NCBI GenBank assembly: GCA_018648685.1
Contig: JABGQT010000107.1
Coordinates: 1-51,851, forward strand
Source of the DNA: Anaerolineae bacterium
GTDB lineage: Bacteria; Chloroflexota; Anaerolineae; Anaerolineales; Villigracilaceae
Direction: 5' to 3'
DNA length: 51,851 bases
The notes beneath the pieces are model-generated. The model ran no database searches, was not told where the DNA came from, and saw only the letters and a program-made list of their open reading frames with translations. A program made the translations under genes and the position numbers. Numbering within the stretch: position 1 is the stretch's first letter; every line of letters begins with the position of its first letter. This document shows, one piece after another, positions 1 through 51,851 of the stretch.

Positions 1-48
1 ACGCAATATCTCGAAATGGTTTTGTTCGGAGATAAATTTCATGCGTAA
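1..48 (+). CDS. possible 3' end of a gene cut by the window edge
   Basis: Frame 1 is open from the first base to a TAA at 46-48 and would encode a 15-residue tail ending in FGDKFHA. Nothing identifies the protein. It is offered only because a terminator-like hairpin follows at 136-170, which fits the end of a transcript. It could equally be non-coding. Confidence 0.2.
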   Translation, partial: TQYLEMVLFGDKFHA

Positions 49-135
49 GCCCTGCAACGGGAGTGAACATTTTTAAATTGATGGAAACTTATGGTAAAAA
101 AATGCATTATCACCAACTAAATAGAATACAAATCA

Positions 136-170
136 AAAATTCCTTTCTTTTTCTTTGAGAAGGGAATTTT
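136..170 (+). terminator. stem-loop, probable terminator
   Basis: A 12-bp stem pairs AAAATTCCTTTC (136-147) with GAAGGGAATTTT (159-170), with one G-T wobble and a T-rich 11-base loop. There is a T-rich run at the 3' side. It lies before the gene at 253 and probably ends transcription coming from the left edge of the window. Confidence 0.5.
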
Positions 171-252
171 CTTATCAACTCAATGACAGAACCTTTAGAA
201 AGAGAAAGGGTTCTCTCTATCAAGTTTTCCTTCATCCCCAAAGGAGTTTTTA

Positions 253-633
253 ATGGTCCCAAAATCTTTACGCACCTGGTTCGTAATCCACTTTATCGCT
301 GATTTTCTCTTCGCTATTCCTCTGCTTTTTGCCCCCGTTTGGATGCTATCTCTCTTCGGTTGGCCAAGCGTTGATCCTTTCACCGCCCGTCTGGTTGGCG
401 CAGCTTTGGTCGGGATCGGTGGCGCATCTCTGCTGGAACGGAACGCCAGCGCGGGAACTTTCCGTGCCATGCTTAACCTGAAATTGCTCTGGTCAAGCAC
501 AGCCGTGATTGGGATGACAATAACAATGCTTACGGGCAATTATCCGCTCATCGGCTGGGGGATCGTAGCCATCTTTGTTGGCTTCTTCTTCATTTGGCTT
601 AATTATCGTTTGCAACTTAGAGAAAGCAAATAA
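253..633 (+). CDS. small four-helix membrane protein, unknown function
   Basis: This 126-residue protein is almost entirely hydrophobic, with about four membrane segments (near residues 8-30, 45-62, 75-95 and 98-120) and short charged ends. The start is supported by AAGGAG seven bases upstream of the ATG. I do not recognise a catalytic motif. It resembles small uncharacterised integral membrane proteins. It ends three bases before the acyltransferase gene, so the two are very likely co-transcribed and perhaps translationally coupled. That hints at a role in the same envelope process, but this is inference only. Confidence 0.75.
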   Translation: MVPKSLRTWFVIHFIADFLFAIPLLFAPVWMLSLFGWPSVDPFTARLVGAALVGIGGASLLERNASAGTFRAMLNLKLLWSSTAVIGMTITMLTGNYPLIGWGIVAIFVGFFFIWLNYRLQLRESK

Positions 634-636
634 AAA

Positions 637-1962
637 ATGACTACTGAAACGAAAAAACGCAACGTTTGGCAACAAGCCGCCCATCTCGCCGAAAAAACAC
701 CAGAAAACCGCAACCGCTATGTCGATTTTTTGCGTGCCTTCTCGATCATTATCGTCATTTTTGGACATTGGCTGGTCGTTGCGCCCTATATCAAAAATGG
801 CGAAATTCTGCTCCCCGATATTCTCTCTATCTCACCGTGGACACAATGGTTAACTTGGATTGTTCAGGTTATGCCCGTTTTCTTCATCGTCGGGGGATTT
901 TCCAATAGCATCTCCTGGCAATCGGCGCAAAAACGCGGCGAAGGATATAGCGTATGGTTTGCCGCTCGTTTACGCCGCTTGATTTCCCCTGTTTTACCCG
1001 TTTTGGTCATTTGGGCGATCATTGGTATTATCGCAAAACTTTTCAACGCAGACACAACTATTCTCCAGCCCGCCTCAACATTTGCTTTGCTCCCGGCCTG
1101 GTTTTTGGTCGTTTATATTGTCGTTGTTAGTCTCGTCCCTCTCGTATATCGCGCTTGGGAACGTTTCAAACTCGGCTCATTTTGGATTCTTGCAGCAGCC
1201 GCAATTCTCGTCGACATCGGTGTTTTTTTATTGGGCTGGAAAGCGTTGGGGTGGGTTAATTACATCTTTGTTTGGGTCGCCGTCCACCAGCTTGGGGTCG
1301 CGTGGCAAGCCCAAAGCATGGGCGAATCCCGAAAAACGCTCCTTTGGGCATTTTGGGGAATCGCGGCGCTGATCGCGCTCGTCATGCTCGGGCCTTATCC
1401 GATCAGCATGGTTTCAGTGCAGGGAGAAGAAATTAGCAATACCCTCCCGCCCAATCTAACGATGCTCGCGCTCGGCGTTTTTCAGGGTGGCATTTTGCTC
1501 TCGCTTGAAAAACCGCTTCGAAAATGGCTATCTAATTTAAAAATCTGGACAGCCACCGTGCTAATAAACGGGATGATTATGACTCTCTTCCTCTGGCATG
1601 TTACGGTCTTGATTTTGGTGGCAGGCTTGGCGTTGGCTTTGGGCGGAATAGGGCTGGGAATCGCCCCTGGCACGTTGGCTTGGTGGTTGACAAGACCGAT
1701 CTGGATTCTGATTCTAGGCACCGTACTATTAACGCTTGTCCCCATCTTTTTGCGCTATGAAAGACTGCGCCCGCTGCCCCCCCCCTCCACAACCCCAACT
1801 TGGCGATTGCTCCTCGGCGCACTTCTTTTCTGCGCCGGGCTGGCGATACTAACCCTCAACGGCATCACATCCGATAATTGGCTCGGCATTCGCATTGTAG
1901 AATTTACACTGCCTTTCATCGGCGCGGTTTTCGTTGGTATTCTGTCCACATCGAAAGCGTAA
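637..1962 (+). CDS. acyltransferase-3 family membrane protein
   Basis: This 441-residue integral membrane protein has about ten to twelve predicted membrane segments. Near residues 29-48 it shows the family signature: an RYVDFLRAFSII stretch followed by a membrane helix holding FGHW, whose histidine is the expected catalytic residue. Acyltransferase-3 proteins move acyl groups, often acetyl, from the cytoplasm onto sugars or lipids of the cell envelope. The acceptor cannot be told from sequence. The gene starts three bases after the stop of the preceding small membrane protein and has only a weak ribosome-binding site, so coupling is likely. Length is usual for the family. Confidence 0.8.
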   Translation: MTTETKKRNVWQQAAHLAEKTPENRNRYVDFLRAFSIIIVIFGHWLVVAPYIKNGEILLPDILSISPWTQWLTWIVQVMPVFFIVGGFSNSISWQSAQKRGEGYSVWFAARLRRLISPVLPVLVIWAIIGIIAKLFNADTTILQPASTFALLPAWFLVVYIVVVSLVPLVYRAWERFKLGSFWILAAAAILVDIGVFLLGWKALGWVNYIFVWVAVHQLGVAWQAQSMGESRKTLLWAFWGIAALIALVMLGPYPISMVSVQGEEISNTLPPNLTMLALGVFQGGILLSLEKPLRKWLSNLKIWTATVLINGMIMTLFLWHVTVLILVAGLALALGGIGLGIAPGTLAWWLTRPIWILILGTVLLTLVPIFLRYERLRPLPPPSTTPTWRLLLGALLFCAGLAILTLNGITSDNWLGIRIVEFTLPFIGAVFVGILSTSKA

Positions 1963-2000
1963 AGGAAAAGAGCGAATAAGATTTTTTGCTTACTAACGTC

Positions 2001-2130
2001 AGTTTCGGATAAGACAAAGTTTAGTTTTTTGCCACAGATTTCACAGAAAAAAGATTTAAAAATCCGTGTAAATCTGTTCAATCTATGGCTGTTTTTCTGT
2101 CATATTTCCTGAAAAACCTTATCCGAAGCT
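2001..2130. repeat. imperfect inverted-repeat element between convergent genes
   Basis: AGTTTCGGATAAG at 2001-2013 is matched in inverted orientation by CTTATCCGAAGCT at 2118-2130. Inside, ACAGATTTCACAGA (from 2034) is an imperfect inverted match to the segment ending at 2077 (TCCGTGTAAATCTGT). The ACAGATTT...AAATCTGT core is a common type of intergenic palindrome. The element fills the space between the acyltransferase and the thioredoxin-fusion gene, which point at each other. It may serve as a two-way transcript end. Confidence 0.5.
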
Positions 2131-2159
2131 CTGGTTATTAGGACTCTTAAAAAAACAAT

Positions 2160-2528
2160 TTACTTCTTTCGAAAAAATCCCTTAATCGCCGACCATAAAG
2201 GGCAAATATCTGAAATGCCCCAAAAAGCGATTGCTACGCTAATTGCCATCAGCGACCAAACTCCTTGATTGAATCCCAGCAAGAGCACCACTGCCCCTGT
2301 GCCCAAACGCAAGAAGCGATCAAAAGGCTGTAACAAAATCTTGACATCACCCTCTTTAAATTTATCTGCGTTGATAAAGGACACATCCACTTTACCGGCA
2401 TATTCATCTTGAAGTTTTTCAAGAATTAGCTTTGTCATTTTACAAGGACCACACCACGGTGCCCAAAAATCTACCACGAGTGGTTTGTCGGCGTTTTTAA
2501 TTTTCCTCTGAAATGCTGAAAGGCCCAT
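2160..2528 (-). CDS. truncated thioredoxin domain fused to a DUF2892-like membrane domain
   Basis: Residues 1-60 match the first half of thioredoxin, including the redox motif WAPWCGPCK near residues 22-30 and the beta strand that follows. The usual second half (cis-proline strand and last helix) is missing. Residues about 65-122 instead form two hydrophobic segments with a CPLW motif, resembling the YgaP-type DUF2892 membrane domain. The 122-residue protein would be a membrane-tethered CxxC protein. The reading frame is intact, so it is either a real fusion or a deletion product of two adjacent genes. The start has AGGA upstream. Its partner is unknown. Confidence 0.65.
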   Translation of the reverse strand: MGLSAFQRKIKNADKPLVVDFWAPWCGPCKMTKLILEKLQDEYAGKVDVSFINADKFKEGDVKILLQPFDRFLRLGTGAVVLLLGFNQGVWSLMAISVAIAFWGISDICPLWSAIKGFFRKK

Positions 2529-2839
2529 AATTATCCTATTTGTTGATTAGTTCTAACTACTCAGCCTATAACTCCGAAAAGTCTTAATAAAGTACTTTAG
2601 CCAAATCCCTTAACTTTCAGAGCTTCTCCTTAGAAAGAGATTTTTTTTGAGACCTTTCGAGTCTCTCCAAGCGGAACCTGAGTAATTACGATTAGTTGAA
2701 TAAAACGAGAATAGTCTAACGCTCCAAAGCAAAATTGTACAGTCAAATAAGCAAGACACTTTAAAAAGAGCTACGCTCTTATATAAGGTAGGAATTATCG
2801 TATATAATAAAGGTCTGACCAATTGATAATGGAGAATTT
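2529..2839. other. intergenic region upstream of the formate dehydrogenase operon
   Basis: This stretch of 311 bases separates two divergent genes and holds no convincing gene. It contains a short hairpin, GAGAC (2649-2653) with GTCTC (2661-2665), and a promoter-like TATAAT at 2803-2808. I see no riboswitch or operator that I can name. Confidence 0.4.
2803..2808 (+). promoter_or_regulatory. possible -10 box of the formate dehydrogenase operon
   Basis: TATAAT lies 31 bases before the ATG at 2840, in an AT-rich context. No good -35 hexamer is visible at the usual distance, so the site may need an activator or may be chance. GGAG, six bases before the ATG, is the ribosome-binding site. Confidence 0.3.
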
Positions 2840-4555
2840 ATGCCAGAAACACAACTTAAAGATTACTTGGGGGAAATTGCGCCAGAAGGCCGCACCATGC
2901 TTTTACCAGCTTTGCTGAAAGCACAAAAGGATTTTGGGTTTATTTCCAAAGAAAATGCCACCGAAATTGGGAATACGCTAAAAGTTCCCCTTGCAGATGT
3001 GATGGGCGTGATCGAATTCTATTCGATGCTCTTTACCGAACCTACGGGCGAGACTTTTATACGCGTTTGCACCAGCCCAAGCTGTTCGGCGCGTGGCGGA
3101 CGGAGTGTGCATGAGCAACTTTTGCATCAACTTGATCTGCTCAAGGATGGCGCCACGGCGGACGGGAAATATTTTGTCGAAGAAGTGCCTTGTTTAGGTT
3201 TATGCGACAAAGCCCCCTCCGCCCTTGTGGATGAAACCGCAGTTGGCAATATCACGCCTGAGACTTTGCTCAATCCGCAAAATGAAGTCATCACCAATGT
3301 TTACGCAAAAGAAAATGTCATCACGCGGCGGATTGGGAAAGTGAACCCGGCCAGCTTAGATGATTATATTGCGCACGAGGGTTTTCTGAGTTTCCCAAAC
3401 GCGCTGCAGATCGGTCCCGAGAAGATGATCGAGTGCATGGCAGATTCGGGCATTTTAGGGCGCGGTGGCGCTTCCTTTCCAACCAAGATGAAATGGGAAG
3501 GCGCAGCGAACGCATCCGGTGAACAGAAATATATCGTCTGCAATTCTGATGAAGCAGAGCCAGGTACTTTCAAAGATCGTGTCATTATCGAAAACGACCC
3601 ATTCTCTGTCCTCGAAGGGATGCTCATCGGTGGCTACGCCATCGGCGCGACGAAGGGCTATATCTACGTGCGTGGCGAATATCCGAAAGTACAGAAGACT
3701 TTTCAGGCTGCCATCGAGACCGCTCGCGCAAAAGGTTATCTTGGAGAAAATATTCTCGATTCCGGTTTTGATTTTGACATCGAGTTACGTTCTGGCGCAG
3801 GCGCGTATATCTGTGGCGAGGAAACTGCCCTCTTTGAATCTATCGAAGGGAAACGTGGATTTCCGCGCTTGAAGCCACCGTTCCCGACCACGCACGGGCT
3901 TTTCCAGAAGCCGACCGTTATCAATAACGTCGAAACTTTTGCCAATATCTCGCTCCTTTTCCGCACCGGCGTGGATGCCTATCGCAACTACGGCACGGAG
4001 AAATCGAGCGGACCCTGGCTCTTCAGCGTTTCGGGCGATGTCACAAATCCCGGCATCTACGAGATCACCAGCCCGACCACGCTCCGTGAGTTGCTCGAGT
4101 GGGCGGGCAGCGTGAAAGATGGCGAAAAACTGCAAGCCATTCTGCTCGGTGGCGCGGCGGGGAAATTCGTGCACCCCGATCAATTAGATGTCCTGCTCAC
4201 CCAAGAAGATGCTCGCGCAGCGGGATTAACGCTCGGCTCTGGCGCGGTCGTTGTTCTAAGCGAAAACGCCGAGTTAAAACAAACATTGGCAGATTTGGGA
4301 CACTTCTTCTCTCACGAAAGCTGCGGGAAATGTTATCCCTGTCAGCTTGGAACGCAACGTCAAGCCGAGATACTCGACCGGAGTTTGGCTGAGTCGGCGC
4401 TCGAGGGAGATTTCTCCCGTCTCGAAGATGTGGGCTGGACGATGACCGATGCATCTCTATGTGGACTTGGGCAAACCGCCGCATCCGCTGTGCTGAGCGC
4501 TATGGATAATTGGCCCGAGCTTTTCACCGCAGAAGGAGTTGGCCATGAGCAATAA
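2840..4555 (+). CDS. NuoE/NuoF fusion, NADH-binding subunit of formate dehydrogenase
   Basis: This 571-residue soluble flavoprotein fuses two complex-I-like modules. Residues about 1-150 are NuoE-like, with four [2Fe-2S] cysteines in CTSPSCSARGG and CLGLCDKAP. Residues about 160-570 are NuoF-like: GRGGASFPTKMKWE and GAGAYICGEETAL mark the NAD and FMN sites, and SCGKCYPCQLG plus a later cysteine in LCGLGQ bind a [4Fe-4S] cluster. Fused NuoEF subunits of this kind occur in soluble NAD-linked formate dehydrogenases and in bifurcating hydrogenases. The neighbours here are a ferredoxin subunit and a formate dehydrogenase catalytic subunit, so formate oxidation with NAD+ reduction is the best reading. 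It overlaps the next gene by 11 bases. Confidence 0.85.
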   Translation: MPETQLKDYLGEIAPEGRTMLLPALLKAQKDFGFISKENATEIGNTLKVPLADVMGVIEFYSMLFTEPTGETFIRVCTSPSCSARGGRSVHEQLLHQLDLLKDGATADGKYFVEEVPCLGLCDKAPSALVDETAVGNITPETLLNPQNEVITNVYAKENVITRRIGKVNPASLDDYIAHEGFLSFPNALQIGPEKMIECMADSGILGRGGASFPTKMKWEGAANASGEQKYIVCNSDEAEPGTFKDRVIIENDPFSVLEGMLIGGYAIGATKGYIYVRGEYPKVQKTFQAAIETARAKGYLGENILDSGFDFDIELRSGAGAYICGEETALFESIEGKRGFPRLKPPFPTTHGLFQKPTVINNVETFANISLLFRTGVDAYRNYGTEKSSGPWLFSVSGDVTNPGIYEITSPTTLRELLEWAGSVKDGEKLQAILLGGAAGKFVHPDQLDVLLTQEDARAAGLTLGSGAVVVLSENAELKQTLADLGHFFSHESCGKCYPCQLGTQRQAEILDRSLAESALEGDFSRLEDVGWTMTDASLCGLGQTAASAVLSAMDNWPELFTAEGVGHEQ

Positions 4556-5249
4556 AATCACCCTGACTATTGATGGCACCGAAATCGAAGCATCTGAAAA
4601 CGCGACCATTCAACAAGTTTTAGAGAGTATCAACAAACCTGCGCCGATCATCTGCGCCCACGAAGTAACCACATCCGAGGGACTTTGTAGGCAATGTGTC
4701 GTTGAAGTCGAGGGCTGGCGCGTACTCGCCCCAGCCTGTGTGACCAAAGTTAATCCCGGGATGGTCATCTTCACAGATAGCGAAAAAGTTAATCGTTCAC
4801 GCAGAACCATTCTCGAAATGCTGAATGCCAGCGTCGATTTATCCGAATCGCCTGAACTTCAATCTCAAATGGATGAGTTCGGCGCAGATCGTGAACGTTT
4901 CCCTCAAGCCAAAACACGTCAGCAAGATGTAAAAGATGATAATCCCTTCTTTGTGCGGGATTACGAAAAATGCCTGATGTGCTGGAGATGTGTCCAAGCC
5001 TGTGGCGATGATATTCAATATACTTATTCCATCTCTGTCGGAGGGCGTGGTTTTGAAAGCAAAATCTCCACCTTCTTTGACACCCCCATGCCAGAAACCA
5101 CTTGTGTTTTTTGCGGCAACTGCGTTGCCGTTTGCCCTACGAATGCGTTGAAAAGTAAAACTGAATTCTTCATGGATCAGGGGTTGGATTATGATGCGAT
5201 AAGGCGCGAGAAGAGGGCTGAAAAGAAGAAAATGGGCGGCGGGAAATGA
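4545..5249 (+). CDS. iron-sulfur electron-transfer subunit (NuoG N-terminus/HoxU-like)
   Basis: This 234-residue protein begins with a plant-type [2Fe-2S] domain (residues about 1-80; cysteines in CAHEV, GLCRQC and PAC). It ends with two [4Fe-4S] motifs, CLMCWRCVQAC and CVFCGNCVAVC. It would pass electrons between the molybdenum subunit and the NuoEF subunit. The histidine-ligated cluster motif of longer NuoG proteins is not evident. I place the start at ATG 4545, six bases after AGAAGGAG (4531-4538). A TTG at 4539 is also in frame but sits directly on the ribosome-binding site. The gene overlaps the upstream stop, so translation is probably coupled. Confidence 0.82.
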   Translation: MSNKITLTIDGTEIEASENATIQQVLESINKPAPIICAHEVTTSEGLCRQCVVEVEGWRVLAPACVTKVNPGMVIFTDSEKVNRSRRTILEMLNASVDLSESPELQSQMDEFGADRERFPQAKTRQQDVKDDNPFFVRDYEKCLMCWRCVQACGDDIQYTYSISVGGRGFESKISTFFDTPMPETTCVFCGNCVAVCPTNALKSKTEFFMDQGLDYDAIRREKRAEKKKMGGGK

Positions 5250-5268
5250 TTTTCAAATTTAACAAAAC

Positions 5269-5327
5269 GGAGTCCAACGTCTCCAGACGTTGGGCATTAA
5301 CGCCAAAATCTGGAGATTTTGGACTCC
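5269..5327. repeat. compound palindromic element inside the formate dehydrogenase operon
   Basis: The outer arms GGAGTCC (5269-5275) and GGACTCC (5321-5327) pair. Inside are two strong hairpins with two-base loops: CCAACGTCT/AGACGTTGG and CCAAAATCT/AGATTTTGG. A small GGC/GCC hairpin sits between them. It looks like two related palindromes joined within one outer pair. It lies in the 100-base gap before the catalytic subunit and would fold in the mRNA. Confidence 0.65.
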
Positions 5328-5349
5328 ACTCAAATAAGGAGCAGGCAAA

Positions 5350-7449
5350 ATGATCCACTCTGAAAAATCCATCCGCTCCACCTGCCCCTATTGCGGCGTA
5401 GGCTGCCAAATTGACTTACAAATCAAAGATGAAAAGATCTTCCGCGTGGACGCGCCTTTCGGCGTAGCCCCGAATTTCGGTCGACTATGCACCAAAGGTC
5501 GCTTTGGGACAGACTATGTTCACCATCCTTCACGGCTGAAAAACCCGCTCATCCGTAAAGACATCGGCACAAAACCGAGAAAACCCATCGGCATGGGAGG
5601 TTTCCGTGAGGCCACATGGGATGAAGCGCTCGACCTTGCTGCAGAAAAATTCACTGAGATCGTCCAGCAAAAAGGTGGTGACGCCATCGGGACATTCTGT
5701 TCAGCAAAAGCCACCAACGAAGATAATTACCTCTTCCAAAAATTCGTGCGCGGCGTGATCGGGACGAATAATGTCGATCACTGTGCGCGGCTCTGCCACG
5801 CCGCATCGGTGGCCGGGTTGCAAATTGCACTTGGCACCTCGGCGATGTCAAATTCGATTGCCGAGATGAAAGACCTCGATGTTTTTATCGTGGTTGGCTC
5901 AAATACCAGCGAAACGCATCCGGTTATCAGCACATTCCTTCGGGAAGCGGTCGTCAAAAACGGTGCCAAGCTGATCGTCGTTGACCCACGTCAAATTGAA
6001 ATGACCCAGTTTGCCACACGTTGGCTCCGTCAAAAACCGGGCACAGATGTGGTCGTCTTTCAGGCGATGGCACAGGTCATCATCGAAGAAAAACTGTATG
6101 ACGAGGCATTTATCCGAGAAAGAGTGGAGGGCTTCGACGATTACGCGGCATCCATCCAGGAGAGCACGCCGGAGTGGGCAGAAGAGATTTCTGGCACGCC
6201 TGCCGATGAGATCCGTGCGGCGGCCCGGCTTTATGCCAAGGCCGAAAAAGCGGCCATTTATTGGGGGATGGGCATCAGCCAGAGCGTTCACGGCACCGAT
6301 AATGCGCTCTCGCTCGCAAATTTGGCGCTGCTGACAGGAAATCTTGGCAAAGCAGGCACAGGGTTAAACCCGCTGCGCGGACAAAATAATGTGCAGGGAT
6401 GCTCGGACTCGGGCGGCCTACCCGCCGTTTTCCCCGGCTACCAGAGTGTGACGGATCCTGCCATAAAAGCGAAATTCGAACTTGATTGGGGCGTGCCACT
6501 GAACCCCGAAGCAGGGTTGACGACGATGGAGATGGTCGACGCTGCTGAAAAGGGCGCCATCACGGGCTATTATGTGATGGGCGAAAACCCGATGATGAGC
6601 GAGCCCGACTTGCGCCACGCCCGCCACGTGATGGAAGAACTGGATTTTGTACTCGTGCAGGATATTTTCATGAACGAGACCGGCGAATACGCAGATATTA
6701 TTTTGCCCGCAACCAGTTTCGCAGAAAAAGATGGCACTTTTACGAATAGCGATAGACGCGTGCAATTGATCCGTGATGCTGTACCTGCTCCCGGCGATGC
6801 ACGTGACGATTGGGAAATTATTTCTGATCTGGCTCAGCGCGTTGAAAAGAAGTTAGGACGCGAAAAAAGCGCAGGTTTTGTCTTTGATTCTCCCTCCGCA
6901 ATTTGGGACGAAATGGCTCGTCTGACGCCAGAATTCCAGGGCATTACGCATGCACGTATCGTTAAAGAAGATGGCGTCCATTGGCCTTGCCCCACACCCG
7001 ATCACCCCGGCACACCCTTCTTATTTGCCGATACCTTCCCTAGCGGAAAAGGAAAACTGACCCCACTGAACTATCGCTCTTCACTGGAATTGCCGGATGA
7101 TGAATATCCGCTTTTGCTCTCAACAGGGCGCGTGCTTTACCATTGGCATGGCGGAACGATGACTCGCCGCTCCAAATTGGACGATATCTATCCCGACCCG
7201 ACAGTGGAAGTTCACCCCAAAGATGCAAAACCGCTCAGTATTGAAGCCGGTGATTGGATCAAAGTGCGCTCACGGCGTGGCGAGATCAAAGTGAAAGCAT
7301 TAATTACCAAACGCTCCCGACCGGGGATGGTCTTCATCCCGATGCATTTTGCTGAAGCCGCCGCCAACGAGCTAACCCTCGATGCACGCGACCCGCAAGC
7401 GAAAATCCCCGATTATAAGGTTGCGGCGGTGGTGATAGAGAAAAGTTGA
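5350..7449 (+). CDS. fdhA: formate dehydrogenase catalytic (molybdopterin) subunit
   Basis: This 699-residue protein is a cytoplasmic molybdopterin oxidoreductase. A [4Fe-4S] motif (CPYCGVGC with CTKGRFG, residues 12-53) is followed by the bis-MGD domains and a C-terminal molydopterin dinucleotide-binding domain. Around residue 149 the sequence CARLCHAA holds the Cys-His pair typical of formate dehydrogenases; the metal ligand is cysteine, not selenocysteine. There is no twin-arginine signal. It oxidises formate to CO2 and passes electrons through the two upstream subunits to NAD+, or runs in reverse. The ATG follows AAGGAGCAGG. A purely assimilatory nitrate reductase is less likely given the NuoEF partner and the RxCH motif. 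Confidence 0.85.
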   Translation: MIHSEKSIRSTCPYCGVGCQIDLQIKDEKIFRVDAPFGVAPNFGRLCTKGRFGTDYVHHPSRLKNPLIRKDIGTKPRKPIGMGGFREATWDEALDLAAEKFTEIVQQKGGDAIGTFCSAKATNEDNYLFQKFVRGVIGTNNVDHCARLCHAASVAGLQIALGTSAMSNSIAEMKDLDVFIVVGSNTSETHPVISTFLREAVVKNGAKLIVVDPRQIEMTQFATRWLRQKPGTDVVVFQAMAQVIIEEKLYDEAFIRERVEGFDDYAASIQESTPEWAEEISGTPADEIRAAARLYAKAEKAAIYWGMGISQSVHGTDNALSLANLALLTGNLGKAGTGLNPLRGQNNVQGCSDSGGLPAVFPGYQSVTDPAIKAKFELDWGVPLNPEAGLTTMEMVDAAEKGAITGYYVMGENPMMSEPDLRHARHVMEELDFVLVQDIFMNETGEYADIILPATSFAEKDGTFTNSDRRVQLIRDAVPAPGDARDDWEIISDLAQRVEKKLGREKSAGFVFDSPSAIWDEMARLTPEFQGITHARIVKEDGVHWPCPTPDHPGTPFLFADTFPSGKGKLTPLNYRSSLELPDDEYPLLLSTGRVLYHWHGGTMTRRSKLDDIYPDPTVEVHPKDAKPLSIEAGDWIKVRSRRGEIKVKALITKRSRPGMVFIPMHFAEAAANELTLDARDPQAKIPDYKVAAVVIEKS

Positions 7450-7471
7450 TACGTGAGAAGAGAGAAGTGAT

Positions 7472-7500
7472 ACCGCCTTTCCCATCGGGGAAGGCGGTTT
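7472..7500 (+). terminator. terminator of the formate dehydrogenase operon
   Basis: ACCGCCTTTCCC (7472-7483) pairs with GGGGAAGGCGGT (7487-7498), one G-T wobble, with a tiny loop, followed by TTTAT. It lies 22 bases after the stop of the catalytic subunit and fits an intrinsic terminator. Confidence 0.65.
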
Positions 7501-7578
7501 ATGTAGAAAAAAGAAATCAGGCAAGAGTAAAGATTCTTGGGAATAGTAATAAATTCCCACCATCGAATCTCTCCTATG

Positions 7579-8313
7579 TTAAGAGCCAATCGCTTCTTCG
7601 TTTTCATTTTCATCTATAAATTCCACCCCTAGTTCATTAAACTGAACATCATCTTCAATCTGTTCTTTCAAAAGATTTGCTTTTTTATATGATCGTATTG
7701 ATAAAATTCCAAAGATAATAGTTACAATTAGACTGAGTGAAATAACCGAGGAGTGGATAGCAACTGCAACAGCATTTTCATCACTATCAGAAGTCAAAGC
7801 CAATAACAAACTAGTAATTGATGCAATACCAGTTCCTAAGAACAAAGTGGCAAATGCCAAATGTGTGTTTACATCGTTTTGCGAATCAACATATTTATGA
7901 GCAAGCCCCGCATCAATTAGTTTAATTTCTGGTCTAAGAACATACATCCTTGGTTCAAGGCTTGATGGTACTTTTCGGAAATTTTCTATTAATGTTTCAC
8001 TCACATTTACAAGTTTTTGCGTACTTTCTTCAATAGATGCAACTAAATTATCATCAGAAGATTCGGACCTTAGTGTTTCAATACTCTTATCTATATTTTG
8101 ACGTATAGAAGTTATTTCGTCTTCTGCTGTATCGGCAACTAGCATTCCCTCTTGAACATCGGTTGGATCAAAGCCACGCTTAATTTTGTATGAACTTTTA
8201 GTCAATGATAAATGCGGCGATATTGGAATGCTTTCTTTTTTCTCCAACTCAGCTTTTATTTCTGCTTTTTTTCTAGCATCACTTGCTTCTTTATTTTTTT
8301 TACTTGATGGCAT
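7579..8313 (-). CDS. unknown protein with two C-terminal membrane segments
   Basis: The 244-residue product has a lysine-rich start, a central helical region (residues about 60-120, possible coiled coil) and two membrane segments near residues 150-175 and 182-205, then an acidic tail. I do not recognise it. Its ATG at 8313 lies inside the end of the preceding gene (14-base overlap), so the two are translated from one message. The gene is clearly more AT-rich than the formate dehydrogenase and U32 genes on either side, as are its two upstream partners, which suggests the three arrived together. Confidence 0.65.
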   Translation of the reverse strand: MPSSKKNKEASDARKKAEIKAELEKKESIPISPHLSLTKSSYKIKRGFDPTDVQEGMLVADTAEDEITSIRQNIDKSIETLRSESSDDNLVASIEESTQKLVNVSETLIENFRKVPSSLEPRMYVLRPEIKLIDAGLAHKYVDSQNDVNTHLAFATLFLGTGIASITSLLLALTSDSDENAVAVAIHSSVISLSLIVTIIFGILSIRSYKKANLLKEQIEDDVQFNELGVEFIDENENEEAIGS

Positions 8314-8659
8314 TTTCAGTTTCCATATGTGTCTGGTTTATATAATCATCTAAAGATTCTTTTAGAATAAGCCACCTGTTTTGAATTTTTAATGCTTCAA
8401 TACTTTTGTCTCTAGCAAGTTTACACAAATACGAAATACTATAGCCTGAATAATTATGTGCATCTTCAGTCGTTATGTAGTCACTTATTGAATATGGAGG
8501 AACTAATTCTTGACGACTTATTCGTAGTCTTCTAATATTCTTATTTGAAGAGTCTTCAAATCCCCAGACTCTTTCCTTTAGGATAACATCAGCGAATTGA
8601 GCAACAACTCGTTCCTTTTTTGGAAAAAAACGCACTAAAATTTCATATTCTGTTGACAT
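8300..8659 (-). CDS. small protein with excisionase/MerR-type helix-turn-helix
   Basis: This 119-residue protein ends in a region (residues about 62-108) containing ITTEDAHNYSGYS and, later, RWLILKESLDDYI. This pattern fits the HTH_17/excisionase DNA-binding fold, where the second part is the wing and the final helix. The N-terminal 55 residues are not recognised. AGGAG lies eight bases upstream of the ATG. It is the middle gene of a three-gene operon and may regulate it or belong to a decayed mobile element. No integrase is visible nearby. Confidence 0.6.
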   Translation of the reverse strand: MSTEYEILVRFFPKKERVVAQFADVILKERVWGFEDSSNKNIRRLRISRQELVPPYSISDYITTEDAHNYSGYSISYLCKLARDKSIEALKIQNRWLILKESLDDYINQTHMETENAIK

Positions 8660-8668
8660 TGAAAACTC

Positions 8669-8896
8669 CTAATACCCTTTCTTAATTTGCTCAAGGGCAT
8701 ATGTTATTACTTCTGCTCTTCCATCGCCATCTAATCTAAAAAAAGCTAAACTGTCCCCTGAGCCTATTCTTTTAGCTACCTCATCCAGAACAACGTCACA
8801 AACCTCATTTACTACACTATCTTCAAGGTGCGGAAAACGACTCTTGATTGAGTAAAATAGTCTTAATGATCCTTCTGACATTTTTGAATTCGGCAT
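8669..8896 (-). CDS. small unknown protein
   Basis: A 75-residue soluble protein, first gene of the three-gene operon. I choose ATG 8896 because GGGAG lies eight bases upstream; an in-frame ATG at 8932 has no such site and would add 12 residues. No family is recognised. The sequence is mostly helical with alternating charges. Nine bases separate its stop from the start of the helix-turn-helix gene. Confidence 0.55.
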   Translation of the reverse strand: MPNSKMSEGSLRLFYSIKSRFPHLEDSVVNEVCDVVLDEVAKRIGSGDSLAFFRLDGDGRAEVITYALEQIKKGY

Positions 8897-9061
8897 TTGT
8901 TTCTCCCAGTGAAATCTTACATTAAAAATCACTAGGATTCAAGTGCATTGCACTGCTTTCTTGTTACCCTAAGATTTTTACACCGAACAAGCTAAAAAGC
9001 GTAATCTCTCTTAGATCACAACTTCTAGCAGAGATTATACACGGAATAAAGCTTTACTTAT

Positions 9062-10234
9062 CTAGTGCCAACTCAAATCATATCTCGGTAAGGCTTCATT
9101 TTCTTCTTCCGTGCGCACGGTGAAATGACCTTGAAGCCCCAGCGCAGCGCAGCCCATTTCCCAGTTGGCGGCCCAAATCCCGAGGGCGACGGGGGCGTAG
9201 TATTGGGAGGCTGTCGCGGCGTAGAAATCGAAGGATTTCAAGGCGCCCTTTTCATCGGTCACAGCGGCGCAGCGGGTGGTTTGCCCGTTATAGGAAGAAG
9301 GTGACCATTGGCAAATCTCGTAATTGCGACCGAAAGAGTTGAAGGGAGTGGCATCCACATCTAGAGGAGTTGTAAAGGTTGAATCAGCGAAAAAGAGTTC
9401 AGAGAGCGGCAAACGATTGGTGCTCATTTGTCTGTTGAAAATGCGAATAAATAAGGGGATGTAATTCGACTTATAGCCTACGCCAAGAACACAAATAATG
9501 TGATCTTTTTCAGGATTGAAACGCTTGCCAAGCTGTTGCTTGATGCTGGCGTGATCTGCGCCCGGGCCAATCCAGCAAGTACCGAGTCCCATGCGAGTGG
9601 CATCCATGACAACTTTTTGCAGACTTCTACCTACGTCAATCACGCTGAGTCTGTTGTATGCTGCAGGGGCAATGGCGACGAGGAATTCGGTCGCATTGAC
9701 GACGGGCCAAACGGTCAATGGGGCAGAAATATATTCAAAACGAATGGGAGATTTCCCGATCTTGGGCTCGGCAAGATATTTGCTGACAGATTCCATTAGC
9801 TCACTATGATCGGCTTCGGTTAATTTGCGGGTTTGAAAAGAACGGCAGGAGTGGCGCGCACGCATCAGGTCAAAGAGATTGAGATCATTGTTACGTTGTG
9901 GGAGAGATTCGGGGAAACGGAGTTTGAATTTAACGGTCACCAAATCGATGAGAGCGACGATGCCGAGCAAGAGTCCAAGCGCAGAGAAGATGGAGGCGAG
10001 GAAAGAGATTTTTAGCAGGTGTGAGACGAGTGCGAGCAGGGAGAGTGTGACGATAAAGATTAGTGGGAGGAGATATTGCAACCATCCTGTAAATTGGACA
10101 CGCATTTTTGCTCGCACCATCCCAGCGGCAAGTTTTCTGAGGGGAAGGAGGGGAATCTTTTCTAAAAGCGCGCGCTCGTTTGCGCCAAGCCCGTGCATAA
10201 AATTGTCGTTGTGTAAGGGCTTCTCAATATCCAT
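9062..10234 (-). CDS. membrane-anchored nitroreductase-family protein
   Basis: This 390-residue protein has two membrane segments near residues 50-75 and 80-105. They are followed by a nitroreductase-like region beginning at RARHSCRSFQ (about residue 130), which resembles the FMN-site start of the family, with MGLGTCWIGPG further on. The C-terminal part contains a second related segment (LGIWAANWEMGCAALGLQG). This matches the putative TM nitroreductase group of doubled domains. The substrate is unknown; such proteins reduce quinones or nitro compounds with NAD(P)H. GGGAG precedes the ATG. It follows the U32 gene by 14 bases, so the two are probably one transcript. Confidence 0.7.
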   Translation of the reverse strand: MDIEKPLHNDNFMHGLGANERALLEKIPLLPLRKLAAGMVRAKMRVQFTGWLQYLLPLIFIVTLSLLALVSHLLKISFLASIFSALGLLLGIVALIDLVTVKFKLRFPESLPQRNNDLNLFDLMRARHSCRSFQTRKLTEADHSELMESVSKYLAEPKIGKSPIRFEYISAPLTVWPVVNATEFLVAIAPAAYNRLSVIDVGRSLQKVVMDATRMGLGTCWIGPGADHASIKQQLGKRFNPEKDHIICVLGVGYKSNYIPLFIRIFNRQMSTNRLPLSELFFADSTFTTPLDVDATPFNSFGRNYEICQWSPSSYNGQTTRCAAVTDEKGALKSFDFYAATASQYYAPVALGIWAANWEMGCAALGLQGHFTVRTEEENEALPRYDLSWH

Positions 10235-10248
10235 ATTACTCCCTTAGA

Positions 10249-11550
10249 TCAAAGCGATTTCATCAGCAAACCAAAACTCGTATCAATACCTTCAGGGGCA
10301 GGGATGCGGACAATATAGCCCGAGCCGGGAGCCACCTCCATCTTTTCGCCTTCATCGCTGTGTATTTCTTTCAACGGAAAACTGTAATTTCCGGCGGGGG
10401 TCATCAACTCAAGTTCATCGCCGAGCCTAAATTGATTTTTCACATCCACAAGCAAATCTCCAGTAGCGGCGTCGCGCTTTAGCACTTCGCCTACGAACAT
10501 CTGCTTGCTCGGGCGAGATGCGCCTATCTCATAATTCTGATATTCCTTCGGCAAATGGCGGCGATAAAAACCCTCTGTATAACCGCGACTCGCCAAAGAT
10601 TCGAGATCATCCATTAATCCCATATCAAATTCATTGCCCGCGTAGGCATCATTGATCGCCTGCCGATAAACCTGTGCCGTGCGCGCCGCATAAAAATGCG
10701 ATTTTGTACGTCCTTCAATTTTCAACGAGTCGATGCCGATGTCGATCAAGCGTTTCACATGCTGCACAGCACGCAGGTCTTTGGAGTTCATAATATAGGT
10801 GCCATGCTCATCTTCGAAGGCGGGCATATACTCACCCGGGCGCTCTTCTTCCTGCAATAAAAAGATACGGTTTTCATTCTCTATTTCATCAGGGTTGACC
10901 GCGACAATATCCCCTTCAATGGTTTCGGTGGCTTCATGGACATCATATTTCCAGCGGCAAGAGTTCGTGCAGGAGCCTTGATTCCCATCGCGATGCGTCA
11001 GATAACCCGACAATAAACAACGCCCCGAATAAGCGATACACAACGCCCCATGCACAAAGACTTCCAGTTCAATATCGGGGCAACGCTGGCGAATTTCTTC
11101 GATCTCATCCAGAGAGAGTTCACGTGAGAGAATCACGCGCTTTAAACCCTGCCGCTCCCAAAATTTGACCGCCGCCCAATTGACCGCATTCGCCTGCACC
11201 GAAAGGTGAATATCCATCTCAGGCCATTTGTCGCGTACCATCATAATTAGCCCGGGGTCAGACATGATCAAAGCATCTGGCTTCATTTCGATCACTGGCG
11301 CCATATCGCGCAAATAAGTGCGAACCTTATTATTATGCGGCGCAAGATTACTGGCAACGAGAAATATCTTGTTCTGCGCATGGGCTATCTTGATGCCCTC
11401 TGCCAATTTCTCTAGCTTATTAAATTCGTTTTTTCTCACCCGCAAGCTATAACGCGGCTGCCCGGCGTAGACCGCATCCGCGCCATAAGCAAAAGCGTAT
11501 TTCATATTTCTGATCGAGCCAGCAGGGGAGAGAAGTTCTATTTTTTTCAT
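10249..11550 (-). CDS. trhP: peptidase U32 family tRNA uridine 5-hydroxylation protein
   Basis: The 433-residue protein starts KKIELLSPAGS and contains GADAVYAGQPRYSLR, then the family signature around residues 165-205: EVFVHGALCIAYSGRC, LSGYLTHRDGNQGSC and SCRWKY, with the cysteines expected to hold an iron-sulfur cluster. This is the YegQ/TrhP type. Those proteins introduce the 5-hydroxyl group on U34 of several tRNAs, using prephenate as oxygen-atom source, rather than acting as true peptidases. Length is close to E. coli YegQ. A TATAAT lies nine bases before the ATG, so the message may have almost no leader. Confidence 0.82.
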   Translation of the reverse strand: MKKIELLSPAGSIRNMKYAFAYGADAVYAGQPRYSLRVRKNEFNKLEKLAEGIKIAHAQNKIFLVASNLAPHNNKVRTYLRDMAPVIEMKPDALIMSDPGLIMMVRDKWPEMDIHLSVQANAVNWAAVKFWERQGLKRVILSRELSLDEIEEIRQRCPDIELEVFVHGALCIAYSGRCLLSGYLTHRDGNQGSCTNSCRWKYDVHEATETIEGDIVAVNPDEIENENRIFLLQEEERPGEYMPAFEDEHGTYIMNSKDLRAVQHVKRLIDIGIDSLKIEGRTKSHFYAARTAQVYRQAINDAYAGNEFDMGLMDDLESLASRGYTEGFYRRHLPKEYQNYEIGASRPSKQMFVGEVLKRDAATGDLLVDVKNQFRLGDELELMTPAGNYSFPLKEIHSDEGEKMEVAPGSGYIVRIPAPEGIDTSFGLLMKSL

Positions 11551-11857
11551 ATAAAGAGATTATACAGCTAAATCTGTATGACCGTTTTCTTGCCCTGCAT
11601 AAATTTCACAGCAAGATTGCCATATATAAATTCTTTCCATCTTCCCAAAATCATCTTTTAGGAGAGCAAATGCAACACAAGAGCCTTTTCACGTTGTACA
11701 ATATGGATTAATTTGTCTAGCTCAATTAATCAGAGACCTGTCAGGTTTTAATCGGTACTTTTTCGACAAGAATATTCAGAGAAAGTCAATATCTCATCTC
11801 GTAGATGTTCATTGAAACCTGACAGGTCTTCCTGCGATAACAAATAAGGAGTCTCTC
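11551..11857. other. intergenic region between trhP and xpt with a spaced inverted repeat
   Basis: This 307-base stretch separates divergent genes. AGACCTGTCAGGTTT (11734-11748) and AAACCTGACAGGTCT (11815-11829) are perfect inverted copies 66 bases apart, and each is itself nearly palindromic. On the minus strand TATAAT (11559-11564) sits just before trhP. The aptamer core of a purine riboswitch was looked for before xpt and not found. Confidence 0.55.
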
Positions 11858-12436
11858 TTGAAATTACTCGAAGATCGTATCAAAAAAGAAGGCACATATC
11901 TTGGCAGCGGCATCCTGAAAGTGGATGGCTTTGTCAACCACCAGGTTGATCCCCATCTAATGGATGAAGCCGGGAAGAAATTCGCCGAAATCTTCAAAGA
12001 CCTCGGGGCAACCAAAATTCTGACCGCCGAAATCTCCGGCATCGCGCCCGCCGTGGCGACCGGCTTATATATGAACCTGCCTGTCGTATACGCCCGCAAA
12101 CGCAAGCCGGTCACCATGCCCGATCAGGTCTTTCTGACCCTCGCTCCCTCCCATACGAAGGGACGCACCGTCGAGTTGATCGTCTCACCCGAATATCTTG
12201 CCAACGGCGAAAAAGTACTCATCATCGACGATTTCCTCGCCAGCGGCGCGACTATCCTTGGCTTGGTACGTCTCGCGGAATTGGCGGGTGGCACCGTCAT
12301 GGGCGTGGGTGCGTTGATCGAGAAACATTTTGAAGGGGGGCGTGCTGCGCTTGAAGAGAAAGGTTTCGTTGTCAAGTCGCTGGCATGTGTCGCCTCGCTG
12401 GATGAAGACGAGATTACCTTTACGAACGGTTATTAG
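11858..12436 (+). CDS. xpt: xanthine phosphoribosyltransferase
   Basis: The 192-residue product aligns along its length with Bacillus Xpt: LKVDGFVNHQVDP near the start, SGIAPAVATGL (residues about 58-68), and the PRPP-binding signature VLIIDDFLASGAT (about 118-130). It converts xanthine and PRPP to XMP in purine salvage. The start is TTG at 11858, set by AAGGAG six bases upstream; no in-frame ATG lies close by. GMP synthase, which uses XMP, is encoded 1 kb downstream, a sensible functional neighbourhood although HIT and GIY-YIG genes intervene. Confidence 0.88.
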   Translation: MKLLEDRIKKEGTYLGSGILKVDGFVNHQVDPHLMDEAGKKFAEIFKDLGATKILTAEISGIAPAVATGLYMNLPVVYARKRKPVTMPDQVFLTLAPSHTKGRTVELIVSPEYLANGEKVLIIDDFLASGATILGLVRLAELAGGTVMGVGALIEKHFEGGRAALEEKGFVVKSLACVASLDEDEITFTNGY

Positions 12437-12445
12437 AATCTTTCT

Positions 12446-12473
12446 GTAGGGACGACCGGCCGGTCGCCCCTAC
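12446..12473 (+). repeat. near-perfect 28-base palindrome after xpt
   Basis: The two 14-base arms (12446-12459 and 12460-12473) pair except at one position, with GACCGGCCGGTC at the centre and GTAGGG...CCCTAC at the ends. No T-run follows directly, so it may be a mobile short palindrome rather than a classic terminator, though it could still end the xpt transcript. Confidence 0.55.
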
Positions 12474-12482
12474 GCCCTAAAT

Positions 12483-12839
12483 ATGAAAAACCTCTACCGC
12501 TTTGCCAACACCGTCCTCGGAAAATTCATCATCCGCATTCTATTTACGAAAGCGAGTTTTATGCTGCCTGTCAAACGCCTATGCGAGACCGAGACACTGA
12601 TCGCGTTTGAACACCCCAAACCCGATTACCCTGTCCACATTTTGCTGATGCCCAAGCTCGAACTGCCCAATTTCCAAGCCCTCGACGCAAACGACCCTGC
12701 CTTCATGGCAGACGTGGTCAGCACAGCCCAAAGCCTCGTCGATGAGTTGGGGCTGGATAAAACCAACTACCGCCTGATCGTCAACGGCGGCAGCAATCAG
12801 CATTTTCCGCATCTGCATTTTCATTTGATTTCAGGATAA
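12483..12839 (+). CDS. HIT-family nucleotide-binding protein
   Basis: A 118-residue histidine-triad protein. The C-terminal HFPHLHFHLISG gives the HxHxH active site of nucleotidyl hydrolases, and IAFEHPKPDYPVHILLMPK matches the central strands. These enzymes cleave nucleotide phosphoramidates or dinucleoside polyphosphates; the substrate here is unknown. The protein ends unusually soon after the triad, and its first 25 residues are a hydrophobic-basic stretch not typical of the family. A structured repeat begins seven bases after the stop codon. No clear ribosome-binding site is seen for the ATG. Confidence 0.75.
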   Translation: MKNLYRFANTVLGKFIIRILFTKASFMLPVKRLCETETLIAFEHPKPDYPVHILLMPKLELPNFQALDANDPAFMADVVSTAQSLVDELGLDKTNYRLIVNGGSNQHFPHLHFHLISG

Positions 12840-12846
12840 AAACCAT

Positions 12847-12981
12847 CCAGTCTCTGAGCGAAGGACTGAACGAATGTGAAGTCCGTAGTCGAAGAGCGGT
12901 ATTTATAAAACAAGCATTTTTACAGAATGCCGTCCTTCGACTGCATGCTTTTCTCCGAAAATCCCTCCGCTCAGGAACTGG
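12847..12981. repeat. structured repeat, copy A (left of GIY-YIG gene)
   Basis: A 135-base unit opens with CCAG...CTGAGCG and closes with CGCTCAGGAACTGG, forming the outer stem. Inside are GTCGAAG/CTTCGAC arms and a hairpin GGACT (12863-12867)/AGTCC (12880-12884) around a 12-base loop GAACGAATGTGA. Copy B has the same loop with different, still complementary arms. The GIY-YIG start codon lies 19 bases after the unit. Confidence 0.8.
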
Positions 12982-12999
12982 GTTATTGTCAATAACAAA

Positions 13000-13320
13000 A
13001 TGTCCTATTACATTTACATCCTCCATTGCGCAGATGGCTCATACTATACGGGCAGCACTGCCGATCTTTCTTTGCGACTTACTGCGCACCAAGAAGGAAG
13101 TAGTCCACGAGCCTATACATATAAACGCCGACCGGTGAAGTTAGCATGGGCAACGGAAGTAGAAACAAAACGAGAAGCACGTATGCTCGAACACCAAATC
13201 AAGGGTTGGAATCGCAAAAAGAAAGAAGCTCTTATTCGAGATGATTACAATGCAATTCATGAAATTGTGCGCGATGAACGGAAAAGACGTGAGAAAATAA
13301 AGAAAGATTCCAGCCCCTGA
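13000..13320 (+). CDS. GIY-YIG nuclease family protein (UPF0213-like)
   Basis: This 106-residue protein carries the GIY-YIG fold: YYIYILHC at the start, YYTGSTADLSLRLTAH with the conserved arginine in helix 1, and the acidic residue in REARMLEHQIKGW. The basic C-terminal tail is lysine and arginine rich. It is a single-domain member, usual length about 80-100. The function of such stand-alone proteins is not settled; DNA nicking or cleavage is expected. The gene is framed by two copies of a structured repeat: it starts 19 bases after copy A, and its TGA stop is formed by the first bases of copy B, so gene and repeats look like one 582-base unit inserted between the HIT gene and guaA. Confidence 0.8.
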   Translation: MSYYIYILHCADGSYYTGSTADLSLRLTAHQEGSSPRAYTYKRRPVKLAWATEVETKREARMLEHQIKGWNRKKKEALIRDDYNAIHEIVRDERKRREKIKKDSSP

Positions 13321-13428
13321 GCGGAGTGCTGAACGAATGTGAAGCACGCAGTCGAAGGGCGATTTTTCTGGAAACGCCGTCCTTCGACTACGTGTTTTCC
13401 TCCGCAAAACCCTCCGCTCAGGAACTGG
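13310..13428. repeat. structured repeat, copy B (right of GIY-YIG gene)
   Basis: A 119-base unit with the same plan as copy A: CCAGCCCCTGAGCGGAG to CTCCGCTCAGGAACTGG outside, GTCGAAGGGCG/CGTCCTTCGAC within, and hairpin GTGCT (13326-13330)/AGCAC (13343-13347) around the identical 12-base loop. It supplies the stop codon of the GIY-YIG gene and ends 23 bases before the guaA start. Confidence 0.8.
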
Positions 13429-13451
13429 AAATATATACAATAGGAAAACTA

Positions 13452-15059
13452 ATGACTAATTCCATCGCCATCCTCGATTTCGGCTCACAATATGCCCAGA
13501 TTATCGCCCGCCGCGTGCGCGAGCAAAACGTCTACTGCGAGCTTTTCCCCTTCGACGCGCCCGCCGCGCAGGTGCTCGCCATCCAGCCAAAGGGATTTAT
13601 TCTTTCGGGCGGGCCATCTTCCGTCTACGCCGAGGGCGCGCCGCAAGTGCCAGATTATATTTTGGATTCAGAATTACCGATCTTGGGGATCTGCTACGGG
13701 ATGCAAGCCCTCACCCATGCCTTGGGCGGACAAGTAGACCCCTCGAACGAACGTGAATTTGGGGTTGCTACCGTAGCCGTAACAATGCCCAACCCATTGC
13801 TTGGTACCGTTATCAGCCCCCACCCAGCCTCCCCCAAATACGACAAAGGCATGTCGGATTTAGGGGAGGGGCAGAAGGAATTCCCCGCCCTGATGTCTCA
13901 TGGTGACAGAATCACGAGTATGCCCAAAGGTTTCTCTTCTCTTGCTATATCAGCCAATAGCCCTGTCGCGGCGATGGGCGATCTTGAGCGGAATTATTAC
14001 GGCGTTCAATTTCACCCCGAAGTGCATCATACCCCCAGCGGAGGGGAGATGCTGCGCAAATTCGCCGTCGAGATTTGCGGCATCACCGCCGATTGGACAG
14101 CGGAGAATATCATCGAGGAGAAGATCGAGGATATCCGTAAGCAAGTTGGGGATGCGCGCGTTCTCGCAGCTGTTAGTGGCGGGGTAGATTCATCCGTCGC
14201 GGCGGCGTTGGTGCATAAAGCCATCGGTGAGCAACTTGTCTGTGTCTATGTGGATACGGGGCTGATGCGGATGAACGAATCCGATGAAGTTGTATCCGCT
14301 TTTCGGGAGCATTTGGGAGCAGAACTAATCGCCGTAGATGCCGAGGATGATTTCCTGGGCGCATTAGCTGGCGAGACCGACCCTGAGAAAAAACGTCGCG
14401 TTGTGGGTGAGAAATTTATCCGTATTTTTGAGCATCAAGCAAAATCTGTGGGGCAACCGAAATTTCTTGTACAGGGAACGATTTACCCCGATGTGGTCGA
14501 ATCGTCTGCGCCAGATCGCAATAAGGCGGCGAAGATCAAGAGCCATCATAATGTGGGCGGCTTGCCCGAAGATATGCAGTTTGAGTTGGTGGAGCCGTTG
14601 CGCTACCTCTTCAAGGACGAGGTGCGGCTTGTCGGTGAGGCGTTGGGGCTGCCCGAAAAGCTGGTTTGGCGGCAACCATTTCCCGGGCCAGGATTGACGG
14701 TGAGATGCTTGGGCGCGGTCACGCCTGAACGGGTGAAACGATTAAGAGCGGCGGACGCTATCCTGCTGGAGGAATTATCCAATATCGGGATGATCGGGAA
14801 AGGGGCGGCGACATCGCAGGCGTTTGCCGTGCTGCTGCCCGTGCGCTCGGTGGGGGTGATGGGCGACCAGCGGACTTATCAGGAAGCGATTGCGATCCGT
14901 GCCGTGACAACAAATGATTTTATGACCGCAGAATGGACGCATATCCCGCACGAGGCGCTGGCACGGATTTCGAGCCGCATTGTGAACGAGGTGGAGGGGA
15001 TCAACCGCGTGGTTTATGATATTACCTCGAAGCCGCCTGCGACGATTGAGTGGGAGTGA
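13452..15059 (+). CDS. guaA: GMP synthase (glutamine-hydrolysing)
   Basis: The 535-residue enzyme converts XMP, ATP and glutamine to GMP. The amidotransferase domain (residues about 1-215) has GICYGMQ with the nucleophilic cysteine and FHPEVHHT with the catalytic histidine and glutamate. The synthetase domain has the ATP pyrophosphatase loop SGGVDSSV, and the protein ends in the usual PPATIEWE. I start at ATG 13452; the frame stays open upstream, but that part lies within repeat copy B. About 20 extra residues sit between LLGT and EFPALMSHGD in the amidotransferase domain, where other GuaA proteins have a short loop. They coincide with a palindromic DNA insert (13828-13869) that kept the frame. 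Confidence 0.9.
   Translation: MTNSIAILDFGSQYAQIIARRVREQNVYCELFPFDAPAAQVLAIQPKGFILSGGPSSVYAEGAPQVPDYILDSELPILGICYGMQALTHALGGQVDPSNEREFGVATVAVTMPNPLLGTVISPHPASPKYDKGMSDLGEGQKEFPALMSHGDRITSMPKGFSSLAISANSPVAAMGDLERNYYGVQFHPEVHHTPSGGEMLRKFAVEICGITADWTAENIIEEKIEDIRKQVGDARVLAAVSGGVDSSVAAALVHKAIGEQLVCVYVDTGLMRMNESDEVVSAFREHLGAELIAVDAEDDFLGALAGETDPEKKRRVVGEKFIRIFEHQAKSVGQPKFLVQGTIYPDVVESSAPDRNKAAKIKSHHNVGGLPEDMQFELVEPLRYLFKDEVRLVGEALGLPEKLVWRQPFPGPGLTVRCLGAVTPERVKRLRAADAILLEELSNIGMIGKGAATSQAFAVLLPVRSVGVMGDQRTYQEAIAIRAVTTNDFMTAEWTHIPHEALARISSRIVNEVEGINRVVYDITSKPPATIEWE
13828..13869 (+). repeat. palindromic insert within the guaA coding sequence
   Basis: Two 18-base arms (13828-13845 and 13852-13869) pair with two mismatches around a six-base loop. 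The left arm begins CCTCCCC and the right arm ends GGGGAGG. The palindrome lies in frame in guaA, at a point where the protein has about 20 residues more than expected. It resembles an intragenic palindromic element. Confidence 0.65.
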
Positions 15060-15137
15060 TAAAAAATAAAGTGCTATACTTTCACAGTATTGCATATTGA
15101 GAATCAGAGATTCAAATCTACAGAGAAAATCTAAAAA

Positions 15138-15839
15138 ATGGATACTAGTGATTACATTTCTTTATTTGCTGTTTTCGTATCGATTATAGCGGGGTTTTTG
15201 AATTACTTTTATTTGCGCAAGCAACTTAGGTTGCTAACTAATCCTAAAATAGATATTGAATTTTCTTTTGACAAAAACCGGAACCCAAACAAGCCCATTT
15301 ATGCTTCTTCGCCTGAACATGGAAGCTACCGATACCTTTTCAACTCAACACTAAAAACAAAAATTAAAAACCTTAGCAACGACACCAGCATCACAGACCT
15401 GAAATTAGTATTAGAAATCCAAAATCCAAACCGGAATTGGTTGCTAAATTTACTCATTCCAAGTTATTACTTTACTTCAGCCCCTATACCCACCAACAAA
15501 AAAATCGGGAGAAATTTAGACCCATTAGAAGAACAGAAATATAATCTCACATACGTTTGGGATATGGGAGTTGCATCGCTATTTCCTGATAATATAAAAC
15601 TGGTTATAAATAAAACAGAAGATGATCAAACGGGTTATTACGCTGTAAAAAAGCAAGGACCGTTTTCGGTGCATTTTTCTATGAAGGCTACGATAAGCTA
15701 TCGAGCTGGTGTTGCAAATGCAGAAGAAATAGTTGAAAGCCTTACATATTCCCTTGGGGCATTCTCAAGCCGATCAGGTGGACTTTCCTGGTCAATAAAA
15801 AAAACAAAAAAACCTAAGCTTTTTAATAAGAGATGGTAG
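15138..15839 (+). CDS. unknown protein with N-terminal membrane anchor
   Basis: This 233-residue protein has a single membrane segment at residues about 6-26 followed by a lysine- and asparagine-rich, probably beta-rich domain of about 200 residues. No known motif was recognised. The gene is far more AT-rich than guaA before it, and there is no strong ribosome-binding site, which suggests recent acquisition. Its upstream spacer (78 bases) includes TGCTATACTTTCAC, which might carry a promoter. Confidence 0.6.
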   Translation: MDTSDYISLFAVFVSIIAGFLNYFYLRKQLRLLTNPKIDIEFSFDKNRNPNKPIYASSPEHGSYRYLFNSTLKTKIKNLSNDTSITDLKLVLEIQNPNRNWLLNLLIPSYYFTSAPIPTNKKIGRNLDPLEEQKYNLTYVWDMGVASLFPDNIKLVINKTEDDQTGYYAVKKQGPFSVHFSMKATISYRAGVANAEEIVESLTYSLGAFSSRSGGLSWSIKKTKKPKLFNKRW

Positions 15840-15881
15840 CCTATCCTTAGTTTATGGAGTGTTTGGCCCTAAGGAAGGATT

Positions 15882-15992
15882 TCAGTCCGCACCGAACAAG
15901 AAGAAGCTAAAACGTTGAAGTACAAAACTCTCCCCGCAGGCTGGTTCCCCGCCAGCGAAGCAGAAAGCAAAGCATTACAGGACGAACTGTAA
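15882..15992 (+). pseudogene. remnant of the 3' end of an unknown gene
   Basis: A frame without a start codon runs through KTLKYKTLPAGWFPASEAE and ends at TAA 15990-15992, reading like the tail of a real protein. A stop codon precedes it closely. Its last bases overlap the 3' end of the minus-strand lipoprotein gene. It may be a gene fragment left by a deletion; the parent is not recognised. Confidence 0.3.
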
Positions 15993-16268
15993 AAAGAATT
16001 GCCAAAGGGTCATTTGCTCTTTGGAAAAGATGTCGAGGTCGTTGCGCATCGAGATGGTGTAGCTACCGCCATGAGAACTGAAAACATCCACAATAGCGCC
16101 TGAGCGGATCGTACGCACATAGGCTTTGCCACTATCCAGCACGCGCACAGATACGGTTGCTGTAGTAGCGGCTACGTTTTGAATGCGCACGAAAGAGCAG
16201 CTTGAGAGAAGAAAAACCAGCATAAAGCTGAAGAGGAGCATCGCACGGGAAAATTTCTTTCTTTTCAT
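15975..16268 (-). CDS. small lipoprotein, unknown function
   Basis: Starting at ATG 16268 the 97-residue product has a basic N-terminus, a hydrophobic segment and the lipobox LSSC (cysteine near residue 24), so it should be lipid-anchored outside the membrane. The remaining 70 residues look like a small beta domain (SVRVLDSGKAYVRTIRSG), perhaps SH3-like. An upstream extension of 42 residues in the same frame overlaps the previous gene and is rejected, because AGGTGATC lies just before 16268. It follows the previous gene by four bases. Confidence 0.6.
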   Translation of the reverse strand: MKRKKFSRAMLLFSFMLVFLLSSCSFVRIQNVAATTATVSVRVLDSGKAYVRTIRSGAIVDVFSSHGGSYTISMRNDLDIFSKEQMTLWQFFLQFVL

Positions 16269-16272
16269 AAGA

Positions 16273-16773
16273 TCACCTGCACAACCCTGAAGTAGACATA
16301 TCCAGATCATCAGCGCTTTGCGCTTCCATTCCCTCTTTTGAAATAGCGATGCCACTGGGAACAGCCACCAATTGGAATGAATCTCCACTGGCAATTGTCA
16401 TGCGGCAAACACCTCCAGCCGGGATACCTGATGCTGTTGTGATGTGCAATTCATAAATTCCGGGTTGGATGCCACCATATCCGCTGATATCGAGGGGCGC
16501 AATACTTTCGTTGTTGATCGTTTCCGGGCTGCCGGATTCTGTGTCCATCCGAAGAAGTTTGGTATCAAGCGCTTCATCGGCGATATTGACGATCGAGATC
16601 TCCCCCGTGCCCATACCGACTGCGTTCAAGACTTCGCGCTGGTTGAGCATCCCGGCATTGAAAGCATAATATCCACCCGCACCAATGACCGTCACACAGC
16701 AGACCGTTAGGCATATGAAAACCGCTAACACGATGAAACAAGTCATCCAAGGGTTTCTTTTTTTATTAGCCAT
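16273..16773 (-). CDS. membrane-anchored extracytoplasmic protein, unknown function
   Basis: A 166-residue protein with one membrane segment (residues about 12-36) and an outward domain of about 130 residues containing GIQPGIYELHI and GGVCRMTIASGDSFQLVAVP, which looks beta-rich. No family recognised. I use ATG 16773; a TTG six bases earlier is possible. It is co-transcribed with the downstream lipoprotein gene, and both products would face the outside, so they may act together. Confidence 0.6.
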   Translation of the reverse strand: MANKKRNPWMTCFIVLAVFICLTVCCVTVIGAGGYYAFNAGMLNQREVLNAVGMGTGEISIVNIADEALDTKLLRMDTESGSPETINNESIAPLDISGYGGIQPGIYELHITTASGIPAGGVCRMTIASGDSFQLVAVPSGIAISKEGMEAQSADDLDMSTSGLCR

Positions 16774-16906
16774 ATCCAACCACCAGACAGATATTTCTTA
16801 TCCAAGGAGCGTCTTAATTACTATACAGAATCTATACATGAAAATCAAACCATGCTACACAGTAATCCACCTGCCTTGGTCACAACGGGTTTGATAGAAT
16901 TCACAC

Positions 16907-17560
16907 ATGAATCTCAACACCCAAAAAGTCATCCTCCTGCACGGTCTCGGCAGAGCATCCCACTCAATGACCTATTTATCAAATCGGCTTCAAAGGGCTG
17001 GCTACTCCTCCTGTAATGTTTCCTATCCATCGCGTAAATACTCAGTTAAGAAGCTCGCAATCGGTTTCATCCTTCCGGCAATTGAAGAGTGCATCGAAAG
17101 CAACGAACCTGTTCATTTCGTCACCCATTCCCTCGGCGGAATTATCGTCCGTCAACTGGCGGCATTGCAAGCCCCGATCAATTTCGGTCGTATTGTGATG
17201 TTGGCGCCTCCCAACGGTGGCAGTGAGATCGCTAATATTGTGCAAAGAAATGTATTTGTCAGCGCATTCAACGGTCCCGCCGGAAAAGAACTGGGGACTT
17301 CTGAAAAGGCTCTGCCACGCTCGCTTGGTCCTGCTCCATTTGAAGTTGGAATCATTGCCGGAAATCGGACGATCAATCCGCTTCTCTCGAGAAGGATCGC
17401 AGGCGAAAATGATGGTCGGCTCTCAGTCGAAAACGCAAAACTAGAAGGTATGGCAGATTTTATCGTTCTACCTGTCAGTCATCCGCTTATCATGCTGAGC
17501 AAAAAAGTCGCTGAGGAAACGATCCACTTTTTAGAATATGGCAGGTTCCAAAGAAAGTAG
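16907..17560 (+). CDS. alpha/beta hydrolase, lipase-like
   Basis: A 217-residue alpha/beta hydrolase: VILLHGLGR (oxyanion-hole strand) near the start, the nucleophile elbow THSLGG at about residue 73, MLAPPNGGSE, and a late histidine in PVSHPLIM. This fits small PGAP1-like or class-2 lipases and esterases. No signal peptide is seen, so it probably acts in the cytoplasm. Its stop codon lies inside a 33-base block (17554-17586) that is repeated before the second of the two downstream paralogues. Confidence 0.7.
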   Translation: MNLNTQKVILLHGLGRASHSMTYLSNRLQRAGYSSCNVSYPSRKYSVKKLAIGFILPAIEECIESNEPVHFVTHSLGGIIVRQLAALQAPINFGRIVMLAPPNGGSEIANIVQRNVFVSAFNGPAGKELGTSEKALPRSLGPAPFEVGIIAGNRTINPLLSRRIAGENDGRLSVENAKLEGMADFIVLPVSHPLIMLSKKVAEETIHFLEYGRFQRK

Positions 17561-17586
17561 ACGAAATCAATTGTCTCGTGTATCAT
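17554..17586 (+). repeat. 33-base direct repeat, copy 1
   Basis: The block runs from AAAGTAGACGAAATCA to CTCGTGTATCAT and recurs at 18627-18659 with three changes. It lies 32 bases before the start of the first paralogue and covers the stop of the hydrolase gene, so it marks the edge of a tandem duplication and may carry a shared upstream signal. Confidence 0.6.
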
Positions 17587-17618
17587 ACTCAAATCAAATC
17601 ACCCTTAGCGGAGGAATT

Positions 17619-18557
17619 ATGAACTACGGAAATATCCTTTCATCAGCATGGAAAACGGTCTGGAAACATAAGGTCATTTTTTATTTTGGCATCTTAGTCG
17701 CTATACTACCAGCCTTGTTTGGAATTATATACGGGGGTGCCTATATGTATTTTGCCCCTAATTTCATTGCCAACCTTGAAACTTTTGCAGATTCTCCTGC
17801 GTCAATGCCTGAGCCAAATTTAGTGCTTATTATCGTTGCGGTAGTGGCATACTTCGTTTTCATTGCCCTGATAATCGTTATCTCAGCCCTAAGCGATGCT
17901 GCTGTTATAAAGGGTACGCTCTTAGCACAAGAAAGTTCAGAAGAAATCTCTTTTAGTGATTTATGGCAAAGTAGCAAACCCTATATTTGGCGGATTGTTG
18001 GGCTAACACTTCTTGCAGGTTTTGCTATGTTCGTAGTCTTTATGGTGCCTTGGTTTTTATTTGCTCTCATAGGCATATTCACAATGGGCATTGGCTTTTT
18101 ATGTATGATTCCTTTTATGTTGCTCATGATTCCTCTTGTAGCTATTTGGTATCTTTTGCAAACGCTTAGCTCGGTGGCAATAGTAGCAGAAGACATGGGT
18201 ATTTTTGAATCTATTCAACATGCTTGGAAATTACTTAAGAAAAAGTTTTGGCCCCTTGTTCTTATGGGAATTATTTTATACATCATCCTCATTGCCATTA
18301 GCATGATCGTGATAGTTCCCATGCAAATTGTACAGTTTTCGTATACATCAGCTTTCACAACGCCAAATTATATGAATGACCCTGCTGACTTTGCTGAAAT
18401 ATTCCGTCGCTCTGGTCTAATATCAATGATTTTCACGCCTCTCTCTGCTTTTGCGCAAGCCATAGCAATGACTTACATAAACGCCGCCTTTGCTCTCACT
18501 TATCTCGACATCACCGCCGAACCAGAAAACGACGAAGAAGTTATTGAATACGCATAA
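17619..18557 (+). CDS. multi-pass membrane protein, first of two tandem paralogues
   Basis: The 312-residue product has about six long membrane segments and starts MNYGNILSSAWKTVWKHK, nearly the same as its neighbour at 18682. Both end with an acidic EYA tail after a TYINAAFALTYLDI-like segment. It resembles uncharacterised membrane proteins of the glycerophosphodiesterase-membrane-domain type, without any catalytic domain. The start is ATG 17619 with GGAGG five bases upstream; the open frame extends 27 codons further back into the hydrolase gene. Confidence 0.65.
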   Translation: MNYGNILSSAWKTVWKHKVIFYFGILVAILPALFGIIYGGAYMYFAPNFIANLETFADSPASMPEPNLVLIIVAVVAYFVFIALIIVISALSDAAVIKGTLLAQESSEEISFSDLWQSSKPYIWRIVGLTLLAGFAMFVVFMVPWFLFALIGIFTMGIGFLCMIPFMLLMIPLVAIWYLLQTLSSVAIVAEDMGIFESIQHAWKLLKKKFWPLVLMGIILYIILIAISMIVIVPMQIVQFSYTSAFTTPNYMNDPADFAEIFRRSGLISMIFTPLSAFAQAIAMTYINAAFALTYLDITAEPENDEEVIEYA

Positions 18558-18577
18558 ATATCGAAGAACCAAAACCA

Positions 18578-18618
18578 AGAGATGTCGCGCACTTTCAAAG
18601 ATATGCGACATCTCTTTT
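18578..18618 (+). terminator. terminator between the two paralogues
   Basis: AGAGATGTCGC (18578-18588) pairs perfectly with GCGACATCTCT (18605-18615), followed by TTTTCATTT. It should end the transcript of the first paralogue, so the second probably has its own promoter. Confidence 0.65.
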
Positions 18619-18626
18619 CATTTACC

Positions 18627-18659
18627 AAAGTAGACGAAATCAGTTGCCTCGTGTATGAT
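18627..18659 (+). repeat. 33-base direct repeat, copy 2
   Basis: Matches 17554-17586 at 30 of 33 positions. It lies 22 bases before the ATG of the second paralogue. Conservation of a non-coding block in the same place before both genes supports either duplication of the promoter region or a regulatory site. Confidence 0.6.
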
Positions 18660-18681
18660 ATTGCTCATAATAGGAGCAACT

Positions 18682-19641
18682 ATGGACTACGGATACGCCC
18701 TCACTCAAGCGTGGAAAATCACCTGGAAATATAAAGTATTGTGGATCTTTGGCATCCTCGCCAGTTGCGGTTCAGGTGGCAATAACGGAGGAAGCAGCAA
18801 CGCAAATACATCACAAGACATGAACGAAATGCCCCCGGAGCTTATCGCTTTTGGCGAGAAAGCCCTCGCCTTTTTAGAGCAACCCGCTGTTATTATTGGT
18901 CTTGTCATTTTCATGCTCCTGGTTATTGTCCTTACAATTTTCTTTAGCACAATCGGCCAAATTGGCCTCATCAGCGGAACGTACAAAGCTGAAGCTGGCG
19001 CAGAAAAACTCACCTTTGGAGAACTCTTCAAAGAGGGTACATCCCGTTTTTGGAAATTCTTCGGGATGAATTTCCTCGTCAGCCTTCCATTTATTATCGT
19101 CATCGTGGGGCTTGTCGGGGCAGGTGTTTTTACAGCCATAAGTGCAGACAGTGCAGCAAACGCAGAAGAATTTCTAGCTGGGTTTATCGCTGCTATCTGC
19201 GTCGTATTCTGTTGCCTATTCATTTTTGCCCTTCTCCTTGGCATGGTCATCCAGCAAGCCCAAAACGCAATGATCATTGAAGAGCGCGGTATTTCAGAAT
19301 CCCTTATGCGTGGCTGGGAAGTTTTCAAAAGCAATCTCGGGCATCTCCTCCTCATCGCCGTTATTCTTTTCATCATTGCTTCGGTTGTCGGCGTAGCTAT
19401 TGCATTGCCCATGCTCATAGTCGTCGTTCCCGGCATGATCGCTTTCGTTTTAGATGGCGCCCAATCCATGCAACCGCTTATTTTCATGGGTTTGTGCATC
19501 ATTGCCTATCTACCCATTTCCCTCGTAGCACAAGGCATCCTCACTACTTATATCCAAGCCGTCTGGACTCTCTTCTATCTTCAAATCACGGAACAAACCC
19601 CCGAAATCCCAAAAGACGATACAATTGTAGAGTATGCGTAA
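18682..19641 (+). CDS. multi-pass membrane protein, second of two tandem paralogues
   Basis: A 319-residue protein starting MDYGYALTQAWKITWKYK, a clear paralogue of the preceding gene, with about six membrane segments. A loop near residues 35-55 is rich in Gly, Ser and Asn. It ends VEYA. The start is ATG 18682 with TAGGAG before it. Its last eight bases overlap the start of the VWA/FHA gene, so it is the first member of an overlapping string that continues into a phosphatase. Confidence 0.65.
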   Translation: MDYGYALTQAWKITWKYKVLWIFGILASCGSGGNNGGSSNANTSQDMNEMPPELIAFGEKALAFLEQPAVIIGLVIFMLLVIVLTIFFSTIGQIGLISGTYKAEAGAEKLTFGELFKEGTSRFWKFFGMNFLVSLPFIIVIVGLVGAGVFTAISADSAANAEEFLAGFIAAICVVFCCLFIFALLLGMVIQQAQNAMIIEERGISESLMRGWEVFKSNLGHLLLIAVILFIIASVVGVAIALPMLIVVVPGMIAFVLDGAQSMQPLIFMGLCIIAYLPISLVAQGILTTYIQAVWTLFYLQITEQTPEIPKDDTIVEYA

Positions 19642-21523
19642 AGTTATTTTTGCAATCTTACTAACCACCATGCTCTTAGGGGGTGGATTTCATGTACGAG
19701 CACAAGAAACTGCGCGAGCAGAGATTATCAAAGTGGATGCAAACGCCTTCCCCACCATTACCGCCTTCCTGGATGTCTACACCCCTGATGGCAAATTTGC
19801 TACCGCTATGGAAGCAGCTAGCCTCACTGCGCTGGAAGACGGCAATCCCATCCCCGTCACAGAATTAGTTGAAAAAAATATCGGCGCCCAGATCGTTGTT
19901 GCCGTTAACCCCGGTCCCGCAATGGACACGCGCGATACCCTGGGCATCTCTCGTTACGAACGCGCTGTAGAAAGCCTCCGCGTTTGGGCAGAATCCCGCC
20001 CTCTCGAACCCCAGGACGAGATGAGTCTTGTTTCCACAACAGGTCCCATCCTCATCAACGCAACAGCAAGTGAATGGCGCAACAGTCTCGTCTCCTACCA
20101 ACCCGATGCACGTGCCGCTGTGCCCAGCTTGCAATCATTATCCTTTGCCTTAGATCTTCTCGAAGGGCAAGAAAGTGCTCAAGTAGGGATGAAACGCAGC
20201 ATCCTTTTTCTAACCCCACATCTGCCAGACCAAGCCACCGTGACCGAGCTGGAAAATCTCACCGAACGTGCCTCTCTACTGGGTGTGCGCGTCAATATTT
20301 GGCTTATTGATGCAGATTCTTATTTTGTCCACTTTAGCGCAAACTCACTCAAGTCTTTAGCCCTTCTCACTGGCGGAGACTATTTCGCTTATTCGGGTAT
20401 TGAAACTTTACCTGAGCCAGAAACTTATTTCTCCCATTTACGACATCTCTATACTTTCCAATATCAATCTCAATTGGCATCGGGCGGCTCTCATAATTTG
20501 GCGGCGCGCGTAAACTTTAGTGGGCTAGATCTAACCTCTGCTCCCTATAGTTTTACGCTGGATATTCAGCCGCCAAACCCAATGCTGCTCTCGCCACCCT
20601 CGCAAATTGTTCGCCAAGCCCCTGATGATGATCCCTACAATACAGAGCTATTGCTACCCAACGAAGAAATCATTGAAATCCTTATAGAATTTCCAGATGG
20701 ACATCCACGTGATATTAAACGCGTTGCGCTCTTCGTAGATGATGAAAAAGTCACAGAAATCACCTCGCCGCCTTTTGAAAAATTTACCTGGGACCTTAGC
20801 GAATACCTCGTTAGCGGTGAACACTCTTTACAAGTCGAAGTAGAGGATTCTCTCGGTTTGTCAAAGATGAGCGTGGGTGTTCCTTTAACACTAACGCTTG
20901 TCCAACCCCCAACAGGAATACTCGCCTTCTTCGGGCGAAATAGCGCCGCGCTGACCATAGGCGTGGTTGCCATCACCGGGCTTATATTAGCAGGGATTCT
21001 CTTGATCGGCGGAAGACGCGGCCTGAAAAGATTTACAACGAGAAGAGAAGTGAAAGCTGCTTCTCATGACCCTGTATCGCAGCCTATTCCCGCAATGAAG
21101 ACAGCTCAGCGTAAAAAACGCCGCATTCTTCCTCTTCCTGGGCGAACACAAGGGCCAAAAAGGGGAAAAGCTTCAGCCTATCTAACGCGTTTAAACGGAA
21201 ATGGTAAATCGGCCACAGGGGAAGAGATCCCTTTGACGAACCAGAAAATTACTTTGGGCACTGACCCAGTTAAGGTCGCGTTCGTTCTCGACGATCCATC
21301 CATCTCCCCACGCCATGCTACGCTCGATCAAAATGAAGATGGAGATATTCTTATCTCCGATCACGATTCTGTAGCAGGAACATGGGTCAATTTTGAAAAA
21401 GTTGAAGGTGAGAGAATTTTGGCGCATGGCGACATCATCCATATCGGTCTTTTGCGCTATCAGTTTTCTGTAGCAAAACCTCCGAAGAAGAACAAGACTA
21501 ATATCGAGGTGTTGCCATTATGA
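19634..21523 (+). CDS. secreted VWA-like domain, membrane helix and cytoplasmic FHA domain
   Basis: The 629-residue protein has a signal peptide (residues 1-23), a VWA-like region (about 30-270, with IVVAVNPGPAMD in place of the usual metal site), an Ig-like stretch (about 330-420), one membrane helix (about 437-457) and a basic linker. It ends in a C-terminal FHA domain (about 515-625: ITLGTDPVKVAF, SISPRHATL, GTWVNFEKV). FHA domains bind phosphothreonine, so this looks like a receptor that senses something outside and recruits phosphorylated partners inside. The next gene, overlapping by four bases, is a PP2C phosphatase. The DxSxS metal-binding motif is imperfect. Confidence 0.75.
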   Translation: MRKVIFAILLTTMLLGGGFHVRAQETARAEIIKVDANAFPTITAFLDVYTPDGKFATAMEAASLTALEDGNPIPVTELVEKNIGAQIVVAVNPGPAMDTRDTLGISRYERAVESLRVWAESRPLEPQDEMSLVSTTGPILINATASEWRNSLVSYQPDARAAVPSLQSLSFALDLLEGQESAQVGMKRSILFLTPHLPDQATVTELENLTERASLLGVRVNIWLIDADSYFVHFSANSLKSLALLTGGDYFAYSGIETLPEPETYFSHLRHLYTFQYQSQLASGGSHNLAARVNFSGLDLTSAPYSFTLDIQPPNPMLLSPPSQIVRQAPDDDPYNTELLLPNEEIIEILIEFPDGHPRDIKRVALFVDDEKVTEITSPPFEKFTWDLSEYLVSGEHSLQVEVEDSLGLSKMSVGVPLTLTLVQPPTGILAFFGRNSAALTIGVVAITGLILAGILLIGGRRGLKRFTTRREVKAASHDPVSQPIPAMKTAQRKKRRILPLPGRTQGPKRGKASAYLTRLNGNGKSATGEEIPLTNQKITLGTDPVKVAFVLDDPSISPRHATLDQNEDGDILISDHDSVAGTWVNFEKVEGERILAHGDIIHIGLLRYQFSVAKPPKKNKTNIEVLPL

Positions 21524-22635
21524 TTCCTGTTGAGCGAGCACACCTTTTTGTAGCTGCCCTGAGTCATAAAGGGATGAAAAAAGGAAAAAATAACGAAGAT
21601 CGTTACGCGATCTCTTCATATATTTTAGGAGAGGATAACCCTACACCGCTCCTTTTTGCGATAGTAGCAGATGGTATTGGCGGTCATCTCGCAGGTGAAG
21701 TTGCCGCAGAAATGGTCGTGGATTATGTAAGCCAGGCAGTTGCTGAGAGTAACGCAGAGAATCCTTTAGATACGATCAGCCAAGCAGTCGCAGGGGCAAA
21801 CGAGGCAGTTCGCTTACTTTCTGAAGAAGACGATAAAAAACAGGGGATGGGGGCAACTTGTGTCTGTGTTTGGGTGATTGACGATCGTTTATATGCTGGT
21901 TCAGTCGGAGATTCACGTTTATACCTGATGCGCGGAGCGGTGATACAGCAATTGACAACCGATCATACCTGGATCCAAGAAGCCCTAGACAAAGGGATTT
22001 TGACTCCAGAACAAGCCCGCGAGCACCCAAATGCACATGTGATCCGCCAATATGTTGGCGGTAAAAATCCCCCCGAAGTTGATTTTAGACTCCGTTTACA
22101 CGCTGATAAAGGTGAAGAAACAAAAGCAGAGCGAAGAAATCAAGGACTAAAATTAGAATCCGGAGATACCCTGCTCTTATGCAGTGATGGCCTAACAGAT
22201 CTGGTTTGGAACGATGAGATTTTAGAGATCGTACGCTCATCAAAAAGCCTTGATCTCGCCGTAAAAAATCTGGTTGATACCGCAAATCAACGGGGCGGGC
22301 ACGACAACACCACAGTCATTTTGCTTTCCGTTCCCGAAAAGGGAAATAAACTTAAAAAAGATATTCCCCTCTGGTGGATTATCGGCGGCGTAACAGCTGC
22401 ATTGATCACAATTGCCACTTTGATCGGGTTTATTTGGTATATTGTGCAGCCTCCTTCTACTTCGACACCAACTATACCGGTGCCAACTGTTGCGGCAACA
22501 GAGATACCCTCTACGCCAACGTTAGCAGAACCGCCCACATCGACTTTGGAACCCACGCTCAGCGCAACCTATACACCGTGGCCAACAAATACTCCCAACC
22601 CAACCAACACACTCGACCCAATCAATACACCTTAA
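21520..22635 (+). CDS. PP2C-family protein phosphatase with C-terminal membrane helix
   Basis: Residues about 10-275 form a PP2C domain: NEDRYA and ADGIGGHLAGE hold the metal-binding aspartates, with GDSRLYLMR, LLLCSDGLTDLV and GGHDNTTVI later. A membrane helix near residues 287-308 follows, then a Thr/Pro-rich tail of about 55 residues that would lie outside. It would remove phosphate from Ser/Thr residues in the cytoplasm. Start ATGA overlaps the preceding stop. The cognate kinase is not in the window. The FHA protein next door is the likely partner. Confidence 0.82.
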   Translation: MIPVERAHLFVAALSHKGMKKGKNNEDRYAISSYILGEDNPTPLLFAIVADGIGGHLAGEVAAEMVVDYVSQAVAESNAENPLDTISQAVAGANEAVRLLSEEDDKKQGMGATCVCVWVIDDRLYAGSVGDSRLYLMRGAVIQQLTTDHTWIQEALDKGILTPEQAREHPNAHVIRQYVGGKNPPEVDFRLRLHADKGEETKAERRNQGLKLESGDTLLLCSDGLTDLVWNDEILEIVRSSKSLDLAVKNLVDTANQRGGHDNTTVILLSVPEKGNKLKKDIPLWWIIGGVTAALITIATLIGFIWYIVQPPSTSTPTIPVPTVAATEIPSTPTLAEPPTSTLEPTLSATYTPWPTNTPNPTNTLDPINTP

Positions 22636-22652
22636 TTATTTAGGGGCACATT

Positions 22653-24512
22653 ATGAAAAGTGATACTAATTCAAACAGAAACTTTTTTTTGAGTCTGCTG
22701 ATTGGGCTGGCTCTCTTTTTATTTATTCTCTTCTTGTCAATTCCCTACTCTTTTACAGAATTCTTTGCCACATATTCTCCTGCACTTTTTCTGCTTGTTT
22801 TTGTGCTTTATGCTCTGGTCTTTCGCATAAAAGGTTATCTGGGATGGGTTCTGGGGCTTTCTCTTACTGCTATCTTATTTGCCTTAGCCCTCTCCTATAT
22901 GTGGACATCTGGCTACTCCGATAACAAAATCATTGGTGGCTTACTCCCCTATAAAGATGCCTATTATTATTATAATGGTGCACGCCTGTTCCTTGATGGG
23001 CGCTTACTCCCCGAATATAGTGTACAGGCAGCAGGACGCCCTCTGTTCCCTGGCTTTCTAGCATCTTTACTAATACTTACAGGGAAAAACCTACAAGCCA
23101 GTATAGCTATCCTTGTTGGGTTATTAGGTTTCACCAGCTATCTTTCTGCTCAAAAGATACGTTCTGTTTTTGGTAGTTTACCTGCTGCGTTATATATCAC
23201 TCTTTCATTCTTATACGCACAATCTCAAATCGGATTTCTTCACACAGAAATTCTCGGGTTGATCTTGGGAAACTTGGGATTAATCCTAATTTGGCAATCC
23301 GCTGAAAAGAAAAATCTTCCTAAGTTACTCTTTGCCATTTTTGTTTTAATGCTTGCTATTAGTGCAAGAGCTGGAGCCTTCTTCGTTTTCCCGATGCTGG
23401 CTCTTTGGGTTGGCTGGGTATTTCGAGGGGAAAAGCGTTTTTCCTGGCGCAGTTTTGGTCTCGTTTTATTAGTAACCATAGTTTCTTATTTTAGTGTTAA
23501 TACCTTATACGCCCGCTTAACTGTAGAGCCGGGCAATCATAATTTTGGCAATTTTGCCTACACGATTTATGGACAAATTCACGGGGGAACAGGGTGGAAT
23601 CGTGCGATCAGAGATATGGGCACGCGAGACCCAGAAATTATTATGGATGCCGCCATCGAGTTCTTTAAGGCGCACCCACTGAGTCTGCTTATTGGTACAG
23701 CAAAAGCCTACAGAGATTTCTTCTTGCCCGGAGACAGCGGCATCTTCAGCTTTTATGATTCAAACAAATGGATAGACAATGCCCTCTGGGGCATAAACCT
23801 GATTTTGCTCCTCTTTGCACTCAAACGTGCTATAAAAAATATCAAAAAGCCAATCACATCTCTTCTATTAGCGAGCTTTATTGGAATTTTTCTCTCGATA
23901 CCCTTTTTACCTCCCATTGATGGTGGAAAGCGTTTCTACGCCAGCACGATGCCTTTGTTTTTTGCATTCATAGCGATAGCCTTACCCTCCATAGCAGAAG
24001 AGAAAAAAGCGTGGATTTTAGATAAGAAAACCGGAGTCGCTCTCCTTTCTGGCTTGCTCGCGTTGATGACACTGGTTCCTGCCCCAATCCTTCTCCGTCT
24101 ATCCACACCCCCAGAAATTGAGCAGCCCTCCTGCCCTGCAGATCAAGTCCCCTATGCTCTACGCGTTGACCCGAACTTTTCTATCAATCTAGTTTCCTCG
24201 CAAGAAAGGCTTGGCAACGAATTATCCTCGCTCTATATTGATGATTTCGCAAAAAATGGCACACAAAGAAGTGTTGATCCATTTTTTGCAGAAATGGTCA
24301 AACAAACTGAAATCCAGGAAGGAAGAACAAGGATCTTCACAGCAAATAATCTTGTCATCAACGGAAGATTTCACTTCTTTGTCAGCCCAGCCGAATTACT
24401 GGAAAAAGTCCCACCAAGAACAGTTGTTAGCGGTTGTGCAACTGAGCTTGTCCTTATAAAAATGAAAAGCCGCCCAACTCTCTATCTCATAGAGAGCATG
24501 ACGCTACCTTAA
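22653..24512 (+). CDS. large membrane protein, GT-C glycosyltransferase-like
   Basis: The 619-residue protein has about eleven to thirteen membrane segments in residues 10-480 and a final soluble domain of about 130 residues. The first outer loop (KDAYYYYNGARLFLDG) carries an acidic residue and aromatic cluster of the kind seen in GT-C enzymes that use polyprenyl-phosphate sugars, and RPLFPGFLA resembles their following helix. The sugar and acceptor are unknown. It lies 17 bases after the PP2C gene, so it probably shares the operon. It could instead be a polymer-repeat ligase. Confidence 0.5.
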   Translation: MKSDTNSNRNFFLSLLIGLALFLFILFLSIPYSFTEFFATYSPALFLLVFVLYALVFRIKGYLGWVLGLSLTAILFALALSYMWTSGYSDNKIIGGLLPYKDAYYYYNGARLFLDGRLLPEYSVQAAGRPLFPGFLASLLILTGKNLQASIAILVGLLGFTSYLSAQKIRSVFGSLPAALYITLSFLYAQSQIGFLHTEILGLILGNLGLILIWQSAEKKNLPKLLFAIFVLMLAISARAGAFFVFPMLALWVGWVFRGEKRFSWRSFGLVLLVTIVSYFSVNTLYARLTVEPGNHNFGNFAYTIYGQIHGGTGWNRAIRDMGTRDPEIIMDAAIEFFKAHPLSLLIGTAKAYRDFFLPGDSGIFSFYDSNKWIDNALWGINLILLLFALKRAIKNIKKPITSLLLASFIGIFLSIPFLPPIDGGKRFYASTMPLFFAFIAIALPSIAEEKKAWILDKKTGVALLSGLLALMTLVPAPILLRLSTPPEIEQPSCPADQVPYALRVDPNFSINLVSSQERLGNELSSLYIDDFAKNGTQRSVDPFFAEMVKQTEIQEGRTRIFTANNLVINGRFHFFVSPAELLEKVPPRTVVSGCATELVLIKMKSRPTLYLIESMTLP

Positions 24513-24853
24513 TAAGACTTTCGTTTTAGAGAGTGCGGCGGATCACAAGTGCTCTTCTCCACAGCCAAATCAGCAATCGTACGCGCCAATATTAGGATGG
24601 GGCGATAGGCTCGTGCAGAAAGTTGAAGCTGAGTCATTGCAGCCTTGACGAGAGTCTGCCCTGTATCATCTAACTTATAAAATTGACGCACTTCTGCTAC
24701 AGCGCATATCAGCATTGGTCATCACTCCGTTATTGAGACCAGTGAATCGCTCGCGTTGACGTGAACGTGCTACCTCCACCCTAGCACGAATTTCCTCTGA
24801 GCTTTCTCCCCTTCGTTTATCAGACGATTTCTCAAAATCCACACCACTTCGCT
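24513..24853 (-). pseudogene. comM: decayed 3' fragment of comM (YifB/Mg-chelatase-like ATPase)
   Basis: Two frames together read VDFEKSSDKRRGESSEEIRA, NNGVMTNADM and then VAEVRQFYKLDD with TQLQLSARAYRPILILARTI, the C-terminal part of ComM. A frameshift near 24705-24715 separates them. After GEEHL the frame needs another shift and meets a stop where arginine is expected. Homology begins abruptly near 24853. The ATPase core is absent, so it is non-functional. The intact protein is a helicase acting in DNA uptake and recombination. A second fragment of the same region lies at 47175-47655 on the same strand. Confidence 0.75.
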
Positions 24854-25182
24854 CTGCTTCAGGTGCAGGCGCGTTCGGAGTCAGAAAAGTAGCCACAAGG
24901 CTAGGGATGAACACAATAGACACCTTTTTCTTTCTCAATGAAGAACAAAAAAGTCTTTTTCAAAATATTATGTTGGGTTGACGATTGCATATAATTTTTT
25001 TGCCATATAAACACGATTGAATTTCTCGTATAGTTTTCTGTCGACTAGATGGCTTATTGATCCGACAACATCCATACCGTGGACAATAGCCACGTGTATT
25101 TCGTTCCAAGTTTGGGCGTGATTATAAAGACGCATCATAGATCATTACTCAGGCTTGAAAGTCACATATCACATCGACAGGT
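24854..25182. other. gene-poor spacer between comM relic and recombinase relic
   Basis: The sequence is AT-rich. The only notable frame is a minus-strand ORF of 56 codons at 24968-25138 (MMRLYNHAQTWNEI...), with no clear ribosome-binding site and no recognised family. I see no repeat or promoter here. It probably represents decayed mobile DNA. Confidence 0.35.
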
Positions 25183-25578
25183 ATGGAACAGAAGTTAAGC
25201 TCAAATTCTAAGCTTGAGATTGAGCTAAAACGCGAACTATCAGCGATAGGGCACGCTATCAGCATAGAATTACTAGATGAATAAGAAGCCAAGGTTATAG
25301 AATATCTCCAAAATATTCAAACCGGTATTAGTGCAATAAACAATACAGCTCCTCGAAACTCTGAGGAACTGCGTGAAGTCTTTTTGATGAAGAAAAAGAT
25401 TGTAGATAGGTTAGTTGAGAAAGTGGCGATTGATCAAGATCGCACACTTCATCTTCATATTCGCCTTAATCTTCTTAGAATTTTAGAAGACGATGCCAAT
25501 AGTAGCGGTTCTATTGAGCCTACGGTACCAACCGAGAAGGTCGGATTTTATACCCGTATACACGGTTTCTACCGCTAG
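25183..25578 (+). pseudogene. remnant of the C-terminal part of a serine recombinase
   Basis: One frame reads LEIELKRELSAI, then an in-frame TAA (25282-25284), then VIEYLQNIQTGIS, EELREVFLMKKKIVDRLVEK and TLHLHIRLNLLRIL. The pattern of a long helix followed by an LVEKVxID...L strand is typical of the end of large serine recombinases. The catalytic N-terminal domain is missing. An ORF of 64 codons from 25384 survives by chance. It lies between the comM relic and the nitrogen-respiration block. The family call rests on pattern similarity alone. Confidence 0.45.
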
Positions 25579-25660
25579 AGAGAAAACGGTTCGCTCTCTT
25601 AGAGAGATGGCAAGGGGGAAGGCGTAATCACAAATACCCTGTATAAAAGTACCTAAACAT

Positions 25661-25692
25661 AAAAACCCGATGTCGTACGACATCGGGTTTTT
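25661..25692. terminator. perfect palindromic terminator after nirS
   Basis: A 16-bp perfect stem (AAAAACCCGATGTCG... to ...CGACATCGGGTTTTT) has A-runs and T-runs on either side and so works on both strands. It sits 11 bases beyond the nirS stop and closes the minus-strand respiration operon. Confidence 0.85.
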
Positions 25693-25703
25693 ATCCAGGC
25701 TCT

Positions 25704-28076
25704 TTAGTACTCGTCATTCACCGTGTTATAGACATTGAATTTGCCTGTCGGTGTAATCAAATCAGGGATGCGCGCCAGCTCTTCGAGCGTGGCATCGTCG
25801 TAGACGACAATCTCGCCGGTTTCACCAGGCTTATCTGCACTACCCCAAACACTGATCCAAACTTCGGTTCCTTGTTTATTGTATTCCATGTGGACAGCGC
25901 GTCCGTAGGTTGCAATTTCCCAGCATTTATACACTTCATCTGGGTTAGATTTCGCGATCACACAGACGGTGCGAGACAAGGCAGGCTCAGAATTCAAAGC
26001 CATATCCACCCAAATCCATTCGCTGTTTGGATGTGTCTTGATGAACAAGCTGCCTCCGCTTGGGAGAGGTGTTTCTCGAACAACTTTCCAAGCAGAGTCT
26101 GGGTTCTCTTCCGGGTCGGTGCCGATGGAGCTGATTACAGGATCACCTAGGTGAGATGTGCTCCAGACAGGACCGTATTCAGAGTCAATCCAGTTTGCGC
26201 CACGTCCAGGATGAGGAATAGCAGGTGTATCTACCAGAGCGGTTAGCTCCCCTTCTTGCAGATCGATCACTGCCACTCGGTTTGCCTGATTTGCTGCTAC
26301 CAAGAAATAACGCTTGGATGTATCCAAGCCGCCGTCGTGCAGGAATCGCTCGGCTTCAATCATTTTGATAGTCGGGTTGATGGGGTCAACATAGTTTACC
26401 AGCCAAGCTTGCCCCGTTTCTTTGATGTTGACAACCCACTCAGGCTTATAGTGGGATGCCAAGATACTCGCCACGCGCGGTTCGGGATGATACTCTTCGG
26501 TATCGTAGGTGTAGCTTCGCGTACTAACAATTTTTGTAGGCTCAAGCGTTTGTCCATCCAAAATAGCGAAGTGTGGAGGCCAATAACAACCCACGATGGC
26601 ATATTTGTCCGTGAAATCGCCTTCTTCGCCATGATATTTGCTCACTTCTACTGAACGGGCATCGTAGCAGAGTTTTACTTCGGCAACTTTATCTGGGACT
26701 TCCATCCACAGGTCAACCAAGGCTAGTTTGCCATCACGACCGATAACGTAGGCGTAACGCCCGGTAGCAGACATGCGTGTGATATGAACTGCGTAGCCAG
26801 TATCTACTGTGTTTACAACTTCATAAGTATCACCGTCAATGACGGCTACTTGCCCTGCGTCTCGCAATGTGACAACGAAGTAGTTTTCCCAATCGCGTGT
26901 AGTTTGAGGAGATGCTGGGCGATCTTCTGGCTCAACAAATACTTGCCAAGATGCTTGCATTTGTTCCAGAGACATCTCTGGCGGAATCGGTGGCTCATTT
27001 TGCAAATATTTCGCCATGGTCTCTGTTTCTTCTTCTGTTAGTACACCTTGCTTGCCCCAATCTGGCATACCGCGTGGTGTCCCATTGAAGATGATTGAAG
27101 AGAGTGCCACAGTTCCCATTGATTGAGTTATATCGGGGGTTAGCGCAGGGCCTGTTGCTCCTTTGCGTAAAGTGCCATGACAACCGGCGCAACGGTCAAA
27201 GAAGGTTTGTTTTGCCCAAGAAAACTCTTCGTCGGTGAGCTCTGGGCCTGCACTTATCGCTACGCTGCCATCTTCTGTTTCTGCAGGATCAGCAAGAGCA
27301 CCATCGGGTAGTGCTGCTAGATAATCTATAACTGCTTCAGTTTCCTCATCGCTGAACACACCAGAAAAGGAGGGCATCAAACCTTCTTGGCACGGACCTT
27401 CAGGGCAATCTGGGACAACAAAAGTATTCGGATTCACAAGTGCTTCGTCTAAATACTCTGTTCCGGTCGTTGCATTTCCTGTGTATATTCCATCTTGGAG
27501 ACGAGCATCAGCTATAGTTCCTATTTCAGAAAGATCAGGGCCAAGCGTGCCAACAGCACCAGCAACACCTGGGATGATATGACAGGCTCCGCACCCACCC
27601 TTTTGGAACGCCTGAGCCGCTAGCTCGGCACCATATAAGCCCGGTTCATCCGTGGATGTTTGGCTTGCTTCCCTTATGGGAGCATTTGGTTCGTAAGCAC
27701 GGACAAAATCAACGATAGCATGAATATTTTCGTCAGTTAATGCACCGCCGTAGGCTTGTCCCCATGCAGGCATGGTGGTGTTCGGGCGACCGGTTTGGAT
27801 AGTTGCGAAGAGTACACCATCACTGGCTTCTTCAAGAAGAACTTTATCGTTGAGAGCAGGTCCAACGCCCCCTTCACCTTGCAAACCATGACAAGATACA
27901 CAATTCTCAGCATATAAGACTTGGCCATGATGCAGGCTTTCTTCCTTATGAAGCTCTGTAACATCAACTATGCGAGCATCCTCGCCAACCATCTGGAATG
28001 AGAAGCTAGCGAGGAGCACGAGAGTGATAATCAAGCCAATGAGAAGCTGTTTATTGTAGTTTTCGTTTTTCAGCAT
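25704..28076 (-). CDS. nirS: cytochrome cd1 nitrite reductase with two extra N-terminal cytochrome c domains
   Basis: The 790-residue protein has a membrane anchor (residues about 10-30) and three cytochrome c domains with haem motifs CVSCH (59-63), CGACH (162-166) and CAGCH (296-300). An eight-bladed d1-type propeller follows from about residue 395. The third cytochrome and the propeller match NirS closely: RKGATGPALTPD, TLRDAGQVAVIDGD, DTGYAVH (His431, d1 ligand), YHPEPRV (His530), FLHDGG (His580) and the ending LITPTGKFNVYNT. It reduces nitrite to NO outside the membrane. Known NirS proteins I recall are about 560 residues with one c haem and are soluble. The two added domains and anchor probably replace a cytochrome c1. 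AAGGAG precedes the ATG. Haem d1 synthesis genes are not in the window. Confidence 0.9.
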   Translation of the reverse strand: MLKNENYNKQLLIGLIITLVLLASFSFQMVGEDARIVDVTELHKEESLHHGQVLYAENCVSCHGLQGEGGVGPALNDKVLLEEASDGVLFATIQTGRPNTTMPAWGQAYGGALTDENIHAIVDFVRAYEPNAPIREASQTSTDEPGLYGAELAAQAFQKGGCGACHIIPGVAGAVGTLGPDLSEIGTIADARLQDGIYTGNATTGTEYLDEALVNPNTFVVPDCPEGPCQEGLMPSFSGVFSDEETEAVIDYLAALPDGALADPAETEDGSVAISAGPELTDEEFSWAKQTFFDRCAGCHGTLRKGATGPALTPDITQSMGTVALSSIIFNGTPRGMPDWGKQGVLTEEETETMAKYLQNEPPIPPEMSLEQMQASWQVFVEPEDRPASPQTTRDWENYFVVTLRDAGQVAVIDGDTYEVVNTVDTGYAVHITRMSATGRYAYVIGRDGKLALVDLWMEVPDKVAEVKLCYDARSVEVSKYHGEEGDFTDKYAIVGCYWPPHFAILDGQTLEPTKIVSTRSYTYDTEEYHPEPRVASILASHYKPEWVVNIKETGQAWLVNYVDPINPTIKMIEAERFLHDGGLDTSKRYFLVAANQANRVAVIDLQEGELTALVDTPAIPHPGRGANWIDSEYGPVWSTSHLGDPVISSIGTDPEENPDSAWKVVRETPLPSGGSLFIKTHPNSEWIWVDMALNSEPALSRTVCVIAKSNPDEVYKCWEIATYGRAVHMEYNKQGTEVWISVWGSADKPGETGEIVVYDDATLEELARIPDLITPTGKFNVYNTVNDEY

Positions 28077-28085
28077 GATCTCTCC

Positions 28086-28577
28086 TTAAGCGTGGGTGGT
28101 CTGGGAAGGATCGAAGGCTTTGCGCTCAAATGCTTCCTCGGTGTTAACAAAGACTTCGCCAGCTTCAATGATGACAGGGAAATAATCCATCGGGCGGGGC
28201 GCAGGTCCACCAGTGACCTCGCCTAATTTGTCAAACAAAGAACCATGACAAGGGCAATGGTATTGGTCTTCCTCTTCTTCCCAAGGGACACTGCATCCCA
28301 AGTGGGTACAGCGCTGCCAAAGGGCGATGAAACTCCCATCATCAAGACGGGAAAGGAAGAAGCGTCCCTCTTTGATAAGCGTGATGCTACCTGGGGGGAA
28401 CTCTTCTAATGTGCCAGCGTTGACCATCCCGCCGAATCCACCATCACTAACAGGCTGAATGAATTTAAATAAGGTGCCCAAAGCTTCGCCTGTAAAGGCG
28501 ACAACTGAGGCGAGCCAAGCCAACCCCAGAAACTGCCTGCGGTCGATTTTGTTTTTCTTTTCGTTTTTTTCAGTCAT
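28086..28577 (-). CDS. Rieske iron-sulfur protein of a bc complex
   Basis: The 163-residue protein has a basic start with RRQFLGLAW, one membrane segment (about residues 17-38) and a Rieske domain whose cluster ligands lie in CTHLGCSVPW and CPCHGSLFD; the paired disulfide cysteines are present. It takes electrons from menaquinol and passes them to a c-type haem. I choose ATG 28577 because GGAG lies eight bases upstream; the ATG at 28583 touches that site. Placed between cytochrome b and NirS in the same operon, its likely acceptor is the N-terminal cytochrome domains of NirS. Confidence 0.88.
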   Translation of the reverse strand: MTEKNEKKNKIDRRQFLGLAWLASVVAFTGEALGTLFKFIQPVSDGGFGGMVNAGTLEEFPPGSITLIKEGRFFLSRLDDGSFIALWQRCTHLGCSVPWEEEEDQYHCPCHGSLFDKLGEVTGGPAPRPMDYFPVIIEAGEVFVNTEEAFERKAFDPSQTTHA

Positions 28578-28600
28578 TTGCATTCTCCTCTTTCTCTGGT

Positions 28601-29365
28601 TTAGAGACCATCAAAGGGGTTGTATCCACCGGGCATTGCCCAGGGCAGGAAGAGTTCAAATCCGGGACCGCGGAACAAGAATCCGGTTAGAGTCAGAACA
28701 ACAGCAGTGAAGAAGAGAACGGTGAACAGAACGAGCATAATCTCTCGCGGGTTTGAGCCTTCTTTAGACTTCCACAAAACAATAGCGGGCAAGATCACCA
28801 GAAGAGCCATCACACCGCCGGGAAGAATGGATTGCGTGACGAGATTAGGCAATACATCACGGAATAATTCACGAGGCGGGAAGGCGTTATCCAAGAGAAC
28901 AAAGCCAGACATCACGATGGTTGTATACAATGCTGTCCAGCCGACGATACGTTTGCCACGCTTTGATGTGAACCAGACCCCTGCTCCCTCACGACTGTAG
29001 TCAATATAAGGGATGGAGATCAGGAAGCCCACAGCAAGGACGGGCAAAATGATGCCTGCGAGTGTTGGGTGCATATGCTCAAGCATTTCCTGCAAGCCCA
29101 TGAAATACCAGGGGGCTTTGGCGGGATCAGTTGTGATCAGGGGATTTGCCAATTCTTCCAGTGGCGCATCTTTCAGTAGTGAGAAGAGCACCAAAAAGAG
29201 TGTAGAGCCCAGGGCAATAATCAGTTCGAGGATTGCCACGATCGGAAAGGCAAAGATCGTATTATCAGGGCCTTTGTCGACCATCGTGGTTGGTGCTTTG
29301 ACGATCTCAACCAAGCTATAGGTCTTTCCTGAGGGTTTGGTGAAGCTTTGCTCTTTATTTGCCAT
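28601..29365 (-). CDS. cytochrome b C-terminal half (subunit IV-like)
   Basis: A 254-residue membrane protein. After a soluble lead of about 35 residues come [17 protein letters not shown], matching the quinol-site PEWY-type region (here PWYF), and helices equivalent to the last part of cytochrome b. About six membrane segments are present, more than in plastid subunit IV. ATG 29365 has GGAGG six bases upstream and lies inside the end of the preceding gene, an 11-base overlap. It pairs with the haem-bearing N-terminal half to make a split cytochrome b, as in b6f and many Gram-positive-type complexes. Confidence 0.85.
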
Positions 29366-30107
29366 CTTCAGCCTCCACTTCGTCTTTAACTTCATTGGCA
29401 GCCAGACCGCCATCTTTGCGTACGCGCCAGATATGAAGCGCGATCAGCAGGAATAAGACAGCCGGAACGACCATAATATGCAGGGCATAGAAGCGGGTGA
29501 GTGCAGCTTGCCCTACTTCAGGCCCACCGAGGAGCAACTTTTGGATGGTCTTGCCCATCAATGGTTCATAGGCCGCGACACTAGTGCCGACTGTGATTGC
29601 CCAGAAAGCGAGTTGGTCCCAGGGGAGTAGATAGCCAGTGAAACTGCCGACAAAGGTCATGATGAGCAGGATCACACCGATCACCCAGTTGAACTCGCGT
29701 GGGGGTTTGTAGGCCCCGGTATAAAAGACACGTGCCATATGCAAAATTGCAGTAAGCACCATCATATGTGCACCCCAGCGGTGCATATTGCGCAATAATT
29801 GCCCAAAAGGCACTTTTGTTTGGAGTGTGACGATGTCGAAGTAAGCTGTTTCTACAGAAGGCACATAGTAGAACATCAGCATGATGCCAGTTAGGGAAAG
29901 CAGGATGTACATCACAGTTGTGATAATCCCTAATCCCATGGAGTAGCTGGCTTTGATACTCTTCTTATTCACGCGCACAGGGTGCAGGTGGAAGAAGATA
30001 TTCGTGGTCATGATCAGGGAGCGATCCAGTGGGTTATCTGGCCAGCCATGGCGGAAGAAGGACTTCCACGGGCGGGAGTTGAGAATAAATTCTTTAAGTT
30101 TTTTCAT
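29355..30107 (-). CDS. cytochrome b N-terminal half (b6-like)
   Basis: The 250-residue protein has four membrane helices that bind two b haems: histidines in [10 protein letters not shown] and in ILHMARVF, and in [10 protein letters not shown] and [20 protein letters not shown] and [13 protein letters not shown] are the standard quinol-site sequences. The first 50 residues form an extra cytoplasmic lead. GGAG stands before the ATG. Together with the following C-terminal half and the Rieske protein it forms a menaquinol-oxidising complex. A cytochrome c1 or f gene is missing. Confidence 0.9.
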
Positions 30108-30117
30108 AGTTGCTCCG

Positions 30118-32196
30118 TTATTTCTTGTCTACAAAAGATAAAACTTCTTCAAAACGAAATGCTTCCATTGTGATCGCGTCGGTGGGGCAGCGGTCGGCAC
30201 ATAGCGCACAACGGGTGCAAGATTCGTCATCTTTAAGCATTGCTGCCATTTGGCTTGTAATATTGTGGTTTTCAGTAATCTCGTTCAGCGGGACGCCAGT
30301 ATGCTCTTCAATAACTCTGTGAAGAGTCTCATCACCAGCGATCTTGTCGAGGCTGACGATCTTCAGACAATCCCAGGGACAAACATCCACGCAGCCGTTG
30401 CATAGGATGCACAAGCTACCATCAAAAATGGTGTTGACACTACATTCAAGACAACGACTCCCTTGCTCTGCGGCTTCTTCTTCTGTGTACCCTAATTCGA
30501 CCACAGAGATGCCCGTACGTCGGCCTACTGGAAGGTTGGGGGATTTGTGATTTTTCAGCTTTACCCAATTCTCAAACATGACGTGGTTTGCAAGTACTGT
30601 CCACTCGGTTTTGACTTCCATATCGAGTTTCTTGGCTTGAAGATATTCTTCAATACCAAGAGCTGCCAAATGTCCATGCCGCACAGCATCAATAATCAGC
30701 TTGGGGCCGTATGCCACATCGCCACCTGCGAAGACATCTGGGGCAGTAGTTTGACCTGTTTCGTAATTGATCTCCACTAAACCGCGCGATGAAAGTTTCA
30801 CATCATCTGCACCACCGAGCACGTCAAGATCAGCCTGCTGACCAATAGCCAGGATAACGGTATCGCAATCCCAAATACGTTCAGAATCCGTCTTAAACTT
30901 GGGACTGAAACGTCCGTCTTCGTCAAAAACAGATTCGACATCAATCACTTCCAGACCGCTGACTTTTCCATCTTCTCCGATAATCCGTTTCGGGCCCACA
31001 CGTGGGGAGAGTTGAATTCCCTCCTCTAACGCTTCTTCAACTTCAAAATCGGATGCGGGTAATTCATCCCAATCTTCTAGCGAAATCATTTTGACATCTG
31101 CAACGCCCAAACGAAGTGCTACGCGAGCTACGTCCAACGCGGTGCTAACGGTTTCAGATTCTTCTTCAGCACGTGCTTCGGTATCATCCAAAGCAGCTTG
31201 TTGCTCATCGGTCAGTTGCCCTAAACGCAAAGCTGTACGAGCGGCATCCATTGCTACATCGCCACCGCCAATGACCAGTACTCGCTTGCCAAGATCGACT
31301 TTGTATCCAAGGTTGTAATTGAGCAACATATCTACTGCGATGATGACGCCATCAAGGTCGGAGCCTTCAATATCTAGAGAACGACCTTTCATCAAGCCAA
31401 TGCCCAAAAAGACCGCATCGTAGTCACGGCGTAAATCATCGAGAGTGATTTTTTCGCCAATAGGCGTATCAAAATGAATTTCAACGCCAAGGTCAAGAAT
31501 CTCCTGAATTTCCAAATCCATCGCTTCTTGATCGATACGATAAACAGGCACACCGTAGCGCAACATACCACCAGTTTTGGGACCGGCTTCGTATATCGTG
31601 ACTTTATATCGCAACAAGGTCAGATCATGAGCAACCGTTAAGCTGGCAGGCCCCGCACCAATGATCGCAACATTGCCTTTTTTGCGCCCAGGTTGTGAAG
31701 CTAAACGCATCAACTCTTTTCGCGACCAGCGTACCGTTGAGTAGGGAAAAGATGTCCCCGTCCCCGGTACCGTGGCTTTCTTGCCAACTCTATGAAGATT
31801 GGCAGAGAAAGTTGAGAGACCGGTATCTGGGAGAATATCCGCTAAGGGAATCAATTTCTCTGACCCAGCTCGATCGGGCACAATTTTTCCAGCTTCTGGC
31901 CCAAATCGTTCGGTTAGGACGCGTTTAATGGGGCGGATAGCAACAGGTTTTGCATCAGGCCCAACAATATCGCTACGACGACAGGCAACTTCACAAGGTG
32001 CACCACAAATGCGACCACATATTGTCGAGAGGGGATTTGGATCGTGGGAAATCTCAAAGCCTAATCCTATTTCTCCACGTGCCATGGCCGTAACATAACC
32101 GCGTGAATCTGTATTCACGGGGCAGCCAGCCTGGCATTTAATCATATCTCTCCAATCATCAATATTAGGAATTTTCACTTGAAATTTTTTATTCAT
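30118..32196 (-). CDS. NAD(P)H-binding flavin/iron-sulfur oxidoreductase (GltD-like) with C-terminal ferredoxin
   Basis: In this 692-residue protein the N-terminal [4Fe-4S] region has CQAGCPV and [13 protein letters not shown] (residues about 22-72). An FAD site [15 protein letters not shown] (about 176-190) and an NAD(P) site [19 protein letters not shown] (about 305) follow, as in the small subunit of glutamate synthase. The C-terminal 110 residues hold [20 protein letters not shown] and [14 protein letters not shown], giving two ferredoxin clusters. No glutamate synthase large subunit is present. It lies 10 bases before cytochrome b, so it probably exchanges electrons between NAD(P)H and the Rieske/cytochrome b complex. 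Similar subunits accompany some bc complexes of anammox bacteria. AAGGAA precedes the ATG. Confidence 0.82.
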
Positions 32197-32246
32197 ATAT
32201 TATTCCTTTTTTAGAGTAACTACACTGTATACTATTTTTTGCTTTT

Positions 32247-32897
32247 TCAAATGCCCTGAGTAGTTATTTCTTGTTTTTCTGTACCATCAGCGAGTAGCAA
32301 CTCTGCAAGAAGATCGCTAGACGATACAGCTTGGTAATAAGTTGGGCTTGCACAAGCTCGGCATAAAACACGATTTCCCTGAACAACTTCCCGCTCATTA
32401 ATAATCTCTTCGCCGCAGTCATCACAATTGACACGCACACCTGCACGACTGACAATCGTTTCAACAGGTGTTGTTAGCACCACTTCTTCAATGGAGAGTA
32501 GTTCTTCAGTTGGCATCTCTTGGTAGCCCTTCAGCATTGCGTAATAGCGACGTTTTTCGTCAGGGGCATAATCTCGGGCACGTTGGCGCACATCCAGGCG
32601 AGGTGCTACACGCACAGCTTCTCCAGTTTTTACGTTGATAAAAGTAGCGGCTATTTTGCCGTAATCTTCTACGCGGAGTGTTCTATGATTAACACCACAT
32701 CCCGTAACAGTTTCAACACCAGAGACAAAGCAGCCATCTGTTTCAACGATCACAAGTAGCCGTTTATCGCTTCGGGGTACATCCATGTTGAGGGCAGCCG
32801 CGCCAGCCAAACCCACACGCGAACCCAGCACTTGTCGAGGACATAAAGATTTATGCCGAGATGCTGATTCAGCTAGAATTTCTTCAAGAATATCCAT
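32247..32897 (-). CDS. FmdE-family protein with C-terminal zinc ribbon
   Basis: The 216-residue protein matches the FmdE family: LCPRQVLGSRVGLAGAAALN and VIVETDGCFVSGVETVTGCG in the first 85 residues. A C-terminal ribbon (residues about 157-185) has CDDCGEEI and CRACASP. FmdE was named from molybdenum formylmethanofuran dehydrogenase operons and occurs beside other molybdenum enzymes. Its biochemical role is unclear, but handling of the metal or cofactor is suspected. Here it sits in the nitrate reductase region, which fits. Its ATG directly follows the stop of the narK gene with no spacer. Confidence 0.75.
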   Translation of the reverse strand: MDILEEILAESASRHKSLCPRQVLGSRVGLAGAAALNMDVPRSDKRLLVIVETDGCFVSGVETVTGCGVNHRTLRVEDYGKIAATFINVKTGEAVRVAPRLDVRQRARDYAPDEKRRYYAMLKGYQEMPTEELLSIEEVVLTTPVETIVSRAGVRVNCDDCGEEIINEREVVQGNRVLCRACASPTYYQAVSSSDLLAELLLADGTEKQEITTQGI

Positions 32898-34424
32898 TTA
32901 GCACTCGATTTCTGCACCTTTTCGGGCATAGTAATACCAGTTGAGAATTAAGCAGGTGAAGTAGTAAATTGCAAATCCATAGAGGGCGTATTCAGGTGTT
33001 CCTGCATTTACTTGTTGACCAAAAACTCTGGGGATGATGAACGCACCATAAGCGGCAACTGCTGCTGTCCAACCCAAAACGGGACCTGCTTCTGAGGGTT
33101 TGAAGATGATGGGGACCATTCTGAAGGTAGAGCCATTGCCGATGCCAGTGGTGATGAAGAGGATCAGGAAAAGAATCAGGAAGGGGATGAAAAACTGCTC
33201 AGGTTGGCTGGATGCACTGGCTTGCTTGACATAATAAGCAACGCCCAACGCCGATAAAATCATCACAACCGTATCCCATTGGGTGATTTTTGCGCCACCG
33301 ACTTTGTCAGAAATCCAGCCACCAATCGGGCGAGCGAGAGAGCCAACTAGCGGTCCAAGCCAGGCATAGGCAAAGGGATTGGGGGCATTGGGGTTGATGC
33401 TGCCATCAGGGAGTTCCCCGAAAACAACACGAATAAGCAAGGGGAAGGCGGCAGAGTACCCGATGAAAGAGCCGAAGGTCATTGTGTAGAGATAAGTCAT
33501 AATCCAATTATGCTTATTTTTGAAAATCGCAAACTGAACTTCAAGATTGGATTTAATTTCACCCGGAAGAGCCTTCATCATAAAGACAGTGGCAACAATT
33601 GTTATGGGTAAAACAAGCCACATATTGAGTTCTAGCCCGAGCAAAAGATAAAGCCCAATCGTAGCACCTGCGCCCCCAACCCCGATCAGACCTAAAATTT
33701 TCAGCAACGCTGATGAAGTTGAACCAAGATTTGGCGTAGCGGTTGAGAGATTATTCATCCCAAACCAGGCAGCTAAAGCAAGTACGAGCAAAATGGGCAC
33801 CCACACAAAACCAGCGTTTTGGATATAAGACATCCCGCCATTTACAGATAATCCTTCACCGCCCAATGCGCCGAAGAGTCCGAAAGTTACAACAAAGGGA
33901 ATCAAAACTTGCATTACGCTCACGCCGATATTGCCAAGCCCGGCATTCAAGCCCAGAGACATCCCTTGCATCCGTTTCGGGAAGAAGAAATTGATATTAG
34001 ACATCGACGAAGAGAAATTTCCACCGCCCAAGCCAGAGAGGGCAGCCAAAACAGCAAAGGTCGTAAAGGGGGTGTTAATGTCTTGTAACGCAAATCCCAA
34101 TCCTAACGCTGGAGCAATGAGTAAAGCGGTTGTTAGCGCAACCACATTTCTGCCGCCTGCAATCGCAATCAAGAAGGAGTTTGGAATACGAAGTGTGGCC
34201 CCCGACAAGCCAGCAATTGCTGATAAGGTGAATAATTGCACTGTGTCAAAGGGGAATCCCATATTTTTCATCTGGACGGTCACAACACTCCAGCAGAGCC
34301 AAACGGCAAAAGAAACTAATAAGCTGGGGATGGAAATCCAGAGATTGCGATTAGCAATCTTTTTTCCCGTTGAATTCCAGAAACCCTCGTCTTCAACGTC
34401 CCATTTTTCAATATAACTTGACAT
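32898..34424 (-). CDS. narK: nitrate/nitrite transporter, NarK type
   Basis: A 508-residue MFS protein with 12 membrane segments. It carries the nitrate signatures GLGGGNFSSSMSNINFFFP and, in the second half, TGIGNGSTFRMVP, plus the conserved arginine (RIPNSF) that contacts the anion in known NarK structures. The type resembles E. coli NarK, which exchanges nitrate for nitrite. AAGGAG stands before the ATG. Upstream lies a second transporter of the other NarK subtype. A pair of two subtypes is usual in denitrifiers: one brings in the first nitrate with protons, the other exchanges it for nitrite. Confidence 0.88.
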   Translation of the reverse strand: MSSYIEKWDVEDEGFWNSTGKKIANRNLWISIPSLLVSFAVWLCWSVVTVQMKNMGFPFDTVQLFTLSAIAGLSGATLRIPNSFLIAIAGGRNVVALTTALLIAPALGLGFALQDINTPFTTFAVLAALSGLGGGNFSSSMSNINFFFPKRMQGMSLGLNAGLGNIGVSVMQVLIPFVVTFGLFGALGGEGLSVNGGMSYIQNAGFVWVPILLVLALAAWFGMNNLSTATPNLGSTSSALLKILGLIGVGGAGATIGLYLLLGLELNMWLVLPITIVATVFMMKALPGEIKSNLEVQFAIFKNKHNWIMTYLYTMTFGSFIGYSAAFPLLIRVVFGELPDGSINPNAPNPFAYAWLGPLVGSLARPIGGWISDKVGGAKITQWDTVVMILSALGVAYYVKQASASSQPEQFFIPFLILFLILFITTGIGNGSTFRMVPIIFKPSEAGPVLGWTAAVAAYGAFIIPRVFGQQVNAGTPEYALYGFAIYYFTCLILNWYYYARKGAEIEC

Positions 34425-34553
34425 ATTTTCTCCTTCTTTTAAAGCTTAGGATGGATTTATATTTAAACTTCTTTTACTGAAAGAATAACTGCGATTCGCG
34501 CGCAACCTTGGGCTTGCTTTCGTTTAATTGGCTGGGGTGCGGTAAAAAAGTAT

Positions 34554-34668
34554 CAGCTCCTGAGCGGAAGGCGACAGTACTTGAGCCTGTAGTCGAAGGA
34601 CGGGGGTGACCAGTAAAGCCGCTCTTCATCTGCGCCTCCATTCCGTTTCGGTTCCGCTCAGAGACTGG
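34554..34668. repeat. structured repeat, copy C, between the two transporter genes
   Basis: A third, more diverged copy of the unit found around the GIY-YIG gene. CAGCTCCTGAGCGGA opens it and TCCGCTCAGAGACTGG closes it, and AGTCGAAGGACG lies inside. The small hairpin has arms AGGC (34569-34572)/GCCT (34585-34588) around a 12-base loop that again starts GA and ends TGA. There is no GIY-YIG gene with this copy. Confidence 0.7.
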
Positions 34669-34674
34669 ATGTTT

Positions 34675-36138
34675 TTAGGATTCAAAGCGAGTATCTTTTT
34701 TCGAGATTTTTCGTACAACAAGAGCCATCCAAATCAGACAAGCCATTGTGATAAAGAAGAAGAATATCCAGGTAGTTGTCCACAGCCCGATGGATTTCAG
34801 CAGGCTCCCAAAGATGATCGGGGAAACAAATCCGCCCAAGCCGCCGACCACGCCGACAATACCGCCGACCACGCCAACTTCTGAAGGGAAGTATTCGGGG
34901 ATAAATTTATAAACACCAGCTTTACCAATTCCCATCGCGATACCGATGATGAAGACAAAAAAGGTGAAGATCCAAACATTGGCTTGGAAGTAGATATGCG
35001 TTATGCCACTGGCTAATAATTCTTTCTTGGCAACCTGATCGCCAACTTCTACATTGATTTCTTGCCAAGTATTAATTTTAGGGAGCAAGATGAGGGCTGT
35101 GTCTTCGTATTCAACTTCTACTTTGGGAACTATGGAGTAAGTTACATCGTCCACCTGAACTTCGGTATCAGTAACAGCGGTGACGGTTCCTGAGCGTTTT
35201 GCCATCACACCGCTGCCAGGAGATTCGATTTCCATTTTAGGGAAGAATAAGAGAAAGCTGCATACCGCAATAATCCCGAAAACCCAATACATTACAGCTC
35301 GTCCGCCAAATTTATCGGATAAAACACCGCCCAAAGCACGGATAACGCCAGAAGGGAGTGAGAAGATCGAGGTCAGCAAGCCCGCGGTTACGATAGTCAT
35401 CGCATAAACGTTGACGTAGTAGGGAACCAGCCATTGTGCCAAGGCTACAAATCCACCAAAGACGAGGAAATAATAAAGTCCAAAACGCCAAACGCGCAGC
35501 TCTTTGAGTGGAGCCAGCATCTGGATGATGGTGCGTTGACCATTTGCAGCTTTACGATTAGTGGTAAATATATAGAAAACCACAGCCATGATTACTAATG
35601 CTGCAGCATAAAAAGCAGGGAGTTTGCGCCATCCTTCAAGATTTTCGCCGTTGCTAGTTAACCAGCGGAGTAAGCTAGGCGCACCGAGTGTAGTTAATGC
35701 TGCACCGGCGTTGCCTGCCCCGAAGATACCCAAGGCAGTTCCTTGGCGTTCTTTTGAAAACCAGACTGAGCTAAAAGCAATACCGACTGCAAAGGATGTA
35801 CCTGTCATACCGAAGCCCAAGCTGTAAATCATATATTCGTTATATGAATTGGCTTGTCCCAGCATGAACATGGGGATGGCACTAAATAGCATCAACAGAG
35901 TGTAAACAGGGCGTCCGCCAAATTTATCGGTTAGCACGCCCAGGGGCAAGCGCATGAGTGCGCCGGTCAACACCGGGATACCGATTAACATGCCCATTTG
36001 GGCGGCATTCCAATCGAAGACGCGATTATCTACCAGGAATGTGACGAGTACGCCATTTAGCATCCATGCTGCGAAGCAGACAGTAAATGCGATTGTGTTA
36101 AGGGCTAAAACTCTATAAGCTGTTCGTTGTTCTGACAT
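34675..36138 (-). CDS. nitrate/nitrite transporter (NarK1-like) with inserted extracytoplasmic domain
   Basis: A 487-residue MFS protein. LTDKFGGRP and LSDKFGGRA are the two copies of the MFS loop signature, and GMTGTSFAVGIAFSSVWF and GIGKAGVYKFIPEYFP are the nitrate motifs. Between helices 9 and 10 it carries about 80 extra residues (about 302-381), including RSGTVTAVTDTEVQVDD and VEVGDQVAKKELL, which look like a barrel-sandwich (lipoyl-like) beta fold without an obvious attachment lysine. By MFS topology this loop faces outside. Apart from that, it looks like the proton-coupled NarK1 subtype. GAGGAG precedes the ATG. Confidence 0.85.
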   Translation of the reverse strand: MSEQRTAYRVLALNTIAFTVCFAAWMLNGVLVTFLVDNRVFDWNAAQMGMLIGIPVLTGALMRLPLGVLTDKFGGRPVYTLLMLFSAIPMFMLGQANSYNEYMIYSLGFGMTGTSFAVGIAFSSVWFSKERQGTALGIFGAGNAGAALTTLGAPSLLRWLTSNGENLEGWRKLPAFYAAALVIMAVVFYIFTTNRKAANGQRTIIQMLAPLKELRVWRFGLYYFLVFGGFVALAQWLVPYYVNVYAMTIVTAGLLTSIFSLPSGVIRALGGVLSDKFGGRAVMYWVFGIIAVCSFLLFFPKMEIESPGSGVMAKRSGTVTAVTDTEVQVDDVTYSIVPKVEVEYEDTALILLPKINTWQEINVEVGDQVAKKELLASGITHIYFQANVWIFTFFVFIIGIAMGIGKAGVYKFIPEYFPSEVGVVGGIVGVVGGLGGFVSPIIFGSLLKSIGLWTTTWIFFFFITMACLIWMALVVRKISKKDTRFES

Positions 36139-36181
36139 GATTCTCCTCTTTCGATATCGCGCTACAAGCGTGACCTACATC

Positions 36182-36256
36182 TTCGCTAAGGAACTTCAAT
36201 GTGATGTTTAATTTAGCGAACTTCTGAGAAATGCGTCCCCACTTGGGGGGACGCAT
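36182..36256. promoter_or_regulatory. two hairpins between narI and the transporter gene
   Basis: TTCGCTAA (36182-36189) pairs with TTAGCGAA (36213-36220). ATGCGTCCCC (36231-36240) pairs perfectly with GGGGACGCAT (36247-36256). Read in the operon direction, the second hairpin comes first, 95 bases after the narI stop, without a following T-run. They may reduce read-through from nar into the transporter and nir genes, or protect RNA ends. A T-rich run is present only on the plus strand side. Confidence 0.45.
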
Positions 36257-36350
36257 CGTATTTGTTTTGACGGGATTTGTTTATTGCTGAAGCATCTGTT
36301 ATTTAAAGGTGTGCAAGCCTAAATTTTGGTGTGCTTCGCTTTATCCCGTA

Positions 36351-37034
36351 TTACTTTGTGGCTTTACGGTCTCTCATCCCGATCACGATTTGCCATGGGC
36401 GGATCAAGTAATCCAGAGGCCAGGAAAGGATGTGAATCAAGCGTGAAAAGGGAAGCAACGCCAGCAGGGCAAAGTTGTTGAAGACGTGTAATTGGATTAA
36501 CCAAGGGAGTGGAGCTACCAACTCGGGGCAGGGTTGCAAGGTTAAGATCGACCATAAATAGGGGGTGAATACGCCTGTGAACCAGACCGAACCGAAGCGG
36601 TAAAGGGAGGCTGTGAGTACACCTGTAAGCATGGAGATCAGTGTTAGCAGGAGAACAAGAATATCTATTCGTGTTGTGACTGCTTTTACATATGGCACTG
36701 TTAGTCGTCGCCAAAAGAGGAATACTACGCCAACCAATGCCCATAACCCTAGAATAAAACCGCTAATTTCCAGCAGGTATAAACGCAGAGGAACTGCGTT
36801 CCAAAGCAAAAGGACTTTTGGGGTAAGGAGGGCTACCAAGTGAAAAAGAAGTATCCACAATACGCCATGATGAAAGGGGATTGAGCCCCAGTAGAGTTGC
36901 TTGCGCTCAAGTAGTTGGGATGACAAACTTGAAACGGTGAAGGGGCGGTAAACTACTCGATAGATCGTTACCGCGATAAAGAGGGTGAGTGAAATGTAGG
37001 GAAAAACAACAAAGAGAAATTGGTTCCAGTCCAT
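36351..37034 (-). CDS. narI: respiratory nitrate reductase gamma subunit
   Basis: A 227-residue membrane protein with five helices. Histidines for two b haems are in FHHGVLWILLFH (about residues 55-65) and in LHVFNNFALL...SRLIHILS, the latter pair 18 residues apart as in E. coli NarI. It oxidises menaquinol on the outer side and passes electrons to NarH. GGAG lies before the ATG. The gene follows narJ by 25 bases in the standard GHJI order. Confidence 0.9.
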   Translation of the reverse strand: MDWNQFLFVVFPYISLTLFIAVTIYRVVYRPFTVSSLSSQLLERKQLYWGSIPFHHGVLWILLFHLVALLTPKVLLLWNAVPLRLYLLEISGFILGLWALVGVVFLFWRRLTVPYVKAVTTRIDILVLLLTLISMLTGVLTASLYRFGSVWFTGVFTPYLWSILTLQPCPELVAPLPWLIQLHVFNNFALLALLPFSRLIHILSWPLDYLIRPWQIVIGMRDRKATK

Positions 37035-37059
37035 AATCTATTCTCCGAAAATTCTCAAT

Positions 37060-37575
37060 TTACGCTGTGCCTGATGCGTCGACTTGTAAAGACTTGGATT
37101 CTGTGCCTATTGCATCAAATAAGAGCAAATAGGGGTTATCTTTTTCTGTCTTTTTCAGCGAACTGTGCATCGCTTTGATCGCCTTTTCAAGGACTTCAAT
37201 TAGCTCAGGTAGTGGCGAGGATGAAATGCTCAGGTATTGCAAGATCGGGCGCAAATGGTCAGGCAACTCACCTTCTAAATCAATTTCGTGTGTTTTCAAC
37301 TCGCTATTAAGTGCTGCCATAAACTCGCCGCGTTTATAGCTTTCGCCCCAAATTTGGTAGCCAACATAAGGGGCTGCCAAAGGGCTAAGGTCTAGGGTGC
37401 GAGTGAATAACTCTTCTTGTTCACTGAGCGAAAGCGATTCGACCTTTGCCAAAAAATCAGCAAAAATTTTGTTTCCAAGCTGACCATTCAGCTTGGAAAC
37501 TTTTGTGTAGAGTGCATTAACTTGCCCGGGATGTGGGTAGCGCAAGGCTTCTGCCATTAGTAATAAGGTGTCCAT
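37060..37575 (-). CDS. narJ: nitrate reductase assembly chaperone
   Basis: A 171-residue, mostly helical protein starting MDTLLLMAEALRYPHPG, typical of NarJ/TorD chaperones, with LSPLAAPYVGYQIWGE in the middle as in other NarJ proteins. It inserts the molybdenum cofactor into NarG and helps membrane attachment. Its ATG overlaps the narH stop by one base (TAATG), so translation is coupled. The identification is helped strongly by position between narH and narI. Confidence 0.88.
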   Translation of the reverse strand: MDTLLLMAEALRYPHPGQVNALYTKVSKLNGQLGNKIFADFLAKVESLSLSEQEELFTRTLDLSPLAAPYVGYQIWGESYKRGEFMAALNSELKTHEIDLEGELPDHLRPILQYLSISSSPLPELIEVLEKAIKAMHSSLKKTEKDNPYLLLFDAIGTESKSLQVDASGTA

Positions 37576-39083
37576 TACTCACCCCTCTTCGGTTGCTGTA
37601 TATAGCCCAGACCAACTTCGCCTTTATGGGTTAGAGGATCTAATATGGCTTTAATGCTCATCTCACGGTGATAATTCGGGAAGACAAAGCGTTCTTCCAT
37701 TGTGGGCAGAGTCGTCATTTTGTACATATCAATGGCTTGTTCTTCGGTGAGACCGGCTTCTGCGAGTGTTTTGCGAGAGACGCTATCCACTTTGCCATGA
37801 ACGGTCTTGCGGCGCATATAAATACGAACAGCCAGCAATTTGCGTAGTACAGTGCGGATAGTGCCTTCATCACCTGCTGAAAATAAATTCGCCAGATATT
37901 TGATGGGGAGACGAGCAGCATCAAGACGATCAAATAGCTCGAAATCGTAATCTTCTTGCATCAGGTCAAGACGGAAGAGACTCTTCTCTGTCACACTGAC
38001 CACAGGAGACAAGGGTGGGATGTAATACATCATCACCATTGTGCGGAATTCAGGATGCAGTGGGAGTGCGATTTCCCATTCTTTGACAAATTTATACGCG
38101 GGGGAGTTCTGAGCAGATTCGATCCAGTCATCACCGATGCCATTTTCTTTTGCAGCAGCAATCACTTTGGGATCAAAGGGATCAAGGATCATTTCTCGAT
38201 GTGCAGCAATCAACTCATCATCAGGAACATTAGCGGCTGTGGGAATTTGGTCTGCATCATAGAGCAACACGCCCATATAACGAATGCGTCCAACGCAAGA
38301 GTGAGCGCAGGCGGGAGCTTGTCCCGTTTCCATACGAGGGAAGCAGAGAATACACTTCTCGGATTTACCCGTATTCCAGTTGTAATACACTTTTTTGTAG
38401 GGGCAGGCGGCAACGCACATGCGCCAGGCTCTACAATCATTTTCATTTACCAGAACAACACCATCTTCATCACGTTTATAAATTGCACCGGAGGGGCAAG
38501 CCGCTACACAAGCAGGGTTGAGGCAGTGATTACAAATACGTGGCAGATAATTGAAAACCAATCGCTCCAGTTCGTTCATTTGCTCCCGAACTTCTTGAGG
38601 GAGGTCTTCCAAATTAACATCATTTTTAGCGTAGATATTCGACCCACCAAGGTCATCGTCCCAGTTTGGACCCGTTTCAATATCAATGGGGTCGCCTGTA
38701 ATCATAGAGATAGGTTCAGCAATCGGCTGAACATCTTTTTTCGGGGAATTGAATAGATTCTGATAATCAAAGGTGAAGGGTTCGTAATAATCTCTTAAAC
38801 CGGGGAGACTAGGGTTATAAAATAATTTAAAGATCCCCTCGAGGCGAGTATGTAGCTTCAGATCGAGTTTGCCCTTCTTTCTCTCCCAACCCCCACGGAA
38901 GTGTTCTTGATTCTCCCATTGGGTAGGAAATCCCGTTCCAGGGCGGGTTTCTACGTTATTCCACCACATATATTCGGCACCTTTGCGGTCTGTCCATAAG
39001 TTTTTACAGGCTACCGAACAGGTGTGACAACCGATACATTTATCAAGATGGAAAATCATACTCATGTGTGTTCGTACATCCAT
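37575..39083 (-). CDS. narH: respiratory nitrate reductase beta subunit
   Basis: The 502-residue protein has four cysteine groups for iron-sulfur clusters: CIGCHTCSVACK (residues about 16-27), CNHCLNPACVAACPSG, CRAWRMCVAACPYKK and CILCFPR...CAHSC. The tryptophan in CRAWRMC marks the [3Fe-4S] cluster as in other NarH proteins. It carries electrons from NarI to NarG at the cytoplasmic face. GGAG precedes the ATG. The spacer from narG is 271 bases and holds a repeat, unlike the tight spacing elsewhere in this operon. Confidence 0.93.
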   Translation of the reverse strand: MDVRTHMSMIFHLDKCIGCHTCSVACKNLWTDRKGAEYMWWNNVETRPGTGFPTQWENQEHFRGGWERKKGKLDLKLHTRLEGIFKLFYNPSLPGLRDYYEPFTFDYQNLFNSPKKDVQPIAEPISMITGDPIDIETGPNWDDDLGGSNIYAKNDVNLEDLPQEVREQMNELERLVFNYLPRICNHCLNPACVAACPSGAIYKRDEDGVVLVNENDCRAWRMCVAACPYKKVYYNWNTGKSEKCILCFPRMETGQAPACAHSCVGRIRYMGVLLYDADQIPTAANVPDDELIAAHREMILDPFDPKVIAAAKENGIGDDWIESAQNSPAYKFVKEWEIALPLHPEFRTMVMMYYIPPLSPVVSVTEKSLFRLDLMQEDYDFELFDRLDAARLPIKYLANLFSAGDEGTIRTVLRKLLAVRIYMRRKTVHGKVDSVSRKTLAEAGLTEEQAIDMYKMTTLPTMEERFVFPNYHREMSIKAILDPLTHKGEVGLGYIQQPKRGE

Positions 39084-39184
39084 AAGTGGCTCCTTTATTC
39101 TGCTGAAAGTATCCTCTCAATATCATCGAGGGGATAGATTTCCGAAGTTTGCCGTGCTTTTCTATTAGCAATTTGACGATTGAC

Positions 39185-39332
39185 CGCGACGCTCGTGTAC
39201 TTCGACTCGGCTCAGTACGTGTTTTAGGCTTGAGTGCCGAGACCTAAGCTGGGTGCCTGGCGTGAGCAAAAATATGTTTACGTCGAGAAAATGCTGACTT
39301 TCGGCACCCAAGTTTGGCTCAGGTTCGTCGCG
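39185..39332. repeat. nested inverted repeat in the narG-narH spacer
   Basis: CGCGACG (39185-39191) pairs with CGTCGCG (39326-39332). Inside, TGGGTGCC (39250-39257) pairs with GGCACCCA (39303-39310), while GTGCCGA (39234-39240) can pair with the overlapping TCGGCAC (39301-39307). GTACTTCGACTCGGCTCAGTAC recalls the core of the GIY-YIG-associated repeats. An ORF crosses the element but looks non-coding. The whole spacer between the two genes (39084-39354) has no other feature. Confidence 0.55.
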
Positions 39333-39354
39333 AAGATTTTTATCCAAAGATCTC

Positions 39355-42300
39355 CTAGAAATCTGGTTTATCAATCCTGCGTACAAAGACAAATGTGTCT
39401 CGATTTACACCAGTGGGTCCCCAATAATTGAAGGAATAGGAGAACTGGGCATAACCGCCAGACATCAGCACAGGTTTGAGGCGAGCGCGAGTCATAGAGT
39501 TATTCATGCCGGCTCGTTTATTTCCACGCAATTTCGATTTTGGAATACCTATCGTGCGCTCAGTGGCGTGATAGACAAAAACCGTTCCACTGGGGATACG
39601 AGCAGAAACAATGGCTCGCTGTACGAAAACGCCATTATCGTTGAAAAGTTCGACCCAATCGTTATCTTTGATTCCCATTTCGGCGGCATCTTTGGTGTTT
39701 AGCCAAACAGGATAATTACCTCGTGAAAGGGTCATCATGCGATGATTATCAGAATAGGTTGAGTGGATGCTCCATTTGCCATGCGGGGTAATATAGTTGA
39801 GCATCTTGCCTTGCGCTTCTGCCATACTGCGTTCAGTTTCATCGAGCATGGTGTGATCGGGGCGTGGTTTGTAAACAGGGAGATGTTCACCCCAATCGAG
39901 ATAACCCTCGTGGTCGAGATAGAAGTGTTGTCGGCCTGTTAGTGTGCGCCAAGGAACCATGCGTTCTACATTGAGGGTAAATGGCGAGTATGCACGCCCT
40001 TTATTAATTAATCCAGACCAGGTTGGGGTTGTTAGGACGCGGCGTGGTTGAGCAATAATATCTGAGAAAGAGATGCGGGTTGAGCGTGTGCCTTCTGCCA
40101 AGTCGGTGAGGGAGAGCCCCGTTTTCTTTTCTTCTGCCACAAAAGCGCGATGAGCTAACTCTCCATTGGAGGCTGGGTCTAAGCGCAGAATAGTCTCACA
40201 GACTTGTCGTCCATATTCCAGGGAGGGGAAAACTTCTCCTTTTATCGGCTTGTCTTTATCAAAAGTTCTAGGTTGCTGGCGTTTAAGATAGTCATATTCA
40301 TCAGCTACTTCAATACGAATCCCGTGTGCGGCAACACCATTTTTCTCTACACCTTTGCCCAAGCTGACAAAACGTTCGCCTATTTTTGTGTAATCCCTTT
40401 CAACCACCTTGAAATGGGGCATGGTTTTTCCGGGGATAGGCTCAACATCGCCTTTTTGCCAATCCACTACTTGGGGTTGAGCGATTTCATCGGGCGTATC
40501 GTGTTTGAGCGGTAGCATAACTACATCCTTGATAGGTTCAGGAATGTGTTCTTCAGATAATTCGCTCACTTTGCGGGATAGGGTTTTGAAAATATCCCAA
40601 TCACTCTTCGCTTCCCAAGCAGGTTTTACAGCAGCTTGCATAGGGTTGATAAAAGTGTGCATATCAGTTGTGTTGAGATCGTCTTTTTCGTACCAGGAAG
40701 CAGCAGGCAAGACAATATCAGAATAAAGAGCAGATGTATCCATACGGAAGTTGAGGTCTACCACCAAATCCATTTTGCCTTCAGGGGCGTCTTTGTAGTG
40801 AACTTCATTGGTGTTTCCTAAAGCCTGTTCTGTGGCAATAGCGGTACTATGTGTTCCCAGATAGTGCTTCATGAAAAACTCATGCCCTTTCGCGCTGGTT
40901 CCGATGGCATTACCTCGCCAAATCACCCAAACACGGGGCCAGCTTTCAGGGGCGTCGGGATCTTCAACGGCTAAGCGAATCTTCTTTTCTTTGAATTGAT
41001 CTACAACATAATCCACAACCTCTGCGTCGGTTTTAGCACCATTCTCCATAGCATCTATCACGACATCAATTGAGTTGCGTTTGAATTGCGGGAAGAAAGG
41101 TAACCATCCTCGCCGTACCGCGCGAATCTGGTGATCTATCGTGTGATCCTTTGCAGGTTTATTGGGCAACTCATCATAGGCGGTATAGCCACGCTCATAA
41201 CGCCACTGATCGCTATGCACATAATGGAAGGAAGGCGTATTTTGGTGCCGAGGTGCCATTCCCCAATCGGTTGCAAAGGCGATTGATGCCCAGGAACCTA
41301 CGTTGACGAGTTTCTCTTGCCCTACATAGTGAGCCAAGCCACCGCCGTTCACACCCACGCTCCCTGTCAACATCAAGGCAACAATAGATGAGCGGTATAG
41401 CAGGTTATTGTGATACCAATGATTTGCACCAGCACCAATGATGACCATATTCTTGCCATTGGTCATTTCACCATTTGTAGCCCACTCACGCGCATAGCGG
41501 ATACAAGTATCCTGATGGATACCAGTGTATTTTTCTTGCCAAGCTGGGGTATAAACGCCTTCGGCATCATCATAGTTTTCTGGGTAAGCACCGCTAAAGC
41601 CACGGTCAACGCCAAATTGCGCCATCACAAGATCAAACACGGTCGTTACGGCAACGCGTCCATCTTCGGTTTCGATATAACGTATGGGAACACCACGCGC
41701 GTTTGTCGTCCTGGAGGAGAAATCGTCAAATTCAAGTTCAACAACTCCATCGTGGGTATCAGCAAAACTCAATTTAGGGGCGATCTCTTCATCTGTTACG
41801 CCATCTTTTGGCTCAAGATTCCATTTACCTTGTTCTTTTTCACCCCAGCGGAAACCGATCGTGCCTTTGGGCATGCGTGCGCGCCCACTCTTCTCATCCC
41901 AAATAAGCAGTTTCCAGTCACCGTGTTCAGCATCTTTATACTCGCCGACACGGTTGGCTCGTATATATTTGCCCGGTCTGTTTTCATTGATCTCGATCAA
42001 GAAGGGCATATCGGTATATTGCTTGAGATAGTCAACGAAATAGGGAACTTGCTTCTGAACATAGAATTCGGTCAAAATCACATGATTGACCGCCATCCAG
42101 AAAGCAGTATCCTGCCCGGCATGGACGGGGATCCAATAATCAGCATATTTCGCAACTTGCGAGAAATCGGGGGCAAAAACGGTCAACTTCCCACCAGCAT
42201 GACGTACTTCTGAGATGAAGTGAGTGTCAGGCGTACGAGTCATATTCAGGTTTGCACCGATCACTGCCACAAAACGTGAATTGAACCAATCTGCAGATTC

Positions 42301-42969
42301 GTGAACATCGGTTTGTTCACCCCAAATTTCAGGGCTGGCTGGGGGAAGGTCACAATACCAGTCGTAGAAACTCATAATTACGCCGCCCATCAAGCTCATA
42401 AAGCGGCTTCCGGCAGCGTAACTGATCTGCGACATAGCTGGGATTGGCGAAAATCCAGCTATTCGGTCTGGACCATATTTCTTTGTGGTGTGAACCATTG
42501 ATGCAGCAATCATTTCTTGAGATTCTTCCCAAGAGATACGTCTGAATCCCCCCTTGCCGCGTGCTTGTTGATAACTCTTACGAGCTTCTTCATCATCCAT
42601 AATGGAAGCCCAAGCCTTAACAGGGTCTCCATGAATAGATTTGGCTTTGCGCCAAAGGTCTACTAATACGCCACGAGCATAAGGATATTTGACCCGAATG
42701 GGGCTATAAAGATACCAAGAGTAGCTGATGCCACGCTGGCAACCACGTGGCTCGTAAGGTGGCAAACCTTCTTCTAACTGTGGGTAATCTGTAGCCTGCA
42801 TTTCCCAAGTGACAATGCCATCTTTGACAAATACTTCCCAGGAACAACTGCCTGTACAGTTTACGCCATGGGTGGTGCGTACTCGCTTATCGTGTTGATG
42901 ACGATTGCGATAGAACTCTTCCCATTTACGTTCAGTGGGTGAAATTTTTTCTTTAGACCAGTTTTTCAT
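39355..42969 (-). CDS. narG: respiratory nitrate reductase alpha subunit
   Basis: The 1204-residue molybdenum enzyme reduces nitrate to nitrite. [12 protein letters not shown] gives the His34/Cys38/Cys42 ligands of the FS0 cluster; [19 protein letters not shown] (about residue 200) contains the aspartate that binds molybdenum in NarG. The sequence follows E. coli NarG throughout. The N-terminus has no twin-arginine signal, so the active site faces the cytoplasm, in line with the two nitrate transporters. AAGGAGG stands before the ATG, which overlaps the upstream cytochrome stop (ATGA). Cofactor biosynthesis genes are not nearby. Confidence 0.95.
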
Positions 42970-43850
42970 GAGTGCCTCCTTGAAGTAATTCCTGCATCTC
43001 TTCTCAAGCGATCAGATAGAGTTTCCCGTTGACGAGGCCAGTAGAACGCCATAATGCCAAATAATATGCCAGAGCCCAAAAGCCCAATTATCCAGAATGT
43101 CGTTGTCGCACTATCGGCAACGCCCTCTTCGCCTTCTGCGTCAACGGTTGCAAAGAAAGTTAGCAAATCTGCAATTTCCTGATCTGTGAGAGCTTTATCT
43201 ACATAAATACCCTGCATAGTAGGAAATGCAATATCTTTGATTACACCGGTTAACCCTGCTTCCCCAAAACGTCCATAAACACGGGTCAAATCAGGTCCCA
43301 AATTGCCGCCACCAAAGGGACCAACACTTCCTACAGTATGGCAGGCAATACAAGGTGTGCCTCCATTTTCAAGGACATCTTCACCAGTAAAAAATGCGCT
43401 ACCTCGATCAAGATTCCCTTCAGGGAGGGGAGCATCAGCAACTGGCGCTACACTTTCGCCACCCTCAAGGAAGACCAAGAGAGCTTCAACTTCTGCTTCA
43501 GTAAGACCCAAATTTGGCATTGGAATATTATTAAATTCAGTCAGCAACTCGAGAGCAATTGGATCTCCAGACACGATTATTTGATCGGGTATGGTTATGA
43601 AATCCCTTACCCAATCTCGATCACGTCGGTCAAGAACCCCTTCCAAGTCGGGCCCAACTAATGAACCTTCGCCTATTGAATGACAAGATACGCAATTCTT
43701 TTCAAAAATGTCTTTCCCCTCGTCAGAAGACTGAAATCCGGGTGATGCCGCAGCCTGAAAAAATGACCCTATCAACAAAACTCCACTCAATAACAGAATC
43801 ACAAAAGATCTACCACCTACTGAGTTCCAGATCTTATGTTTGACTTCCAT
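42966..43850 (-). CDS. membrane dihaem cytochrome c, NarC-like
   Basis: The 294-residue protein has an N-terminal membrane segment or signal (about residues 15-35), two cytochrome c domains with CVSCH and CIACH, and a C-terminal membrane helix (about 255-277) with a basic tail. A dihaem cytochrome c, NarC, precedes narGHJI in Thermus, where it serves nitrate respiration. Position and build match. It would face outside and could link the bc complex with NarGHI or NirS. I use ATG 43850, with GGAGGAG six bases upstream; an ATG at 43865 overlaps that site. Confidence 0.82.
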
Positions 43851-43872
43851 AGGATGCTCCTCCATAAATTAA

Positions 43873-44250
43873 TTAGTTCTTTCCTGCAGATAGCTCATTG
43901 CCGTCAGAAGCTCCTTGTTTGGGCAAAGCTGCAATAGCAGCCAACAAGTCAGACATCCGAGCATCAACAGATTGATTGGTAATTACTTGCATTTGGTTCG
44001 TGCTAAGATCGGTGTGGATAATTGTGAGATTTGGGTTAGCAATCAATATCGGGGTAAAAGCCGCTACAACAGCTTCGTCTGCAACAGCCACAATCACTAC
44101 GTCAGGAGATAGTTCTTCCAAAAGAGGCAACGCATCGTCAGGAGTAGGAGCTGATCCAATGACAACCACATTCTGGCTATCCCCCAATGCCTGAATTAAG
44201 GTTTCAGCAAATAACGAATCTCCAACGACAAATACATTGCGTTTTTTCAT
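43873..44250 (-). CDS. stand-alone receiver-like domain lacking the phospho-acceptor
   Basis: The 125-residue protein follows the pattern of a response-regulator receiver: FVVGDSLFAETLIQAL, then VVVIGSAPTPDDALPLLEEL and SPDVVIVAV. At the position of the phosphorylated aspartate it has alanine (Ala55), and one of the two acidic-pocket residues is glycine. The conserved lysine strand is also absent. It has no output domain. It is the first gene of the nar operon, 22 bases before the dihaem cytochrome. It may be a pseudo-receiver that binds a partner, or an unrelated Rossmann-like fold. No clear ribosome-binding site. Confidence 0.6.
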   Translation of the reverse strand: MKKRNVFVVGDSLFAETLIQALGDSQNVVVIGSAPTPDDALPLLEELSPDVVIVAVADEAVVAAFTPILIANPNLTIIHTDLSTNQMQVITNQSVDARMSDLLAAIAALPKQGASDGNELSAGKN

Positions 44251-44310
44251 GCCACAAGCATAATGAACTAGAAAGTCAGCGTCTATCCATCGCAGGCAGA
44301 AACAGGAACT

Positions 44311-44340
44311 AAAAAAGAGTGACGTTTATAGTCACTCTTT
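44311..44340 (-). terminator. terminator of the narXL operon
   Basis: AAAGAGTGAC (44314-44323) and GTCACTCTTT (44331-44340) pair perfectly. On the minus strand the stem is followed by a T-run. It lies between narL and the first nar gene, so the regulator and structural genes have separate transcripts. The nar promoter must then lie within about 44251-44310. Confidence 0.8.
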
Positions 44341-44467
44341 AAAAAAGAACTAGTTCGTTTCTTTATGGATGAAAAACCGCGTCGTGCGCATGTTGGGCTT
44401 GTTCACTTTAATTATCCAATGTGCGGAATTTAACTGCCCCCGTTATAGAAGAGAACTAACCCCAAAG

Positions 44468-45130
44468 CTATTTCTTTAATAATCCATGCTGAGACGCGAA
44501 ACGTGCAGCCTCTCGACGATTTACCGCGTGCAGTTTCCCCAAAATATTACGCACATGGCTTTTAACCGTGTAGAGGCTAATAGATAACTGTGCTGCGATC
44601 TCTTTATCAGAGGAACCTGTTGCGATATATTGCAAAACTTCACGCTCTCGAAGCGTAAGATCAGGTGCATCTTCATTTGAAGACACAGCAATCGACTGGT
44701 TCATCATGCGGGAAAACTCATCAAGCATACGAGTCGCTATTTTTGAAGATAGTGCAGCTTCTCCTGCCAAAGCCATTCGGATACCATCCAGGAATTTTTT
44801 TTTGTTAGTGCTTTTGAGTAAATATCCCACCGCCCCAGCTTTGATCGCTGCAAATAGCTTCTCGTCTTCATCGTGAACGGTGAGTGTAACAATTCGTGAA
44901 CCTGGTAACTCGGTACAAATCAGGCGGGTTGCTTCCAACCCATCGCAGATAGGCATATTAATATCCATCACGATCAGATCTGGTTTTAGATCGCGGGCTA
45001 ATTTGAGCGCTTCCAGACCATCCCCTGCTTCCCCGACGACTTCAAGGTCTGGTTGTGCGTTGATAAGTCCGGCCAATCCATCACGAAATAATTCGTGATC
45101 ATCAGCCAATAGAATGCGAGCAAGTGTCAC
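44468..45130 (-). CDS. narL: NarL-family response regulator
   Basis: The 220-residue protein has a receiver domain (residues 1-122; acidic pair Asp10/Asp11, phospho-acceptor Asp56 in VMDINMP) and a LuxR-type helix-turn-helix (about 152-215; LTLREREVLQYIATG, TVKSHVRNILGKL). The start is GTG at 45130, overlapping the stop of the kinase gene, with GGAG upstream. It should be phosphorylated by the NarX-like kinase and act on the adjacent nar operon. No pair of NarL heptamers could be placed with confidence. Confidence 0.88.
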   Translation of the reverse strand: MTLARILLADDHELFRDGLAGLINAQPDLEVVGEAGDGLEALKLARDLKPDLIVMDINMPICDGLEATRLICTELPGSRIVTLTVHDEDEKLFAAIKAGAVGYLLKSTNKKKFLDGIRMALAGEAALSSKIATRMLDEFSRMMNQSIAVSSNEDAPDLTLREREVLQYIATGSSDKEIAAQLSISLYTVKSHVRNILGKLHAVNRREAARFASQHGLLKK

Positions 45131-47043
45131 GATTTTTCTCCAAGATTCTGACCTTCATTTTTTTGAGATGCTTTTATAGGGAATTTTGTAGAAATTTCTG
45201 TTCCCATTCCAGGTTGTGATAAAAGAGAAAACTCTCCTCCCGATCTTTCAGTTCTTGTCTGCATGATCCGTAGCCCAAAGTGATTGCCTCCTTGAGGGCT
45301 TTGGGTGTCAAAGCCCTTTCCGTTATCTTTAATCATGAAATGAGCATGTCCATTAACCCGAGTTACTCGCACCCAAGCTTGCTTGGCTTCCGAGTGTCGC
45401 TGAACATTAGAGAGTGCTTCACTCACGATATGAACAATTTGAGTCTGTGTAGCAAGGGGTAGTATTAGAGCTGATGAGTCGCTTATTTCCAGTTTGACGG
45501 GAAAAGCATGGGTAGCGGAAAAACTATCCACACTGGTAGCAAGTTTCTTTGCAAAATCGTCACTCGTCGAATGTGGCTCGAGGAGACCCGCCAATGCATC
45601 CCGCACTTGTTTATAAGCAGTTTCAGTCGCTTTCTCTATTTGTTGAAGAGTGAGACGTTCTTCGGTGTTTTTATCCTCAATGAGGATTTCATCCAAGCGT
45701 TCTAATTTAATTCGAGTAAAGCTTAAGGTTTGGGCTAAGTTGTCGTGCAAATCAGCAGCTAATTGTTCTCGCTCAGCAAAAGCGGCTGCTTGTTTTGCTT
45801 TTTCGCGCTCAGCCTTTGCGAGGCGAGTATTGGAGATGGCAACAGCAGCAGAGTTTGCCAAGAGGTTGAGGGCGCGTTGACCATCCTCATCAAAGAATGC
45901 TACTTCCTCAGCGTTTTCCTGATCTGACTGCACCACGCATATCGCACCGAGTGTATGCTCTCCCGCCCGAAGAGATGTAGCTACGCAATGCCCAGGGTTA
46001 TTTGCAAGTAGAAACTTGCAATTTGTGCAATGAGTTTCACTGAGGGCAGCTTTATCTGCATTAATTACTTTCTGAGCAAGTCCTTGCTGAATTGATTTTG
46101 TTGTACCGAGTTCAACATCCACATCTCCGCTATACGACGCCAGCTCCAAAATATCTTCGTTCGGGGATAAGATACAAAGTGCGGCGGATTCTGCTTGCAT
46201 GAGCACGCGGGCGCGTTCTACTGCCGAGTTCATTAATTCATTCAAATCTCGTTGGGCTACAATTTCCTGGCTAAACTCAAAGGCAGTCGCAAGCTCTCGG
46301 GTTCGTTGTGCTACCCTGGTTTCTAGTTTTTTTCGAGATTGGGCCAGCTCTTTCCGCATAATATCAAAGGTCTGTCCCAGTTCAGCTAATTCATCATTTT
46401 CCATCTCAGGAAGGGACCAATCAAGATTCCCTTCACCTATTTTTTGTGCAGCTGTTTGTAAATCAGATAAGGGGTTGACAATCATCTGGCGAGTGTCAAT
46501 GAAACCCCAAACAAGCAAGATTATTGCTGCTATCCAAAATGAAATTTGAATCAATATCAGGCGAAAATCTTTCGCTTCTGCATGAGTTTCAAAGGCGGTC
46601 ACTACAGCATCTAGTTGGTCGAGAATAACAGGGGCTTCAAGAAGAAGTATCTCTGCATCTTTAGGCTTTAAGTGTTCTCGGAAATGCTCCCAAGTTTGGG
46701 CAACTTCATTTAGTTGCTCATACAATGCTGTGTCTGGAGGTGGAGGAAGAAAGACCATATTGCCATTAGAATCTATCGTTTCCCCTCCAAAACGAAGAGC
46801 CTGAAGAGTTTGGGTAAAAAGTTTAACTGAAGCAGATAGCTCGGGGTTTTCAGGTTGGGCTAGCGCCAGCCAGGTCATTTTCTGTGTAAGCATGCGTTGA
46901 CGTCCCGCTAAATTAACAATTAATGCATCCTGCCTTTGTGTCGCGATACCCCAATAAGTCGCGCCGACAGAAAAGCTGACTAATAATACGAAAGCCAGAA
47001 AGAGTAATCCTAATCGTCCCCTGATACTTTTGTTATTTAGCAT
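45127..47043 (-). CDS. narX: nitrate/nitrite sensor histidine kinase, NarX-like
   Basis: The 638-residue protein has two membrane helices (about 10-30 and 165-183) framing an outer PilJ/NarX-type four-helix sensor with NLAGRQRMLTQKM (residues 44-56, the P-box that binds nitrate in NarX). Next come a HAMP linker, a GAF domain (about 265-410), a HisKA_3 segment with the phosphorylated His433 in DLHDNLAQTL and a HATPase domain (DNGKGFD, GLRIMQTR). The GAF part contains HCTNCKFLLANNPGHC, a cysteine cluster that might bind metal or Fe-S. TATAAT (47050-47055) is only seven bases from the ATG, so the message may be nearly leaderless. A TACCTCT heptamer lies just upstream. Confidence 0.88.
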   Translation of the reverse strand: MLNNKSIRGRLGLLFLAFVLLVSFSVGATYWGIATQRQDALIVNLAGRQRMLTQKMTWLALAQPENPELSASVKLFTQTLQALRFGGETIDSNGNMVFLPPPPDTALYEQLNEVAQTWEHFREHLKPKDAEILLLEAPVILDQLDAVVTAFETHAEAKDFRLILIQISFWIAAIILLVWGFIDTRQMIVNPLSDLQTAAQKIGEGNLDWSLPEMENDELAELGQTFDIMRKELAQSRKKLETRVAQRTRELATAFEFSQEIVAQRDLNELMNSAVERARVLMQAESAALCILSPNEDILELASYSGDVDVELGTTKSIQQGLAQKVINADKAALSETHCTNCKFLLANNPGHCVATSLRAGEHTLGAICVVQSDQENAEEVAFFDEDGQRALNLLANSAAVAISNTRLAKAEREKAKQAAAFAEREQLAADLHDNLAQTLSFTRIKLERLDEILIEDKNTEERLTLQQIEKATETAYKQVRDALAGLLEPHSTSDDFAKKLATSVDSFSATHAFPVKLEISDSSALILPLATQTQIVHIVSEALSNVQRHSEAKQAWVRVTRVNGHAHFMIKDNGKGFDTQSPQGGNHFGLRIMQTRTERSGGEFSLLSQPGMGTEISTKFPIKASQKNEGQNLGEKS

Positions 47044-47174
47044 AAAAAAATTATAACATCAAGAAGAGGTACCTTATTTTTGGCCCCACCAATTTGGGAT
47101 GTGGATATCGATTCACGCGCGTTCTAGGCTTGTTTGCCTTCCCTCAACATCTTCTTTTCCCCATCTTTTTCCCG

Positions 47175-47655
47175 CTAAACCATCATCCCCTTCGGTCTAT
47201 ACTGTAACGCCTCTGCCAGATGTGCGGACTGGATATTTTCCTCTCCAGCTAGATCTGCAATAGTGCGCGCAAGCTTCAGGATGCGATGATAGGCTCGTGC
47301 GGAGAGTTGCAACTGGGTCATCGCAGCTTTGATCAGTGCTTGCCCTTCAACATCTAGTTCGCAAAATTGACGAACTTCTGCAACACGCATATCGGCATTG
47401 GTCATCACCCCATTGTTAGGACCAGAAAACCTTACCCTTTGTTGCTGCCGTGCTTTTTCTATTTTGGCACGAATATCGTCCGAACTTTCACCACGCCTAT
47501 TATCCGAGAGCTTCTCAAAATCAACGCGTGGTACTTCGATGTGGATATCGATCCTATCAAGCATGGGGCCAGAAATCCGTTTTGGGTAACGAGTGACGGT
47601 CTGGTGAGAACAAGTACAAGACCGCTCTGGGCCTCCTGCATACCCACAGGGATAC
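47175..47655 (-). pseudogene. comM: 3' fragment of comM, second copy
   Basis: The frame is intact from YPCGYAGGPERSCTCSHQTV, which matches the MNPCPCGY region of ComM, through SGPMLDRIDIHIEVPRVD and TQLQLSARAYHRILKLARTI to the usual end HLAEALQYRPKG. The first two thirds of the protein (the N-terminal domain and Walker motifs) are missing. Upstream bases in the same frame (to 47735) bear no likeness to ComM. It is better preserved than the copy at 24.5 kb and diverged from it, so the two are not a recent duplication. Both lie on the same strand at either end of the respiration block. Confidence 0.75.
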
Positions 47656-47785
47656 ATATAAATGGATGGTATTTTGATGGTTGTTGTGCACAACATAATC
47701 ATGTTACATCCAAAAACGTACGCTGGGCTTTCCAAAAAAAGTTACGTCACCAGAAAGCAAGAGCTATTCATTAACTTCTTCACTC

Positions 47786-49000
47786 CTAAATATCTAAGCT
47801 TGAAAAATGTAAATGCCCAAGGTCTTCAGGTGGGACGGGCATCGGCAATTCCCAAAATAGGGGGCGTATGAAATTTTCCCGCTCCAGTGAAAGTGCAAAA
47901 CGCCATTCCTGTTCAACATATATTGACTGTTTGGCATTTGCAGACCAATACAACTGAAATATATCTGCCTCACGAATCATCTTCAGTAATGCCTGATTCC
48001 ACTCTTCACCGCTTCTCAGGCTTTCAACATCACGCAAGTACTGCATGCCCAAAACCTTATAAGCTGACGAAAGCCGCTCAACGACATTAGTATCCTTATG
48101 AGAATAGGAAATAAAAATTGTTCTATATACAGCGGCTGTTTTCCGGTTAATTGTTTTTGGCTCATGCTCACTTCCACCTTGCGCTAAAACTTCAGCCCAG
48201 ATCGGCACTTCTGCTACGAGCAAGGGACCAATATAGAATGCCACTTGTCCTATTCTCGGCAGGCCATTTATATCAAGCGTACTCTGATCGGCAGTCCGTA
48301 CCCGGAATCCAACTCGATGCCAGTCCTCCATCCAAAGAACGCTTTGCTTTGGCGGATTGAAAACACATCCCGCTAATTCCGGGATAATGGTGATTTCTGT
48401 TCCTCGTTGAATAAGTTGGGCGGAAGAGCTGCTGCTTTTTCCAAGACCAGAATTTGTCTCATCTAAAAAGAACTGGCTATCATGGGTGATTTCGTCGAGG
48501 CATTTTGGCAAGTGTACATAAACCAACATGTTAGCCCACTCTTTTACTACGAGGCCTTTCTCATAAAAAACTGTAAAATTCACATCATCATCTTTTTGAT
48601 TCTCGACAAGCTTTTCTTCGCTTTCCTTTCTTATTCCACGCAAGCTAGATTGTTTGTGCTCATCGCCTTCGGGGTGAGAGATCACTTTCCTATTTATCTT
48701 TCTTTGGTTGATATCAAAAATATACTTCTCAATTCTCATAAAAAACTCTTCATCGGTATTTATTAATTCAGACAAAAAGGCCTTTAACCGGTTGCGTGTT
48801 TCCGCCATATTACGCTCCGATTGCAGTTCGTCTAATATGATGCCTCCTTCTGAGAAAAGGGAAAGCCGTGCAATGATAAATCCCCATATTTCGTTGATAT
48901 AAAAATCATCATCAGCAGTCGAGTGTGATGTGTTTTGTTTTCGAGCAACTTCAATTATCAAATCAACTGATTGGTCAACTAGATTGGACAATTTATTCAT
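47786..49000 (-). CDS. TIR-domain protein
   Basis: The 404-residue protein ends in a TIR domain (residues about 290-400): IFISYSHKDTNVVERL, YLRDVESLRSGEEWN, IREADIFQLYWSANA and SIYVEQEWRFAL, whose glutamate sits at the NAD-cleaving position of active TIR enzymes. The middle (about 140-280) is a beta-rich domain with TEITIIPELAGCVFNPPKQ and VAFYIGPLLVAEVPIWAEV, seen by my memory in related TIR proteins of Chloroflexota. The first 130 residues are helical. There are no membrane segments. AGGTGA precedes the ATG. It follows the TPR-CHAT gene by 85 bases, same strand. A role in defence or regulated death is inferred. Confidence 0.8.
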   Translation of the reverse strand: MNKLSNLVDQSVDLIIEVARKQNTSHSTADDDFYINEIWGFIIARLSLFSEGGIILDELQSERNMAETRNRLKAFLSELINTDEEFFMRIEKYIFDINQRKINRKVISHPEGDEHKQSSLRGIRKESEEKLVENQKDDDVNFTVFYEKGLVVKEWANMLVYVHLPKCLDEITHDSQFFLDETNSGLGKSSSSSAQLIQRGTEITIIPELAGCVFNPPKQSVLWMEDWHRVGFRVRTADQSTLDINGLPRIGQVAFYIGPLLVAEVPIWAEVLAQGGSEHEPKTINRKTAAVYRTIFISYSHKDTNVVERLSSAYKVLGMQYLRDVESLRSGEEWNQALLKMIREADIFQLYWSANAKQSIYVEQEWRFALSLERENFIRPLFWELPMPVPPEDLGHLHFSSLDI

Positions 49001-49085
49001 TGGTCATCACCTAATTTCAAACTGAAAGGGTTCTATTTTTTCGGGATTGTGTGAACCCAAAATGGAATTCTATCAAAGGATAAGA

Positions 49086-51851
49086 TCAGGCACCATAAAA
49101 CACAAAAGCCGCCCAATAAAATGGATGTAGAAATTGGCCTTCATCCCCGTAATCCCGTAACCAAAGTTGTGCATCACGCAGAGCCACCGGGATAGGCTTT
49201 CCCTTCACAATCTGTTGATAAAAATGCTGCATCAGAAGCTGGGTTCCAACATCATCGACCTGCCAAAGACTTCCGACAACCCCTGGCGCACCTGCCTGAA
49301 TGAATCCTGCGGGCAGACCAACAAATTCATCAGGGATGTGATCAATTGGCGTGATCGCTGTTTCACAAGCAGCCAAGGTTACAAGCCGGGCTGAGGATAG
49401 ATCCATACTATTGATAATTTCCCAAAGCATGAAAAGATTATCATCAGCGAGAATCAAGGCCGATGATAAGGGATCTTCACTCCAGGAAAAGAGCCCGTGG
49501 CAGGAAAAATGCAGATAAGACTTCCCCACGCTCTGCTCAATAACTCTATTCTCTGTTGCATACGCATTAAGCAAAGGTTTCGTATTGAAGAGCTTTGCGA
49601 TTGCCAATGCTTCTTTACAGGCGTTAGCTATGGATGGGAAACGAACATATTCATCAACCCCTATTATCAGTGCATCTTGCCCATCTCTTTCGTCAACCCG
49701 ATCTTGGCATATTGATAAGGCATATGCAGAAGGCGCATACTGAATGAGATAATCATCAATTAAGTACCGCTTTCCACCATTTTCATTGCGCCAAGCAATA
49801 TGAAGCGGTAACAATTGCATGCCGGCCCCAGGCACAAAAACCATACCTTCAACACCTAGTTTTTGAAGAATATCATGTATGGGCTGTCCAAAGTATCCCC
49901 AGAGCTGCGCAGAGAGAGTATCCAAGGCACTTAGCCAATTATCTAATAGTCCATCACTCAGAAAGGCTTGATAGGCTGGAATCCACCCATCATTATCATC
50001 AGCTCCATTGAGGATGACTTTGAGTTCGTCAATGGTAAAGTCTTCCAATCTTATAACCAAGTCATCAGTCAATGCATGGATTCCAGGTGGAATAACGAAA
50101 AGAGCGCTTCCCAATGATGTGATTAACGGGATTATCAAAGCCCAATCTTCAGGTACAAGCTGTAATATCTCATCAATGGTAAGATTTTTAGGCAAGAAAT
50201 CCGGATTAGACAAAGATATCTCTTTGAGGATATCCTTTAATTCCAGACGCGCCACACGAAGATTTTCTATCAAACCTGGTTTGCTCTCACGGTCCGCGAA
50301 ATTCAACTGTTCGTGCAAAAGAGCTTCATAATGCTGGACTTTTTGTCGCGAACTAATCAAATTCTCTCGTTGGATTTCAGGAAGCTTCGCCAAATCGACT
50401 TCTGCCAGAGCTAAAGTCTCGGCTAGCAAACGTGATTTTCCAGCTTCAAGATACAACAACGCTTGATCCAATTGCCCCAACTTCAAATAACAATAAGCCA
50501 CATTGGCATATAAGGTATAAGTTTCCCCTACCTCAACCCGGCGACCTGTCTCAGAATAAGCCATATTCAGCAAGCTCTCGCCTGCTTTTATTGCAGGGAG
50601 ATATGCTTCTAAAGCAGCCTCCCAATGCATGGAATCAAAAAACATATGTCCACGGTTTCGCTGGGTATCTCTGAAATGAGCAGGAAAATGCTCTTCAGTC
50701 AATATGCTAAGTGATAAATCGTAATGTGCTTGGGCGAGGTGGATATTTTCTTCTCGACCGCCTTTTTCGCGGAACGCGTATGCACTTGCCAAATTGTTCT
50801 GTGTTAGCGACCAATCGAGGGGATAGTTGTCATAGGTATAGATATCCAATGCCTGATTATAAAGCCCAATTGCTCGATTCAAGTTCTCTTCCGGATCGCC
50901 ATGCACCCGATCAGAGAAGCCATCGGCTAAATTGCTGGTCACCATCGCCCACTGTTCAGGATAGTTTTCACGTGTGTAGACCTTCCAGGCTTGCTGGCAA
51001 TATTGGATGGCGTATTCGAGGTTTTGGGCTTCATCCCCCTTACTCCGCTCAAGATAACTGGTTGCCAGGTTATTCATTAGCCCTGCCCAGTTCTCTCGAT
51101 ATGTGTTTGGTGTAAACACAAGTAGAGCCTGCTCACTAGAATATATTGATTTTTCCAGGTATTCTTCCTGTTTGTCTCCAGCCATATCCGCATAAACTGA
51201 AGCAAGGTTCATTTGGATAGTGCCCCAACGTTCAGGATTGGTATTTCGAGTGCATATCTCCAAAGCAGACTCATAGTGATGTATAGCCGTTCGAAGATTA
51301 TCCGTGCGTTCGCCCTTGACCCGGTTGCGATAGGCAATCCCCAGGTTGATGTGTGTCACAGCCCAATCCAAGGGAAATAAATCTCGAGTATAGACCTCTT
51401 GTGCCAGGTGATAATGTTGAATGGCTCGCTCGATATTCTGCGCCCGCAACCCTCTGATACGCTGTACCAGGGCACCGCCCAGGTTTGAATGCAATGATGC
51501 CCATCCGCTGGGGTCTATTTCACGCTCCACCATGCCTAATACTTCTTTAAATATTGCAATGGCAATTTCCAGATTTTCAGCCTCGGAACCCTCAATGCGT
51601 TCAGTATAGGCAGAAGACAGATTACCCATTACCATGACCCACTCATCCGGGAACGCGGTGCGAGTATGCACTCGCAGGGCGGCCTGGAAGTGTCGGATAG
51701 CCTGCTCAATATTGTCGGAGCGTGTGCCTTTGGGAGACTGGAAATATGCACCCCCCAATTGATTTTGGAGTGTAGCCCACTCGTCTGGTGAACTTATTTC
51801 AGTGCAAATATCTTCCGCGAGTTTGAAATGATGAAGCGCTTTTTCAATATT
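49086..51851 (-). CDS. TPR-repeat protein with C-terminal CHAT protease domain (5' end outside window)
   Basis: The frame is open to the right edge; 921 residues are visible and the true start lies beyond. The N-terminal half is a run of about eight 50-residue TPR-like repeats of the form WA...NLA.AY..R..G...NLE.AI..Y..AL. The last 330 residues form a CHAT domain with HFSCHGLF (histidine codon at 49497-49499) and TLAACETAI (cysteine codon at 49365-49367), the caspase-like His-Cys pair, then GLPAGFIQAGAPGVVGSLW. CHAT proteins are cysteine peptidases, some acting in phage defence. Partner selection by the TPR part and activation by the TIR neighbour are inferences. Confidence 0.85.
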   Translation of the reverse strand, partial: NIEKALHHFKLAEDICTEISSPDEWATLQNQLGGAYFQSPKGTRSDNIEQAIRHFQAALRVHTRTAFPDEWVMVMGNLSSAYTERIEGSEAENLEIAIAIFKEVLGMVEREIDPSGWASLHSNLGGALVQRIRGLRAQNIERAIQHYHLAQEVYTRDLFPLDWAVTHINLGIAYRNRVKGERTDNLRTAIHHYESALEICTRNTNPERWGTIQMNLASVYADMAGDKQEEYLEKSIYSSEQALLVFTPNTYRENWAGLMNNLATSYLERSKGDEAQNLEYAIQYCQQAWKVYTRENYPEQWAMVTSNLADGFSDRVHGDPEENLNRAIGLYNQALDIYTYDNYPLDWSLTQNNLASAYAFREKGGREENIHLAQAHYDLSLSILTEEHFPAHFRDTQRNRGHMFFDSMHWEAALEAYLPAIKAGESLLNMAYSETGRRVEVGETYTLYANVAYCYLKLGQLDQALLYLEAGKSRLLAETLALAEVDLAKLPEIQRENLISSRQKVQHYEALLHEQLNFADRESKPGLIENLRVARLELKDILKEISLSNPDFLPKNLTIDEILQLVPEDWALIIPLITSLGSALFVIPPGIHALTDDLVIRLEDFTIDELKVILNGADDNDGWIPAYQAFLSDGLLDNWLSALDTLSAQLWGYFGQPIHDILQKLGVEGMVFVPGAGMQLLPLHIAWRNENGGKRYLIDDYLIQYAPSAYALSICQDRVDERDGQDALIIGVDEYVRFPSIANACKEALAIAKLFNTKPLLNAYATENRVIEQSVGKSYLHFSCHGLFSWSEDPLSSALILADDNLFMLWEIINSMDLSSARLVTLAACETAITPIDHIPDEFVGLPAGFIQAGAPGVVGSLWQVDDVGTQLLMQHFYQQIVKGKPIPVALRDAQLWLRDYGDEGQFLHPFYWAAFVFYGA

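What the first reader, a model, noticed from the sequence alone, without database searches (positions are those of the whole stretch)
25704..28076. NirS with three cytochrome c domains and a membrane anchor
The sequence shows three CxxCH motifs at residues 59-63, 162-166 and 296-300 ahead of a complete d1 propeller with the expected histidines. The NirS proteins I know have one c haem and are soluble periplasmic enzymes. Fusion would wire nitrite reduction directly to a membrane electron donor. I cannot verify whether this architecture has been described.
Basis: partly seen in the sequence, partly recalled or inferred. Interest (0 to 1): 0.75.

Follow-up and report, generated by a model that had tools for sequence, protein, structure and literature searches.

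The report
Nitrite reductase fused to respiratory complex
In an uncultured Chloroflexota bacterium, the enzyme that turns nitrite into nitric oxide is joined in one protein to the electron-output subunit of a quinol-oxidising membrane complex, which suggests a direct nitrite-respiring machine and offers a way to test an idea proposed for anammox bacteria.

Summary
In detail: 25704-28076(-) is one intact 790-aa frame with an N-terminal hydrophobic helix, three CxxCH cytochrome c domains (C0, C1, C2) and a complete d1 propeller with the expected histidines. It is not an assembly join: four genomes of one genus carry it (81-85% identity to the window) and form one NirS clade. Part is known: C1-C2-NirS was described in Chloroflexi in 2022. 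The new part is C0 plus the anchor, which match the N-terminal third of the tri-haem cytochrome c of an NAD(P)-oxidoreductase/Rieske/cytochrome b operon; an unfused paralogue lies on another contig of the same genome. In the window that operon ends in the fusion, 9 bp after the Rieske gene. Best reading: the complex's output cytochrome was replaced by a nitrite reductase, giving a covalent quinol:nitrite oxidoreductase (Rieske-C0-C1-C2-d1). The complex is homologous to Kuenenia complexes proposed to couple NAD(P)+ reduction to nitrite reduction. Against a simple story: no recognised sirohaem decarboxylase (NirDLGH) or NirF was found in the genus, and one of the four genomes keeps the fusion beside decayed bc genes. 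No electron transfer has been measured.

The parts
25704..28076 (-). Fused nitrite reductase, 790 aa: anchor-C0-C1-C2-d1 (NirS)
   Evidence: full-length orthologues in 3 other genomes
27999..28058 (-). Predicted N-terminal membrane anchor, about residues 7-26, no lipobox cysteine
   Evidence: hydropathy; no lipobox in the 3 fused orthologues; homologous to the N-terminus of the tri-haem subunit
27672..27971 (-). C0 cytochrome c domain, about residues 36-135, CxxCH 59-63 at 27888-27902; homologous to the first domain of the bc-operon tri-haem cytochrome c
   Evidence: residues 1-133 are 75% identical to own-genome C184 tri-haem protein; C0 tree
27291..27629 (-). C1 cytochrome c domain, about residues 150-262, CxxCH 162-166 at 27579-27593; Chloroflexi NirS C1
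26967..27245 (-). C2 cytochrome c domain, about residues 278-370, CxxCH 296-300 at 27177-27191; canonical NirS c domain
25722..26894 (-). d1-haem propeller with H431, H580, H622
   Evidence: PF02239 432.5 bits
28086..28583 (-). Rieske iron-sulfur protein; best PDB match 9rk4 (Kuste4569)
28601..29413 (-). Cytochrome b C-terminal part / subunit IV-like
   Evidence: PF00032 just over cut-off; 38% identical over about 144 residues to the Brocadiaceae L217 counterpart
29355..30107 (-). b6-like cytochrome b; contains no cysteine, so no covalent haem cN expected
30118..32196 (-). NAD(P)-FAD-FeS oxidoreductase (Nfn/GltD-like), putative cytoplasmic arm
32247..34424 (-). FmdE-like protein and MFS/NarK-like transporter, contiguous upstream genes of the same run
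   Evidence: gaps 50 and 0 bp
36351..42969 (-). narGHI region with a small ORF in the narJ position: would supply nitrite
   Evidence: NarI PF02665, NarH TIGR01660 over cut-off, molybdopterin subunit; the narJ-position ORF has no Pfam hit
25345..25372 (-). Terminator-like hairpin about 330 bp after the nirS stop
   Evidence: consensus scan only (17 found in the region, 12.1 expected, sd 3.5)

Best explanation
This is a gene fusion in which the anchor and first haem domain (C0) of the terminal cytochrome c subunit of an NAD(P)-oxidoreductase/Rieske/cytochrome b complex were joined to a Chloroflexi C1-C2-NirS nitrite reductase, replacing that NirS's lipoprotein-like N-terminus. It most likely works as a covalent quinol:nitrite oxidoreductase: menaquinol is oxidised at cytochrome b, the high-potential electron passes Rieske to C0 to C1 to C2 to d1, and nitrite is reduced to NO outside the membrane. 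Shown here: the fusion, the homology of its parts, the gene order, conserved ligands, purifying selection and recurrence in four genomes. Inferred: the direction of the fusion, the order of electron transfer, complex formation and catalysis. More speculative: that the low-potential electron goes to NAD(P)+ through the Nfn-like subunit.
For: Same-genome control: contig C184 carries the paralogous row NADox-cyt b-subunit IV-Rieske-tri-haem c with no d1; fusion residues 1-133 are 75% identical to that protein. The unfused order NADox-b-IV-Rieske-TRI-FLP holds in 8 of 8 loci examined, which are all the unfused C0 hits listed, with three CxxCH in each TRI. The fused order NADox-b-IV-Rieske-NirS holds in the window, L049 and L050. 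Two family members, G455 and G457, hold an unfused C1-C2-NirS and an unfused bc row on different contigs, the expected pre-fusion state; near the NirS of L052 (d1 identical to that of G457) NarI-, NarK- and FmdE-like genes stand as in the window but without bc genes. Gaps in the window run are 10, -59, 17 and 9 bp. C0 of the genus is split from the other five at 100/100, the three fused C0 rows group at 90/94 (L048 not in that tree). The four fused NirS are one clade at 99.9. dN/dS is about 0.02-0.21 in the 23 of 30 segment comparisons where dS could be computed. In L048, whose adjacent bc genes are decayed, C0+C1 changed more than in the window (36 v 12 unique changes with L049 as outgroup, 39 v 7 with L050), C2+d1 did not (5 v 10, 9 v 6); Fisher p 0.005, 0.067, and 0.09 when both outgroups must agree.
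Against: One of four genomes (L048) keeps an intact fusion beside decayed bc genes, so another donor must be possible there. No recognised NirDLGH, no NirJ over cut-off, and nothing but NirS over the PF02239 cut-off in the genus leave the d1 cofactor unexplained. The structure model gives no confidence for C0 and little for C1. The bc gene tree does not separate the fused operons from the unfused L198 one. The relative-rate test was exploratory and only one of three versions is under 0.05. No expression or biochemical data exist here. In the 8 unfused operons a FlpD-type gene follows the cytochrome; it is missing from the fused ones, so the complex may have changed in other ways.
Confidence: 0.75

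Rival explanations
1. Ordinary Chloroflexi C1-C2-NirS with a spare relay and a new anchor: C0 simply provides membrane attachment and accepts electrons from any cytochrome outside the membrane; neighbouring bc genes are bystanders.
For: In L048 the adjacent bc genes are decayed while the fusion is intact with all three CxxCH. Unfused relatives do without C0 and already look like lipoproteins.
Against: C0 is homologous to the N-terminus of this bc operon's own output subunit and sits in its place in 3 of 4 fused genomes. C0/C1 change faster where bc decayed (modest significance).
Confidence: 0.12
2. Not a working nitrite reductase in the usual sense: without the known d1 pathway the propeller carries another haem or a scavenged cofactor, and the protein does something else (NO chemistry, sensing or electron storage).
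For: PF17805 (NirDLGH) over cut-off in 0 of 9 genus genomes (5 with NirS) and 0 of 10 other C1-C2-NirS genomes, while the same search rings in Pseudomonas (4), Dechloromonas (4) and a Brocadiaceae genome (2). Only NirS is over the PF02239 cut-off in the genus.
Against: The three active-site histidines are kept, the C2 and d1 parts have the lowest dN, and the gene lies near nar genes and NarK-like transporters. An unrecognised d1 route is equally possible.
Confidence: 0.12
3. Assembly or gene-calling artefact joining a bc cytochrome gene to nirS.
For: Single MAG contig; C0 has a 73-75% identical paralogue elsewhere in the same genome.
Against: Same fusion, same junction and 81-85% identity in three other assemblies with different accession prefixes; no frame break.
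Confidence: 0.01

Closest known systems
Chloroflexi C1-C2-NirS (Schwartz et al. 2022, PMC8756737; results, an appendix part and passages read)
   Same: Same C1-C2-d1 core, about 67-75% identical; same phylum; d1 histidines kept
   Different: No C0; lipobox-like N-terminus; the two neighbourhoods described in most detail lack other denitrification genes; the words Rieske and bc1 occur 0 times in that paper's main text
Kuenenia R/b complexes Kuste4569-4574 and Kustd1480-1485 (Hauser et al. 2025, PMC12954380; passages read)
   Same: b6-like cyt b, subunit IV, Rieske (best PDB match of our Rieske is 9rk4 = Kuste4569), multi-haem c and an NAD(P) oxidoreductase; nitrite-to-NO proposed as the high-potential reaction
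   Different: There the putative nitrite reductase is a separate HAO-like octahaem protein (Kuste4574), whose activity lacks experimental evidence (PMC12485887, passages); here it is a cd1-type enzyme, covalently fused. Our cyt b lacks the cysteine seen in the Brocadiaceae homologue L217
Canonical cd1 nitrite reductase NirS (P. aeruginosa 1nir/5guw family)
   Same: C2 and d1 align end to end with conserved ligands
   Different: One c haem (71 of 80 related loci have one CxxCH ahead of d1); soluble periplasmic (recalled)
Actinobacterial QcrC di-haem cytochrome c of bc1
   Same: Membrane-anchored multi-domain c subunit of a bc complex; weak match over residues 16-184 (55.8 bits, under the cut-off of 200)
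   Different: Feeds a haem-copper oxidase (recalled), is not fused to a reductase; the match is below cut-off
Unfused tri-haem cytochrome c of the same operon type (G000:C184 and 7 other loci)
   Same: Anchor and C0 homologous; same upstream genes
   Different: Distal haem domains instead of C1-C2-d1; followed by a cyt b/FeS/FlpD gene that the fused operons lack

Membership tests
cd1 nitrite reductase (NirS) | c-haem domain with His/Met ligands followed by complete d1 propeller | tested here: met
cd1 nitrite reductase (NirS) | three active-site histidines (P. aeruginosa 182/327/369) | tested here: met
   H431, H580, H622 by the alignment; invariant in 12 of 12
cd1 nitrite reductase (NirS) | genome encodes known d1-haem biosynthesis (NirF, NirDLGH, NirJ) | tested here: not met
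   0 of 9 genus genomes over cut-off for PF17805 and TIGR04051; only NirS over cut-off for PF02239. Genomes are incomplete MAGs; only the PF17805 search had a denitrifier control. A genome feature, not one of the protein
cd1 nitrite reductase (NirS) | reduces nitrite to NO | not testable with these tools
   needs biochemistry
Chloroflexi C1-C2-NirS | C1 and C2 c domains ahead of d1, Chloroflexi clade | tested here: met
   lies inside the Chloroflexi clade of the NirS tree
Chloroflexi C1-C2-NirS | two c domains and a lipoprotein-like N-terminus (the latter is this report's observation on unfused members) | tested here: not met
   three CxxCH; no lipobox-like motif in 3 of 3 fused orthologues v 37 of 37 unfused loci with one
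NAD(P)-linked Rieske/cyt b complex (Kuste4569 type) | b6-like cyt b + subunit IV + Rieske + NAD(P)-FeS oxidoreductase in one cluster | tested here: met
   window operon; homologous cluster in Brocadiaceae L217 (cyt b 48%, NADox 32% at 7e-84, subunit IV 38%, Rieske 44% over about 68 residues)
NAD(P)-linked Rieske/cyt b complex (Kuste4569 type) | haem cN in cyt b, as modelled for Kuenenia | tested here: not met
   no cysteine in window cytbN, against WCMGG in L217; that this cysteine holds haem cN is recalled from cyt b6
NAD(P)-linked Rieske/cyt b complex (Kuste4569 type) | NAD(P)H production driven by nitrite reduction | not testable with these tools
   a proposal even in Kuenenia

The most novel reading that the evidence does not exclude
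One membrane complex splits the two electrons of menaquinol: one goes through Rieske-C0-C1-C2-d1 to make NO from nitrite, the other through cyt b and the Nfn-like subunit to reduce NAD(P)+. Nitrite respiration would then directly pay for NAD(P)H, with a cd1 reductase covalently locked onto the bifurcating complex, possibly loaded with a d1 haem made by an unknown route.
Probability: 0.3. Interest if true: 0.9.

Novelty: new variant of a known kind. Interest (0 to 1): 0.7.

Why it matters
If true, it is a natural covalent link between a Rieske/cytochrome b complex and a denitrification enzyme, two parts usually thought to meet through mobile carriers (recalled). It gives an independent case for the idea, untested at the enzyme level in anammox bacteria, that NAD(P)-linked Rieske/cyt b complexes use nitrite-to-NO reduction as their high-potential reaction. 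The host genus includes a genome titled Candidatus Desulfolinea nitratireducens, listed among sulfate reducers of suboxic waters in a review that analyses Black Sea genomes (passages), where nitrite and NO matter. The apparent lack of recognised d1-haem genes in NirS-carrying genomes of this clade raises a second, separately testable question.

Tried and rejected
Assembly artefact: rejected (four genomes). Haem-haem distances from a structure model: not possible, C0/C1 were predicted with low confidence from the 12-row alignment given, of which 4 rows hold C0; no fold search was run and the second folding job was not used. NirJ-like hits in a hemB-rSAM-hemE row (L175, L176; 105 and 104 bits against a cut-off of 515; a third, L174, 111 bits) looked like ordinary haem synthesis and were set aside; no NirJ-positive control was run. 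Extra PF02239 hits in the 10 other genomes could have been NirF, so I looked: the two G005 proteins tested are YVTN/YncE-type propellers (NCBIfam beta_rpt_yvtn 3e-49 and 3e-55; for the one compared with the PDB, best match a surface layer protein 1.4e-52, NirF 4.7e-7), the two G483 stretches fetched hold proteins that begin almost identically to them by eye, and the weak G431 hit is a WD40 protein. The hits G055:C31, G216:C12 and G483:C1:2472279 were not resolved. The bc concatenated tree did not resolve fused against unfused operons within the genus; only the C0 and NirS trees did. A first count took H642 for the third active-site histidine; counting along one search gives H622 (both invariant). 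PF02239 was not run on a NirF-positive genome; PF17805 had denitrifier controls. NirE was not searched. In one search, 50 loci chosen from those fetched were used, not all; near-identical duplicates were kept.

Full report
WHAT IS THERE. The frame at 25704-28076(-) encodes 790 aa with no break. Haem c motifs begin at residues 59, 162 and 296. Pfam finds cytochrome c domains and a complete d1 propeller, and residues 272-790 align with crystal structures of cd1 nitrite reductase at about 1e-186. Counted along that alignment, H431, H580 and H622 correspond to P. aeruginosa 182, 327 and 369 and H300/M337 to 51/88; all are invariant in the 12 proteins aligned. A hydrophobic stretch near residues 7-26 is the predicted anchor.

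IS THE FUSION REAL AND HOW COMMON. In a draw of 400 genomes of the phylum, 10 (the own genome included) had a match at 1e-60; only the own one reaches residue 1, the other nine align from residue 131-152 on. In 152 genomes of the family, 62 had some match at 1e-25 and 4 the full 1-790 match: the window and three of the same genus at 85, 84 and 81%. The GTDB contig scan returns three full matches of the same identities with names: JADGEO010000028.1, JABGOQ010000108.1 and JACNJN010000119.1, the last titled Candidatus Desulfolinea nitratireducens; I take them to be the same three genomes. Of the 80 loci kept from that scan (140 relatives found), 71 have one CxxCH ahead of d1 in the same frame, 5 two, 3 three, and 1 none, the Anaerolinea thermolimosa record whose frame is split there. 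In a tree of 50 NirS rows (46 different) the four fused forms are one clade, SH-aLRT 99.9.

WHERE THE EXTRA DOMAIN COMES FROM. A second match in the same genome, contig C184, covers only residues 1-139. It belongs to a 400-aa tri-haem cytochrome c that ends the row NADox-cyt b-subunit IV-Rieske-cytochrome. The same row, followed by a cyt b/FeS/FlpD gene, is present in 8 of 8 loci examined, i.e. all the unfused C0 hits, and each tri-haem protein has three CxxCH. The window has the same row (gaps 10, -59, 17 and 9 bp), but the last gene is the fusion and the FlpD-type gene is absent. L049 and L050 show the same fused row. The C0 rows of the genus (3 fused, 3 unfused) are split from five family rows at 100/100, the fused three group at 90/94. 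The unfused C1-C2-NirS proteins start with a lipobox-like motif in 37 of 37 loci, and 0 of 37 have a CxxCH upstream of C1. G455 and G457 carry both parts unfused on different contigs. Near the unfused NirS of L052, NarI-, NarK- and FmdE-like genes stand in the order of the window, without bc genes. The simplest reading is that a lipoprotein-like NirS near nar genes was joined, once, to the anchor and first haem of a bc-complex cytochrome.

A NATURAL EXPERIMENT. In L048 the neighbouring Rieske gene has an internal deletion and a frame shift, the subunit IV gene a frame shift and two stops, and no match to the cyt b N-part or NADox is found on the 13.2-kb locus; its Rieske no longer shows the paired cluster motif. 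Yet the fusion is intact. Two cyt b genes of other types (45% and 40% identical) are in that genome. Compared with the window, the L048 protein has more unique changes in C0+C1 (36 v 12 with L049 as outgroup, 39 v 7 with L050) but not in C2+d1 (5 v 10, 9 v 6); Fisher p = 0.005 and 0.067, and 0.09 when both outgroups must agree. This is what one expects if C0/C1 face the bc complex, but the test was exploratory, and the data cut both ways: the fusion is kept without intact bc genes beside it.

MECHANISM. The Rieske protein's best PDB match is 9rk4, Kuste4569 of Kuenenia (9.9e-20). The NAD(P) subunit's best matches are 9n5u (NfnA, 5.1e-73) and 9bov/9bp5 (7.5e-72); 9bp5, an NfnABC structure, is one of the two entries that Hauser et al. 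used to place clusters in the Kuenenia NAD(P) reductases. A Brocadiaceae genome has the homologous cluster Rieske-cyt b-NADox-subunit IV. Hauser et al. 2025 (passages read) restate the proposal that such complexes drive NAD(P)+ reduction with nitrite-to-NO reduction and give 450 mV gained against 250 mV needed. A 2025 Kuenenia study says evidence for the activity of Kuste4574, the nitrite-reducing candidate, is lacking (passages read). In the window the high-potential end is a cd1-type reductase in the same chain. I therefore hold quinol:nitrite oxidoreductase as most likely (0.75) and NAD(P)+-coupled bifurcation as possible (0.3). The window cyt b has no cysteine for haem cN, unlike the Brocadiaceae homologue, so the low-potential branch may differ.

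THE COFACTOR PROBLEM. Sirohaem decarboxylase (PF17805) is over cut-off in 0 of 9 genus genomes, 5 of which carry NirS (one sub-threshold hit in G426), and in 0 of 10 other C1-C2-NirS genomes, though the same search finds it in Pseudomonas, Dechloromonas and a Brocadiaceae genome; A. thermolimosa also has none. Only NirS is over the PF02239 cut-off in the genus. Some of the 10 other genomes have further PF02239 hits, several over the cut-off; the two tested are YVTN-type propellers rather than NirF, three others were not resolved. No NirJ over cut-off (no positive control). Either d1 is made by an unrecognised route, is acquired, or the propeller holds another haem. A 2026 paper's title assigns the keto groups of d1 to NirF and NirC (PMC13168839, search listing only), which sharpens the question.

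WHAT IS KNOWN. C1-C2-NirS: Schwartz et al. 2022 (results, part of an appendix and passages read). Its place in a NirS phylogeny: PMC10999283 (passages). I found no report of the C0 fusion or of a NirS joined to a Rieske/cyt b subunit in searches, which cover open-licence papers only and of which I saw listings and the passages named. The dysoxic-waters review (PMC8359478, passages) names D. nitratireducens; nirS is not named in the passages I saw.

Noticed in passing
G000:C184 (L013) 5761-7770(-) and 7 other loci: A protein with a cytochrome b N-part, 4Fe-4S clusters and FlpD follows the tri-haem cytochrome in all 8 unfused operons: an unusual Rieske/b complex with an NAD(P) subunit and a second FeS arm.
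   Followed up: partly
L053, L029, L006, L026 and others: By eye, 14 of 37 unfused C1-C2-NirS loci have an extra non-haem domain of about 130 aa (cupredoxin-like by eye; no Pfam hit in the one tested) between the lipobox and C1: the NirS N-terminus is repeatedly remodelled in this clade.
   Followed up: partly
9 genus genomes (5 with NirS) and 10 other C1-C2-NirS genomes: No recognised NirDLGH, and no confirmed NirF, in carriers of C1-C2-NirS.
   Followed up: partly
window 49086-51758(-): 890-aa protein with a weak match to the TPR-CHAT protein Csx29 model (1.2e-13, 50.8 bits, below the cut-off of 300).
   Followed up: no
window 47175-47735(-): 186-aa ORF matching only the C-terminal third of the YifB model (TIGR00368 positions 344-499): probable gene fragment.
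   Followed up: no
window 42966-43865(-): Two-CxxCH cytochrome c overlapping the narG start by 4 bp, NarC-like in position.
   Followed up: no
window 2840-7449(+): NuoEF-like fusion, 2Fe-2S/4Fe-4S subunit and molybdopterin oxidoreductase in a row: looks like an NAD-linked formate dehydrogenase or similar.
   Followed up: no
L058 7881-10366: The nirS of Anaerolinea thermolimosa is split into two overlapping frames in this record.
   Followed up: no
L221 (G483): A YVTN-type propeller lipoprotein stands upstream of a multicopper-oxidase domain protein (Cu-oxidase_3 4.8e-40), so this NirS genome may also carry a copper enzyme such as NirK.
   Followed up: no
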